This document shows positions 1 through 46,451 of a stretch of 46,451 nucleotides of DNA, one piece after another. The notes beneath the pieces are model-generated. The model was not told where the DNA came from, searched no databases, and saw only the letters and a program-made list of their open reading frames with translations. Position 1 is the stretch's first letter. Each line of letters begins with the position of its first letter. The translations under genes and the position numbers were made by a program. This stretch comes from a virus. The stretch is taken from positions 1-46,451 of the IMG/VR virus record IMGVR_UViG_3300035698_010566. One strand, 5' to 3'.

Positions 1-2
1 AG

Positions 3-65
3 ACTTCGGATCGTTTTCCGGAGTTTGCGAACATCAAAGGATGGTTGGAGGAGCGGACCAATTGA
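3..65 (+). CDS. C-terminal end of a rightward gene (partial)
   Basis: Reading frame 3 is open from the window edge to a TGA at 63-65 and gives the tail RFPEFANIKGWLEERTN. This mixed charged and aromatic composition looks like a genuine protein end. A rightward gene here would be convergent with the leftward fibre gene ending at 155, leaving about 90 bases between them, which is a normal arrangement. Only about 20 codons are visible, so no family can be assigned, and the frame could be open by chance. Confidence 0.35.
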   Translation, partial: TSDRFPEFANIKGWLEERTN

Positions 66-154
66 AGCTTCTTCCCGTACAAAGGACAATATAGCACAAG
101 AAAGGAGCACATATCAAGCCTTCAGTTGCAATACCAAGCAGGAGCACCAATTCA

Positions 155-2086
155 CTACCCCACAGACAGGTAACGGACCCTGTAGGTGTTCTCACTGGTG
201 AGGATGTTTGCCCCAATCTCAAGGCGGGCAACACCAGCAGCACCACCATTGGTGATACGGAATTCACTCAGGGTGGTGGCTGCAACGCCACTGCCCTTGT
301 TGACCATGTCTGCGACACCATTGCGGAAACACTGCCCATAGAAATCAGTCTTCGTCCCAATGATTGCCGTGGCGATCAGGTCATGGTAGGCACCATCCCC
401 TCCCGCAGTGCAGGTGGCAGCTGTGTAGTCTTCCTCACGGAACTGGATGTTCAACTCCACGGTACTGATTGCATTGGTGGGGACGTACAGGCGGTAGCCG
501 TTGGCAGAATCAAGGTCGATAGTGCTGTTGTCGATCTTGACGTTCAACCCATTGGTGGAATCCATGTAGATCGGGTTGTTAGCCACATCGGCATCACCCA
601 CTGCTGTGACCTCCACAGCATAGAGCTTGAGGCCCACAGCATCAGCTGCGACAGCAACCCCATTTCCCGCCCCCACAGCTAGAGCGGAACCGCCACCGCC
701 GGTCAGGCCAGCACCTGCAACCGAGCTGTTGAGCTGGGTTCCGGTGATGCCAGCGTCCTTCACAGCAAGCTCACCCACTGCGTGGGTGAGCGTAGAGTCA
801 TCAGTGTCCACACCCACACCATCTCCATCGACGTATGCAGGTGCCACCGACGTGTCCGCTCCGGAATACGCATCCACGGAGAGGGTAGAGCCCGCCCCCC
901 CATCAATGCCATTGCCTTGGGCAGCAAGGCGAAGGTTCGCAGAACCATCTGCCTCGATCCCTGTCCCAGCAATCGCACTGACATCAAGACCCACACCGTT
1001 GGCACCAACGTTGACAGCCTGGATGTTGCCTCCAGTCGCAGCGTCCGGATTGACCGAAAGTGTCGAACCGGACCCACCAGCAATCCCATTGCCTTGAGTT
1101 GCAAGCCGCACACCGGAGTTGATCTCCAGACCTGTGCTTACATTGACCCCAAAGTCGTCTGCGTTCATCGTGATAGATGTGTCCGCAGCAATGGCATCGA
1201 GAGTGTTGCCTGACTTGGTTAGCCCGGTACCTGCATTGATCTGACCAGCACCTGTGAACTGAATCCACTCCCCAGACGGCACAGACCCGTCGAACACAAA
1301 GCCTGCGTTCTCGTTGACGGACCCTTCACCCACGATCAAAATGGCATCCCCATCCGAGGGGGATGCCAACGCCGGGGTGAGGCTCGTGCCATCCCACTCT
1401 GCAACCTTGGTCTCATCCACACCGTCTGTGAGGGGGCCATACAACACAGTCGCAAGTTCAGCAATCACTGCACGAGAACTCAGAGGGGGGAATCCTCCGG
1501 CATTGGCAACAATGATCTTCCAGTCTGCCCCGTTGTATTCTACGAGATCCCCAATGGCCAGCAGGTCAGATGCTCCCGCAGCAGGGGTCCCAACACCACC
1601 CGCAACAACGGTCCAGCCAGAAACAGGAACCAGGATGTCGATCTGCCCAATCGTGCGTGTGCCGATGTAGTCTTTGACATCTGCAGGTGTGAGCCAGTGA
1701 AGCCCAGTGATCGCGGAATCCACATAGGACTTGTTGACAGAGTCATTTGCGCTGTCAGGGGTGCCCGTGATCTGCAGGGTGTCCACTGTGTGAGTGCTGA
1801 CGTGTGTGCCTGAATATCCGACGATGCCTGTAGCGGTTGCTAGACCCACAGTCGTTGCCGCCACAGAGATCCCTGTGCCTGCTCCAACAGCAATAGCAGA
1901 ACCTGCTCCACCAGACAGACCGCTGCCCGCAAATGCCGCGGGGATTTGTAGGCCTGTAGCTCCCCGCTCCACATTGGTGCCATCTACTGCAACACGGACC
2001 GAGCTAGGGGTTGACCCTTCAAGGTAGCTCTCCAGTGCAGTGTTAGCCACACTGTCAATCCGCACCTGGTCAAAACGAATTCCCAT
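155..2086 (-). CDS. Tail fibre protein with glycine-rich repeats
   Basis: A 643-residue protein of the tail-fibre type. A Gly/Ala/Val repeat unit of the form GNGIxGGxGSTLSV recurs near residues 325-345 and 384-403. Looser copies (SGLSGGAGSAIAVGAG and AGLTGGGGSALAVGAG) lie near 50-80 and 455-475. A stretch reading DSVNKSYVDSAITGLHW near residue 120 matches the (D)xxNKxYVDxxxxGLxW signature of T4-like and other phage fibres, and INAGTGLTKSGNTLD is also typical of trimeric fibre shafts. The last 60 or so residues (FRNGVADM to YRVRY) match the end of the next gene upstream, suggesting a shared tip or trimerisation domain. This is the last gene of the leftward fibre cluster. ATG start. Role in host contact is inferred; the receptor is unknown. 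Confidence 0.8.
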   Translation of the reverse strand: MGIRFDQVRIDSVANTALESYLEGSTPSSVRVAVDGTNVERGATGLQIPAAFAGSGLSGGAGSAIAVGAGTGISVAATTVGLATATGIVGYSGTHVSTHTVDTLQITGTPDSANDSVNKSYVDSAITGLHWLTPADVKDYIGTRTIGQIDILVPVSGWTVVAGGVGTPAAGASDLLAIGDLVEYNGADWKIIVANAGGFPPLSSRAVIAELATVLYGPLTDGVDETKVAEWDGTSLTPALASPSDGDAILIVGEGSVNENAGFVFDGSVPSGEWIQFTGAGQINAGTGLTKSGNTLDAIAADTSITMNADDFGVNVSTGLEINSGVRLATQGNGIAGGSGSTLSVNPDAATGGNIQAVNVGANGVGLDVSAIAGTGIEADGSANLRLAAQGNGIDGGAGSTLSVDAYSGADTSVAPAYVDGDGVGVDTDDSTLTHAVGELAVKDAGITGTQLNSSVAGAGLTGGGGSALAVGAGNGVAVAADAVGLKLYAVEVTAVGDADVANNPIYMDSTNGLNVKIDNSTIDLDSANGYRLYVPTNAISTVELNIQFREEDYTAATCTAGGDGAYHDLIATAIIGTKTDFYGQCFRNGVADMVNKGSGVAATTLSEFRITNGGAAGVARLEIGANILTSENTYRVRYLSVG

Positions 2087-2111
2087 GTAAACACCCTCAT
2101 CAGGGGTTTCA

Positions 2112-2117
2112 GATAGG
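2112..2117 (-). promoter_or_regulatory. Weak CCTAT-type element upstream of the 643-residue fibre gene
   Basis: On the minus strand the 45-base gap before the fibre start contains CCCCTATCTG, 25 bases before the ATG. It shares the CCTAT core and approximate position of the three stronger CCTATAG elements elsewhere but lacks the AG. A small CCCT-loop-AGGG hairpin overlaps the ribosome-binding region. Promoter function is inference only. Confidence 0.2.
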
Positions 2118-2131
2118 GGCTTTATTGTCGA

Positions 2132-3013
2132 TCAGGTGGTGGGGTACACCACACGGTACACATTCTCGGTGGCTGTGATGTCTGTCCCAACCTCCAGGTT
2201 TGTGCCGTTGATTCGCCACTGCAGGGCAGTGGCAGGGGCACCCACTACCTTTTCCATGTCAGCAATACCATTACGGAACAGCTCATAGACCCCGTCCAAA
2301 GCAACTGTGGTGTCAGGTGTCCCAGTTAGTGCATGTGTAGCGGGTGGCCCTGCTGCGAATGTCGCTGCTGCAAAAGTCTCCCGAGCCACCCCTTGTAGGA
2401 TCCCCATACTGGATGTGGCTGTGGTGCCCGTGTACCGGAAGCCCACCACCCAAGGGTCTGTCACCAATGCCTTGAAGTCATCCGACAGAAGCAGCAGACC
2501 CTGTGCATAGTTGAAGATCCACCCCGAGGTCTTGTTGACCCCTGTGCCCGTCTGCCCGTCCGTGGTGCTGATGAGTACCCCGCCAGCATTGGGATCTCCC
2601 TCGTAGAGGTTGATTGCATACCCGTTACTGGGCGATCCTGTTGCTTGTGGGACCAGCTGGGGAAGGAGCCACGCACCAAGTGTCGGACTCGTGGGATCCC
2701 CATAGATGGTGTATGCCACATAGGTGCTGTTGTTGGTTCCTGCCACAAGGGTCAAACGAACCGCATTCACCGCCAGGGACAGATCCTGGAGAATCCCCAC
2801 CAGGGGTCCTGCCGCATTTATCCGGGCCGCAGCCACTGTAGATGCAGGGTTCGCCCTTACCGTGTTGAGCTGCGTCCAAACGAGGTCCCCATCCAGAACA
2901 ATGCTGTAGGGGAAGAAGGTCTCAAACCAGACAGCAACGCTGTTGGCATCGATCACTCCGGCTGCAAGAGCCTTCGTGAAGAGGTTGATCCTTTCTGTTT
3001 GGGTGAAGCCCAT
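2132..3013 (-). CDS. Beta-rich tail fibre-associated protein
   Basis: A 293-residue protein rich in Val, Thr, Gly and Ala, opening MGFTQTERINLFTKALAAGV. The central part (about residues 60-200) has regular alternating hydrophobic patterns such as VNAVRLTLVAGTNNSTYVAY, suggesting beta-sandwich folds. The last 50 or so residues (LFRNGIADM, LQWRING, TENVYRVVY) match the end of the neighbouring 643-residue fibre protein, so the two probably assemble through, or are capped by, the same domain. Its ATG overlaps the TAA of the upstream 102-residue gene (TAATG), indicating translational coupling. Probably a fibre or fibre adaptor; no enzyme motif is visible. Confidence 0.65.
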   Translation of the reverse strand: MGFTQTERINLFTKALAAGVIDANSVAVWFETFFPYSIVLDGDLVWTQLNTVRANPASTVAAARINAAGPLVGILQDLSLAVNAVRLTLVAGTNNSTYVAYTIYGDPTSPTLGAWLLPQLVPQATGSPSNGYAINLYEGDPNAGGVLISTTDGQTGTGVNKTSGWIFNYAQGLLLLSDDFKALVTDPWVVGFRYTGTTATSSMGILQGVARETFAAATFAAGPPATHALTGTPDTTVALDGVYELFRNGIADMEKVVGAPATALQWRINGTNLEVGTDITATENVYRVVYPTT

Positions 3014-3321
3014 TACCTATCCTGTGAGCGGAACTGAGCAGCAAGGGCATCAAACTGCGATTGTGGAAGCCTATGAAATTCCTTCTTCAAACCGAGATCG
3101 ACTGCAAGGGAGACAATGCGCCGTATGGCATCCACCCGAACTTGCAGTTGGAAAGGGCCTGCCCATTCCCCGGGGTGGTCCTTGTACGCCACCAGCATCT
3201 CCCGGAACACCCCGATCCCAAGGGTGTACTCATCCACCCGGCTATCACTAATGCGAACGGCAAAGACAACTTGCCCCTCGGGCAACACCGTCACGCGGAG
3301 TGAATCAAAAAAGTGCAGCAT
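3013..3321 (-). CDS. Small protein of the fibre cluster, unknown
   Basis: A 102-residue protein, MLHFFDSLRVTVLPEG to FRSQDR. The first half looks beta-stranded (VVFAVRISDSRVDEYTLGIGVF, with alternating hydrophobics); the second half is helical and charged (VDAIRRIVSLAVDLGLKKEFHRL). It has no signal peptide, membrane segment or cysteine cluster. It sits between two fibre genes, 11 bases after the stop of the 1451-residue fibre, and its TAA overlaps the next ATG. Its size, position and helical end would suit a fibre-assembly chaperone or small adaptor, but this is inference from context; no family is recognised. Confidence 0.6.
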   Translation of the reverse strand: MLHFFDSLRVTVLPEGQVVFAVRISDSRVDEYTLGIGVFREMLVAYKDHPGEWAGPFQLQVRVDAIRRIVSLAVDLGLKKEFHRLPQSQFDALAAQFRSQDR

Positions 3322-3332
3322 CGAGAAACACC

Positions 3333-6300
3333 CTAGAAGAACGTCAGCTCATAGCTGTCAATTTTGACCGTAGCGGTGATGATCTTCACCTCTACAAAGA
3401 CACCCGTTTCACAAGTGAACCCGCCGAAGGTTGCATTGATAGTATTACCTGCGGAAGTGCCTTCCCTGATGTGCCCATCAGTGACACCATCGTCAAAGGT
3501 GGCGAAGTTGTACAGAGCACCATCCAACCGAAGCGGGAACGCCGTTGCAGGCCCGAAGTTGCCACCCGTAGCAGAAGCCCGTCGCCGGATGTAAATCTCA
3601 ATGTCCCCATTGGCTAGGTCGGTCGCAGCATCCGCAACGAACGTGCCTGAGAACACCATCTGGAAACTGGAACGGTTCAACCCGGTAGTGTCCACAATGG
3701 TTCGGTAATGGCTCACGGGTGCCCCCTGTGCTGTGTAGTTCGGATTTGCACCACCGAGATCCGGCTTGAAAGTGGACCAATCAGGGTTGAGTGAATCCGG
3801 CCCATCAGACCGGACGTAGGTAGCCTGATTCGGGACCATCATCTTGCTGCCCATGACAAGAGCATTTCCTGCGGTGAGGAGAGCAGTGGTTACCCAGTTG
3901 CCCGCGGGGTTCCCTGCGTTGTAGGTGGAATCCTGCCGCAGAGACTCATCATCGAAGTATTCGATCAGAACCGTGGCTGTCGTGCTGTGGGTGTCCACAA
4001 GAATGGACGCCCCTGCCGAAGGCACTGCCGCACCATCTCCCCACGGATCTCGCGGTGTTGCAGCAATAGACCCTGTGGGACCCATGTATCTGTGGTCTGC
4101 CACGGTGATCGTCCAAGCCGTGTAGCCATAGGTCACATTGTCCGTGTCTTCGTCGTTCGTCCACCCCCCGAAATAGGCAGCGCCCAACCCGAAGGGGCTG
4201 TGCCCCAGGTCAGCAACGGCATACTCAGTGCCGATAAGACTCAGGTTCACTGTGGTTCGAGACGTATTCCGGTTGAGCTGGTCAATGTCAGCAACACCAA
4301 CAGTGAAATCCGAACCTACGATGTAATACTCGATACCTGACAGGTGCTTGGTGACGACACTTCCGACAGTCTCCACCATAGTAGTTGCACCGCCCAGACT
4401 GGGGGTCGTGGGATTCGTGTCGAGGAACACATCGGTCTGTGAGTAGGTATAGGGCCCAGATCCATCTGTTATGGAGTCTGGCGTGTGGGTAGAATCGACG
4501 TGATAGCGCCCACCATCTCGACTGTTGGCTGTGAACACAGCATCCACATCCACAGCAATGGAGGCATTGGCCTTGAATCGGAAGGTGTCTGCTGCATAGC
4601 CCGTGATGGTGACAACAATCCGGGTCGAAGGTGACGTGTGGACAGCATTACCAGTAATCACACCTGTGGTGTAGCTTTCTAGGGGTGTCACACCATCTGC
4701 ATCGTACACCACGACGGTCATGGTGGAATCACCACCAAACCCCGTGGTCGTGCTCGGGGTCGTGAATGTGGCAGTGCCATCCGAAGTGGCGATCTGGTTT
4801 GAGGCTGCCCAACCACCAGTGGCAAAGGGAGTACCCTCTCCACCGCTGGGTGTCGAGATGTGGCAGGAGAGACGTGTCACAGAATCCGTTACTGCCTGAC
4901 TCCCGTTGTCTCCATCAGCAGTATCCCAATGCGAATCGAAGGTCGCAGGCGGGATGTAGATGCTGGCCACCGTCCCGATGCTGAACGCCTTGACATCAGC
5001 ACCAACGAAGTTGATGACCCCGAAGGTGCCAAGACTGACTCCCTCATCCTGAATCTCGACTGTTCCGGCAGCTGCTGCCGAGAGGTTGAGATTCGAGACA
5101 CCCAGGGCAGTTCTGAAGTAGAGGTCCCCGGACACAAGACCGCTTGTCCCATCAGAAACAAACAGCCCACCCTCTGCTGCCCCCACAGTGGGTACTGTGG
5201 CAAAGCTGAAAACCATGGCTGTGGGATCAATAACCCCAGGAACCGTAAGTTTCCCTGTGTCCGCATTGTAGATGAGGGGGCCCGCAGCACCACCCACACC
5301 CACAGTCAACTCGTTGTCCGCAGAAGCTTGCATGACAACAGTGTCTGGCCATGTGCCATCCACCTGGGCTTGCCCATCGAAGACACCAAGAGCAGTGTCT
5401 AGGGTCCCGCTTACAGTGTCGTTGAGATAGTGAACTTCAGCATTGATCCCGGTGGCAAAGGAGGTGATCTGAATCACACCACCGCCGGAATCCACAGCTG
5501 TCACATGCTCAGAAGCATTGATCAACACGAGAACTGCAGCCAGGTTGTCCGCTGCTCCCACTGCGATTTCAACCGCGCCCATGTTCGTTGCAAACCGAAT
5601 GGTTCCTGCAACTCCACCAACGAAAGCACCAGCTGCCGTGAGAGTCGCTGCCGTTGCCGCAGTAGGGTCAACCAAAATCAGAGAGGCTGTAGACCCGAAG
5701 GTGCTATCCCCAGGAGCAAGGTAGACGTTGCCTGCTTCACCAGCCAGGACATCCACAGCAGAACCTGCTTGGATGTACACGGATGCAGCATCCGGTGTGG
5801 TCAGTCCCGCAGAGAGTGCATCGCCACCCCGAAGGATGGCACGCCCGATGTTGGCACCACCCTCAGAGGACATCGTCTGGAGACGAAGGTTGAAGTTCCG
5901 GTAGGTGGGACTTCCTGAGGAGTTGCCAACCAGCAGTGCAGAAGCACCGAAAGGAGCATTGCCTGGGGTGATTGTGAGCCCCATGGTGACCTTCGGGCCA
6001 TTCCCAAAGGGGTTGGGGTCTATGTCGATCTCGGGCTTCCCGATAGCGCCCACTTCCACATTGGACACGACCTGAAGACGCCCATCGGTGTTGTCCGGAG
6101 GGATCGGGTCAGAAGGAGCCGCAGCGTCTACGATCTGAACAGCACCCTGGTCCGCAACGATTGTGCGACCTGCACCACCACCCACACCGCCGTCATAGGC
6201 ATCATCCAGGGTCTGAACCAGTGCAGCATAGGCGTACACCTCATCCAGAGCGTCCTGGACGTTCTCTGCTGTCATGCCACTTGCAGCATTGTCGTAGAAC

Positions 6301-7688
6301 AGGCTCGTGGACTTCGTTGTTGCAGTCAGGCTTGTGGGAGCGCCACCGGGGACTACGATGCTTCCGTACTCGGAGGATCCCAAACTGAGAGTGGTGGCAC
6401 CGGCAATGTTTGTGATGTCAAACGACACATCACCCTGGATGTAGCACCACCGCAGATACAACCCCACAATTCCTGCAAAGGGGCCCGCACTCGGGTGGAT
6501 GAGGAGGGGATCTCCACCTGTGACTTCGACCCTGCAGTATTCCAGGGTGAGGCTTCCCGCAGAGGATGCAATGCTCCACGAACCTGCCCCTCCTGTAGAG
6601 AGGATCCGGCAGTCCGAAAATTCCGCAGAGACACTGACCACGAGACCCAGATTGATGCTGGTCCCGCTTGTCCCAACCACCGTTGTCCGCTTGGCTGTCA
6701 GAGTACCTGCAACGTGCTCCAAAGCCACACGGTCTGTGAAGGCTCCACTAGCCGCCTGCACCACACAGGAGTCCAGCTCCATGGTCCCTGCTTCCAGACG
6801 AAGGGCAGCACCCACGGCTGCGGACACTCCTGCTTGGTAGAAGACACAACGGTGTGCCACGAAGGTTCCCGCACCCGTCTTTCGAGTCGCACCCGCTGTG
6901 ACTGCACTCCCCGTGTTCTCCAGCATCAGGTTGGACAGGATCGTGAGATCCCCTGCCCCGGTGTGTGCCACTACATGAGTCCCGGTGCCCCCTGCATTTG
7001 CACAACGGAGGATGACTGTGCGGTCGGCCAGGACACCCGTGGAATTCCCAGGCCACCCAAGGACATGGACATAGGGTCGGAACGTGATGTCTTCAATGTA
7101 CGTCCCAGGGCGAACCAACACGACCCAAGGAGCAATTGCAGAGGGAGTCTGTGTGCCTGCATAATCGATGCCTTCCTGAACGGTCTCGTAGTCCCCGTAC
7201 CCTTCCGTGCTGGGGTTGGCATCTACATAGACAACCCTTCCAGAACTGGACACCGTTGCCAGGAACCCCAACAAGGTCGACAGGTTGGTGTTCTGCTCGT
7301 CTGCCCACCCGGAGGTAGTGATGTCGACCGGCACAGGGATGCTGGAGCTAATCTGCTCACCAGCTGCCACAAGTCCGATGTCTCCGAAGATGGTGAGGAA
7401 CCGAGTACGAACGTATTGCGTGTTCTCGGTGATCAGACCCAGATCGACGGTGAGCCGGATGAGGTAAGGGCCCTCTTTGTCGACAGTGAAGCTCCCCGGG
7501 GATGCCGCTGTGACACTCCCCGAGAATACAGCAGTAGACCCCACAGGCTTGTAGGCCATTGTCCAGGAGTAGGTGGTTGCAACGTCAACAGAATTGACTG
7601 TGACCACATCCCCCAAGACGAGGTCGTCTCTGCTCGCACCAGTCACTGGGACCAATGCATTGACCAAGCTGCGGATGTTGGCTGCCAT
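3333..7688 (-). CDS. Large modular tail fibre with beta-helix domain
   Basis: A 1451-residue fibre. Residues 1-133 form an N-terminal module, including a PKD/Ig-like segment (TTYSWTMAYKPVGSTAVFSG), that is nearly collinear with the start of the 482-residue fibre encoded upstream. Residues about 150-430 look like a right-handed beta-helix of the pectin-lyase type: VVYVDANPSTEGYGDYETVQ, then WVVLVRPGTYIEDITF, then repeated short strands each with a Cys or aromatic (RCVFYQ, DSCVV, SDCRIL, EYCRVEV, LRWCYI). The phage-fibre motif FYDNAASGMTAENVQDAL follows near 464-481. A KLTVPGVIDPTAMVF ... EGGLFVSDGTSG segment is also shared with the 482-residue fibre. The C-terminus is another beta domain ending SYELTFF. 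Probably a long host-contacting fibre or tailspike. The beta-helix could bind or degrade polysaccharide, but no catalytic residues can be identified by eye. Confidence 0.82.
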   Translation of the reverse strand: MAANIRSLVNALVPVTGASRDDLVLGDVVTVNSVDVATTYSWTMAYKPVGSTAVFSGSVTAASPGSFTVDKEGPYLIRLTVDLGLITENTQYVRTRFLTIFGDIGLVAAGEQISSSIPVPVDITTSGWADEQNTNLSTLLGFLATVSSSGRVVYVDANPSTEGYGDYETVQEGIDYAGTQTPSAIAPWVVLVRPGTYIEDITFRPYVHVLGWPGNSTGVLADRTVILRCANAGGTGTHVVAHTGAGDLTILSNLMLENTGSAVTAGATRKTGAGTFVAHRCVFYQAGVSAAVGAALRLEAGTMELDSCVVQAASGAFTDRVALEHVAGTLTAKRTTVVGTSGTSINLGLVVSVSAEFSDCRILSTGGAGSWSIASSAGSLTLEYCRVEVTGGDPLLIHPSAGPFAGIVGLYLRWCYIQGDVSFDITNIAGATTLSLGSSEYGSIVVPGGAPTSLTATTKSTSLFYDNAASGMTAENVQDALDEVYAYAALVQTLDDAYDGGVGGGAGRTIVADQGAVQIVDAAAPSDPIPPDNTDGRLQVVSNVEVGAIGKPEIDIDPNPFGNGPKVTMGLTITPGNAPFGASALLVGNSSGSPTYRNFNLRLQTMSSEGGANIGRAILRGGDALSAGLTTPDAASVYIQAGSAVDVLAGEAGNVYLAPGDSTFGSTASLILVDPTAATAATLTAAGAFVGGVAGTIRFATNMGAVEIAVGAADNLAAVLVLINASEHVTAVDSGGGVIQITSFATGINAEVHYLNDTVSGTLDTALGVFDGQAQVDGTWPDTVVMQASADNELTVGVGGAAGPLIYNADTGKLTVPGVIDPTAMVFSFATVPTVGAAEGGLFVSDGTSGLVSGDLYFRTALGVSNLNLSAAAAGTVEIQDEGVSLGTFGVINFVGADVKAFSIGTVASIYIPPATFDSHWDTADGDNGSQAVTDSVTRLSCHISTPSGGEGTPFATGGWAASNQIATSDGTATFTTPSTTTGFGGDSTMTVVVYDADGVTPLESYTTGVITGNAVHTSPSTRIVVTITGYAADTFRFKANASIAVDVDAVFTANSRDGGRYHVDSTHTPDSITDGSGPYTYSQTDVFLDTNPTTPSLGGATTMVETVGSVVTKHLSGIEYYIVGSDFTVGVADIDQLNRNTSRTTVNLSLIGTEYAVADLGHSPFGLGAAYFGGWTNDEDTDNVTYGYTAWTITVADHRYMGPTGSIAATPRDPWGDGAAVPSAGASILVDTHSTTATVLIEYFDDESLRQDSTYNAGNPAGNWVTTALLTAGNALVMGSKMMVPNQATYVRSDGPDSLNPDWSTFKPDLGGANPNYTAQGAPVSHYRTIVDTTGLNRSSFQMVFSGTFVADAATDLANGDIEIYIRRRASATGGNFGPATAFPLRLDGALYNFATFDDGVTDGHIREGTSAGNTINATFGGFTCETGVFVEVKIITATVKIDSYELTFF

Positions 7689-7723
7689 CCTGTATCCCCC
7701 AGAAGTACTCTACCCCTGCGACA

Positions 7724-7730
7724 CTATAGG
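7724..7730 (-). promoter_or_regulatory. CCTATAG element, candidate late promoter
   Basis: The 52-base gap before the 1451-residue fibre gene reads, on the minus strand, GTCCTATAGTGTCGCAG followed by GGGTAGAGTAC. The element lies 35 bases before the ATG. The same GTCCTATAG and GTAGAGT blocks, similarly spaced, occur before the 482-residue fibre gene, and CCTATAGT also occurs before the gp25-like gene. TATAGT resembles a bacterial -10 box and no -35 box is visible. CTATAG is palindromic, so direction is set only by the flanks and by the genes. Confidence 0.4.
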
Positions 7731-7740
7731 ACGCCCACCG

Positions 7741-8163
7741 TCAGACAGCTCTCAGGGATACGGAGCCTGCGGACAGGACATCCGTCACATCAGCACCCGT
7801 TACGGACAAGCGGACCTCGTAGACCTTCTCTGTTGTCTTCAAGTTGCCGGCGGCAACCCCCACAGTCAGGGCAGCAGAAGCGACCTTGATGGGGGAGACA
7901 CTCGTAGTTTGGAGAAGGGCTCCGGTCACGGCCTCACCATCGGTTAGGTTGTACAGCTGGATACTTCCAGTGTCTGCAACCTTGGTTACCGACATTACAG
8001 CCTCGAAGGTGAAAGCCCTGCGCCCATAGTCCAGAGGGGTGTAGGCGAACTGGCCCAACGCCAACGTTCCGTTGGGGTTGTCTACGGCTGCTGTTTCTAC
8101 GATGAGTGTTCTCTCTCTCCCGGCAACAGCCAGCAGAGCAGAGGCAGGGGAATCATAAGGCAT
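7741..8163 (-). CDS. Small beta-sandwich fibre-cluster protein
   Basis: A 140-residue protein with strongly alternating beta-strand character (FTFEAVMSVTKVADTGSIQL, then YNLTDGEAVTG, then KTTEKVYEVRLSVTGADVTD). The pattern of an aromatic-rich strand, LYNLTDGE, then EKVYEVRL is what one expects of a small jelly-roll or Ig-like domain used as a virion decoration or fibre tip. Its ATG overlaps the TGA of the 482-residue fibre gene by one base (TGATG), so the two are probably translated together. A 52-base gap with a CCTATAG element separates it from the next gene. No catalytic motif; the exact role is not known. Confidence 0.6.
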   Translation of the reverse strand: MPYDSPASALLAVAGRERTLIVETAAVDNPNGTLALGQFAYTPLDYGRRAFTFEAVMSVTKVADTGSIQLYNLTDGEAVTGALLQTTSVSPIKVASAALTVGVAAGNLKTTEKVYEVRLSVTGADVTDVLSAGSVSLRAV

Positions 8164-9611
8164 CAGATCCTCGCGAAGACGAGTTCAATGTAGATGTCGG
8201 AACCATCAAAGCCGGCATCGTCCGAGACCAGCCCCATTTCCCAACGGCCCCCAGCTCCGAACACGAGATCCGCAGCAGTCGCCGTGAGGGTGATTGCGGA
8301 CTGCACATCACTCACCAGGGCGTTCAGGCTCGTGGGAGATGCTGCAAGGGTAGTGTTCCCCGTCGTGACATTGGCAACATCCAAGGTGTAATTGCCCACC
8401 GTATGGGCAGTGCCCATCAGAACGGTCACACTCACGAGACGAGATGCTTGGGGGACCCACCCCTTGTACCTGAGGGTGTCGTTGGGAACCGCCGGCAGGT
8501 TGAGGTGGTAGGGTACCAGATTTGACCCTGAGAAGAACACCTTCCAGTTGGACACACCGTCACTGCAAATCAACAGTGTGGTGTTGGCTGGAACTGCTAA
8601 GGTCGCGGCTCCACCGATAGTCTCCGCACCGTTCGGAGTGAGAGTCAGAGTCCCGGCAGTCGTGTCCGTCCTTTGGACGACAACGAAAACCCCCTCCATT
8701 CTTGCAGCAGCAGTGAGGTTGACGACATGGGCACTTGTTCCAACCAGGGTGTAGACAAGCGCCCGGTCAGGTTTCAACAGGTCACCCGTTGTGGGGCCTG
8801 CCCCGGGAGAGACTGCGGTGTATGCCCCACCCAAAAGGCTGACGGGCGTTCCTGCACTGGCAGGAACATAGTAGGGTTCGTTTGCATGCAACCCTGTGCC
8901 ATCCGAAACGAAGATGGCACCTTCCGAGGCAGCAGTGACGACACTGGCCTCCTCGGTGAAGATGATCCCCGTGGGATCAATGAGGCCTGTCACTGTCAGC
9001 TTGCCATTTACGACAACTGCCCCTGTGGCCCCTGGGAACATGTTGATGCTGTCAGTTGCATTCCCCACCCGAAGGGTGATGTCTGTGGCACCCCGAAGCT
9101 CATCGCCCGTGCTGTAAATCAGGTGGGTCCCACCGGTGGTGTTGCCCGCAACCAGAGTGGCATCCAAGGGCTCAACAACAGCTGTGGCTGCCTCCAGAGC
9201 AATCAGGTTTGCGTTCTGCTCATCTGCCCACCCGACAGGGTCGACATCGACAGGAATGATGCCTGTGCCATCACGGCGCTCACCCGCAGCGACGAGGGTG
9301 AGGCCCAGGGTCGTTGTCAGGGCACGAAGGCGAACGTACTGCGTGTCCTCGGTAACCAGACCTGCATCAATGATGAGACGAACAAGGTAGGCACCGGCCT
9401 TGTCTGCGGTGAACGTGCCGGGAGAAACCGCAATGACACTCCCCGAGAAGGTGGCAGTGGAGCCCTCAGGGACGTAGGTGAGACTCCAGGCGTAGGTCGT
9501 TGCTGCGTCCAGAGATTGAACGAGCACCACGTCCGTAACGATGAGATCGTCCCGGCTTGCCTCATCGATGGGGACAAGGCCGTTTTGTAGGCTACGAATT
9601 CGAGCGGCCAT
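8163..9611 (-). CDS. Tail fibre sharing its N-terminal anchor with the 1451-residue fibre
   Basis: A 482-residue fibre. Residues 1-133 (MAARIRSLQNGLVP to VGWADEQN) align without gaps to the start of the 1451-residue fibre; by hand about 80 of 133 positions are identical. The segment TTYAWSLTYVPEGSTATFSG looks PKD/Ig-like. A second shared block, KLTVTGLIDPTGIIF to EGAIFVSDGTGL, occurs at roughly residues 205-245. The C-terminal third (YHLNLPAVPNDTLRYKGWVP onward) is a separate beta-rich domain not found in the longer paralogue. This suggests two fibres of different reach on the same docking site. First gene of the leftward fibre cluster; ATG start preceded by AGAGAGGAAC. Confidence 0.78.
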   Translation of the reverse strand: MAARIRSLQNGLVPIDEASRDDLIVTDVVLVQSLDAATTYAWSLTYVPEGSTATFSGSVIAVSPGTFTADKAGAYLVRLIIDAGLVTEDTQYVRLRALTTTLGLTLVAAGERRDGTGIIPVDVDPVGWADEQNANLIALEAATAVVEPLDATLVAGNTTGGTHLIYSTGDELRGATDITLRVGNATDSINMFPGATGAVVVNGKLTVTGLIDPTGIIFTEEASVVTAASEGAIFVSDGTGLHANEPYYVPASAGTPVSLLGGAYTAVSPGAGPTTGDLLKPDRALVYTLVGTSAHVVNLTAAARMEGVFVVVQRTDTTAGTLTLTPNGAETIGGAATLAVPANTTLLICSDGVSNWKVFFSGSNLVPYHLNLPAVPNDTLRYKGWVPQASRLVSVTVLMGTAHTVGNYTLDVANVTTGNTTLAASPTSLNALVSDVQSAITLTATAADLVFGAGGRWEMGLVSDDAGFDGSDIYIELVFARI

Positions 9612-9644
9612 GGGTTCCTCTCTGGGGACTCTACTGTGCTGCCT

Positions 9645-9651
9645 CTATAGG
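9645..9651 (-). promoter_or_regulatory. CCTATAG element in the divergent intergenic region
   Basis: The 86-base region between the leftward 482-residue fibre gene and the rightward glycosylase gene holds CCTATAG on the minus strand, 33 bases before the fibre ATG, within GTCCTATAGAGGCAGCA, then CAGTAGAGTCC. The flanks match the element before the 1451-residue fibre. Because CTATAG is palindromic, the plus strand reads CTCTATAGGAC and the site could serve both directions. The remaining sequence of this gap shows no further clear promoter or terminator. Confidence 0.4.
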
Positions 9652-9697
9652 ACAGACAACGGGGGCACGAAAAAATCCAGAACGAGTATCTAGAGGC

Positions 9698-10306
9698 ATG
9701 AGCTGTGCAAGCCGTCTGGAATATCTGCGGACCTCCCGAGTGGAGGGCTGTGCTCGGTGCCCACTTCACAAGAGGCGCAACAAGACAGTGTTCGGTTCGG
9801 GGGATCCCCACGCTGCCATCATGGTCATCGGGGAAAGCCCTGGGCACCAGGAGGATGCGAGTGGGGATCCCTTCGTGGGCCCCGCCGGCAAGATGCAAGA
9901 TGGTCTGTTCCGCAGGGCAGGTATCAACAGAGAGGACATCTACATCGCGAACATCGTGAAATGCCGCCCCCCAAACAACAGAGATCCCGAGCAGGAGGAG
10001 ATGGTTGCCTGTGCCCCCTTCCTACACCTCCAGATTCGGATCGTGCAACCCCGGGTCATCATTGCTGTAGGGGGTGTGGCTGCTCGGTTCCTCTCTGGAA
10101 GGACAAGGGACGACTCCGTGGGATTTCTTCGGAGCAGGCAGTGGATGTACGGTAACAAGGTCACAGAGGTACAATGCCCCCTTGTAGTGACCTACCACCC
10201 CTCCTATGTTCTACGCCTCCAGAGCGACAAACCACAGATGAAGAAGATCGTCCGTAGGATCCTCTGGGACTTCGGAAAAGCAGTTGACATCGTTGGAGGG
10301 TTTTAG
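9698..10306 (+). CDS. Uracil-DNA glycosylase, family 4 (Fe-S) type
   Basis: A 202-residue protein with the hallmarks of family-4/5 uracil-DNA glycosylases, which excise uracil from DNA to begin base-excision repair. The active-site motif GESPGHQED is at residues 45-53, followed by GDPFVGPAG (56-64), VKCRPPNNRDP (87-97) and the uracil-side motif HPSY (167-170). Four cysteines at 18, 21, 89 and 105 have the spacing expected to bind a 4Fe-4S cluster. Family 4 usually has GEAPG; here Ala is Ser. The frame is open about 47 codons further upstream but that part is non-conserved and overlaps the divergent fibre gene, so the ATG at 9698 is chosen; it gives the usual family length. The purine-rich AGAGG lies very close to this ATG, so initiation may be weak or leaderless. 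First gene of the rightward island. Confidence 0.9.
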   Translation: MSCASRLEYLRTSRVEGCARCPLHKRRNKTVFGSGDPHAAIMVIGESPGHQEDASGDPFVGPAGKMQDGLFRRAGINREDIYIANIVKCRPPNNRDPEQEEMVACAPFLHLQIRIVQPRVIIAVGGVAARFLSGRTRDDSVGFLRSRQWMYGNKVTEVQCPLVVTYHPSYVLRLQSDKPQMKKIVRRILWDFGKAVDIVGGF

Positions 10307-10308
10307 CC

Positions 10309-10539
10309 ATGGCTGACATCTCAGAATTTGCCACAAAGACCTATGTGACCGTCTACCTGGAGAACTCGACAGGGGAGATTACCCTGACCGACAAAGAGTA
10401 TGCAGGGTTGGCGGAGCACTGGCGCAATTACCATGACCACCACGTCTGTTATGTGGAAGGTGGTCAAATCTTCCAGACCCCTTCTGTCCTTATAGACCTC
10501 GAAGGTCTCCTCGAAGTGCACCTCAAGGATGAATCATGA
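10309..10539 (+). CDS. Small acidic protein, unknown
   Basis: A 76-residue protein, MADISEFATKTYVTVYLENS to VHLKDES. It begins three bases after the glycosylase stop, and a good GGAGGG ribosome-binding site lies inside the end of that gene, so the two are probably co-translated. The sequence alternates beta (TYVTVYLE) and helical (DKEYAGLAEHWRNYHDHH) character, with a His-rich patch near residues 38-45 and one Cys. No membrane segment. Its ATG-containing end overlaps the next gene (ATGA). I do not recognise the family. Confidence 0.65.
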   Translation: MADISEFATKTYVTVYLENSTGEITLTDKEYAGLAEHWRNYHDHHVCYVEGGQIFQTPSVLIDLEGLLEVHLKDES

Positions 10540-10799
10540 TGCAAAGATGTCCCACCTGTGATGGAAATTGCTGGCACCCCCGCTGTGACTGCGACCCCGA
10601 CGGGTTGCATGAGTGTCGCGGTCAAGGCTCCTGCGGGCAAACAGAGTGCCCAACCTGCAAGGGAGAGGGGGAGATTGAGAGCACGGCTCAAACCCTCTGC
10701 GCCAGCACCCATGAAGGAGACAGGGCAGCTGTGAGCATGGGCTGTGCCGTGGAAGCTCCCCCCACCTGTGGAATCTGCGGGCACACTGCCGGGAAATAA
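10536..10799 (+). CDS. Cysteine-rich protein with DnaJ-like zinc motifs
   Basis: An 87-residue protein with 13 cysteines. Three knuckles are visible: CPTCDG (residues 5-10), CPTCKGEG (38-45) and CGICGH (78-83). The first two resemble the CxxCxGxG repeats of the DnaJ zinc-binding domain. Such proteins bind zinc and often act as scaffolds or redox or RNA/protein-binding modules. Its start overlaps the previous stop (ATGA at 10536-10539), with a second ATG immediately after. A fold with one or two zinc ions is inferred from spacing; partner and function are unknown. Confidence 0.65.
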   Translation: MMQRCPTCDGNCWHPRCDCDPDGLHECRGQGSCGQTECPTCKGEGEIESTAQTLCASTHEGDRAAVSMGCAVEAPPTCGICGHTAGK

Positions 10800-10856
10800 C
10801 CCCGTTCCTGGTTTCAACTTCCCCCATCCCGCGTAGTAGAGGTGAGAGGGAAAGAG

Positions 10857-11027
10857 ATGAAGACCGGACGAAAGGCACAAGGCCAGAACATGAGCCTCGG
10901 AGAGGCAGGAACCAAGTCCGTAGCTTTCGGGCTCGGACACAAAAGCTGCCCCACCAAGAAGCGTGTCCGCCGGGCCCTGGAACGCAGGGTGCGTCAGGCA
11001 GCCAAAACCGCTTGCCAGAACTTCTAG
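10857..11027 (+). CDS. Small very basic protein, possible nucleic-acid binder
   Basis: A 56-residue protein, MKTGRKAQGQNMSLGEAG to KTACQNF. The C-terminal half (KKRVRRALERRVRQAAK, about residues 33-49) is an Arg/Lys-rich amphipathic helix with strong positive charge, which would suit binding DNA, RNA or an acidic partner. The ATG at 10857 is preferred over an in-frame GTG at 10842 because GAGAGGGAAAGAG gives it a ribosome-binding site. The 57-base gap before it holds no clear promoter or hairpin. Ten bases separate it from the next gene. No family recognised. Confidence 0.55.
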   Translation: MKTGRKAQGQNMSLGEAGTKSVAFGLGHKSCPTKKRVRRALERRVRQAAKTACQNF

Positions 11028-11036
11028 GAGGTCCCC

Positions 11037-11363
11037 GTGTCCCGTGAATTCTTCGCCCGTGTGCCTACCGCTGAGACCACCGACCCCTCGTGGGTCATCC
11101 AAGGACTCGGCTCCCGCGTTCGTATCCTCCGTGTTGAGGATGACGGTGTGTGCCCCGATGACAACTCACCCTGTTCCAAGGTCTTTCACACCGGCCCCGA
11201 AGACGCTCTGTGTGTCGTGTCACGTGCTGGGTTTGTCCATCCCGAAGACCGCCCCTCTGCGTGCCCCTCCTGTCATGCGGATCTAGGTAAAGACCCCTTC
11301 CCCGTGTGGTGCCGCGCCTGTGATGCTGATGTCTACACCCCTGTCCGCCCCTGGGAGAACTGA
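11037..11363 (+). CDS. Small zinc-ribbon-like protein
   Basis: A 108-residue protein starting with GTG, chosen because a perfect AGGAGG lies at 11026-11031, six bases before it. CPSC (76-79) and CRAC (92-95) are spaced as in a zinc ribbon, and further cysteines lie at 39, 46 and 59. The N-terminal half (VIQGLGSRVRILRVEDDG) looks beta-stranded, and HPEDRPSACPSCHADLG leads into the ribbon. It probably binds zinc and may contact nucleic acid or protein, but no specific family is recognised. The stop overlaps the ATG of the next gene. Confidence 0.65.
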   Translation: MSREFFARVPTAETTDPSWVIQGLGSRVRILRVEDDGVCPDDNSPCSKVFHTGPEDALCVVSRAGFVHPEDRPSACPSCHADLGKDPFPVWCRACDADVYTPVRPWEN

Positions 11364-11593
11364 TGTTCGCATGGATTCTCAACATGATCGGGTCGCTGGT
11401 TCTCGGATTCCTGCTGGGTGGCACCTTCTGGCTTGTTGCCCAGCCCTTCGGGGATGTGGGCCTCTTTGGACCCTTCGTGGGCACTTTCATGCTGGGCACG
11501 TGTGCGGTGGTCACCGCCCTTAGCCTGCTGGGTGGTGGAAACCAGAGAATCCCCATGGGTAAACCCACGATGCCGCCATGGGTAGGTAGATGA
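11363..11593 (+). CDS. Small membrane protein
   Basis: A 76-residue protein with two predicted membrane helices, about residues 4-28 (WILNMIGSLVLGFLLGGTFW) and 33-60 (GLFGPFVGTFMLGTCAVVTA). A Gly-rich turn lies between them, and a short polar tail ends KPTMPPWVGR. No signal-peptidase site is evident. The ATG overlaps the previous TGA, and its own stop overlaps the next start (ATGA). Paired tiny membrane proteins can be holins, superinfection-exclusion factors or inner-membrane anchors, but no lysozyme is nearby, so a lysis role is not supported. Confidence 0.65.
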   Translation: MFAWILNMIGSLVLGFLLGGTFWLVAQPFGDVGLFGPFVGTFMLGTCAVVTALSLLGGGNQRIPMGKPTMPPWVGR

Positions 11594-11799
11594 TGGACGA
11601 CACCGACGAAAAACCCCGCAAGTCGAGGGGTGGTTGTAGCTGTAGCTGTTGTGGGTGCGGGTGTTGGCCTATCTTTGCCCTCCACCTGATGGCAGCAATT
11701 CTCTCCGCTTACTTGAACGGGTCGGCCCTGTGGGTAATCCTCCACGGGATCCTCGGGCCGTTCTATCTGGTGTACGTGTGCCTCGGTTTCGGGTGGTGA
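11590..11799 (+). CDS. Small membrane protein with a dense cysteine cluster
   Basis: A 69-residue protein. A charged N-terminus (MMDDTDEKPRKSRGG) is followed by six cysteines within ten residues (16-25, CSCSCCGCGC), then two hydrophobic helices, about 27-44 and 47-66. The cysteine cluster sits right at the membrane boundary, a layout that would allow metal binding, disulphides or lipid attachment, though none of these can be told from sequence. Its start overlaps the previous membrane-protein gene by four bases, so the pair are probably made together and may form a complex. Family unknown. Confidence 0.6.
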   Translation: MMDDTDEKPRKSRGGCSCSCCGCGCWPIFALHLMAAILSAYLNGSALWVILHGILGPFYLVYVCLGFGW

Positions 11800-11800
11800 A

Positions 11801-13882
11801 ATGGAACGTCCCCTGAGTGAAGTAGTCAACGATGCCCTCCAGCGGTGGGTTGCCGTGTCAGGCATCGACCCCGCAGTGCTTGACCCCGACAAGACGAGTT
11901 TCTCCTTTGGAGAGTACGACCAGAAGAAAGAGCTAGAAATGCTCCACCGGTCATGGGATCTCGACCCCTCGGGATTGACCACTCTCATGCTCATTCGGGG
12001 CAGCTTCGAGGAGCTTCTCAAAGAAACGAAGTTCAACGCCCTCGACATGATCCTCCACCCGGAGCGAATCGAGGGAGCACTCAAGCCCCTCACCGAAATG
12101 CGAGACGGCATCGAGCACCCCGATGTGGTCGAGATCTTCGATGCTTTCCAAGACCTCCTCCGGGAAGCCGCAACCTTCTACGGCGCAGACGTGACAGAGA
12201 ACTACGAGGCGTGGATTACTGACAAGCTCGCCCTGGCTGAAATTCGTAGGGATGCCCTGGTGGGTGTGGAGAGCTTGGAGTGCCACCAGTTTGTTCAGGG
12301 ACACGGGGCAGAGCGCCCACTGGGATTCAACCCGAAAATCTACGAATTCTGGAACGTGAACAGCCTCTTGGCTGCCATGCGTGGTCAGATGGACCCTGGC
12401 ATCACCCTGTGCCTCATCAGGGATCCTGAGCATATCCTGGCATCGTTCTTCGTGTTCGCCATCAAAAACGGCGACAACATCATCTTCCTGACCGACCGTG
12501 CCAAGATCCCGCATCCAGACTTCCACCGCATGGCTCGGGCGCGAGGGGCCAGCCGGGATTTCATGAGCCGGTCCGCCCAGTTCTGGCTCCCCTACCAGCT
12601 TCTCGATCTGGAACCTCCCACAGAGCAGGACTACATCTTCGAGAAAACCCGCACGAGTCTCGTGCCCTACAACGCCAAGGGAATCCCCCTTGCAGATATC
12701 AAGGATCTAAAGCCACCTCAAATCATCTGGCTGGCTCTTATGTTCGACGGGATCAACAGTCAGTTCTGGAAGGACGGCCGCGTTGCCAAGCAGCTCTCCT
12801 ACACCGGAGAAATGGTGGTCGAACCCCATGCCCTGGTCGGAGCAGATGGAGCCCTCGTCCAGTCCGGGCACTACAAGCCCCTAGAGCTGGAACCGCTGAC
12901 CCCAGAGAGCATGAAGGACATCCACAATGATGACCAGTGGGGTTGCAAACCCACGAACTTCAACCACTGGATGGTGGAGCGGTACGAGAGTCAGGTGCCT
13001 GACCACGCCCTGAACGTGGTCGGAAACAACAGAGTCCCACAGCTTGTAGACACTCTACGGAAGCAGGGATTCCTGGCTCCTGACAAGCGCGATGACTGGG
13101 AGAAGAGCATGTCCCGCAGCCGAGATCAGCACGGCGTTCGGGCACTCAACCCCATGACCTTCGGAGTTGCTGAAGATATTGACAACGACCGTAAATGGAC
13201 TGCCCGGACCAACCAGGTTGGGGTGATTCAAACCCTCGCCAACGAGGAGTTCGACCGCGAGGTAAAGAAGATCTGGAGGTGGTACTCCTCACGGGTAAAT
13301 GCCAAGACGGAATTCCTACTCGATGCAATCGCCCATGGGGGACTGATCCTCCCCTCTTGGAAGGGAGAACGCACCGAATTTGGTGATGGGAGTGGTTTCT
13401 ACAGAGTGCACACCCCGGGTGCACACAAGAACCAGGTGCAAGATTTCGATGTTCTCACGCAAACGAGCGTGGATAACGGCAGCCCTTGGAGGTGGCCCAC
13501 CAAGGGCTTTCGAGAAAATGCCCCTTGGCAGCGGGGTGTGCGTGTCGGAGATCGGGACTACGAAAAGGGGTGGATGTGTTGTGAGAGACCCCATGTGCGA
13601 GCCACTGTAGTCACCGGCATCACCATCAACTGCCCAGAAGCTGCAGCAGCCCTGCTCGGAATCAAGGTCAAAGACCTCCCCTGGGCTCTCCAGAATTTCT
13701 ACGATGGGGATGCCCCGTACCATGGCAATGCGATCCTGGACCGCGTTGACCCCCAAGAGTGGAAGCTGAACAATCCGTGGGTCAAGGAGATGTCCCTCCA
13801 CATCAGGGTCACACAGAGCAAGAATGCCATCCATGCTCGCCGCAAGCGACTGGGGCTTCCCCGAAGGAAATTCGAGTTCTAG
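11801..13882 (+). CDS. Large soluble protein of unknown function
   Basis: A 693-residue protein with no signal peptide or membrane segment. Residues 1-170 are mainly helical and acidic. About 180-290 form a mixed alpha/beta segment: FNPKIYEFWNVNSLLAAM, then GITLCLIRDPEHI, FVFAIKNGDNIIFLTDR. The middle (about 290-520) contains several Trp/Asp-rich stretches such as IIWLALMFDGINSQFWKDGR. The C-terminus has a CC pair (GWMCCERP), a small compact region (CPEAAAALLGIKVKDLPWAL) and a very basic tail (HARRKRLGLPRRKFEF). I recall similar proteins annotated only as hypothetical in large phages; I cannot assign an activity. It is the last and largest gene of the island. Its TAG shares a CTAG with the stop of the opposing gene. 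Confidence 0.8.
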   Translation: MERPLSEVVNDALQRWVAVSGIDPAVLDPDKTSFSFGEYDQKKELEMLHRSWDLDPSGLTTLMLIRGSFEELLKETKFNALDMILHPERIEGALKPLTEMRDGIEHPDVVEIFDAFQDLLREAATFYGADVTENYEAWITDKLALAEIRRDALVGVESLECHQFVQGHGAERPLGFNPKIYEFWNVNSLLAAMRGQMDPGITLCLIRDPEHILASFFVFAIKNGDNIIFLTDRAKIPHPDFHRMARARGASRDFMSRSAQFWLPYQLLDLEPPTEQDYIFEKTRTSLVPYNAKGIPLADIKDLKPPQIIWLALMFDGINSQFWKDGRVAKQLSYTGEMVVEPHALVGADGALVQSGHYKPLELEPLTPESMKDIHNDDQWGCKPTNFNHWMVERYESQVPDHALNVVGNNRVPQLVDTLRKQGFLAPDKRDDWEKSMSRSRDQHGVRALNPMTFGVAEDIDNDRKWTARTNQVGVIQTLANEEFDREVKKIWRWYSSRVNAKTEFLLDAIAHGGLILPSWKGERTEFGDGSGFYRVHTPGAHKNQVQDFDVLTQTSVDNGSPWRWPTKGFRENAPWQRGVRVGDRDYEKGWMCCERPHVRATVVTGITINCPEAAAALLGIKVKDLPWALQNFYDGDAPYHGNAILDRVDPQEWKLNNPWVKEMSLHIRVTQSKNAIHARRKRLGLPRRKFEF

Positions 13883-15198
13883 AGGTAGAACTGGTTGGAC
13901 ACGTCCTCACCCGTGATCGTCTTGGGGGTGCGTACACCCATCCTGTCCACGGTCACAGTGTAGGACTGCCCTGTGACGGGCCCTGAATCCATCCTGCAGT
14001 CGATACGGAGAATCGAAGGAGCCACCCGCACCTCTGTAGCGGGGCCGGGAGGCATGTTCCCTTCCTGAAGGGGACCACCATTCAAGCCCAGAAGCACATC
14101 CAGGCGGTAGGAGCCTGCGTTGGGTCCCGCAGAGAAGGTCAGAATCTCACCTTCCTCGACACCCGCGAAGTCCTGGGCAGTGTCCGTAATCACATCCCCA
14201 GACACCGTGCCTGTACCTGTGAGCCCTGTGGGAGACGTGGTGTATGCCCTCGCTGTGGTGTCGTCTCCATAGGGGAAGGGCAGAGTTTCCACCACAGAGT
14301 ATTGCCCCGCATTCGCTCCAGACGCGATGGTCAGGACTGCACGGGGTTGGATACTGACAAAGCTCAACGTCCAGTCGGAGAACAGGGACCTGTCAGTCAG
14401 GGTCATCCCTGCAGTGCCTGTGATGTCCTTCGCCCCGTAGCAGAATTTGCGGAAGTCATCGTAGTAGTGCTCCGACATCTCCCACGACACTTCATCCGTG
14501 AAGATATCGCCCCAGATTTCGAGGAATAGGAAGCGGTACTCAAACAGGGTGTGGGCGGGCTTCAGTGCATCTAGGATGAGGCGCACGTTCTCTTGAAGAA
14601 CAAAGGGGTCATCCGGGAACTCGGTGCCCCCACCCGCCGAGACGTTCAGCTCCATCTCAAACTGGTTGTCGATAGTCCAAGCCCCTGTGGGATCTCGCTG
14701 CACAGAGTGGAGGAATTTCTCTACGAGGACCACATCTGCATCTGTGAGAAGACCTGCACCCTCCTCTACTGCAGCAGGAGTGGCCCCCTGAAGGAGCAGG
14801 AGCACCATCTGATGCAGGAACGCCCGGTAGTCGATGTCACCATCGATAGTGGGGGCGCCTTCCCTCTCGGTGGCTTGTGGGAACACCAGTGTGCCAATGA
14901 CCTCCCACAGGTACTCGGGTCGCGTGAAGTCCCAGTCGGAGTCCTTGTAAACCTCCTGGGCTGCGAGCTGAATCTCTGCAAGCTGCTCTGCAATCGCCTG
15001 GAACTGAAGGGTGTACCAGGGGCCGTTGACCGATGCGACATAGTTGGAGGGGAGAACCGCGAGGAACGCCTTCATTATGTCATTGACGAGAGCCTGCTTG
15101 TCCCTGAGGAACTCCTGACCAGTCCCTGCTACTGGGGCGGGGTTCTGATCCGAGTTATACGGCAGAAGGCTAGTCTTGTCGCCAATATCGTGACCCAT
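13879..15198 (-). CDS. Baseplate-peripheral protein after the J-like gene
   Basis: A 439-residue protein. Residues 1-200 are helical and include LRDKQALVNDIMKAFLAVLP, then AIAEQLAEIQLAAQEVYKDS, then PEYLWEVIGTLVFP; this resembles the position and layout of the gpI-like or tail-completion proteins that follow baseplate J in many phages. The rest (about 250-439) is beta-rich with repeats of SGANAGQYSVVETLPF and SAGPNAGSYRLDVLLG type, suggesting two related small domains. Its ATG overlaps the TGA of the J-like gene (TGATG). It probably joins the wedge to the fibres, by analogy with gpI; sequence-level homology is not established. Confidence 0.6.
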   Translation of the reverse strand: MGHDIGDKTSLLPYNSDQNPAPVAGTGQEFLRDKQALVNDIMKAFLAVLPSNYVASVNGPWYTLQFQAIAEQLAEIQLAAQEVYKDSDWDFTRPEYLWEVIGTLVFPQATEREGAPTIDGDIDYRAFLHQMVLLLLQGATPAAVEEGAGLLTDADVVLVEKFLHSVQRDPTGAWTIDNQFEMELNVSAGGGTEFPDDPFVLQENVRLILDALKPAHTLFEYRFLFLEIWGDIFTDEVSWEMSEHYYDDFRKFCYGAKDITGTAGMTLTDRSLFSDWTLSFVSIQPRAVLTIASGANAGQYSVVETLPFPYGDDTTARAYTTSPTGLTGTGTVSGDVITDTAQDFAGVEEGEILTFSAGPNAGSYRLDVLLGLNGGPLQEGNMPPGPATEVRVAPSILRIDCRMDSGPVTGQSYTVTVDRMGVRTPKTITGEDVSNQFYL

Positions 15199-18100
15199 CA
15201 GGCAGAGTCCTCATCGTAGGTGAAGATCCAGTCGTTCACGTCGTCGGGCACTGTGAGGTACTCAACATCCCCCGGATCGATATTCTTCGGGCCGGAGTCT
15301 TCTCCCACAATGTAGGTGACGGCATAGTCGTAGTTGACTGGGGAGTCACCCGTGGTGGTCGACACCAGCACCCGGTTTGCTGTCAGAAGCAGCCTCTCCG
15401 CAACGATCTCAGCTGCAGTGGTGTAGCCCGCTGCAATCAGAGTGGCATCGTCGCTGTAGCCAGAAATGGAGGCCCCCGTTGAACCGATGATGTATGCCCT
15501 CCCCACTACTGTGCCCAGACTCGCCAGGAGTGCCGATCCATCGAGAAGGCTCAATGCGATGTCGTCCTGGAAGACCCCCCGGAAATTTGTGGTAGAGCCC
15601 CCACCATTGGTGGTAGCCGCGGACAACTCATCCTTCAGCAACCACACAGAAGCCACAGCCGTGGAGAGATCTGAAATGACCTCTGCGTTTGCTACCAGAT
15701 CTGTATCCAGGGGTTCACGGATGACCTCTGAGTCCTCGCCCCGCACCATCTTGGTGAGAGGCACGATCACATAGGAGACACCTGCAGTGGTCTCCATGAC
15801 GTTGATCACATCGGACTGGCGGAGGGGATCTCCCAGGCGCAGATTCGAGATGTAGTTGGTGAGGTTGGTTCTGAGGAGAGGATCCACATCGCTCTTGCCC
15901 TTGCCCTTGTTGGTCACAATGGTGGCCTGGAGGAACAAGGGCACAGGCACTGCATCCTTGGCAACGATATCCGCCGTTGCACTCCGCTTCACACCCAGAG
16001 CATTCTGCGTGACACTCACAACGAGGTTCACGGTGTAGGTGGCCGTGAAGTTCTCATCGTGAACATAGTCCAAGAGAACCGTTGCACCACTCAGGATGGT
16101 GCCCGTGGAGACTCGTCGGATTGCCAACGGTGTCGTCTGGGTCCCGAGGATGATGGTGTAATCAGGAGTGCCGCTGGGGTCGTCGGGGCCCTTGTAGAGA
16201 ACGGTCCTGTCCTCGTTGTAGACCTCAATCGTCAGGAACACAGCTCCGAGGCTGTCCACATACTCCGGATAGTCCCCGATGAGCACATGCTCCTCATCCG
16301 TTACCGTGATGAGATCCCCAGAGGGGACCAGATCGCCATCATCGTCTGTGTAGGCTGTAATCGACAGGTAGTCCGCTGCGAGCGTTGAGCGCCCCTTCTC
16401 CAACGGAGCATCCGGGTGGTTGAGTGCATAGGAGCTTGTAGGCAACACCCCTGAAACCACACCCTCCACAGAGGTCACTGCTGTGACGGGCTGTCTCGGG
16501 AACACGAAGGTGCTCCCCAAACGCCTGCGGTACGAACCCAACACGACATCCGTGAGATCGACTGCGGGCTGAGCGATGCTCGTGTCGAGCTGGATGGTGT
16601 CGTAGCTCGTGATGGTCACGTCAGTCAGGTCAAACACAAGACCCGTACTGGCGTTCTTGAACTCGTAGCCCGCAGTGGGGTAGTTCAGCATCTCTACGAT
16701 GGGATTGTCCGTGGACAATGCGGTGTCGACCGCACGGAACTGCAGATTCGAGGTGCTTCCGATAACGACGAATTGGATGTCCTGTGCGATCTCGAATGTG
16801 AACGAGAACGAGTCAGTCACCGACGCGATGTTGTCGCCCTGAATCCAGACATCAACCTTGCCGCCGCGATGCACCCCATTGTCATCCAGGTCTCGCTGCA
16901 TGAGGGAATGTCCAGCACCCACCACATTGGCCTTGACCACACCTGCCACATCCGCAGCAGTCTGGAGAAGACCCTGCTTCGTGCTGGTGTCCACCGATGC
17001 CAGAGCGTTGCGAGCACGCTCCACCAGCTCGTGGTTTGTCTCCTGGTCCTTGCCTCCGAACATGTCGGAAGTGTTCGTCACAGAAAGGCCCGGCAGAGAA
17101 GAAACCAGTCGCCGCACCTGTCCAGCACCCACGTCCCCGGAAGTCCCCACCACCGTGGCCTTGATCGGTACCGTGACCTCGTACCTGCCATTCACAGGAT
17201 TGTAGAAGGAAGCAAGCTGGTTTATCGGGATGGTCGCTGCACGTGTAGTGCGGAACGTCTGACCACCACCGGACACCACGGTGCCAAGCAGGATGTTCAA
17301 TGACCTGGAAGGACGGATCGTCGTGAAGAAAGTCACATAACCCTGGGAGAATCTGCCAGGACGGCGGGACTTCCCGAGGTTGTTTGCATAGGCATCGACA
17401 GCAGAATCGATCAGTGCCTGAACATCAGAGTCACTGGTGAGGTAGAACGCGATCTTGAGTGCTTGCTTGTAGGCAGATGTTGCTACCGGAGCGGACTCCC
17501 CTGTCCCTGCGGGGTCATCGACAGCAAGGAGCTGTGTGGGTGACATTGCCCGGTGCAGGAAGTCGAGAATGAACCGCAGCCGCTCCGCTTCTGACGAGAA
17601 GGGATCAATCGTCACGTCTCGAAGGGAAGACCCTGCCTCTACCTTGATCTGCGGGTTGGAACGCAGCACTGACGTGATGTAATCCCGAACAATCTGCTGG
17701 CGGCTCACGACAGGGAAGCTGCCGATGGATGCCGTGACCTTCAGGGGGTGCCCAACCACTTCCTGTGAGAAGGAGGACTCGAACTCGGTGTTTGTGGTGG
17801 CGTCGAAGAACACCGCAGTCAGCACATAGTAAAGAAGCTCGTCATCCTGGAGAGCCGCAAAGGCCCCGATGGAGATAGTGGCTGGGGTGCTGGTTGGGCC
17901 CGCCAGACGGTCGTGCAGGAAGCTGTACTGCTGGATCTCTCTGATGGAGTCCAGTGCCACAGAGGTTCGAATCTGCCGCACAGTCTCATCGAGAACAGTG
18001 CGCTCATTCAGGTCCTCTTGAATGAGTGTGCCGTCCCCATCTTCCTGCTGACCTCTGACACGGAAGTACATCGGGTCAGCAACAGGGTCCCCGTTGGAAG

Positions 18101-18677
18101 TGACCACGATGTCGGAGTCCACCTCGTAGGAGATGATGGCATCGATCTCCTCCACCGTCGTGTTGTCAGACACCGTTTCCAGGTTGACCCTCTGGTAGCC
18201 GCTGTCCCCACCACCCTCGCTGATGCTGGAGTAGAAGTTGAACCCCTGGAACCCAGTGGTGGTGATTCCCTCCGCATCGAGCTGAACAGTGCCGTCGAGT
18301 TGGGTGAGCGTGATGTTCGTGGGGGGCGTGGCAACGATGCCAATGTCCGACTCACGCACAAGATCAACTTCGATACTCGTAGAGGCAGAAGTTGACCCCG
18401 ACGAGAAGATGGCACGGACCTCGATGGTGTTGGTCCCAGGGATAAGCTCAAGCCCTGAGGGGAACACTGTGGAATTGGGCAGCGACCAAGACGTGCCTTC
18501 AAACAGGATAAAATCAGGGCCATTCGAGAATTCCGAACCGTTGATGGACACTTCCATGTCCACGGTATCAGCATCCGTGATCCCTGTGAAGAACCTGTTC
18601 TCCACGGTTGTAGTGAACGCCAAGACAGTTCGGAGTTGCCCATCGGGGCCGTACACCTGGGGGCTCAGATCAGCCAT
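15198..18677 (-). CDS. Baseplate J-like protein (gp6/gp47 type), enlarged
   Basis: A 1159-residue baseplate wedge protein. The recognisable J core lies at about 440-600: ILLGTVVSGGGQTFRTTRAA, VTVPIKATVVGTSGDVGAG, LSVTNTSDMFGGKDQETNHE, LVERARNALASVDTSTKQGL. This is the family pattern of GxxF(R/x)T, then GxxGNVxAG, then NxxxxxGGxDxE(T/S), then R. Most J proteins are about 300-400 residues; here a long N-terminal part adds an Ig-like domain (1-107, NTIEVRAIFSSGSTSASTSI) and a second beta domain (116-220), and the C-terminus (600-1159) adds more. In contractile tails this protein forms the wedge ring that couples host contact to sheath contraction. It begins 38 bases after the gp25-like gene, as usual for the pair. 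Confidence 0.88.
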   Translation of the reverse strand: MADLSPQVYGPDGQLRTVLAFTTTVENRFFTGITDADTVDMEVSINGSEFSNGPDFILFEGTSWSLPNSTVFPSGLELIPGTNTIEVRAIFSSGSTSASTSIEVDLVRESDIGIVATPPTNITLTQLDGTVQLDAEGITTTGFQGFNFYSSISEGGGDSGYQRVNLETVSDNTTVEEIDAIISYEVDSDIVVTSNGDPVADPMYFRVRGQQEDGDGTLIQEDLNERTVLDETVRQIRTSVALDSIREIQQYSFLHDRLAGPTSTPATISIGAFAALQDDELLYYVLTAVFFDATTNTEFESSFSQEVVGHPLKVTASIGSFPVVSRQQIVRDYITSVLRSNPQIKVEAGSSLRDVTIDPFSSEAERLRFILDFLHRAMSPTQLLAVDDPAGTGESAPVATSAYKQALKIAFYLTSDSDVQALIDSAVDAYANNLGKSRRPGRFSQGYVTFFTTIRPSRSLNILLGTVVSGGGQTFRTTRAATIPINQLASFYNPVNGRYEVTVPIKATVVGTSGDVGAGQVRRLVSSLPGLSVTNTSDMFGGKDQETNHELVERARNALASVDTSTKQGLLQTAADVAGVVKANVVGAGHSLMQRDLDDNGVHRGGKVDVWIQGDNIASVTDSFSFTFEIAQDIQFVVIGSTSNLQFRAVDTALSTDNPIVEMLNYPTAGYEFKNASTGLVFDLTDVTITSYDTIQLDTSIAQPAVDLTDVVLGSYRRRLGSTFVFPRQPVTAVTSVEGVVSGVLPTSSYALNHPDAPLEKGRSTLAADYLSITAYTDDDGDLVPSGDLITVTDEEHVLIGDYPEYVDSLGAVFLTIEVYNEDRTVLYKGPDDPSGTPDYTIILGTQTTPLAIRRVSTGTILSGATVLLDYVHDENFTATYTVNLVVSVTQNALGVKRSATADIVAKDAVPVPLFLQATIVTNKGKGKSDVDPLLRTNLTNYISNLRLGDPLRQSDVINVMETTAGVSYVIVPLTKMVRGEDSEVIREPLDTDLVANAEVISDLSTAVASVWLLKDELSAATTNGGGSTTNFRGVFQDDIALSLLDGSALLASLGTVVGRAYIIGSTGASISGYSDDATLIAAGYTTAAEIVAERLLLTANRVLVSTTTGDSPVNYDYAVTYIVGEDSGPKNIDPGDVEYLTVPDDVNDWIFTYDEDSA

Positions 18678-18715
18678 AGATCACACCAGGAAAGACTGGG
18701 AAGCATTGGCAAAAC

Positions 18716-19849
18716 CTATACCCCCAGCGAGAGGTTGTTTGTTCCGGCGAGTGCAACGGCACCAGGCACTGCAAAAACAATGGAGAGGGAGATAGGTTCA
18801 CCCGAGGCATTGGACACCACCACACGCACCATGAACGCAGTGTGCTCTGTCTCGTGGGGCAGCACTTCGACTGACAGGATGGATGCCAGTCGCTCTTTCA
18901 ACGAAACCCGCTGGAAGTTCGCCTGCTCCCCCTGAAGCCGCTGCATCTTCTGCAGGGCCCCCACCACGTCTTCCCGGAGGAGAGTGGAAATTGCACCCAC
19001 TGCCTTCGTTCCAATTCGAGAGGAGATCCTGCACCCATAGGCAGGGTGGTAGGGGTTGGACGCAGACACCGTTAGCAGAATCTTCAGGGAAGCCTGATAG
19101 AGAAGGTCCTCACCCTCAATAATGACCAGTTCACCCTGTGGGTCGAACCGCCAGTCATTCTCGGTACCGCGACCCTGGCACCGAGGACACCTTGCAGGAG
19201 CGGTCACATAGGTCATTTTGAATGTGGGGTTGGTGCGAACCTGATCCACAAACTTCGGGTACAGAGCATGGGAGATCACGAGCCCATCTCGGTTCACGAG
19301 GGGCAGCACGTCGCCCCGCCTCTCCATATGCCACCCAGGGAACAACAGTTTGCCCCGGATTGCCCGCTGACCTGTGAACCCCACAGAGGCAGCAGCCCGC
19401 CCCGACACGAGGATGCGAGACTCCTTCCCGATGTTTGCAATGTCCGTGAACACAAGGTGCCCATTGTCATTGGCCACCACAATGTCTGTGAAGGAGCTGC
19501 GGAACAACCGCACGAGAGTGTCAGTGTTGACACGCCTGCCGAAAGGAAGGGTGAACGTGCGTGTCTCTGTGCTGCTCGTCACAGTCAGCACATTAGATTC
19601 CACCGACACCCCACCGTCCGACACACAACCCTGAATGTAGAACGGCCCAGACTCTGCCCCAATGATGGAGGCTTGGGAATGAAGCCCTGACGGAGGGATG
19701 TAATACTCGTTGTTTGCCAACACCCTCAGGAGCGTCCGATTTGCCACCGGAGCCACCGGAACCAGGGACATCCGGTCTGACCCCAAAGCCACGGGCTCCT
19801 CGATGACGAGGTGCGGACACACATGACCAAGTTGGAACTCCTGTGACAC
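18716..19849 (-). CDS. gp25-like baseplate wedge protein with N-terminal extension
   Basis: A 377-residue protein. The C-terminal part (about 245-360) resembles gp25/W-type wedge proteins: DLLYQASLKILLTVSASNPY, HPAYGCRISSRIG, REDVVGALQKMQ, then alternating strands (VEVLPHETEHTAFMVRVVV). The N-terminal 200 residues are a beta-rich extension with a flagellin-like module (84-173: TFTLPFGRRVNTDTLVRLF, HLVFTDIANIGKESRILVSG, FTGQRAIRGKLLFPGW). A CPRCQGRG half-zinc motif at 221-228 links the two. Position just before the J-like gene supports the call, since gp25 and J are adjacent in most contractile-tail clusters. It starts with GTG because an in-frame TGA precedes it immediately and AGAGG lies seven bases upstream. 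Confidence 0.6.
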   Translation of the reverse strand: MSQEFQLGHVCPHLVIEEPVALGSDRMSLVPVAPVANRTLLRVLANNEYYIPPSGLHSQASIIGAESGPFYIQGCVSDGGVSVESNVLTVTSSTETRTFTLPFGRRVNTDTLVRLFRSSFTDIVVANDNGHLVFTDIANIGKESRILVSGRAAASVGFTGQRAIRGKLLFPGWHMERRGDVLPLVNRDGLVISHALYPKFVDQVRTNPTFKMTYVTAPARCPRCQGRGTENDWRFDPQGELVIIEGEDLLYQASLKILLTVSASNPYHPAYGCRISSRIGTKAVGAISTLLREDVVGALQKMQRLQGEQANFQRVSLKERLASILSVEVLPHETEHTAFMVRVVVSNASGEPISLSIVFAVPGAVALAGTNNLSLGV

Positions 19850-19878
19850 TCAAAACCTCTGTCTCTAGGGGTCGGGGA

Positions 19879-19885
19879 CTATAGG
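19879..19885 (-). promoter_or_regulatory. CCTATAG element upstream of the gp25-like gene
   Basis: In the 46-base gap before the gp25-like gene, the minus strand reads GCCGCCTATAGTCCCCGACC followed by CCTAGAGACAGAGG. The element is 29 bases before the GTG start, closely matching the spacing of the two fibre-cluster copies. No -35 box is visible. It would divide the baseplate block into two transcripts if active. Confidence 0.4.
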
Positions 19886-19895
19886 CGGCATACCG

Positions 19896-20723
19896 TTACA
19901 GGGCTGTGTCGCTCTCCTCGGGATCATCAGACAGCAGGAAGGGGTATCTCCCCAAGGCCTCGCCATTCTCAGACGTGAAGTCCGGGGTGTTCGTCTCATC
20001 CATTTCGTAGAAGATGGAATCAATGGCAGCCACAATCTGTGAGACCGACAGGTTCTTGTCATACTGGTCTTCATCAATCCCCGGAATGGTGGGAAGGACA
20101 CCAGCAATCGCCATGGTGATGTCAGTCAGCTCCTTCAGGAACTGCTCACGCAGGTCACAGAGCTTGAGGATGCGCTGCTCAATGGCATCCCTCTTGTTGC
20201 GGATCTCCGGGTTCACCCAGTTGCGTCCTGCCGCCACTCTCCCTGCCACACGGGCGTTTTGCTGCTGCTTACGCCCCCCTGTTCGAGCAGGTGCATATTT
20301 CTTGATGTTGACGTAGCCGCCCTCGTAAGCTTCTCCCGTGTTGTAGGAGCCAGTCTTCGGGGCGATTGATCCATTGTAGGGTTGGGTCTCTGTCCCCTCT
20401 TGATCGTCACCCGTGGAGTCAAGGATGACAGTGTGATCCGGGGTCAGGAACAGGCTGATGTCGAAGGGGTTGCCGCCCTGGGCCACATAGGCCTGTATGA
20501 GCTTCCCCAGGGAGGACCCCGGAGTCACAGAGAACCCGTCACGTTTCTCCGTGACATCCCCGTCGGCATTGGACGTAAACATGACCGTGACATTCCCGAT
20601 GCGGACAAGCTCTGCCTGGATGACACGGATCCGCTCAGCGGAGTCCCGGCGCTCCTCCAAGATGAACTTGCGGAACGCCTGCCAGGAGCCTTGTCGGAAT
20701 GAGCCTAGCCAATGAAAAGACAT
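19896..20723 (-). CDS. Putative baseplate or tail structural protein
   Basis: A 275-residue protein, MSFHWLGSFRQGSWQAFR to DDPEESDTAL. The N-terminus is helical and charged (AFRKFILEERRDSAERIRVI), followed by a mixed segment that ends in a basic linker (TGGRKQQQNARVAGRVAAGR, about 146-166). A long helix follows (NKRDAIEQRILKLCDLREQF), and the C-terminus is acidic. Its ATG lies two bases from the stop of the 835-residue gene. Because it sits between spike and wedge genes it is probably virion-associated, but no known family is recognised. Confidence 0.6.
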   Translation of the reverse strand: MSFHWLGSFRQGSWQAFRKFILEERRDSAERIRVIQAELVRIGNVTVMFTSNADGDVTEKRDGFSVTPGSSLGKLIQAYVAQGGNPFDISLFLTPDHTVILDSTGDDQEGTETQPYNGSIAPKTGSYNTGEAYEGGYVNIKKYAPARTGGRKQQQNARVAGRVAAGRNWVNPEIRNKRDAIEQRILKLCDLREQFLKELTDITMAIAGVLPTIPGIDEDQYDKNLSVSQIVAAIDSIFYEMDETNTPDFTSENGEALGRYPFLLSDDPEESDTAL

Positions 20724-20725
20724 GC

Positions 20726-23233
20726 CTACTCCACCTCGGGGAAGATCGCCTGGAGGATCTCAACGATGCTCGCAGGGAGACCCCCAGCAACCAACACCAC
20801 ACCCGCACCGTAGTCGTCAGAGCCGTCCGTGGGCTTGTTGCCGGCGTTGACCAGACCAGAGAGGATGCCGTCTGTCCCCTGCCCCGTCACCACAAGGGCT
20901 GACATCTGCGGGAGGTCGAATCCTGACAGGGATGCAATCAGCCCGTCGATTCTGACAACCAGAGCCTGCATTTCCAGGATGCGTGCCTCCAGGGATTCGA
21001 TGTAGTCCGTAATCACATCAGTGACGCCCTTTGTCCCCTGCTGTGTTGCTTGCGCCCAACCGAGAAGAGCATCCAGAGCGGAGTCAACTGCGGGGAGTCC
21101 TTGGGGGAACAGTCGAAAGGTGTCCCATGCCCCTGCCCCAGGTTGTGCGGGGAGGGTCGTTGTGGATGCTGCCACGTTGAGAATCAGGAGGGCAGCAGTG
21201 TATACGTCATCTGGAATCATATTGCGGCAGAAATCAATGACGGGGGTGCTGCCAATCTGGAAATCGTAAATGATGGGGGAGAAATCCGCAGACCCCTGCC
21301 CGACAAGCCAACTCCCTTCACTGGTGTGGAACTTCTCCATGAAGCCGGGGAGACGCTGGATATCAGAATCCCCATAAAGGTACTCTGCCTCGGTTGCCAC
21401 TTTGTTCCGCTGTGTCGACAACGGGTTGAGTGCCAAACCCACCCGTGCCCTGCTGTCCCCCAAAGACTCCAGAATCGTGGTGTCTGGAAATCTCGGGTTG
21501 GCATCTGACCACTTGAATGACAAAAGTGCGGAAGCATTGCTAACAAGCTCTGCCTCAACACCCAAGGGGCCTGTCTTCTTGTAAAGGACGTTTGCATAGG
21601 AACGGCATCGCCGCAGCAAGTTCTGTCGGAAATCTTCGGGTGCGATCCCTTGACGGTCGAAGTACCCAGACCGGAACATCTCGGGGAAGATGAACCTCGC
21701 AATGTCTTCCAACCCTGTCCCCTTGAGCCCCTTCCCTGGCTGGAAAGGCCACCAAGTCAAACCCACAGGCGTGACGACTGCTTTTGCCAAAGGGAGGTCA
21801 GACCGACTCAAGATCATTACAGCAAGTGCTGTTGCCACCACGTCCAGATAGTTCTGCGTCGTGCTCGACGGGAACGTCAGAGTGAGGGGATCACTGGGGG
21901 CTGTCTTTGCACCAGCCCCGAAAGGAGCTTCCAAAAACACTGTGCCCGTAGTTTGAGCTGCGGATGCAATTGCCGTCGCATTTGTGGTCCAGAAGTTCAG
22001 GGGCTCTGACACCGGCCCTGTCTTCCCAACCCCATTCGCAGTGACTACTGTAGATGCCACAGCATCGTTCACGGCAGACACTCGAATCTGCACTGTTGTG
22101 GCAGGACCATCCCCCACAGGAATCACAGAGGGATCCCCGTTGGAATCGTAACTCACCTCAGCTTCCCAGGGCATATCCTCCAGATCGAGAGTCGCGGCAA
22201 ACCCCTGACCCGGGGCGTCCGTGTCGAAGAATCCTGCCTTCACAAAGAAGGTACGTTGGAGCAGATATTTGCCATCTGTGGTCTTGAGCAGATCGAGGGG
22301 GATCGGGGTGTTGTCCGCAGAATCCCGGTAGGCATAGAGAAGCCCCTTGTCGACGTCGGGGGGCAATGTCATTGCGTCCAGATCGCCAATGTCGATCATG
22401 TCCGACCCCCCATAGAGTCGGAACGGCAGCTGCGTTTTGGGGTCCCGTATGAGCCCCTGCACCCGATTCGAGCCCGGGGAGTTGCTTGCAGGGTAGGTGT
22501 CGTAGGCAAGGATGAGACCACCCACCACCGTGGACACTTCAACCAAAAAGCCCTTGGGGGAGAGTGCTGGCCAAGCTACCGCCACCCGTGAGGATGTCAT
22601 CTGCCAACGCACGTTGGCCCTGTTGGGGACCCCGCCACGCCCCAACGGCTTGAAGGTGGACAACGAAGCCCCTTCCCTGCCGTAGGTTGCCTGCAGCCCC
22701 AGGGGCGGCGTAGAGGAATCAATGGGAGTAGGTTTCCCGAAGAAGGCAAGAATCTTCTCGATGGCTTCGACCATCTCGCCAGCACCCACAGTACCTGCCC
22801 CGGTGTAGAGGAAGATTCCGATGGTTGCGGTGCGAGACGAGAAGTCCGGTCGGGTGGGGTCCTGGCGATTGACCAGACGCCCGATCATTCGTCTTTCGTA
22901 CCCCGCATACCCCCCGAGAATCGTGGTGTATTTCGGGGGATCCAGAAGACTATCCGCAGCAAAGTAGACGCCGATCTGCCGGATATCCCCAAGCAAACCC
23001 TCAACCTCCTCCACCAACGCTTCTATGATGGCTTTGAGAGGATCGAGAATCCCGATTGAAAATGCCTTCATCACTTGCAGAATAGTGAGTAAAACATTGA
23101 GCACCGCAACCAGTGCAGTGGTCAAAGATTGCGCAGTGTCCGCAATTCCTGTGAAGGTGCTTGGGAGCCCAGGCTGGACAGTCGCCCAAGAGCCTACAAG
23201 CTGTTCGCTATCGCCAGTTTCCGGAGAACCCAA
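20726..23233 (-). CDS. Large baseplate/tail structural protein, unknown family
   Basis: An 835-residue protein starting at TTG: GGAGGGG lies eight bases upstream and no in-frame ATG occurs until about residue 55. Residues 36-76 are an unusually hydrophobic helical stretch (LTTALVAVLNVLLTILQVMK, then GILDPLKAIIEALVEEVEG). About 195-250 looks like an FnIII-type strand pattern (VRWQMTSSRVAVAWPALSP). Further mixed regions follow, and the C-terminus (about 700-800) has helices such as AQATQQGTKGVTDVITDYIE. The hydrophobic start could be a membrane-active or buried trimerisation helix. Flanked by small baseplate genes; role inferred as virion structural. Confidence 0.65.
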   Translation of the reverse strand: MGSPETGDSEQLVGSWATVQPGLPSTFTGIADTAQSLTTALVAVLNVLLTILQVMKAFSIGILDPLKAIIEALVEEVEGLLGDIRQIGVYFAADSLLDPPKYTTILGGYAGYERRMIGRLVNRQDPTRPDFSSRTATIGIFLYTGAGTVGAGEMVEAIEKILAFFGKPTPIDSSTPPLGLQATYGREGASLSTFKPLGRGGVPNRANVRWQMTSSRVAVAWPALSPKGFLVEVSTVVGGLILAYDTYPASNSPGSNRVQGLIRDPKTQLPFRLYGGSDMIDIGDLDAMTLPPDVDKGLLYAYRDSADNTPIPLDLLKTTDGKYLLQRTFFVKAGFFDTDAPGQGFAATLDLEDMPWEAEVSYDSNGDPSVIPVGDGPATTVQIRVSAVNDAVASTVVTANGVGKTGPVSEPLNFWTTNATAIASAAQTTGTVFLEAPFGAGAKTAPSDPLTLTFPSSTTQNYLDVVATALAVMILSRSDLPLAKAVVTPVGLTWWPFQPGKGLKGTGLEDIARFIFPEMFRSGYFDRQGIAPEDFRQNLLRRCRSYANVLYKKTGPLGVEAELVSNASALLSFKWSDANPRFPDTTILESLGDSRARVGLALNPLSTQRNKVATEAEYLYGDSDIQRLPGFMEKFHTSEGSWLVGQGSADFSPIIYDFQIGSTPVIDFCRNMIPDDVYTAALLILNVAASTTTLPAQPGAGAWDTFRLFPQGLPAVDSALDALLGWAQATQQGTKGVTDVITDYIESLEARILEMQALVVRIDGLIASLSGFDLPQMSALVVTGQGTDGILSGLVNAGNKPTDGSDDYGAGVVLVAGGLPASIVEILQAIFPEVE

Positions 23234-23236
23234 GGA

Positions 23237-23461
23237 TCACACCCCTCCGCCATGCTTGAGCCGCTGGGCAGTCACATGGAGATCAGCCACCGTCTCTTTG
23301 TCCTTCTGCACCTGATCCAGAAGAACATCTCTCAGCTTGAGGAGCAGCACTTTGGACTTCTCCGCGTGAATTGGAGAAGCTTCACCACCTGGGGTGCCTC
23401 CCCACTGGTCATGGGGAATGCCCAGAGCGTCCAACTTGGCTCGCATCTCCTCTAGAGTCAC
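23237..23461 (-). CDS. Small helical protein after the giant gene
   Basis: A 74-residue protein, start GTG with AGGAG about seven bases upstream. It opens TLEEMRAKLDALGIPHDQWG, an SAP- or helix-hairpin-like amphipathic start, then has a Gly-rich turn and a long helix (KSKVLLLKLRDVLLDQVQKD, about residues 35-66) with coiled-coil periodicity. Its TGA is three bases from the TTG of the 835-residue gene. It could be a small chaperone or an adaptor between giant and downstream proteins; this is inference from position. Confidence 0.55.
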   Translation of the reverse strand: MTLEEMRAKLDALGIPHDQWGGTPGGEASPIHAEKSKVLLLKLRDVLLDQVQKDKETVADLHVTAQRLKHGGGV

Positions 23462-23486
23462 AACAGTCTCCTACCAAGGGGAACCG

Positions 23487-23492
23487 CATAGG
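23487..23492 (-). promoter_or_regulatory. Weak CCTAT-type element upstream of the 74-residue gene
   Basis: The 36-base gap after the giant gene reads on the minus strand TTTTGCCTATGCGGTTCCCC. The CCTAT core is 25 bases before the GTG start, as in the 643-residue fibre case. It lacks the AG of the three stronger elements, so support is weak. Confidence 0.2.
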
Positions 23493-23497
23493 CAAAA

Positions 23498-26400
23498 TCA
23501 GGCGTCATCCAAACCCTCCTTGAGACGAAGGGCCTCTTCCTGCTCTTGGATTCTGCGGGGAAGTTCCACATCGAACCTTTCGATTGCCCTCAGGGTACCG
23601 TTGACCAGCTCTGTTCGGATCTTGATCCATGCAAATCGCAGTTGCCGGAACCTATCCTCACGGTCGAGCACACCCTCCACGCGATCTGGCAGAACCGGGC
23701 GCCCCGAACCTGCCACCATGTTGAAGGTTGCTACTCCAGGAGCATCAGAAGCGAATGATGAGTAGGGAGTCTGTCCCACCGTGTTGGGCGGCACAGCATA
23801 GTCGAGGCGATAGTCAAGCACCCAATTACGGCGGTCCAGGACCGACAAGCAATCCGACACGTTCTCGAAGGGGGAAACCCCGATGAGCCCCTCCAGGCCC
23901 TCAATCAGTGCGTTGCTGGGGACTCCCAAGCCCGCCTGTGGGTTCGTGGGACTTCCCACATTTGCAGCGTGCTCATCCCTCTGGAAGACGAAGTAGTCCC
24001 CACTCTTGCCCCCAGACACCACCGATGTGATCTCCTCCATCCATGAGAGCATCCTCTCCCTGATGAACAGCACCAAATCAACAGCATCTTCGGAGAACAG
24101 ATTCGAGGGGCGGATGATTCTGTAGCTGAACGGAGACACAGAATTAGCACTGCTCCTGTAGGAGTCAGCACCATCAGCCAGAGCCGTCATACGCAGGTCC
24201 ATCTGACCTTCAGGAGCACCTGAGAGCCCCGTAGACACCACAGGAAGCACAGCGAATTTCTGGTTGACTACACCATTTTCACCAAACACCACAGGAGCAG
24301 ATGCGTCCCCACTGAATTCTGTGACACCAGTGACAACCAGATTGCTAGAGTTGACCTCCGTGATCTTGTAGAATCCCCGGTTGTCGTCCAGCACATCAGG
24401 CCCTCCTGCGATGTGTGAGGCGCGTCCTGGCACCGACTGGTCCCCAAACGGGCGGACACCCGCCTCCGATGGCGTTGCCGGCCCTGTGGGGCCCTCAAGC
24501 TCCCCAGCAGGGTCTACCACGATGATGTCCCCAACCCGAACCCCCAAGGCAGGGAAGTCCACTGTGCCATCGAGGTCCGTCAAGACGTTCAGAGCTGCCA
24601 CGCTGCCACCGGCAGTATTCGGAACAGCAGTCTGGGTGAACACCACAGAGTCCGTGACGAGGCTGAGCAACTCCTCATTGGACTGCTCGTGTGGGACAGG
24701 TGCCTGCCGCAGGTACACCTCGAAAACATCACCGAAAACGGGTGTCACAGAGAAGCCCGGAGACCGAAGCCGGAGAGTAGTGGCACCCACAACCCCCACT
24801 TCTGCGGTATCCACCACGTTGCCATTGATATCAACCAGACGAACCACGTCCCCTGCGTTCACATTCACATCAGGGTTGTTGAAGTTCCCCAGCTGTGTCC
24901 CTGTTCCGGAAGCTGTGAGAATCCGTGTTGCAGCCACATAGGTCTGCACAGTGCCTACTCGGATCTCGTAGGCATAGCGGAGGGGTGTGAGGTTGGCAGT
25001 GATGTCCCCAATGGCAGCATGGAACCTGCGAATCCTCCTCACGGTGAATGCCAGATTCTCTGGGGAAGGGCCCGAGAACAGGGAAGATGCCCGCATCCCG
25101 ATCTGGTCATCTGCCCCGGCGGTGTGCCCTGCACCTGCATCCACGACATGAGGCACAGCCTCATCCAAGGGTCGGGTGGGCACCGGGAACGAGGGCTCAA
25201 GGTAGACACCGGCAGGAGACACAAATCCCAGGACACCGGCTGCATAGTCCCCGTCTGCATCCACAGTGTCTGTCGTGATGAACTTGTCAGCGGGAAGGAC
25301 ACAGACAACGCCAGAAGTTGCACTCCCCCAAAGGGCAGCGTTCCCATGGATTTGCTGCCACTGTACACCCGTGATCTGGGTCAAGTCGATGTACTCAGCA
25401 ACGGCACCGTAAACCACTGCATCGGGATCCGCCTGGAAGACCTTATTGTCCACAGGGGTCGCAATCCCCACACCCAATTCACCAACCCCAAATCCCGGGT
25501 CAGTGTTGTCTGTCAAGGTGCCACTGTAGGAGAACGTGACGTTGTACGGGAGACCCGCTGTCACGTCACCCGTCAGAAGGTTGTTGCTGACTGTGACCTT
25601 AATGAAGCCACCAATGGTCGTTGCCCCAGAGGGAGCACTGTCAAGCCCAACCACGTTGTTCTGTGGGAACGGTGCCGGGAATGTGCCAATGGGGAGGTAT
25701 GCCATCCCTGACACCTGCAACCCCACCACTGCAGCCGCAAAGAACGTGGCGTCCGCAATGAAGGCTGCCGCCGCATCCAAACCAGACCCTGTGGTCAATG
25801 TGAACACGTCAGCCACCAGAGCCGTGTAGGCCATGCTGACAACAGTCGTGGGATCCAAGGGGTCCGGAATGACATACACACGCCCGGCGGCTGCCCAGGC
25901 CGTGCCAGTGTCCGTCACAGTAACCGTAAGACCCACAGCGTTGTAGGACACCACTGTGGGGAACACGACATTCAACCAACCCGGGGATCCTGCCCTAACA
26001 GAGACAGCAGCCTCTTGAACCTGATCTGCACCCACAGTGCCGTTGGTGGGGAGAGCGTATTTCACCAGATAGGTCCCTGTCTTGACCGCTGCATCCTGTG
26101 GTGCTGTGGCGGACTCCTTGACTGTCACAATGTCCCCAGCAACCACGTCGACAATAGCCCCCGTACCCACTGTGATATTCAGGAGACTCCTCTCCCCGTC
26201 CAAACAGAATGCCGTTCCCGACAGGATGTCCCCTGCAGCATCTTCCTCGGAAGACGGAATCCCCGCCAGAGCAATACCAGAGACATCGCCCACAGGGACG
26301 TTCGCAGCCTCCCAACTCATTGCCTTCACAGTGCCCAGTTCATCACCAGCACCAGAGACTGATGCCGGGGAGAAGGTGCCCACTGCGGAGCTTGCCAACA

Positions 26401-29400
26401 CCCGACGCAGGAACGTGAGAGGGAGAGCCCCGTTGATGGTGGCAGGGCTGTTGACTGTGATTCCTGAAACCCCGGATCCCGTGACCTCCCACACCGAAAG
26501 CCCAGCCTCAATGACTGTGGCACCCGCGTTTGTGGTTCCCCGCTCTGGGGCAGTGGACAGGTCTACTCGCTCGTTGAAGGTGAGACGATCTGCACCCACC
26601 CATGCCGTAACCTCACCCGTGCCATTGCCCACACCGGGGCTCGCTCCACCCAGACTCGTGATCAGGGCATTTGTCGTTGCATCAATGTAGGAGTCAAGGG
26701 TGATGGTGAAATCGTAGGTCACCCCCAGGTTGCCCACCCATGCCAGGTTGGTCGTGACCACAATAGTCTTCTGGGTCACCGTGATGCCGATCACAACCTG
26801 ACCGCCGGAAGCCGCCCCGTTTGCCTCTGACACTGTGAAAACGATCTCCTCTACAAGTGCTCCGGGTGTGCCTGAACCCCCATTCTCATAGGCCCTGATG
26901 ACAATGGCATTGTCTGCCCCTGTCAGGAACGTCGCCAAGCCGCCGGCATTGCCCACTGCCCCGTCGTTGAGGAACAGAGAGCCCATCGAGCTGATGTCGA
27001 AGGTCGTGTTGAGGAGAGGCCCTACCGGTGCCGTCGTGATGATCATCCCCGATGCAAACGTCGAGGACACATGTGCCATTGCATTGTCGAAAGTGTGCTT
27101 GAGAGTGAGACCTTCACGAGAACTCGCCACGAACCTCGGGACTTCCACAGAATCGGAAGCCACTGCCGCAACAGACAACATACCCGTTGCCCCAACCTGG
27201 ATTCCTGTCTGATCAACCTCAACCAGAAGGAGATCGTAGGGTGCCACATCCCCGATGCCGCTATGGGGCACATATGCGCCCGCAGTTGCCACAGGGGTGA
27301 AGTCCAACGCCGTAATCAAAGTGGCAGGAGGATCTGTGACGGTGGCAGAGTCCGAGATCAACCCATCGTCAACCACGACCTCATTAGGATAGACCGCTTG
27401 CGGAGTGGGGGAATCCGTCTGAAGGACCGTCACGAACGCGGCACCCACAGAACCCAGGCGCTCAAGCTCGGTGTTGCTGAGGGTCAAGTACGGGATGCTG
27501 TAGTCCCCACTGTCGTTAGTAGACAACCCTTGCAATGCCGGAAGCTCCAAAGGATCCCGGCTCGTGTTCGCAAACTCCACGTCCGCTTCAATGGCAGACA
27601 TGGGGATGGGTGTCTTCTGCCCCAGGATCTCCTTTAGACCGAAGGGGCTGGGGTCTGCGAAGCTGGGGAGGGTCTTGTCTGTGAAGAGGCCTCTACGCAT
27701 CTGCACACCCACATCCAACGTGGGAGACGCCGCCGCAAACTGCTCCATCTCGTCCACTGTGGGCGGGTCTGAGAAGGCACTGCTATCCGTTGAAGCCGGG
27801 GGGACGGTGTAGAGAGTGTCGCCCCGATCAAGATCCACGGGCGTGCCTTGGAGGGTCCCAGCACCAAGTGCCAGAACATCAGAACCTGCAAGTGCGTTCA
27901 GCTGGTCATCTGAAAGGATGAGGACACAACCCTTCTGGACGATGCCAATGAACACACCACCGAACACGGGGTCAATGTCCCGGCCACCGCCAAACAGGGC
28001 ACGGAACACCTGATTTGCATTTCCTGCCCCTGTGGTCTCCCCTGAGGGAAATCCAAATGCCACCTGTTGCCCTGCCCTGAACCTTGGGTTGGACAGCTCA
28101 GCATCCCCAGTGATCAAGTCAGCGGTGTCACTGTCTACAGTCTGCTCAGACAGGAAACGGTCGAAATCCGGAAGCCCCGTATCGGGGTCAGTCGGGAACT
28201 CAGACAAGTCCCCCGGAGTCGCCAGCACCGTGGCAAAACCCACAGTCGTAGTGTAGGTGGGATCACCGAGGAACAGAGCGTCAATCTCTGGGAACCCTGT
28301 GGGGCTGTATGCCCACACACGAGCACGCGGGAGGCGCTCACGGGGTTCGACATCAGACAGGTTTTGGAGGGGGCCCAGTGCCGGGTTGCCCACCACCCCG
28401 ATAGTCCTGCCAAATGTGCTTCCTGTGGCAGAATCCCCCAAGGGATCCGTGACCATGCGCCCAAACGAGAACACCCCTGTGTCTCCTGTGGCAAAGTTTG
28501 CCAACATGCCAGGGAACACTGTGGTGAACGCCAGAGTAGCCTCAGGGAACAGCCTCGAAAGGCGGCTCGGTTCCCACATGGGCTGGAACACACCGTGGAC
28601 GGAGAAGGTAGGCAGTGGGAACGCAGAAGTGAGCTGTGGCCTCAATGCACTTGTGAGAACCCTGTCGTCCATGTCGTTGGTGACCAGAGCCTTCTGCCCA
28701 TCCATGTAGTACCGCAGAACGTAGGGATCCATCGCATCCCCACTGACCTCAAAGGTTGCAGGGTCCTGCGAGGCTGTGAGGGGGTCTACAAGGGGGTCTA
28801 CCCCTGTAGAGCCGAAGGTCCCGTTTGCTGCCAGGAACACGTCGTACCAAACATCCCGGAGGTTCAGATCCCCTTGAATCTCATCCTCGTAGCCAGGAGG
28901 TGCATACGTCTTGTCGTGGCCAATGAAGAACCGGAACTTGCCGTCGGAGTCTCCCACGACCTTGCCAGAGATCGTCTCGTTCACCTGCTCGAATGAAACG
29001 ATCACCTCATTGTAGAACTCGATGAAGGTGCGGGCTGCCCTGTCCTGGTCGGTGAGATCCCTGCGTTCGGATTCGAGACCCACAGAGCCTTGGTCTTGGT
29101 TGCCGGTGCTGAACCCAGATGTGACAACTGGGCCCCCAGCAGGCGTCTGGGTTGCCAAACGCTGCACGACCAACTCTGCAACCTCTCCCATGTACTCCTG
29201 CAGCGCCACAGTGCGGTAGTAGAAGCTGTCGGGGTTGCGGAAAGTGTAGGTCGCCAGGAGCGTCGAACTGAGGACACCATTCTCCTCAGAAGGGGATGCC
29301 AAGTAGGAGTATCCAGCCCTGTAGCGGGGGTACACCAGGGTACCGTCCACAGGGAAGGGTCCAAGTGCCTTACGCTCGGTATACGAAAACAGAAGGTACT

Positions 29401-32400
29401 CACGAGGTCCCAGGGGTGCTTGGTTGGGGTCAACCAGACGCATGGAACCATTGGCGGGGTCTACCTCGTAGTCCACACCGGGCACGAGAGTACGGCCAGG
29501 AAGGACAGTGCCGCCCTCGGACTCCCCAAAGAGCACCAACTCCGTGGACTCTGTTGGCACGAAGGGGTTGATACCCAAGAAGTCCCGGGCGCTGGGAGCG
29601 TAGATGGGCCTTGCTGACAGCTTCACTGTGTCAGACGTTGCGTTGAACCCCGTGAGTACAGGACTCGTGAAGCTGACCGTGGTGGATCTTCCATCGTCTG
29701 TCAGCTCGGAACCCGACACGATGAGCGGGTAGCCTCCGATCTCACAGAGATGCCCCGCCACGGCAAACCGCGTCAGGTCGCCCTGGAAGACTATCGAATC
29801 CATCCCCCTGTCCACAGGTTCGTAGGGGGTGGCCACTGTCAGAAGGAATCCAGGGTCCCCTCCAGCTGCTGTGCCGTCTACATCCTCTGTAACAGCAACA
29901 GCAGACAGCAGCGAAACCACATCATTGGCAGGGGCACGGCTGCCAGCTTCCTCCTCTGCAGGAGGCCAAACCACCACAGTCGTCTCGTCCGTAGGCGCAG
30001 TATAAACCGCAGATTTGATGTAGAACGGGTGGGCACCCAGGCGAAGCAGTTTGCCCGATGCCATGTTCGATGTCTGGTCCCCTGCGAGGGTGAAGGTATC
30101 CTGCTCTGCTTCCAAGAAGAACGGGGGGCGCCACACGGGAATCGTGGACGTGTTGTATGCCTGCTCCCCCCCAAACGCCTCGTAGACACCATAGTTGACT
30201 TCCACGACAGCGGAAGCAGCCACAGCGTTGTTGAACGTCAGGATTGAATTCTGGAAAGCGACCTGTGTCGTGTTTCCGAAGTTTTGGAGCTGGCTGTCCA
30301 CCCAGATGAAGGTGTCCACCGTGCTGTCAACGGTACGCACTGTGGGGTTCACAGTGTAGGTGGTGGCATCCACCCGTGTTGCTGTCTCCAGCCGCACGAT
30401 GAGAGGCAAGAACTCCACGATCTGCGTGGTACTCGCAAGGTTGCCCTCGCTGTCCGCCTGATAGTAGCTCGCCTCAATGATCTGCCCTTCACGCAAGGGC
30501 TCCTGGAAGTAGAACGACCCGATGAGGGGACTCACCACCACGTCGAGGGACTCCTCCGTGATCATCTTCTCTACGAAGTAGCCCCGTTCGAGGGCATATG
30601 CCGCCATGTCAACAGCGGAGTAGTTGAGGTAGCCCGTTGCTGCGTTGTACTCTGCTTCCAGGGACCCCAGATCGGTGGGATCTAGGAATTCCTCATCATA
30701 GGACACGAAGGACTGTGCATGGTTCGCAAGGGTGTCCTCCCCGAACTTCAGCTCACCTGTGGTGGTCAGGTACTCGATCTGGTCGCCCAGAAGGGGAACA
30801 GTGAACGCCGCCACACCCGTGAGATCCACACCCTGCGTGTAGGGGGTTGCCCCCACACGAATGGAGAAAGCTGCTGTCGTGAAGTGGATGTCCGTGCTGT
30901 CGGGAACGAACAGGCCGTTGATCATCTCTCCGAGGCCTGCCCCACGCACAAGAGGTGTCAGGCTTGCTTCAAGGTTGCCGATTGCCAACCCAAACCTGAC
31001 TGCAACGGCACGCCCACGCTGGTATGCATCTGCCACCACCGCCTGATTCCGAGCTATGGATTGAGCTGCAGCATCCGCAGGGATGAATCCCACAGTGGAC
31101 AAAGCACGAATCTCGAAAGGCTCAGTGGGCAGGTGGTTGAAAGGTTCGTACACCACGTCTGCCACGCGGGCAGGATCATAGGCAGACGCAGGAATACCCG
31201 TGTAGAGCTGCCAGGAGGCATAGGAGGCTCCGTTCGCGGGTCCAGCATCCGAGGGGAAGGGCACGGTTGTCAGCACCGTGAGAGCCGTCTCAGACGTAGC
31301 ATCGGACGCCACGATGAATGACCCTTCTGAATCTCCGTTGGTCACCTTGAGCCGGTAGCCAGCCAGCACAACATCCGACAGGAATGTAGCGTTGATGTCT
31401 GTGAAGGTCGTGGTGCCCGAAGCAAAGGAGCCGGCTGCCCCTTCTGCCACCATGCCGCCAGTCACAGAGATCGGAGTCACGACACCCGCAGAACCCCCGG
31501 AGGGGATCAGGTAGTCAGTGCCCTCTGTCTGAAGAACGAACGTCTGCCCATCCTCTGCGAGGTACATGCCATTCCGGGATGCCACAGCAGGGTGGAGAGT
31601 GTCTCCTAGAACCCCTGGCTCTCCCAGAGAGAGGTTGCCGGTGACCTGTTCGATACGGGCAGAGACTGATCCCTGCTCCAGCCAGGACAGACGCCCTTCC
31701 CCAAAGTCATAGAACACGTCCACCAGATTGTGGAGGTACCTGTAGTTGATGCCGTCCACGACCTGGAAGAACACGTCTTCGTCGTAGCCAGCCACATCCT
31801 GAAGGGGAGGGTTCGTGACCGAGAAGTTGAACATCTGGAGGATATTTTCGGAGAACACTGTGTTGCTGAAGCTCCCCCGGGCCTTCACATCAGGGGCATC
31901 CGTGCTCCGGTCTCGATTCTGCGGACTCCGGTAGACGCCCAAGGACACACCGTTGTCCGGGAGCCAGCTCGTGTTGCTGCTGGGGTCCTCGACTCGCCAT
32001 CCGGGGAGAACCCCCAGGATTCTGGCAGCAGAGATATTCCGGTCAGTAAAAGCACCCGTCAACCCGAACCCGATCTCCACAGAACCCGTGGTGATGTCGC
32101 CCGCCCCCAAGACCAAGTAGCCCCGGATTGCCTGGGCCTGCCCGGTACCGGTGATCACCAGATCGATGCTTGCCGCAACCGCAGCGGCCGTGAGTGTGCC
32201 CGCAACGGCAGTCCAAACATAGGGGTTTCCGTCGATGTTGAAATACAGCGTCTCCCCACCTTCGAAGGTGAAGGGGCCCACGTTGCGGGAATACAGTCGG
32301 GCTTCCCCAGCGAACACAGCAGGGGTTACGTCAGCCTGGAGGTAGTAGAGAGGCAATCCGTTGAAACGGGAACGATCCTGTCGACTCAGGGCGATCTTGG

Positions 32401-34141
32401 AGCCTGGGTCACCTGCCACCAACTCGCGGGCAATGAGTGCCCTCCCCTTCGGGATGTTGAACGAGAACCTCGGGAGGTCGGACTCGAATTCCACCACTTC
32501 AAGGTCTTCGAGAGCCGCGGGGACTCCAAACAGCAGAGTGTCACCCACCCCACCGATAGTGCGAATGAGCCCACAACCATTGGGACGTGTCGTGGGCACG
32601 GCAGAGGCGTTGGGAACATCGCCTGTGGAGTCTGGTACATGAAGCACCCCAGACACACCGAGCCCCAACACTCCACTGGACGGGTCTTGGAGAGGTTCCC
32701 CGTCAGGTAGGAACAGGTCTCCCTTTGCAGTCACAGTCGTCGCGGCACCCGCGCTGTCCACGAGCTGCACAGGCTCTCGCGTAGACAGGCTTTGCCACGT
32801 CATGGACACGCCATCGCAGTAGACCGAATTGCTCAGGTACTGGATGTCAAAGCCACCAGCATCGGGATCAGCCTTGCTGGTATCCAGCACACTGAACTTC
32901 AGCTTCCCGGTTGTTCTTGACCACCCCACCTCACCTTCGTTGACGGTGTATGCCGCCAGAATTGCATCACTGTCCACAGCAGACGGGCTGAGATAGCGTC
33001 GGAAGCCCAACCGCACGAGAGGCCGGTCTGTGGGCCCCGGAACAGGGCTGAGGAACAAAGGTTCGGTCTGTGCGTCCTTCACAGGCCCAAGGTCACCATT
33101 CGAGTCTTTGGCGTAAGACTCGGGGTTGTACCACACCACCTGACCGGCATAGCTGGCTATGTACGCAGGGTTGAACTGCAGGATGCCATTCGTGACACCG
33201 ACCACAGCATCGGGAACAGCCCCCACGAACGCATATGTCGTCTCCACTTCTGCATCTGAAACCACATTCACCAACGGAACCAGGGCCGTTGCATCCGGTC
33301 GGGACCCCAACCGCACAAGGGCAAAGGAGTCAGAATCTGCCGGGTCTCCTGGCAGCGAGTCACCGATAGGGAACCGACTCGGGTGGGGGACAAGGACATA
33401 GTCCCCACCCTCGGTCAGAACACCGGAGTTCACAGGAGCAGAAGCCTTGTAGGGCTCCCACCGTTGAGTCTTCCCGTTCCACCCGAACCGGCGAAAATCT
33501 GGGTCATTCCGTGTCCACCAGAACCGAGCGGCAGCCACGATGTAGTCAACCCTGACAATGGTGTCACCGCGGAGAGTCGACACGCCCCCGTCAAGGGTTG
33601 TGGGAGTCGGATTGGCAGGATATCCCACCACAACAGCAGGAAGGACCACAACACCAGCATCTGAGTCCTGGCTATCGAAGTCATTTGCAGCATCAGGACC
33701 CGCCGAGATCTCATTCCCGTTGTCCCCCCTCCGGATAGTGACAAGGCGCACCTGTGCAATCCCTCTGCCTCCGGGATCAGTGATCACAAGCCGGGTTGTC
33801 CCGTCTTCCAGAGTCTCCAGACTCACGTCGTTGTAAACGTCCAGAGTGCCTGTAGGGATGAAGCCTGACTCCGCAGGGGCAGAGGCTGTCACTGTCCACA
33901 CGGGCGTCTCTAGGAGTGCCAGAGACGACGTGTTAGCTGCCCAGAGGAGGTACTCCTCATCCTGAACCGCTGTCCGGTACTGATCTGCTGCAACCTCCAC
34001 GAAAGGCGCGGCATAGTCATAGCCCGCCGGTAGAGGCTTGTGATCCCGCAGAACACCGTTGTCTGTGGTGGCAGTTGTGGTGGCATTTGCGGGGGCCGTT
34101 CGAGGAGCCCGCAGCACAAAACCATTGAAGTTGAAACCCAT
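23498..34141 (-). CDS. Giant multidomain virion protein (3547 residues)
   Basis: An uninterrupted 10.6-kb reading frame encoding 3547 residues, rich in Asp, Gly, Thr, Val and Pro, with very few cysteines. It has no signal peptide or membrane helix. Many successive beta domains are visible. Around 660-760 is a flagellin-like module (GPFTFEGGETLYFNIDGNPY, later FTDRNISAARILGVLPGW). At about 1347-1417 and 1447-1515 two related domains follow each other (DTFTLAGDQTSN.. and DSIVFQGDLTRF..). Around 1690-2200 the sequence is more helical and Trp/Phe-rich. The last 60 residues form a charged helix (FAWIKIRTELVNGTLRAIER, then RIQEQEEALRLKE). It lies in the middle of the baseplate cluster, its start overlapping the stop of the small Gly/Val-rich gene (TGATG), so it is almost certainly structural: perhaps a whole baseplate arm or a long tail-tip sheath. 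No homologue can be named from sequence alone. Confidence 0.85.
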   Translation of the reverse strand: MGFNFNGFVLRAPRTAPANATTTATTDNGVLRDHKPLPAGYDYAAPFVEVAADQYRTAVQDEEYLLWAANTSSLALLETPVWTVTASAPAESGFIPTGTLDVYNDVSLETLEDGTTRLVITDPGGRGIAQVRLVTIRRGDNGNEISAGPDAANDFDSQDSDAGVVVLPAVVVGYPANPTPTTLDGGVSTLRGDTIVRVDYIVAAARFWWTRNDPDFRRFGWNGKTQRWEPYKASAPVNSGVLTEGGDYVLVPHPSRFPIGDSLPGDPADSDSFALVRLGSRPDATALVPLVNVVSDAEVETTYAFVGAVPDAVVGVTNGILQFNPAYIASYAGQVVWYNPESYAKDSNGDLGPVKDAQTEPLFLSPVPGPTDRPLVRLGFRRYLSPSAVDSDAILAAYTVNEGEVGWSRTTGKLKFSVLDTSKADPDAGGFDIQYLSNSVYCDGVSMTWQSLSTREPVQLVDSAGAATTVTAKGDLFLPDGEPLQDPSSGVLGLGVSGVLHVPDSTGDVPNASAVPTTRPNGCGLIRTIGGVGDTLLFGVPAALEDLEVVEFESDLPRFSFNIPKGRALIARELVAGDPGSKIALSRQDRSRFNGLPLYYLQADVTPAVFAGEARLYSRNVGPFTFEGGETLYFNIDGNPYVWTAVAGTLTAAAVAASIDLVITGTGQAQAIRGYLVLGAGDITTGSVEIGFGLTGAFTDRNISAARILGVLPGWRVEDPSSNTSWLPDNGVSLGVYRSPQNRDRSTDAPDVKARGSFSNTVFSENILQMFNFSVTNPPLQDVAGYDEDVFFQVVDGINYRYLHNLVDVFYDFGEGRLSWLEQGSVSARIEQVTGNLSLGEPGVLGDTLHPAVASRNGMYLAEDGQTFVLQTEGTDYLIPSGGSAGVVTPISVTGGMVAEGAAGSFASGTTTFTDINATFLSDVVLAGYRLKVTNGDSEGSFIVASDATSETALTVLTTVPFPSDAGPANGASYASWQLYTGIPASAYDPARVADVVYEPFNHLPTEPFEIRALSTVGFIPADAAAQSIARNQAVVADAYQRGRAVAVRFGLAIGNLEASLTPLVRGAGLGEMINGLFVPDSTDIHFTTAAFSIRVGATPYTQGVDLTGVAAFTVPLLGDQIEYLTTTGELKFGEDTLANHAQSFVSYDEEFLDPTDLGSLEAEYNAATGYLNYSAVDMAAYALERGYFVEKMITEESLDVVVSPLIGSFYFQEPLREGQIIEASYYQADSEGNLASTTQIVEFLPLIVRLETATRVDATTYTVNPTVRTVDSTVDTFIWVDSQLQNFGNTTQVAFQNSILTFNNAVAASAVVEVNYGVYEAFGGEQAYNTSTIPVWRPPFFLEAEQDTFTLAGDQTSNMASGKLLRLGAHPFYIKSAVYTAPTDETTVVVWPPAEEEAGSRAPANDVVSLLSAVAVTEDVDGTAAGGDPGFLLTVATPYEPVDRGMDSIVFQGDLTRFAVAGHLCEIGGYPLIVSGSELTDDGRSTTVSFTSPVLTGFNATSDTVKLSARPIYAPSARDFLGINPFVPTESTELVLFGESEGGTVLPGRTLVPGVDYEVDPANGSMRLVDPNQAPLGPREYLLFSYTERKALGPFPVDGTLVYPRYRAGYSYLASPSEENGVLSSTLLATYTFRNPDSFYYRTVALQEYMGEVAELVVQRLATQTPAGGPVVTSGFSTGNQDQGSVGLESERRDLTDQDRAARTFIEFYNEVIVSFEQVNETISGKVVGDSDGKFRFFIGHDKTYAPPGYEDEIQGDLNLRDVWYDVFLAANGTFGSTGVDPLVDPLTASQDPATFEVSGDAMDPYVLRYYMDGQKALVTNDMDDRVLTSALRPQLTSAFPLPTFSVHGVFQPMWEPSRLSRLFPEATLAFTTVFPGMLANFATGDTGVFSFGRMVTDPLGDSATGSTFGRTIGVVGNPALGPLQNLSDVEPRERLPRARVWAYSPTGFPEIDALFLGDPTYTTTVGFATVLATPGDLSEFPTDPDTGLPDFDRFLSEQTVDSDTADLITGDAELSNPRFRAGQQVAFGFPSGETTGAGNANQVFRALFGGGRDIDPVFGGVFIGIVQKGCVLILSDDQLNALAGSDVLALGAGTLQGTPVDLDRGDTLYTVPPASTDSSAFSDPPTVDEMEQFAAASPTLDVGVQMRRGLFTDKTLPSFADPSPFGLKEILGQKTPIPMSAIEADVEFANTSRDPLELPALQGLSTNDSGDYSIPYLTLSNTELERLGSVGAAFVTVLQTDSPTPQAVYPNEVVVDDGLISDSATVTDPPATLITALDFTPVATAGAYVPHSGIGDVAPYDLLLVEVDQTGIQVGATGMLSVAAVASDSVEVPRFVASSREGLTLKHTFDNAMAHVSSTFASGMIITTAPVGPLLNTTFDISSMGSLFLNDGAVGNAGGLATFLTGADNAIVIRAYENGGSGTPGALVEEIVFTVSEANGAASGGQVVIGITVTQKTIVVTTNLAWVGNLGVTYDFTITLDSYIDATTNALITSLGGASPGVGNGTGEVTAWVGADRLTFNERVDLSTAPERGTTNAGATVIEAGLSVWEVTGSGVSGITVNSPATINGALPLTFLRRVLASSAVGTFSPASVSGAGDELGTVKAMSWEAANVPVGDVSGIALAGIPSSEEDAAGDILSGTAFCLDGERSLLNITVGTGAIVDVVAGDIVTVKESATAPQDAAVKTGTYLVKYALPTNGTVGADQVQEAAVSVRAGSPGWLNVVFPTVVSYNAVGLTVTVTDTGTAWAAAGRVYVIPDPLDPTTVVSMAYTALVADVFTLTTGSGLDAAAAFIADATFFAAAVVGLQVSGMAYLPIGTFPAPFPQNNVVGLDSAPSGATTIGGFIKVTVSNNLLTGDVTAGLPYNVTFSYSGTLTDNTDPGFGVGELGVGIATPVDNKVFQADPDAVVYGAVAEYIDLTQITGVQWQQIHGNAALWGSATSGVVCVLPADKFITTDTVDADGDYAAGVLGFVSPAGVYLEPSFPVPTRPLDEAVPHVVDAGAGHTAGADDQIGMRASSLFSGPSPENLAFTVRRIRRFHAAIGDITANLTPLRYAYEIRVGTVQTYVAATRILTASGTGTQLGNFNNPDVNVNAGDVVRLVDINGNVVDTAEVGVVGATTLRLRSPGFSVTPVFGDVFEVYLRQAPVPHEQSNEELLSLVTDSVVFTQTAVPNTAGGSVAALNVLTDLDGTVDFPALGVRVGDIIVVDPAGELEGPTGPATPSEAGVRPFGDQSVPGRASHIAGGPDVLDDNRGFYKITEVNSSNLVVTGVTEFSGDASAPVVFGENGVVNQKFAVLPVVSTGLSGAPEGQMDLRMTALADGADSYRSSANSVSPFSYRIIRPSNLFSEDAVDLVLFIRERMLSWMEEITSVVSGGKSGDYFVFQRDEHAANVGSPTNPQAGLGVPSNALIEGLEGLIGVSPFENVSDCLSVLDRRNWVLDYRLDYAVPPNTVGQTPYSSFASDAPGVATFNMVAGSGRPVLPDRVEGVLDREDRFRQLRFAWIKIRTELVNGTLRAIERFDVELPRRIQEQEEALRLKEGLDDA
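29780..30105 (-). repeat. Tandem domain repeat inside the giant protein
   Basis: Two neighbouring protein domains share the pattern D(T/S)(F/I)xxxGD(Q/L)T, then G(A/G)(H/Y)Pxx(I/V), then (E/T)TxVxxxxP, then DxVxL. Copy 1 corresponds to about 29880-30105 and reads DTFTLAGDQTSN, LRLGAHPFYI, TTVVVWPP, DVVSLLSA. Copy 2 begins near 29805 and reads DSIVFQGDLTRF, CEIGGYPLIV, TTVSFTSP, DTVKLSAR. Copy 2 extends beyond the lower boundary given here, towards about 29600. Seen at protein level; bases are diverged. Confidence 0.55.
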
Positions 34142-34719
34142 CAGACCACTCGGGAATAACTGGTTCCGGAAGCCGGGAGTGGGCTAGGAGGGCCCGTAAC
34201 CACCCCGATTCCGGTGCCGTTGAACAGCAGTGTTGCGATACCTGTACCGAAGACAACTGAGAGGGAGGGCATCAAAGGCCCTAGAATCGAATTGGACGCT
34301 GATGCTGCTGCAATAGCGGTGACAAGGGTAGCAGGATTCGACATCGCCACACGAGAAACATCAGTCCCCACACCCACCCCGATAGAGGGTCCCCGGTACA
34401 GACCAGCCGACGAAAATGCGCTGGCTACCCCAACCCCCACGGACACTGCCATTTCAGGCATCAGAGTCCCCTGAAGCCCATTCGACAGAGCCATTGCTGG
34501 AAGGATGGTGACATCGATGGGCACAACGAATTTCCCGGTAACCATCCCCGAGCCTGCGGTGCCCGTGGTGATTCCTGCCAACCCGAGGTTTGCAGGAATC
34601 TGGGCCCAAGTCGAGACGGCATCTGCCAGCATGATCACAAGAGCACGCCAGAGCTGCCCTTTGATCTGGGGGGACGCATTCAGGATGCTTCCCGCGATGA
34701 TATTTGCTGTGACCGGCAT
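34141..34719 (-). CDS. Small Gly/Val/Ala-rich protein between spike and giant protein
   Basis: A 192-residue protein almost free of charge, built from stretches of Gly, Val, Ala and Ile such as ITTGTAGSGMVTGKFVVP, MAVSVGVGVASAFSSAG, GPSIGVGVGTDVS and FNGTGIGVVTGPPSPLP. The ATG at 34719 (overlapping the spike TGA as TGATG) is preferred to a TTG one codon upstream. Repeated GxGxG(V/T)xxG strands suggest a compact beta structure; hydrophobic enough to be a membrane-touching tip, yet without classical 20-residue membrane helices. Directly follows the spike gene, where PAAR-like tip proteins often sit, but no PAAR histidines or cysteine are visible. Function unknown. Confidence 0.65.
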   Translation of the reverse strand: MPVTANIIAGSILNASPQIKGQLWRALVIMLADAVSTWAQIPANLGLAGITTGTAGSGMVTGKFVVPIDVTILPAMALSNGLQGTLMPEMAVSVGVGVASAFSSAGLYRGPSIGVGVGTDVSRVAMSNPATLVTAIAAASASNSILGPLMPSLSVVFGTGIATLLFNGTGIGVVTGPPSPLPASGTSYSRVV

Positions 34720-37091
34720 CAATTCACCCGCAAGGTTTGAATGCCAAGTACCCCGATGGCACTGAATGGGCGTCCTGTAATCGGGTCAATGCACCCATCT
34801 GTGAGAATGCCCCCAGGAATCTGTGGAGCCACAGAGTGCAATCCCACAGGCGAGTTGAACGCCACAGCAGCTGCTGTCACAGTGGCAGTGGAGCCCTTGA
34901 GAGACAGCAAACCTCCCGCAGAGATGGTTGTCGAGCCTGATGCTGCCACCAAGGTGTTCCCCGAAGGAGCGGAGAGTGAAGCTGACGTGGCGTCCATCCT
35001 CAGAGCCGTCGGGCCTGCAGAAGCCTCGAAGGACCCGGTACCCACATGGTACTTCTGACTGCCCACGATCACTGTTGTCTCATGCTCACCAGCTACCAGA
35101 GTCTCGTGCCTGTTCCCGGACTGGAGGAGGTACTTGTCTGCTGTGCCGCCCATGGCTGGGGTAGGCACAATGCTGATGTCTCGCAGAGGTCCGTTGGCAG
35201 GGCTTCCACCCTGCGGGCCAGAGAACGTGTAGCTTGCCTTACCTGCCACGTTCTGCATGTAGGTCGCAGAGGAGTGAGAGAGCCCCGCAGCAGACTGAAC
35301 GTGGTAGGACGCCTGTGCGTTGAAGTTGATCTCCTGCGTGTTGGTGATGTCTACGCGATTTCCAGACAGTGTGGTGGTCCTCGCCGCTGACAGGAGGGTG
35401 TTGGTGGCACTTTCGAGGATGAGACCAGGAAGGCCCCCCTCACCCGACCCTGTGTCCATAGTGCTCGCGACGTAACCGCCAACAGTCGTGGAACCACCCG
35501 CAAACAGACGCACTGCACCCTTGTCCGAGATCAGAGCGATGCCGATGTTGCTCTCGTTGGTCCCACGCTTGGAGCGGACACTCATCGCCCCGTCGAGATC
35601 GATTTGGGCACTCAACCCATCCGGGCGGGCCCCACTCCCCAGGTGCAACCCTGCACTGAGGGATGTCTCTACGCTCCATGCTGTCCCTGGGCCTGCCACG
35701 GACGCCATGAGGCGACCATCCTTCGTGACTGACCAGAAGGTGGGAGACCCACTCCCGAGGGGAGGCTTCATGCTGAACAGGGATGCAGCATGTTCCTCTA
35801 CGGTCGAACCAAGCCCCGAAACCATCTCGGGAGCACGAAGGTCACCATCGAAGATGACCGGGCGCAAGGGCACCCCATAGACCGACCGGCCCTTCTCGCT
35901 GTAGGGGTCGTTCCCGACCACCGTTCCCATCACCCACTCAATGAAAGGAGCATTGGCAGACACACCCATGGGGTCTGCATCCGAGGGATTGCCAGAGGGC
36001 AGCCGGTCAGCATCGAAACCGTCCATCTGCTCAGTGACCGGCAGAGTGCCATCCGAAGTATGTGCCAGCTCGATACGATGCTCTGTGAATGTGTTCTCGG
36101 TCGTAGATGCTCCATTCACCCCCGGTGTGGTGGACACGCGGAACAGTTGCTTGCCGCCGTACACCGTCTGATCAGTGGCACCGTCAATGGCATAGCCATC
36201 AGAAGTGACGAAGAGGCCCCGCTGCAGAAAATCATAAGGGTCCACATCCGATGAGAAGGCCAGCTCTGTGAGGGGAGTACCATCCTCATCCCGTTGGAAG
36301 ACCCCTGCAGGAGTCAGGTAGCCTTCTGGATAGGGGGCATCCCCGAGTTCCCCACCTTCGATCAGGTTGCCTTCCTCATCCACCTGTCGAGGAGCATCCC
36401 AGAAAACACCATCAGAGAACATCTGAGTTGGGAGGAAAGTGGCATCTCGCTGCACCATGCCGCTGTAGGCCCTGTAGCCCGCACCCGCATGGAATTGCTG
36501 GAGGGACCGGAACAATATCGCCTGGTCTTGGTCCCGAATCCGAAACTCGTTCCCCCTCCGGTTCGACAGCAGGACGGACTCATCCAGGCGCATATCAGCA
36601 CCTTGTGATGAGCTTGCCCCGATGTTCCCTGGATTCAGAGGGATGAACTTGTGTCGGACGCGCTCTGCGATTCCCTTGAGCTGTTCCTGTGTTTTGGGGC
36701 TCGTGCCAAACTCATCAGACCCGTAGGGCTGTGTGGGGAGCCAGTCTGCCCCTGCGGTTGCCCCTGGGACAAGCCAGCCCAAGACGAACGGGCGGCGGGT
36801 CTTCCCTGACTCTGCGGGACTCCACCCCACCACACAGATGTCTCCGGGCTCGGGAATAGCACCCAGGAAGTGTCGATTTCCTGCACCGGGAAAGACAATC
36901 TCCACCCCGGAATGGACAATGGACTCCCCGGTTTGCACAAGGATGTCCAGCTTGACTTCCTTGTAGTCAACCCGCGTGACCTTCGCGATGGCCATTGCAT
37001 AGAACTGGGCACCGGTTTGGGCGGAGGTAGCCGCCACTTGGGATGCCCCAAGCTCAGATCGGATCTGTGATGCAGAAATGGAGTCAGGCAT
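34719..37091 (-). CDS. Baseplate spike protein (gpV / gp5-like)
   Basis: A 790-residue protein. Residues 33-110 look like the N-terminal OB-fold of baseplate spikes: AMAIAKVTRVDYKEVKLDIL, VEIVFPGAGNRHFLGAIPEP, GDICVVGWSPAESGKTRRPF. These match the family pattern of a beta-barrel carrying a GDxVxV(G) turn. The middle (110-480) carries beta-rich insertions. From about 530 to 740 there are regular short strands (SAARTTTLSGNRVDITNT, QEINFNAQASYHVQSAAG, GNRHETLVAGEHETTVIVG) as in the triple-stranded beta-helix of gp5/VgrG spikes. No lysozyme domain is visible. It forms the piercing needle beneath the tube, docking on the hub encoded 2 kb upstream. ATG start four bases after the previous stop. Confidence 0.75.
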   Translation of the reverse strand: MPDSISASQIRSELGASQVAATSAQTGAQFYAMAIAKVTRVDYKEVKLDILVQTGESIVHSGVEIVFPGAGNRHFLGAIPEPGDICVVGWSPAESGKTRRPFVLGWLVPGATAGADWLPTQPYGSDEFGTSPKTQEQLKGIAERVRHKFIPLNPGNIGASSSQGADMRLDESVLLSNRRGNEFRIRDQDQAILFRSLQQFHAGAGYRAYSGMVQRDATFLPTQMFSDGVFWDAPRQVDEEGNLIEGGELGDAPYPEGYLTPAGVFQRDEDGTPLTELAFSSDVDPYDFLQRGLFVTSDGYAIDGATDQTVYGGKQLFRVSTTPGVNGASTTENTFTEHRIELAHTSDGTLPVTEQMDGFDADRLPSGNPSDADPMGVSANAPFIEWVMGTVVGNDPYSEKGRSVYGVPLRPVIFDGDLRAPEMVSGLGSTVEEHAASLFSMKPPLGSGSPTFWSVTKDGRLMASVAGPGTAWSVETSLSAGLHLGSGARPDGLSAQIDLDGAMSVRSKRGTNESNIGIALISDKGAVRLFAGGSTTVGGYVASTMDTGSGEGGLPGLILESATNTLLSAARTTTLSGNRVDITNTQEINFNAQASYHVQSAAGLSHSSATYMQNVAGKASYTFSGPQGGSPANGPLRDISIVPTPAMGGTADKYLLQSGNRHETLVAGEHETTVIVGSQKYHVGTGSFEASAGPTALRMDATSASLSAPSGNTLVAASGSTTISAGGLLSLKGSTATVTAAAVAFNSPVGLHSVAPQIPGGILTDGCIDPITGRPFSAIGVLGIQTLRVN

Positions 37092-37094
37092 TGC

Positions 37095-38255
37095 CTAGTC
37101 CGCGTCGGGGTTGGGGTTGAGGAAGGCCTTTGCGGCGTCCACGTCGTCCATGAAGTCTTCAGGGAGATCATTGACGTTGTCTGCGATCTCTTGGTTGACC
37201 GTCGCGATGTCTGTCTTGGCATCCTCAAGGGTCCCTACCAAGCTCCTCCCGGCACCCTGCAGAACACCCTTGGAGGCTTCAAACGCCCCCGCCAGATCGC
37301 GAGTGCTGCTGTCCATGGTGGTGCCCCGCAAGGCGTTCTGTGAGGCTGCCCATGCAACCTGCTGCTCCAACACCTTGTCCGCCAGGAACGTCTGCACAGC
37401 ATCCGGCTGATTCACAGAAACAAACTCCTGGTTTCCGAAAGCCTCAAGCAGGACATCAGCTTCTGCACCCTTGCAACTGCACACACTGCGTCCTGTGTGA
37501 ACACCGAGATCCGCAAGCTTGTAGGCAGCGTTGGTGGCAGTCACCTTCTGGGATGCCTGCCGGGAGCTTGCTGTGAAGTTCGTGAAGGCTGTGTCGAAGT
37601 GATCAGGGTCTTCCCCCGGGGATTCCAAAATGTCTGAACTGCTGAAAGACTCATTTGCGACGGCGACCGCAGCAGCAAGCGCAGCAGCCCCCTCCGGGTC
37701 GTACTCAGCCATCTTCCCGAGTGCCTTTGAAGGTTGAACCCCCATTGACAGCTCCTGGATGAATGAATCGACAGCAGCCACATCGTCAAACTGGAAAGGG
37801 TTGGTCTTCTGAAGCGTCTCGAAGTTGCCGCCCTTCTGAACGGTGAGCCCCCGCCCATACCGATAGGCCCCGGTGACCTCATACCCTCGCTCATCAGACA
37901 CCGGGAATACCGGCGTGTATTGCGAGACTTCCTCATTGAAAGTGGGCACCATGACCTTGAGCCCATCTGCATCAGATCCCATGGGGGATGCGGGATAGTC
38001 CTCGCCAGCGATTCCCAAGACGAAATTTGCCCATACCTGATTCAGATATGCATATTCCGTGTCGTTGTCTTCAATGCCCCCTTTTGGCTTCCCTGGGGGC
38101 CCTACACGGTCCACAAGCTCCTGGTATTTGTTCTTGAACATCCTCACTGCAGGGGCCACCAGGGCAGCAACCAAACCCGAAGAAATCTTCTTCGTGCCCG
38201 CCGCGGCATTTGTGAACTGCTCGTTGATCGTCTTGTCAGGGTCTATGGATGCCAT
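37095..38255 (-). CDS. Putative tail/baseplate protein, unknown family
   Basis: A 386-residue protein, MASIDPDKTINEQFTNAAAG to NPNPDAD. Residues 10-50 are helical with a moderately hydrophobic stretch (ISSGLVAALVAPAVRMFKNK). The remainder is mostly helical and Ala/Asp-rich (ALAAAVAVANESFSSSDILE, LADKVLEQQVAWAASQNAL), with a CSCKG motif near residue 255. The acidic end (DDVDAAKAFLNPNPDAD) suggests an unfolded tail. It lies between hub and spike genes on the same strand with gaps of two to three bases, so it is probably incorporated in, or helps assemble, the baseplate. No family recognised. Confidence 0.6.
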   Translation of the reverse strand: MASIDPDKTINEQFTNAAAGTKKISSGLVAALVAPAVRMFKNKYQELVDRVGPPGKPKGGIEDNDTEYAYLNQVWANFVLGIAGEDYPASPMGSDADGLKVMVPTFNEEVSQYTPVFPVSDERGYEVTGAYRYGRGLTVQKGGNFETLQKTNPFQFDDVAAVDSFIQELSMGVQPSKALGKMAEYDPEGAAALAAAVAVANESFSSSDILESPGEDPDHFDTAFTNFTASSRQASQKVTATNAAYKLADLGVHTGRSVCSCKGAEADVLLEAFGNQEFVSVNQPDAVQTFLADKVLEQQVAWAASQNALRGTTMDSSTRDLAGAFEASKGVLQGAGRSLVGTLEDAKTDIATVNQEIADNVNDLPEDFMDDVDAAKAFLNPNPDAD

Positions 38256-38257
38256 AA

Positions 38258-39181
38258 TTACCCTCCTTCCGAGGGTTCTTCCGGTGTGGGGGCAGCAGTC
38301 ACAAGGCCACCAGCGGGCACTGACTCAAACACCCGTTTACTCCTTTTAGGAGTCAGATGCACGGTCGCCACAGCGGTCTCAAATGAAGGGGTTGTTGTGC
38401 CCCTTAGGTCTGTGAGATTGAGCTTTTCGGGCAGGCCATCCACAAGAGCCTTGAGGATATCGTATTGCCCACTGAAGATGTCATCCACTGTGCTGTTGCC
38501 ACCAGCATAGTAATTGGCGGTGATCCTGAACTGTGGGTCCATGACAGAACGAAGTGCCTTGGCGGGGAAGCTCAAGGCACGCTTCGTGGTGTAGTTTGGG
38601 ACAGTGATTGCTTTCGTGATTCGCACTTGGGCAAAAGCAATGGTCCCAATCTGGTGTGTGGGGGTTGGCACCGCGTGAGCACCCCCCTTCCCTGTGTTGG
38701 GGCGCATGAGGGGAATCCCCGCCAGAACATCAATAGGCTCTAGCACATTGATGTTGCCCGCCTTGAATCCGTTGACTCTAACTGTCTCATCGAGACGAAC
38801 GAGCCCCGCTGTCTGGGTCGTTCCTGCCCCCTGGTCATCTGCCGTGATTTGTTCCATGCCCTGCATGGCGGGATCAGGGTGTGAAGACGAGTAGAACCTG
38901 TATGCCCCAGGCATATTCATCCCTGGGGAGAACTTGCCTTTGGATGCAAACAGGGTGTCCAGATAGTTCTCCGTTGCGTCCTTGTCCTCAATCCCGGTCT
39001 GACCCGCGGCCAACACCGCATCAATGATCAACTGGAGGTCTGTTGCCTGCCCTTCTGCTTGGTCCAGGGTGCTTTGGGCTCTCACCTTGGCTTGGGCCTT
39101 AGCATCTACCTTGGCCTTAGCTTTGGCACGAACAGCTGCTTCAGCTTTTGCTTTTGCATCCTCTTTAGCTTTATCAGCCAT
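38258..39181 (-). CDS. Protein with Ala/Lys-rich N-terminal helix, baseplate cluster
   Basis: A 307-residue protein. Residues 1-38 are a low-complexity Ala/Lys/Glu helix (MADKAKEDAKAKAEAAVRAK and onward), probably a coiled coil. The rest is a mixed domain, including GAYRFYSSSHPDPAMQGM, VNGFKAGNINVLEPIDVL and FAQVRITKAITVPNYTTKR, ending in a Pro/Glu-rich tail. The start ATG lies inside the end of the hub-like gene (8-base overlap), which suggests coupled translation and a linked role. No family recognised; structural function inferred. Confidence 0.6.
   Translation of the reverse strand: MADKAKEDAKAKAEAAVRAKAKAKVDAKAQAKVRAQSTLDQAEGQATDLQLIIDAVLAAGQTGIEDKDATENYLDTLFASKGKFSPGMNMPGAYRFYSSSHPDPAMQGMEQITADDQGAGTTQTAGLVRLDETVRVNGFKAGNINVLEPIDVLAGIPLMRPNTGKGGAHAVPTPTHQIGTIAFAQVRITKAITVPNYTTKRALSFPAKALRSVMDPQFRITANYYAGGNSTVDDIFSGQYDILKALVDGLPEKLNLTDLRGTTTPSFETAVATVHLTPKRSKRVFESVPAGGLVTAAPTPEEPSEGG
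39085..39178 (-). repeat. Low-complexity Ala/Lys codon repeat
   Basis: The start of the 307-residue gene is an irregular run of GCT/GCC and AAG/AAA codons encoding the AKAKAEAAVRAKAKAKVDAK type helix. Units like AAGGCCAA and AAGCTAAAG recur with changes. It is a candidate for slippage-driven length variation. Confidence 0.5.
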
Positions 39182-41396
39182 CTACGAATCCCTTGGGGGC
39201 ATATGAAGTGTCTGGAACAGGGATATCTGCCGTGCTGCCACTGTCGCCAAATGTGTCCGCTGTTACGTCTTTGAATTTCTTTGTGCCCTTGCTCTTCGGG
39301 GTTGTACCCTTGCTCTTCTTGTTGGAGCCCGAGACTTCCCCGTATGCCTTCTGGATGCTGTTGATCTGCTCAAGGAGATCAGAAGCGGTGCCAATCTCCT
39401 TCCAAGTGTTCCTGCCCGTGCGAACCTTGAAAGGACCCTCCATCCATTGTTCCTTGGGGCCCTTTACGCCCCCACGCTCCTCATCAATGTTGAGGACGCC
39501 CAGGTCCATGGCACGACGAATGAGGTCTTGCACATCGGTGACGCTGCCAACCCCAAACCCCACCACCTTGAAGTTGGGATTGATGAGTTTGGGATCGATT
39601 GCCATGACCACATTCGGGAACCCCTGTAGTCGAGGGAGCCCAGTGTTCCCCACAACCTGAAGCGGAGTTGGGGGAAGCCACGGGTTGTTGAGATAAATGT
39701 CCTCAATGGTGGGGGGAGAGCCATCGTCAGTGGGCTTTCCGGGGGCATAGAACTTTGATCTACGCCCTACCAGTGTCAGGGTCGTAGTGCACTGCCCCTT
39801 GAACGAGAACGAGTGGTTGAACGACTGCAGGTAGTAGAAGCAGTCCAGGGGCTCGATGTAGACCGGATACCCTGGACGCAGCTCAGGACGAAGGGGGATT
39901 TGGCAGGACGCCCTACGCATCCCGATGTTGAACAGATCCATCCTGTTCACGCAGGCATAGAACAGGGCACGGGGGTCAGTCAGGTACGCTGCCTCGAAGG
40001 TGTCCTGCCGCCACCCGAATTGAGCCACAAGGCGGAAGTCCACATACTCCCCCCGCGTCCCCCACTCATTGTTCTCCAGACCGAGACCACCGATGTTCCC
40101 GAAGTGCCCACTCGTGACCTTGAGCGATGTGACAGCGGGTTCTGCTTCTGTCTGTGTGAACGTGATGATGTCGATGTCTTTGATCACATAGACGCGGTTG
40201 TCAGACGTGTCGAGGTTGTAGTACGGGGGCTTGAAGACAAAATCCCCGTCGACATCCTGGTAGAACTCAAACCCTGTGAGAGTCCGAACAGTCGTTGCGA
40301 TCTCCAACTTCGGAGAGTACTCGGACTCCCAGAAGTTCACATTGCCCCAGTTGGAAATATCCGTGTGGAACGCCTGCATCTGGGCAACATTGGTGCCCAA
40401 GCCCCCCGCTGCGGCATCCTTCTCAGCATCTGGCCCCAAGTAAGTGGATGCCAAATCGAAACTCAACGCCCGAGCTGCGGATGCAATTGCTGTGGCCTCG
40501 GGGTCATGTACCTTTCCCCCGGTGTCCTCCGCAAAACTCGTTGCCAGAGTCTCCACCTGCTTTGTCGAGAGGCGCCCCAGGAACGACTGATCAAAGGCAT
40601 TGTAGAGGGTGCCATCCATCCCGTACATGCGGAGAGAGTTGAAGTTCTGTGAGAACCGCTGCTCCCAATAGAGCATCGCCAGGGACCACATGCTGTCACC
40701 ACTGGCTGCAGTTGCAGTGGCGTTCGTGCTCTGCCCCAATGAGAAGGCAACACCGCCCGCAGCACCCATGACATCCCTGTAGAGGGTGTAGATGATGGCA
40801 TAAGGGGTGAGCCCCGTCAGTGCGTTCCCCACCAATGTGTACTTGATTCCGCTGTTGGAAGGGGCCTTTCCGAAGACAGCCCCGCTCGTGCTCATCCTCT
40901 GGTAACCCCAGAAGTGAAGCATGTCCGAACAGCTCAAAGAGGCTGTGTACTCGCCTCCACTGTACTCGTGACTCGTCTCTGTCACGATGCCATGGAACAC
41001 GTGGTAGTACGGATACATCACCGTGTTGGACACATCCACACCACCCGTCGATTCGGGCTGCACGCCTGCCAGGAGACCTGCTACGGGGAAGTAGCCCCGC
41101 ATGTAGATATTGACCTCCAACCCCGGACGCAGAAGGAATTGCCCGTCCCGGAAGAAGCTGTCCTCCGCAGCCCGTGGGATTGCCAGAGTGATATTTGCCG
41201 TGCTCCCAGGCTCTGTGTTGGGGTCAGCTGTGACCGCCGTGATGTACTTCTGGAGGTCGATCTTCCCATTACAGGTGGAGCACCCTGCAACGGTGAGACT
41301 GCCATTGATGTAGACCAGACAATCAGGGCTGTGTGACACAACCCCTTTGTTATTCAATGACCATGTGCCCACATAGGGTCGGTTCACCAAACTCAC
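39174..41396 (-). CDS. Baseplate hub-like tail protein (gp27/gpD type)
   Basis: A 740-residue protein from a GTG start overlapping the upstream TGA (GTGA). Two halves have the layout of phage tail hub proteins. Early on are strands PGLEVNIYMRGYFPVAGLLA and FHGIVTETSHEYSGGEYTAS, then LSCSDMLHFWG. Late (about 540-600) are LRPGYPVYIEPLDCFYYLQS and FNHSFSFKGQCTTTLTLVGR, the usual 'FxGxVxxxxxxxxGxxxxxxxxCxDxxxxL' and 'PGxxxxI..YxxxxxHxxxxxGxxTTxLxL' signatures. Cysteines at 26, 39 and 42 (GCSTCNG) could bind a metal. The C-terminus is a basic Ser/Lys/Thr linker. The hub would connect the tube to the spike. Call is by motif and position. Confidence 0.68.
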   Translation of the reverse strand: MSLVNRPYVGTWSLNNKGVVSHSPDCLVYINGSLTVAGCSTCNGKIDLQKYITAVTADPNTEPGSTANITLAIPRAAEDSFFRDGQFLLRPGLEVNIYMRGYFPVAGLLAGVQPESTGGVDVSNTVMYPYYHVFHGIVTETSHEYSGGEYTASLSCSDMLHFWGYQRMSTSGAVFGKAPSNSGIKYTLVGNALTGLTPYAIIYTLYRDVMGAAGGVAFSLGQSTNATATAASGDSMWSLAMLYWEQRFSQNFNSLRMYGMDGTLYNAFDQSFLGRLSTKQVETLATSFAEDTGGKVHDPEATAIASAARALSFDLASTYLGPDAEKDAAAGGLGTNVAQMQAFHTDISNWGNVNFWESEYSPKLEIATTVRTLTGFEFYQDVDGDFVFKPPYYNLDTSDNRVYVIKDIDIITFTQTEAEPAVTSLKVTSGHFGNIGGLGLENNEWGTRGEYVDFRLVAQFGWRQDTFEAAYLTDPRALFYACVNRMDLFNIGMRRASCQIPLRPELRPGYPVYIEPLDCFYYLQSFNHSFSFKGQCTTTLTLVGRRSKFYAPGKPTDDGSPPTIEDIYLNNPWLPPTPLQVVGNTGLPRLQGFPNVVMAIDPKLINPNFKVVGFGVGSVTDVQDLIRRAMDLGVLNIDEERGGVKGPKEQWMEGPFKVRTGRNTWKEIGTASDLLEQINSIQKAYGEVSGSNKKSKGTTPKSKGTKKFKDVTADTFGDSGSTADIPVPDTSYAPKGFVDG

Positions 41397-42514
41397 GAAC
41401 CACCCCCAAGCAGCTCAAACGGCATTACACCATACCGGTCTACAGTGTTCTGAACGGTAACACCACCCCTCGCCAGGATGTCTGCGAAGGTGCCTCCTCG
41501 GGTGCTGGCGTTGGATGTGGGCGATCCCGTGGGGGATCTCATGGGCCCAACAACCCCCGTAGACGAAGCACGGTCGTACATGCGACTGACCTTAAATTCC
41601 ATCGTCCACTCCATTCGATGTGGACGCCCATCCTCATAAGTGTAGTCGAAGCTCTCAATGTGGCCCACATACGTCCACTGGTCGTAGTCGATTGCCACCG
41701 ATCCGCTCATGAGGGGCACATCCGAGCCTCGGATGTTGTCGTAGATGTAACCGTTGGATTTGTAGAACTGGAACAGGTTCATCAGGTTCTGCCAAGCTGC
41801 GGAGTCCCGCTTACTGGCGAACTGCACGCCCGTTGCCGAAGTTGTCTCCCGGGATGCCACTGCAGAGAAGGGCTCCCCGGATGACCCTGCGATGAATGCT
41901 CCGGTGCTTCCAGACATGTTGATGGCTGGCTGGTCTTCACCCCACCGTTGGAACACGTACCCAAATCGAGTAGCCGTTGCATAGCTCTGGATGTTCGTGT
42001 ACGAGATGGCAAAGCTGTTCGGGTTGATCAGCATGGTCAGGGCGGGGGCATCAATGATGCTACGAAGCTGTAGAGAGATGTCCGCTGCTGTGTAGGCGTC
42101 TGCCAGAGTGCTGTAGTAGTCCGAATCCTGGTTTGCTAGGAACTGCCCACTGGACACGAAGGATTCGAGCCCAAGGGGGGATTCCTGGACTGCAGAGACC
42201 CGTGCCAGGGCAGAGGACACCTCTTTGGAAAATGTCGTCTTGTCCGCAGCGACAGCAGCAGCCCCAATGAGGTCGACAGACCTCTGCACGTCCTCACGCC
42301 CGTGGAGATCCGAACCTGCCTCCAGGCGGGCAGCAGCATCCAACAGGGCGTCCGGAGGGACGAGCCGCAGGGTGAATGGGGACATCTGCCGCAGCATCTC
42401 ATTGCTGCCATCAACGGGAATCCCGACCTGTGTCTCGAAGCTGTAATCGAAGCGAGACCCTGTGGCGATGCCGGCGTAGCGGCTAGCGATGTCAGCAGTG
42501 CCGAGCTTTGCCAT
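41393..42514 (-). CDS. Tail tube-end or baseplate protein, paralogue of the next upstream gene
   Basis: A 373-residue protein. Residues 1-155 are mainly helical (ALARVSAVQ, YTAADISLQLRSIIDAPAL). Residues 160-313 form a compact domain with an LINPNSFAISY start, TRFGYVFQRWGED, STGAFI, LMNLFQFYKSNGYIYDN, then GSVAIDYDQW and MEWTMEFKVSRMY. The same domain, with the same element order, makes up most of the 221-residue protein encoded just upstream. The INPxS start, WG and TGxF elements are characteristic of phage proteins lying between tape measure and hub. Probably a ring at the tube-baseplate junction. ATG start three bases after the upstream stop. Confidence 0.65.
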   Translation of the reverse strand: MAKLGTADIASRYAGIATGSRFDYSFETQVGIPVDGSNEMLRQMSPFTLRLVPPDALLDAAARLEAGSDLHGREDVQRSVDLIGAAAVAADKTTFSKEVSSALARVSAVQESPLGLESFVSSGQFLANQDSDYYSTLADAYTAADISLQLRSIIDAPALTMLINPNSFAISYTNIQSYATATRFGYVFQRWGEDQPAINMSGSTGAFIAGSSGEPFSAVASRETTSATGVQFASKRDSAAWQNLMNLFQFYKSNGYIYDNIRGSDVPLMSGSVAIDYDQWTYVGHIESFDYTYEDGRPHRMEWTMEFKVSRMYDRASSTGVVGPMRSPTGSPTSNASTRGGTFADILARGGVTVQNTVDRYGVMPFELLGGGS

Positions 42515-42517
42515 TGG

Positions 42518-43183
42518 TCACCCCCTCTTCCAGTTATTGCCTGGGAGGCCCAGGTTGAGCCCCACATCCCCAACAGAGGGTGCAGAGCGTTGCGTCGTGG
42601 CCACTTCGGTTCCCAAGGTAGTGCGCCAGACCTGGATCTCTTTGTGGACCTCGAACCCCGCAGACATTGCGAACTGGAAAGGCTTGTCAGCTTCCGTGAC
42701 GGTGAAATTGGTGAACCACCCCAGGAAGACGCCACCGTCGAAGGTGATCTTGATGATCCCCTGGAATACCACACTGCCCTCAACATCGTAGACAGAGCCG
42801 TTGTTGTGGAAGAGAGCCAAAAGGTCCAAATATTTGTCATATGCAATGGTCTGTCGCCGGGTGCCGCCCCACTTCGGATTAGTCGTGTTGGACAGCCCTG
42901 TGTACAGCCGCATGAAGCCGCCCGTCGCCATGTTGAAGTCCATGGTCTGGTTGCCGTCTCCCCAGTGCTGCTCGACAAAGCCCCCACGGGTCTGGATGCG
43001 TGTGACGACCCTCTGGTACTTGACTCCCATGGAGGTGGGGTTGACGTGCAAGACGAGGCGGATCCCTTCAGGCAGGATGCTTGTCTCCCAATCAGGCCCT
43101 AGGACATCGAAGATGACCGGACGCCTTCCCCCCTGTGTGTCCGTGGGAGACATGAAAGCACTGCGGAAGACAGGATCAGCCAT
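42518..43183 (-). CDS. Tail tube-end or baseplate protein, shorter paralogue
   Basis: A 221-residue protein carrying the same domain as the 373-residue neighbour: LHVNPTSMGVKY (45-56), TRGGFVEQHWGDG (65-77), ATGGFMRLY (86-94), LLALFHNNGSVYD (121-133), then a 43-residue gapless match GIIKITFDGGVFLGWFTNF to FEVHKEIQ (142-184). It lacks the neighbour's helical N-terminal extension. Lies directly after the tape measure gene, four bases from its stop, where distal-tail or tube-initiator proteins are normally found. Two related rings stacked at the tube end is the simplest reading; exact homologue is not identified. Confidence 0.65.
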   Translation of the reverse strand: MADPVFRSAFMSPTDTQGGRRPVIFDVLGPDWETSILPEGIRLVLHVNPTSMGVKYQRVVTRIQTRGGFVEQHWGDGNQTMDFNMATGGFMRLYTGLSNTTNPKWGGTRRQTIAYDKYLDLLALFHNNGSVYDVEGSVVFQGIIKITFDGGVFLGWFTNFTVTEADKPFQFAMSAGFEVHKEIQVWRTTLGTEVATTQRSAPSVGDVGLNLGLPGNNWKRG

Positions 43184-43186
43184 CTA

Positions 43187-46100
43187 CTACCTCCCGCCTG
43201 GGGGCGGACGGAGCCCCGACTCTTTGAGTGCCCGCTTCACCGTGTCGTAGACCTTGGCCTGATCACCGCCATTGATGGTGACCTGCACATTGCCACCACC
43301 ACCACCCATAGCTGCTGCCACAGGACCCCCGGGCTTGGCGCCCAACAGCTCATCTGCCTTGTTGATGGGAGTGACTGTGCCCTTCTGGTAGATGAAATCG
43401 TCCATTACCGCAACACCCGCGGCACTTGCCCTCTCCCGCTCAATATCACTGAAACCACCCCCGGAAGCACGCATATTGTCGAGCATCTGGTTCTGGACAC
43501 CAGCATTTCCAGCTTGAAGGCCTTCGACCATTTCCTTGTACTGTTGGGAACCCCGAGTAAATCCTGCGGATGCCGCAGCTTCCTCGAACTTGAGCATCCT
43601 TTCAGCTTCCAGGTGGTTGTCAACTTCTTGATCCGAAGCTTTCTGAACAGCAGTTGCCACACTATCGACTGCCGTGGTGGTGTCCTTTTGGTTTGCTGCG
43701 ACGGCTTCATCAACACCCAGAAGCTTATCGACCCCCTCTGCCATAGTCTTGGCATATTCCACGTCAGCATCCGCCTGCGCCTGTGTATTAATGCTCTTGA
43801 TACTTCGTGAGCTACTCTGCTGAAGCCACTCACGAACTTCCTCTTTCTTTGCTTCGGCTGCGGCTGTGGCTTCAGATTCGAGTTGTGCCTTGGCTTCAGG
43901 AGACTCCCGCTCAAGGATCTTCAGCTTTTCATCGGTGCCCGCTGTCTTCAATTTGTCTGCCATCGACCCCGCACCCCAGTTCCATGTGGCCCCACTTGCC
44001 ATGTCGTTCAAAGTTCGGATGTCCACTTCTGAAGCTGCAAGGGCTGCAACCAATGTCCCCCGTGCTTTCTCCAACTCCTCCACACGGGCTTTTTCTGCTT
44101 CACGGTCGCCCCCAGTGCCTTGATTGAACGCATCATTGGCCGATGCCAAGGCTTCCGCATTCTTAGCCAATTCCCCTTGCAGAACTTTCTGCCCATCCTC
44201 ACGAGCCTTGATCTCCTTATCTCTGAGCGCTATCTCGGTCTCATTCATACCCTGGGACCAATCTAGGATTGACCGCATCACGTCATAGATCTTCTCCAGG
44301 ACAATGATCATGCCAGTATCAATAGAGTTCAGCATCGAGGTGGTATTCTCGGCAGTCCTCAAAGCAATAGCCTCTTGGTTTGACATGCCCCCTTCAACAG
44401 ACTCCCTCAGCACATCCCCCTGACTCTGAATCCAATCATTGATGGAGTTCACTTCTTCCCCGGTGCTTTCCACAAGGAGTTTTGCAGTGCCATCCGCACC
44501 CTGTGAGATTGTCAACCCCAGGTCTTCCATCTTCTTGATTTGCTCCTTTGAAAGACCCTCCCCCTTCTCAACTAGCTCCCGATAGTCCTGCATCTCGGCA
44601 TACTGACCCCGAAGCTGTCTGTCCATCTTACGGAGAACCACCAGCTGCTCACCAGATACACCTGCGTACCCCTCAAACTGAGCAAGCTCAAGTGCTGACA
44701 TCCTAGACAATTCCTTGCCACCCAAACCTCCTGAAAGGATGGTGGCAAGCTTGCCCCCCATGTCCATTGCATCCATGGCCTTCGCCTGGTCACTCAAATT
44801 CCCCGACATTCCTCGGGATGCCTCAATGAGCTTTTCCATCTGCCGGTATTGCTCATCGGACTCTGTTGACTGAAGCACCTTACGGATCTGGTCTTCGTTG
44901 AGTTGCCCAAGCTTCCCCAACTCCTCCTTATCCCCGCCGAGGGCCTTCTCAATATCAACACCCACCTTCAGTTCTTTCATTGCCTTGGGGATCTCTTTCC
45001 CAAAGTTCTTCTGGAACGCAGCAGCCGTAGAAACTGCAGTGTTCTCCATGATTTCTCGCATATCCCCCTGACCTGCGATCATCACTTTCTTGAACCGTTC
45101 GGTGTAGGACTGATCTGCAAAACCCTTACCGAGCCCTTGCACAAACTGTGCTGCCTGTGCATCTCCAAGGGACTTGCTCAACTGCCCAATAAGTGCAGCA
45201 GCTTCCTCAATGCGGACATTGTAGAGGGCCATGTCTGCTGTAGCAGTTGTCACCATCCCGTAGAACCGCTTTACACCAATGCCAGACTCCATTGCAGCCG
45301 TGAAGATGGTGGAGAAATTGTCCTCAATCCCCTGAAGCCCAGATCCCAAATCATGCATCCAGGATGCAGTCTGCTCCGAGATGGTTGTCATGGAGACACC
45401 CAGGTTCTGGGAGTACACCATAGCCACACGTGCCATGTTGCCAAAGGCTTCCAGGGCATCCCCTGAATCGGAAAGACGCTCGGTCATCTCCTTGTAGGTG
45501 AGCCCTGCCTCGTTGGCCGCCCTCATTGCCCCCAAAATTGCCTTTGTGTCACCCCGATAAGCCCAGGCCACATCAATTGCCGCATCCCGAAGGTCATTCA
45601 GTGTGCCTGCAAGCTCCACAACACCCGCAGCATTGGTCTGGTAGGCAAAATCTGCTGCGGAAGCCCCCTCCATCAGAGTCTTGTTGAACTCTTTTGCCTG
45701 GGCCTCTGCATCCACCATGGCCTTCACAAGGAGGGCGATCCCCGCAGCAGCACCTGCCAAGACTCCTGCCACGGCCCCCAGCATTGCGATACCCTTGCCC
45801 ATTCCGGCCATGCCCCCAACGCCACCTGCATCTGCTTGGACGGCCGCCCCTTTGGACTGCATCATCTTGCCGGCCTTGCCCATGGCACCCATAAGACCTG
45901 TGGTCAGACCTTCCATGTCCTTCGTAGATACCGACTTCAGGGCATCTTTCACCCCACCACCAATGCCGTCTGCCATAACCTTGGCAGTCATCTTCTCTAC
46001 GTCTTCAATTGCCGCCTGACGTGATTTGAGGATCTCATGGACTGCCTTGGACTCGCGATCAAGATTCGTCTGGAGTGCTTCCAACTTCTCACGAAGCAAC

Positions 46101-46432
46101 CGCTTCTGTGCAGCTGCTGCCTCGTGAGTCATGGTCACACCAGACCGGGCCTCCAACTTCGCCATCTTCTCGCCAGTCTTGACGATCTGGTTCTGGGTCT
46201 CCTCTTTCTTCTTTGCCCAAAGCTCAGCATCTTTCTGAAGCCCATACATCCGGGCCTTTCCGATGATCTTGTTGAAGTCCCGTGCAGACTCGTCCGCCAT
46301 CTTCATCATGTCAGCGGCAGTCTTCTTATTGATAACAGTCCCTTCCAGGGCTGCTTGAACCTGCTTCCGTACTTTTGCAATCCCGGCCTGATCGATGGAC
46401 GGGAGGATGTTCATAGTAAAGATGGAAGGCAT
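43187..46432 (-). CDS. Tail tape measure protein
   Basis: A 1081-residue protein with the features of tape measure proteins: long charged helical stretches with coiled-coil periodicity (e.g. KKEETQNQIVKTGEKMAKLE, AAAQKRLLREKLEALQTNLD), and a Gly/Ala-rich hydrophobic segment at 203-240 (GIAMLGAVAGVLAGAAAGIA) that would act as the membrane-inserting part. Further helical domains run to about 1000, and the Gly-rich end VQVTINGGDQAKVYDTVKRA precedes the C-terminus. At roughly 0.15 nm per residue it predicts a tail of about 160 nm. Start ATG lies downstream of GAGGGGTGAGGA. First visible gene of the leftward tail block; sheath and tube genes would lie further right. Confidence 0.85.
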   Translation of the reverse strand: MPSIFTMNILPSIDQAGIAKVRKQVQAALEGTVINKKTAADMMKMADESARDFNKIIGKARMYGLQKDAELWAKKKEETQNQIVKTGEKMAKLEARSGVTMTHEAAAAQKRLLREKLEALQTNLDRESKAVHEILKSRQAAIEDVEKMTAKVMADGIGGGVKDALKSVSTKDMEGLTTGLMGAMGKAGKMMQSKGAAVQADAGGVGGMAGMGKGIAMLGAVAGVLAGAAAGIALLVKAMVDAEAQAKEFNKTLMEGASAADFAYQTNAAGVVELAGTLNDLRDAAIDVAWAYRGDTKAILGAMRAANEAGLTYKEMTERLSDSGDALEAFGNMARVAMVYSQNLGVSMTTISEQTASWMHDLGSGLQGIEDNFSTIFTAAMESGIGVKRFYGMVTTATADMALYNVRIEEAAALIGQLSKSLGDAQAAQFVQGLGKGFADQSYTERFKKVMIAGQGDMREIMENTAVSTAAAFQKNFGKEIPKAMKELKVGVDIEKALGGDKEELGKLGQLNEDQIRKVLQSTESDEQYRQMEKLIEASRGMSGNLSDQAKAMDAMDMGGKLATILSGGLGGKELSRMSALELAQFEGYAGVSGEQLVVLRKMDRQLRGQYAEMQDYRELVEKGEGLSKEQIKKMEDLGLTISQGADGTAKLLVESTGEEVNSINDWIQSQGDVLRESVEGGMSNQEAIALRTAENTTSMLNSIDTGMIIVLEKIYDVMRSILDWSQGMNETEIALRDKEIKAREDGQKVLQGELAKNAEALASANDAFNQGTGGDREAEKARVEELEKARGTLVAALAASEVDIRTLNDMASGATWNWGAGSMADKLKTAGTDEKLKILERESPEAKAQLESEATAAAEAKKEEVREWLQQSSSRSIKSINTQAQADADVEYAKTMAEGVDKLLGVDEAVAANQKDTTTAVDSVATAVQKASDQEVDNHLEAERMLKFEEAAASAGFTRGSQQYKEMVEGLQAGNAGVQNQMLDNMRASGGGFSDIERERASAAGVAVMDDFIYQKGTVTPINKADELLGAKPGGPVAAAMGGGGGNVQVTINGGDQAKVYDTVKRALKESGLRPPPGGR

Positions 46433-46451
46433 TAGTCCTCACCCCTCATAG
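46432..46451 (-). CDS. C-terminal end of the gene upstream of the tape measure (partial)
   Basis: On the minus strand the edge reads ATG AGG GGT GAG GAC TAA, whose TAA overlaps the tape measure ATG as TAATG, the same coupling seen elsewhere in this block. This would make MRGED the end of the upstream protein, plausibly a tail-assembly chaperone by position. Only five codons are visible, so this is weak. Confidence 0.25.

Follow-up and report, generated by a model that had tools for sequence, protein, structure and literature searches.

The 10.6-kb gene in the tail cluster of IMG/VR virus record IMGVR_UViG_3300035698_010566 is a real, conserved gene of a previously unnamed protein family, and its product is probably a single-chain peripheral baseplate (wedge or arm) scaffold of contractile-tailed, often huge phages. 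The computed basis of this prediction consists of the gene itself, its family, its synteny and coevolution, the fold class, modules in common with wedge proteins and the sheath genes of its relatives. The family is new and the machine, a contractile-tail baseplate, is of a known kind; on the best reading, the giant protein looks essential and lineage-wide.

Giant gene, its family and its gene neighbourhood

The window, that is, the whole stretch of 46,451 bases that was analysed, is a fragment of the virus record with a GC content of 57.6%. The giant gene runs on the minus strand from the ATG at 34141 to the stop codon at 23498 and encodes 3,547 aa with zero internal stops, exactly the unbroken frame described earlier from the sequence alone; its share of the window is 22.9%, in agreement with the earlier figure of about 23 percent. 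As its ATG overlaps the stop codon of the preceding 193-aa gene (TGATG), it fits a coupled operon gene. A chance frame or an assembly artefact was ruled out by full-length relatives with 34–55% identity in many other contigs.

The search of IMG/VR with a five-member giant profile yielded 118 contig stretches and that with a middle-region profile 134, the largest giant-bearing contig having 618,736 bases. The dereplicated set comprises 44 full-length giants (<85% identity, 3,376–3,986 aa), which are collinear end to end with few indels. In relatives L033, L086 and L138 the giant is split into two frames, each time at another site, which was provisionally put down to assembly frameshifts. Among GenBank phages, LR745208.1 was the only match, over the full length. 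The profile search of genome contigs with the giant returned none, and the one with gpJ returned one MAG contig, carrying the same cluster including the giant. The terminase PF03237 was not found in the relatives, and no paper describing the family was found in the open-access literature.

The giant had no match in Pfam and PHROG even at E 1, and giant profiles found nothing among the PDB sequences; the earlier statement that no standard baseplate component is matched thus holds at the profile level. Thirteen diverse members searched against Pfam and PHROG gave nothing consistent and no fibre, chaperone, carbohydrate-binding or enzymatic Pfam family. Tail-fibre and minor-tail PHROG matches each occurred in a single member among the 13, and the repeat-rich N-terminal extension of L015 may be the source of some of them. 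An ordinary enlarged version of a known wedge protein, the case that the sequence-only reading had set against itself, did not emerge from the Pfam and PHROG searches and was rejected: there is no family match to the baseplate J, gpI or gp25 core, and only accessory modules are shared.

Read along the minus strand, the genes of the window are ordered as tape-measure candidate, 221 aa, 373 aa, hub, spike, 193 aa, GIANT, 74, 835 and 275 aa, gp25, gpJ and gpI (Table 1), the 221-aa and 373-aa genes being tube-region genes. The giant had been placed between a spike-side small gene and the wedge genes, and this is where it lies, with the 193-aa gene before it and gp25 and gpJ after three intervening genes. 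A tape measure would be long, helical and encoded upstream of the hub; the giant does not fit, its models being all-beta. No gp8–gp12 relatives were recognised among the window genes scanned, though gp25, gpJ and gpI are kept. The hub of the window is split into three ORFs, and most relatives have a single protein of ~1,230–1,850 aa that matches all three. The N- and C-terminal stretches of the 835-aa partner look helical by eye, and 9/25 of its relatives weakly match tape-measure PHROGs, probably from helical composition. On the opposite strand, beside unassigned tail-side genes, there is a gene of the uracil-DNA glycosylase superfamily (9557–10306, plus strand; PF03167, E 4.7e-35).

Table 1. 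Coordinates of the giant gene, its regions and its neighbours in the window.
Feature	Coordinates	Strand	Basis or remark
GIANT, all-beta 3,547-aa protein with helical C-terminus	23498..34141	-	frame, relatives, models
Modelled region, residues 1-1180, predicted packed small beta domains	30602..34141	-	pLDDT 85.7, pTM 0.74
Module, residues ~606-725, related to gp25 fusion N-terminal domain	31967..32326	-	hhalign 91%, E 1e-6
Module, residues 894-990, related to gpI tandem modules	31172..31462	-	70 gpI ORFs matched, best E 6.7e-13
First copy of the duplicated beta module, residues 1343-1420	29882..30115	-	hhalign probability up to 87%
Second copy of the duplicated beta module, residues 1443-1516	29594..29815	-	hhalign
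Main length-variable, insertion-rich stretch, residues ~2330-2950	25292..27154	-	insertions, lengths, lowest conservation at residues 2600-2900; candidate exposed surface
Helical C-terminus, residues 3351-3547, very conserved (RERMLSWMEE... RFDxELPxR)	23501..24091	-	alignment, model
Tape-measure candidate, 1,081 aa	43187-46432	-	length, composition, position; window ends in tape measure gene
Hub, three ORFs (740, 307, 386 aa)	37095-41396	-	junctions near-touching or overlapping
Spike, 790 aa	34719..37091	-	Phage_base_V OB domain, weak, PF04717 E 0.02
193-aa gene between spike and GIANT	34141..34722	-	slot of T4 PAAR protein gp5.4; without family match
74-aa small gene, member of conserved trio	23237..23461	-	recurring gene order
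835-aa partner protein, almost always adjoining GIANT	20726..23233	-	loci of relatives
275-aa gene, same block as giant	19896..20723	-	recurring gene order
gp25-like sheath initiator, 377 aa, extra N-terminal domain	18716..19849	-	phrog_975 E 2.6e-5; PF10934 E 0.017
gpJ (gp6-like wedge), 1,159 aa	15198..18677	-	PF04865 E 5e-15
gpI (gp7-like wedge), 439 aa	13879..15198	-	phrog_1160 E 8.5e-4
gpI tandem modules common to GIANT	14287-14439 and 14101-14229	-	profile match

The order hub–spike–193–GIANT–74–835–275–gp25–gpJ–gpI recurs in the relatives. Counted over dereplicated loci with enough contig room, the 193-aa gene is directly upstream of the giant in 37/41 loci and the spike close upstream in 32/39, while downstream the 835-aa gene lies at ≤600 nt in 36/42 and at ≤5 kb in 41/42, with gp25 further along in 27/40 loci and gpJ in 23/36. 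The giant was present at 59/61 loci found via the 835-aa protein; in one of the other two it lies at another place on the contig, and the second contig starts inside the 835-aa gene. Among the matches listed, every gpJ-bearing record of at least 100 kb contains the giant. As for the gpJ records without a nearby giant, two long ones carry it elsewhere, L271 has a cut-off copy at its end, and the rest are fragments. Several relatives (L002/L003/L009, L005, L014, L028 and L052) encode the giant at a distance from the spike or from the wedge genes, so the operon logic is not absolute. Relatives with hub–spike–gp25–gpJ and no giant nearby carry two unrelated genes between spike and gp25, which in L179 are of 299 aa (6276–7175) and 475 aa (7179–8606), the former resembling a sigma-type regulator by eye. 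The sequence-only reading had called such a protein unusual within an otherwise canonical order, which is correct in relation to T4- and Mu-type phages but not within this lineage, where the giant is the rule.

The tail type was derived from the relatives. The sheath model PF04984 gave nothing in 14 relatives, and the sheath C-terminal model PF17482 detected ORFs of 1,677–1,800 aa with recognisable sheath C-termini in five of the 14, one of them above the curated cut-off; a sixth sheath ORF occurs in L149. The tails are therefore contractile, with an unusually large sheath; for comparison, the table of PMC9230969 lists sheaths reaching at least 1,283 aa. The large sheath proteins, matched by PF17482 only, are located in L148 (3–5276, plus strand), L149 (12667–17997, minus strand) and L151–L155. 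The giant gene belongs to the spike–wedge cluster of a contractile-tailed phage, the sheath being known from the relatives and not from the window.

Modules and predicted structure

The module at residues 894–990 is related to the tandem modules of gpI and showed no significant match to other window genes. The gp25 fusion has an N-terminal domain to which the module at residues ~606–725 is related; in the hmmsearch over all ORFs, gp25-type ORFs rank best (from E 0.0015), and the match to a 1,768-aa sheath ORF is weak (E 0.046). A further beta module is duplicated within the giant (Table 1). With modules in common with gpI and with the gp25 fusion, the giant is built partly from wedge modules of the same tail.

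The AlphaFold2 models, obtained with 44 relatives, cover residues 1–1180, composed of small beta domains, and residues 2380–3547 (pLDDT 82.1, pTM 0.63). Both are mainly beta, the one exception being the C-terminal end, which is helical beyond residue ~3351, as had been foreseen from the sequence (many beta domains with a helical C-terminus). The pTM of 0.74 suggests that the domains of residues 1–1180 are fixed in their packing and not strung out.

Comparison with known folds, the check that had been proposed together with structure prediction, was carried out with Foldseek for the same two regions and gave only small local matches, none of them a fold-level match to a known wedge or arm protein. 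The best PDB values were E 0.015 for the N part and E 1e-3, with a probability of 0.13, for the C part, and concerned small modules only. The N part gave small local matches to the sheath proteins of phages XM1, Milano, Mu and 7-7-1 and to endosialidase domains. Multi-domain models annotated as ‘Baseplate protein J-like’ reached E values down to 4.7e-7 at a TM of 0.07. The Foldseek matches are no evidence of overall homology.

Proposed role and alternative readings

Since gp25, gpJ and gpI are kept and the giant and its 835-aa partner are added, a peripheral baseplate protein is the most economical reading. In this model, the small beta domains of each giant copy would form a rigid array anchored on the conserved gp25–gpJ–gpI wedge core, and together with the 835-aa partner the giant would build the outer baseplate, for which T4 uses the separate proteins gp7, gp8, gp9, gp10 and gp11. 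The giant would also carry the true fibres and pass their binding signal to the wedge, leading to sheath contraction. Presence in the virion, a peripheral position, a six-fold copy number and signal transmission are predictions of this model. Among the three guesses made from the sequence, the baseplate arm, taken as a peripheral scaffold, fits best. Points against it are the Foldseek result, which gave no known wedge or arm fold, the relatives whose giant is distant from spike or wedge genes, and Tunturi_5, which has homologous gp25 and gpJ but no giant.

The main rival, which is disfavoured and which we regard as unlikely, is that the giant is a long appendage, i.e., a baseplate-attached tail fibre or whisker, whose string of beta domains extends to the host, with an adhesin at its end or along it. 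A long chain of beta modules is what such an appendage would have, and the weak ~90-residue Foldseek matches to endosialidase or tail-spike domains, those to tail fibre models, the PHROG matches in single members and the extension of L015 point in the same direction, as does the length variation of residues 2330–2950, where indels concentrate. Against this reading, the 44 collinear versions have few indels, and residues 3,300–3,500, at the C-terminus, are among the most conserved of the protein. Omega, which in most pairs peaks at residues of about 2400–3000, is 0.07–0.29 in 12 pairs and <0.5 in all computable 300-codon windows, which indicates purifying selection over the whole length; synonymous sites are saturated in all but a minority of the pairs, and the single unsaturated pair, L079/L084 (dS 0.36), gives 0.24. 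Moreover, the giant evolves in step with the core genes: its distances correlate with those of the 835-aa protein (r 0.92), gpJ (0.90), the 275-aa protein g275 (0.86), the spike (0.85), gp25 (0.82) and the hub (0.78), all with p 0.001, and its mean identity of 38.7% compares with 37.9% for the spike, 34.7% for the hub and 46.2% for gpJ. Neither a diversified tip, nor host-range-type variability, nor fibre or chaperone domains were seen in the giant, its members lack a carbohydrate-binding Pfam family, and the pTM of residues 1–1180 suggests packing. The overall pattern is that expected for a core structural component and not for a receptor-binding tip. The flexible appendage or adhesin considered in the sequence-only reading is thus opposed by collinearity, selection, the conserved C-terminus, coevolution and the predicted packing.

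It is less probable still that the giant is a collar, tail-tip or hub-side protein of three- or six-fold symmetry that sheathes the spike and the tube tip, like the lambda gpJ-type tip proteins. Its gene directly follows the spike and the 193-aa gene, and the best PDB fold matches of the C part are to the phage lambda tail-tip complex (8k35, E 1e-3; 8xcg, ~90 residues, probability 1.0). However, the confident lambda matches consist of one small barrel (TM 0.06–0.07), and F1-ATPase chains are matched over a similar length. No lambda gpJ-type hub-domain fold was seen in the modelled residues 1–1180 and 2380–3547, where confident matches span ~90 residues only. The shared modules link the giant to gpI and gp25 rather than to the hub or the spike, both of which exist as separate proteins. 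That the giant is a non-virion or ejected protein (an assembly scaffold or jig, or an effector injected along with the DNA) merely located in the late operon is very improbable: giant proteins of other phages can be ejected proteins, and virion proteomics for the lineage was not found, but the all-beta modular fold, the modules in common with structural wedge proteins and the lack of an enzymatic family speak against it.

The peripheral scaffold reading can be extended, tentatively, to the whole outer baseplate, which may have been merged into one giant chain with its 835-aa partner. This would be a separate evolutionary solution to T4-type complexity, made partly from the phage’s own wedge and possibly sheath modules, and a hallmark of a large lineage of uncultivated contractile phages reaching >600 kb. 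If so, a complex contractile trigger can be reached by a second route, and the giant could serve as a marker gene by which the lineage is recognised in metagenomes. With well over 100 contigs and no Pfam, PHROGs or PDB entry, the family represents a structural-type protein of huge phages that is both very large and conserved, and its description accounts for a gene left blank by annotation pipelines.

Comparison with known contractile tails

Compared with the simple P2/Mu baseplate, that of T4 contains five or more additional proteins, all of which are peripheral (PMC3004832); this favours a peripheral place for the giant. T4 gp7, gp8, gp9, gp10 and gp11 are large multi-domain additions to the P2/Mu-type core at its periphery (PMC3004832), as is proposed for the giant, and both are encoded in the late tail cluster, beside the spike and gp6-type genes. 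The giant is, however, one chain of ~3,500 residues where the T4 periphery consists of several proteins, and its gene precedes gp25 and gpJ, whereas the T4 peripheral genes follow gp6. No sequence similarity between the giant and T4 gp7–gp12 was detected, a comparison of low power, as gpJ and gp6, used as positive control, gave no match either. The gpI/gp7-like and gp25-like proteins of the same phages have beta modules in common with the giant but are eight- to nine-fold smaller, and the giant is without the core domain of gpJ, gpI or gp25.

The uncultured huge phage LR745208.1 (485 kb) encodes a full-length relative of 3,642 aa with ~34% identity, together with the partner gene; it is an unannotated record, and its trio lies away from the spike. 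The cultured Tunturiibacter phage Tunturi_5 (complete, 308 kb) has homologous gp25 and gpJ without the giant, and other large proteins (RCC1-annotated, 1,969 and 1,106 aa) are encoded upstream of its gp25. With gp25 and gpJ present and the giant absent in Tunturi_5, the giant was either added to, or lost from, a common wedge core.
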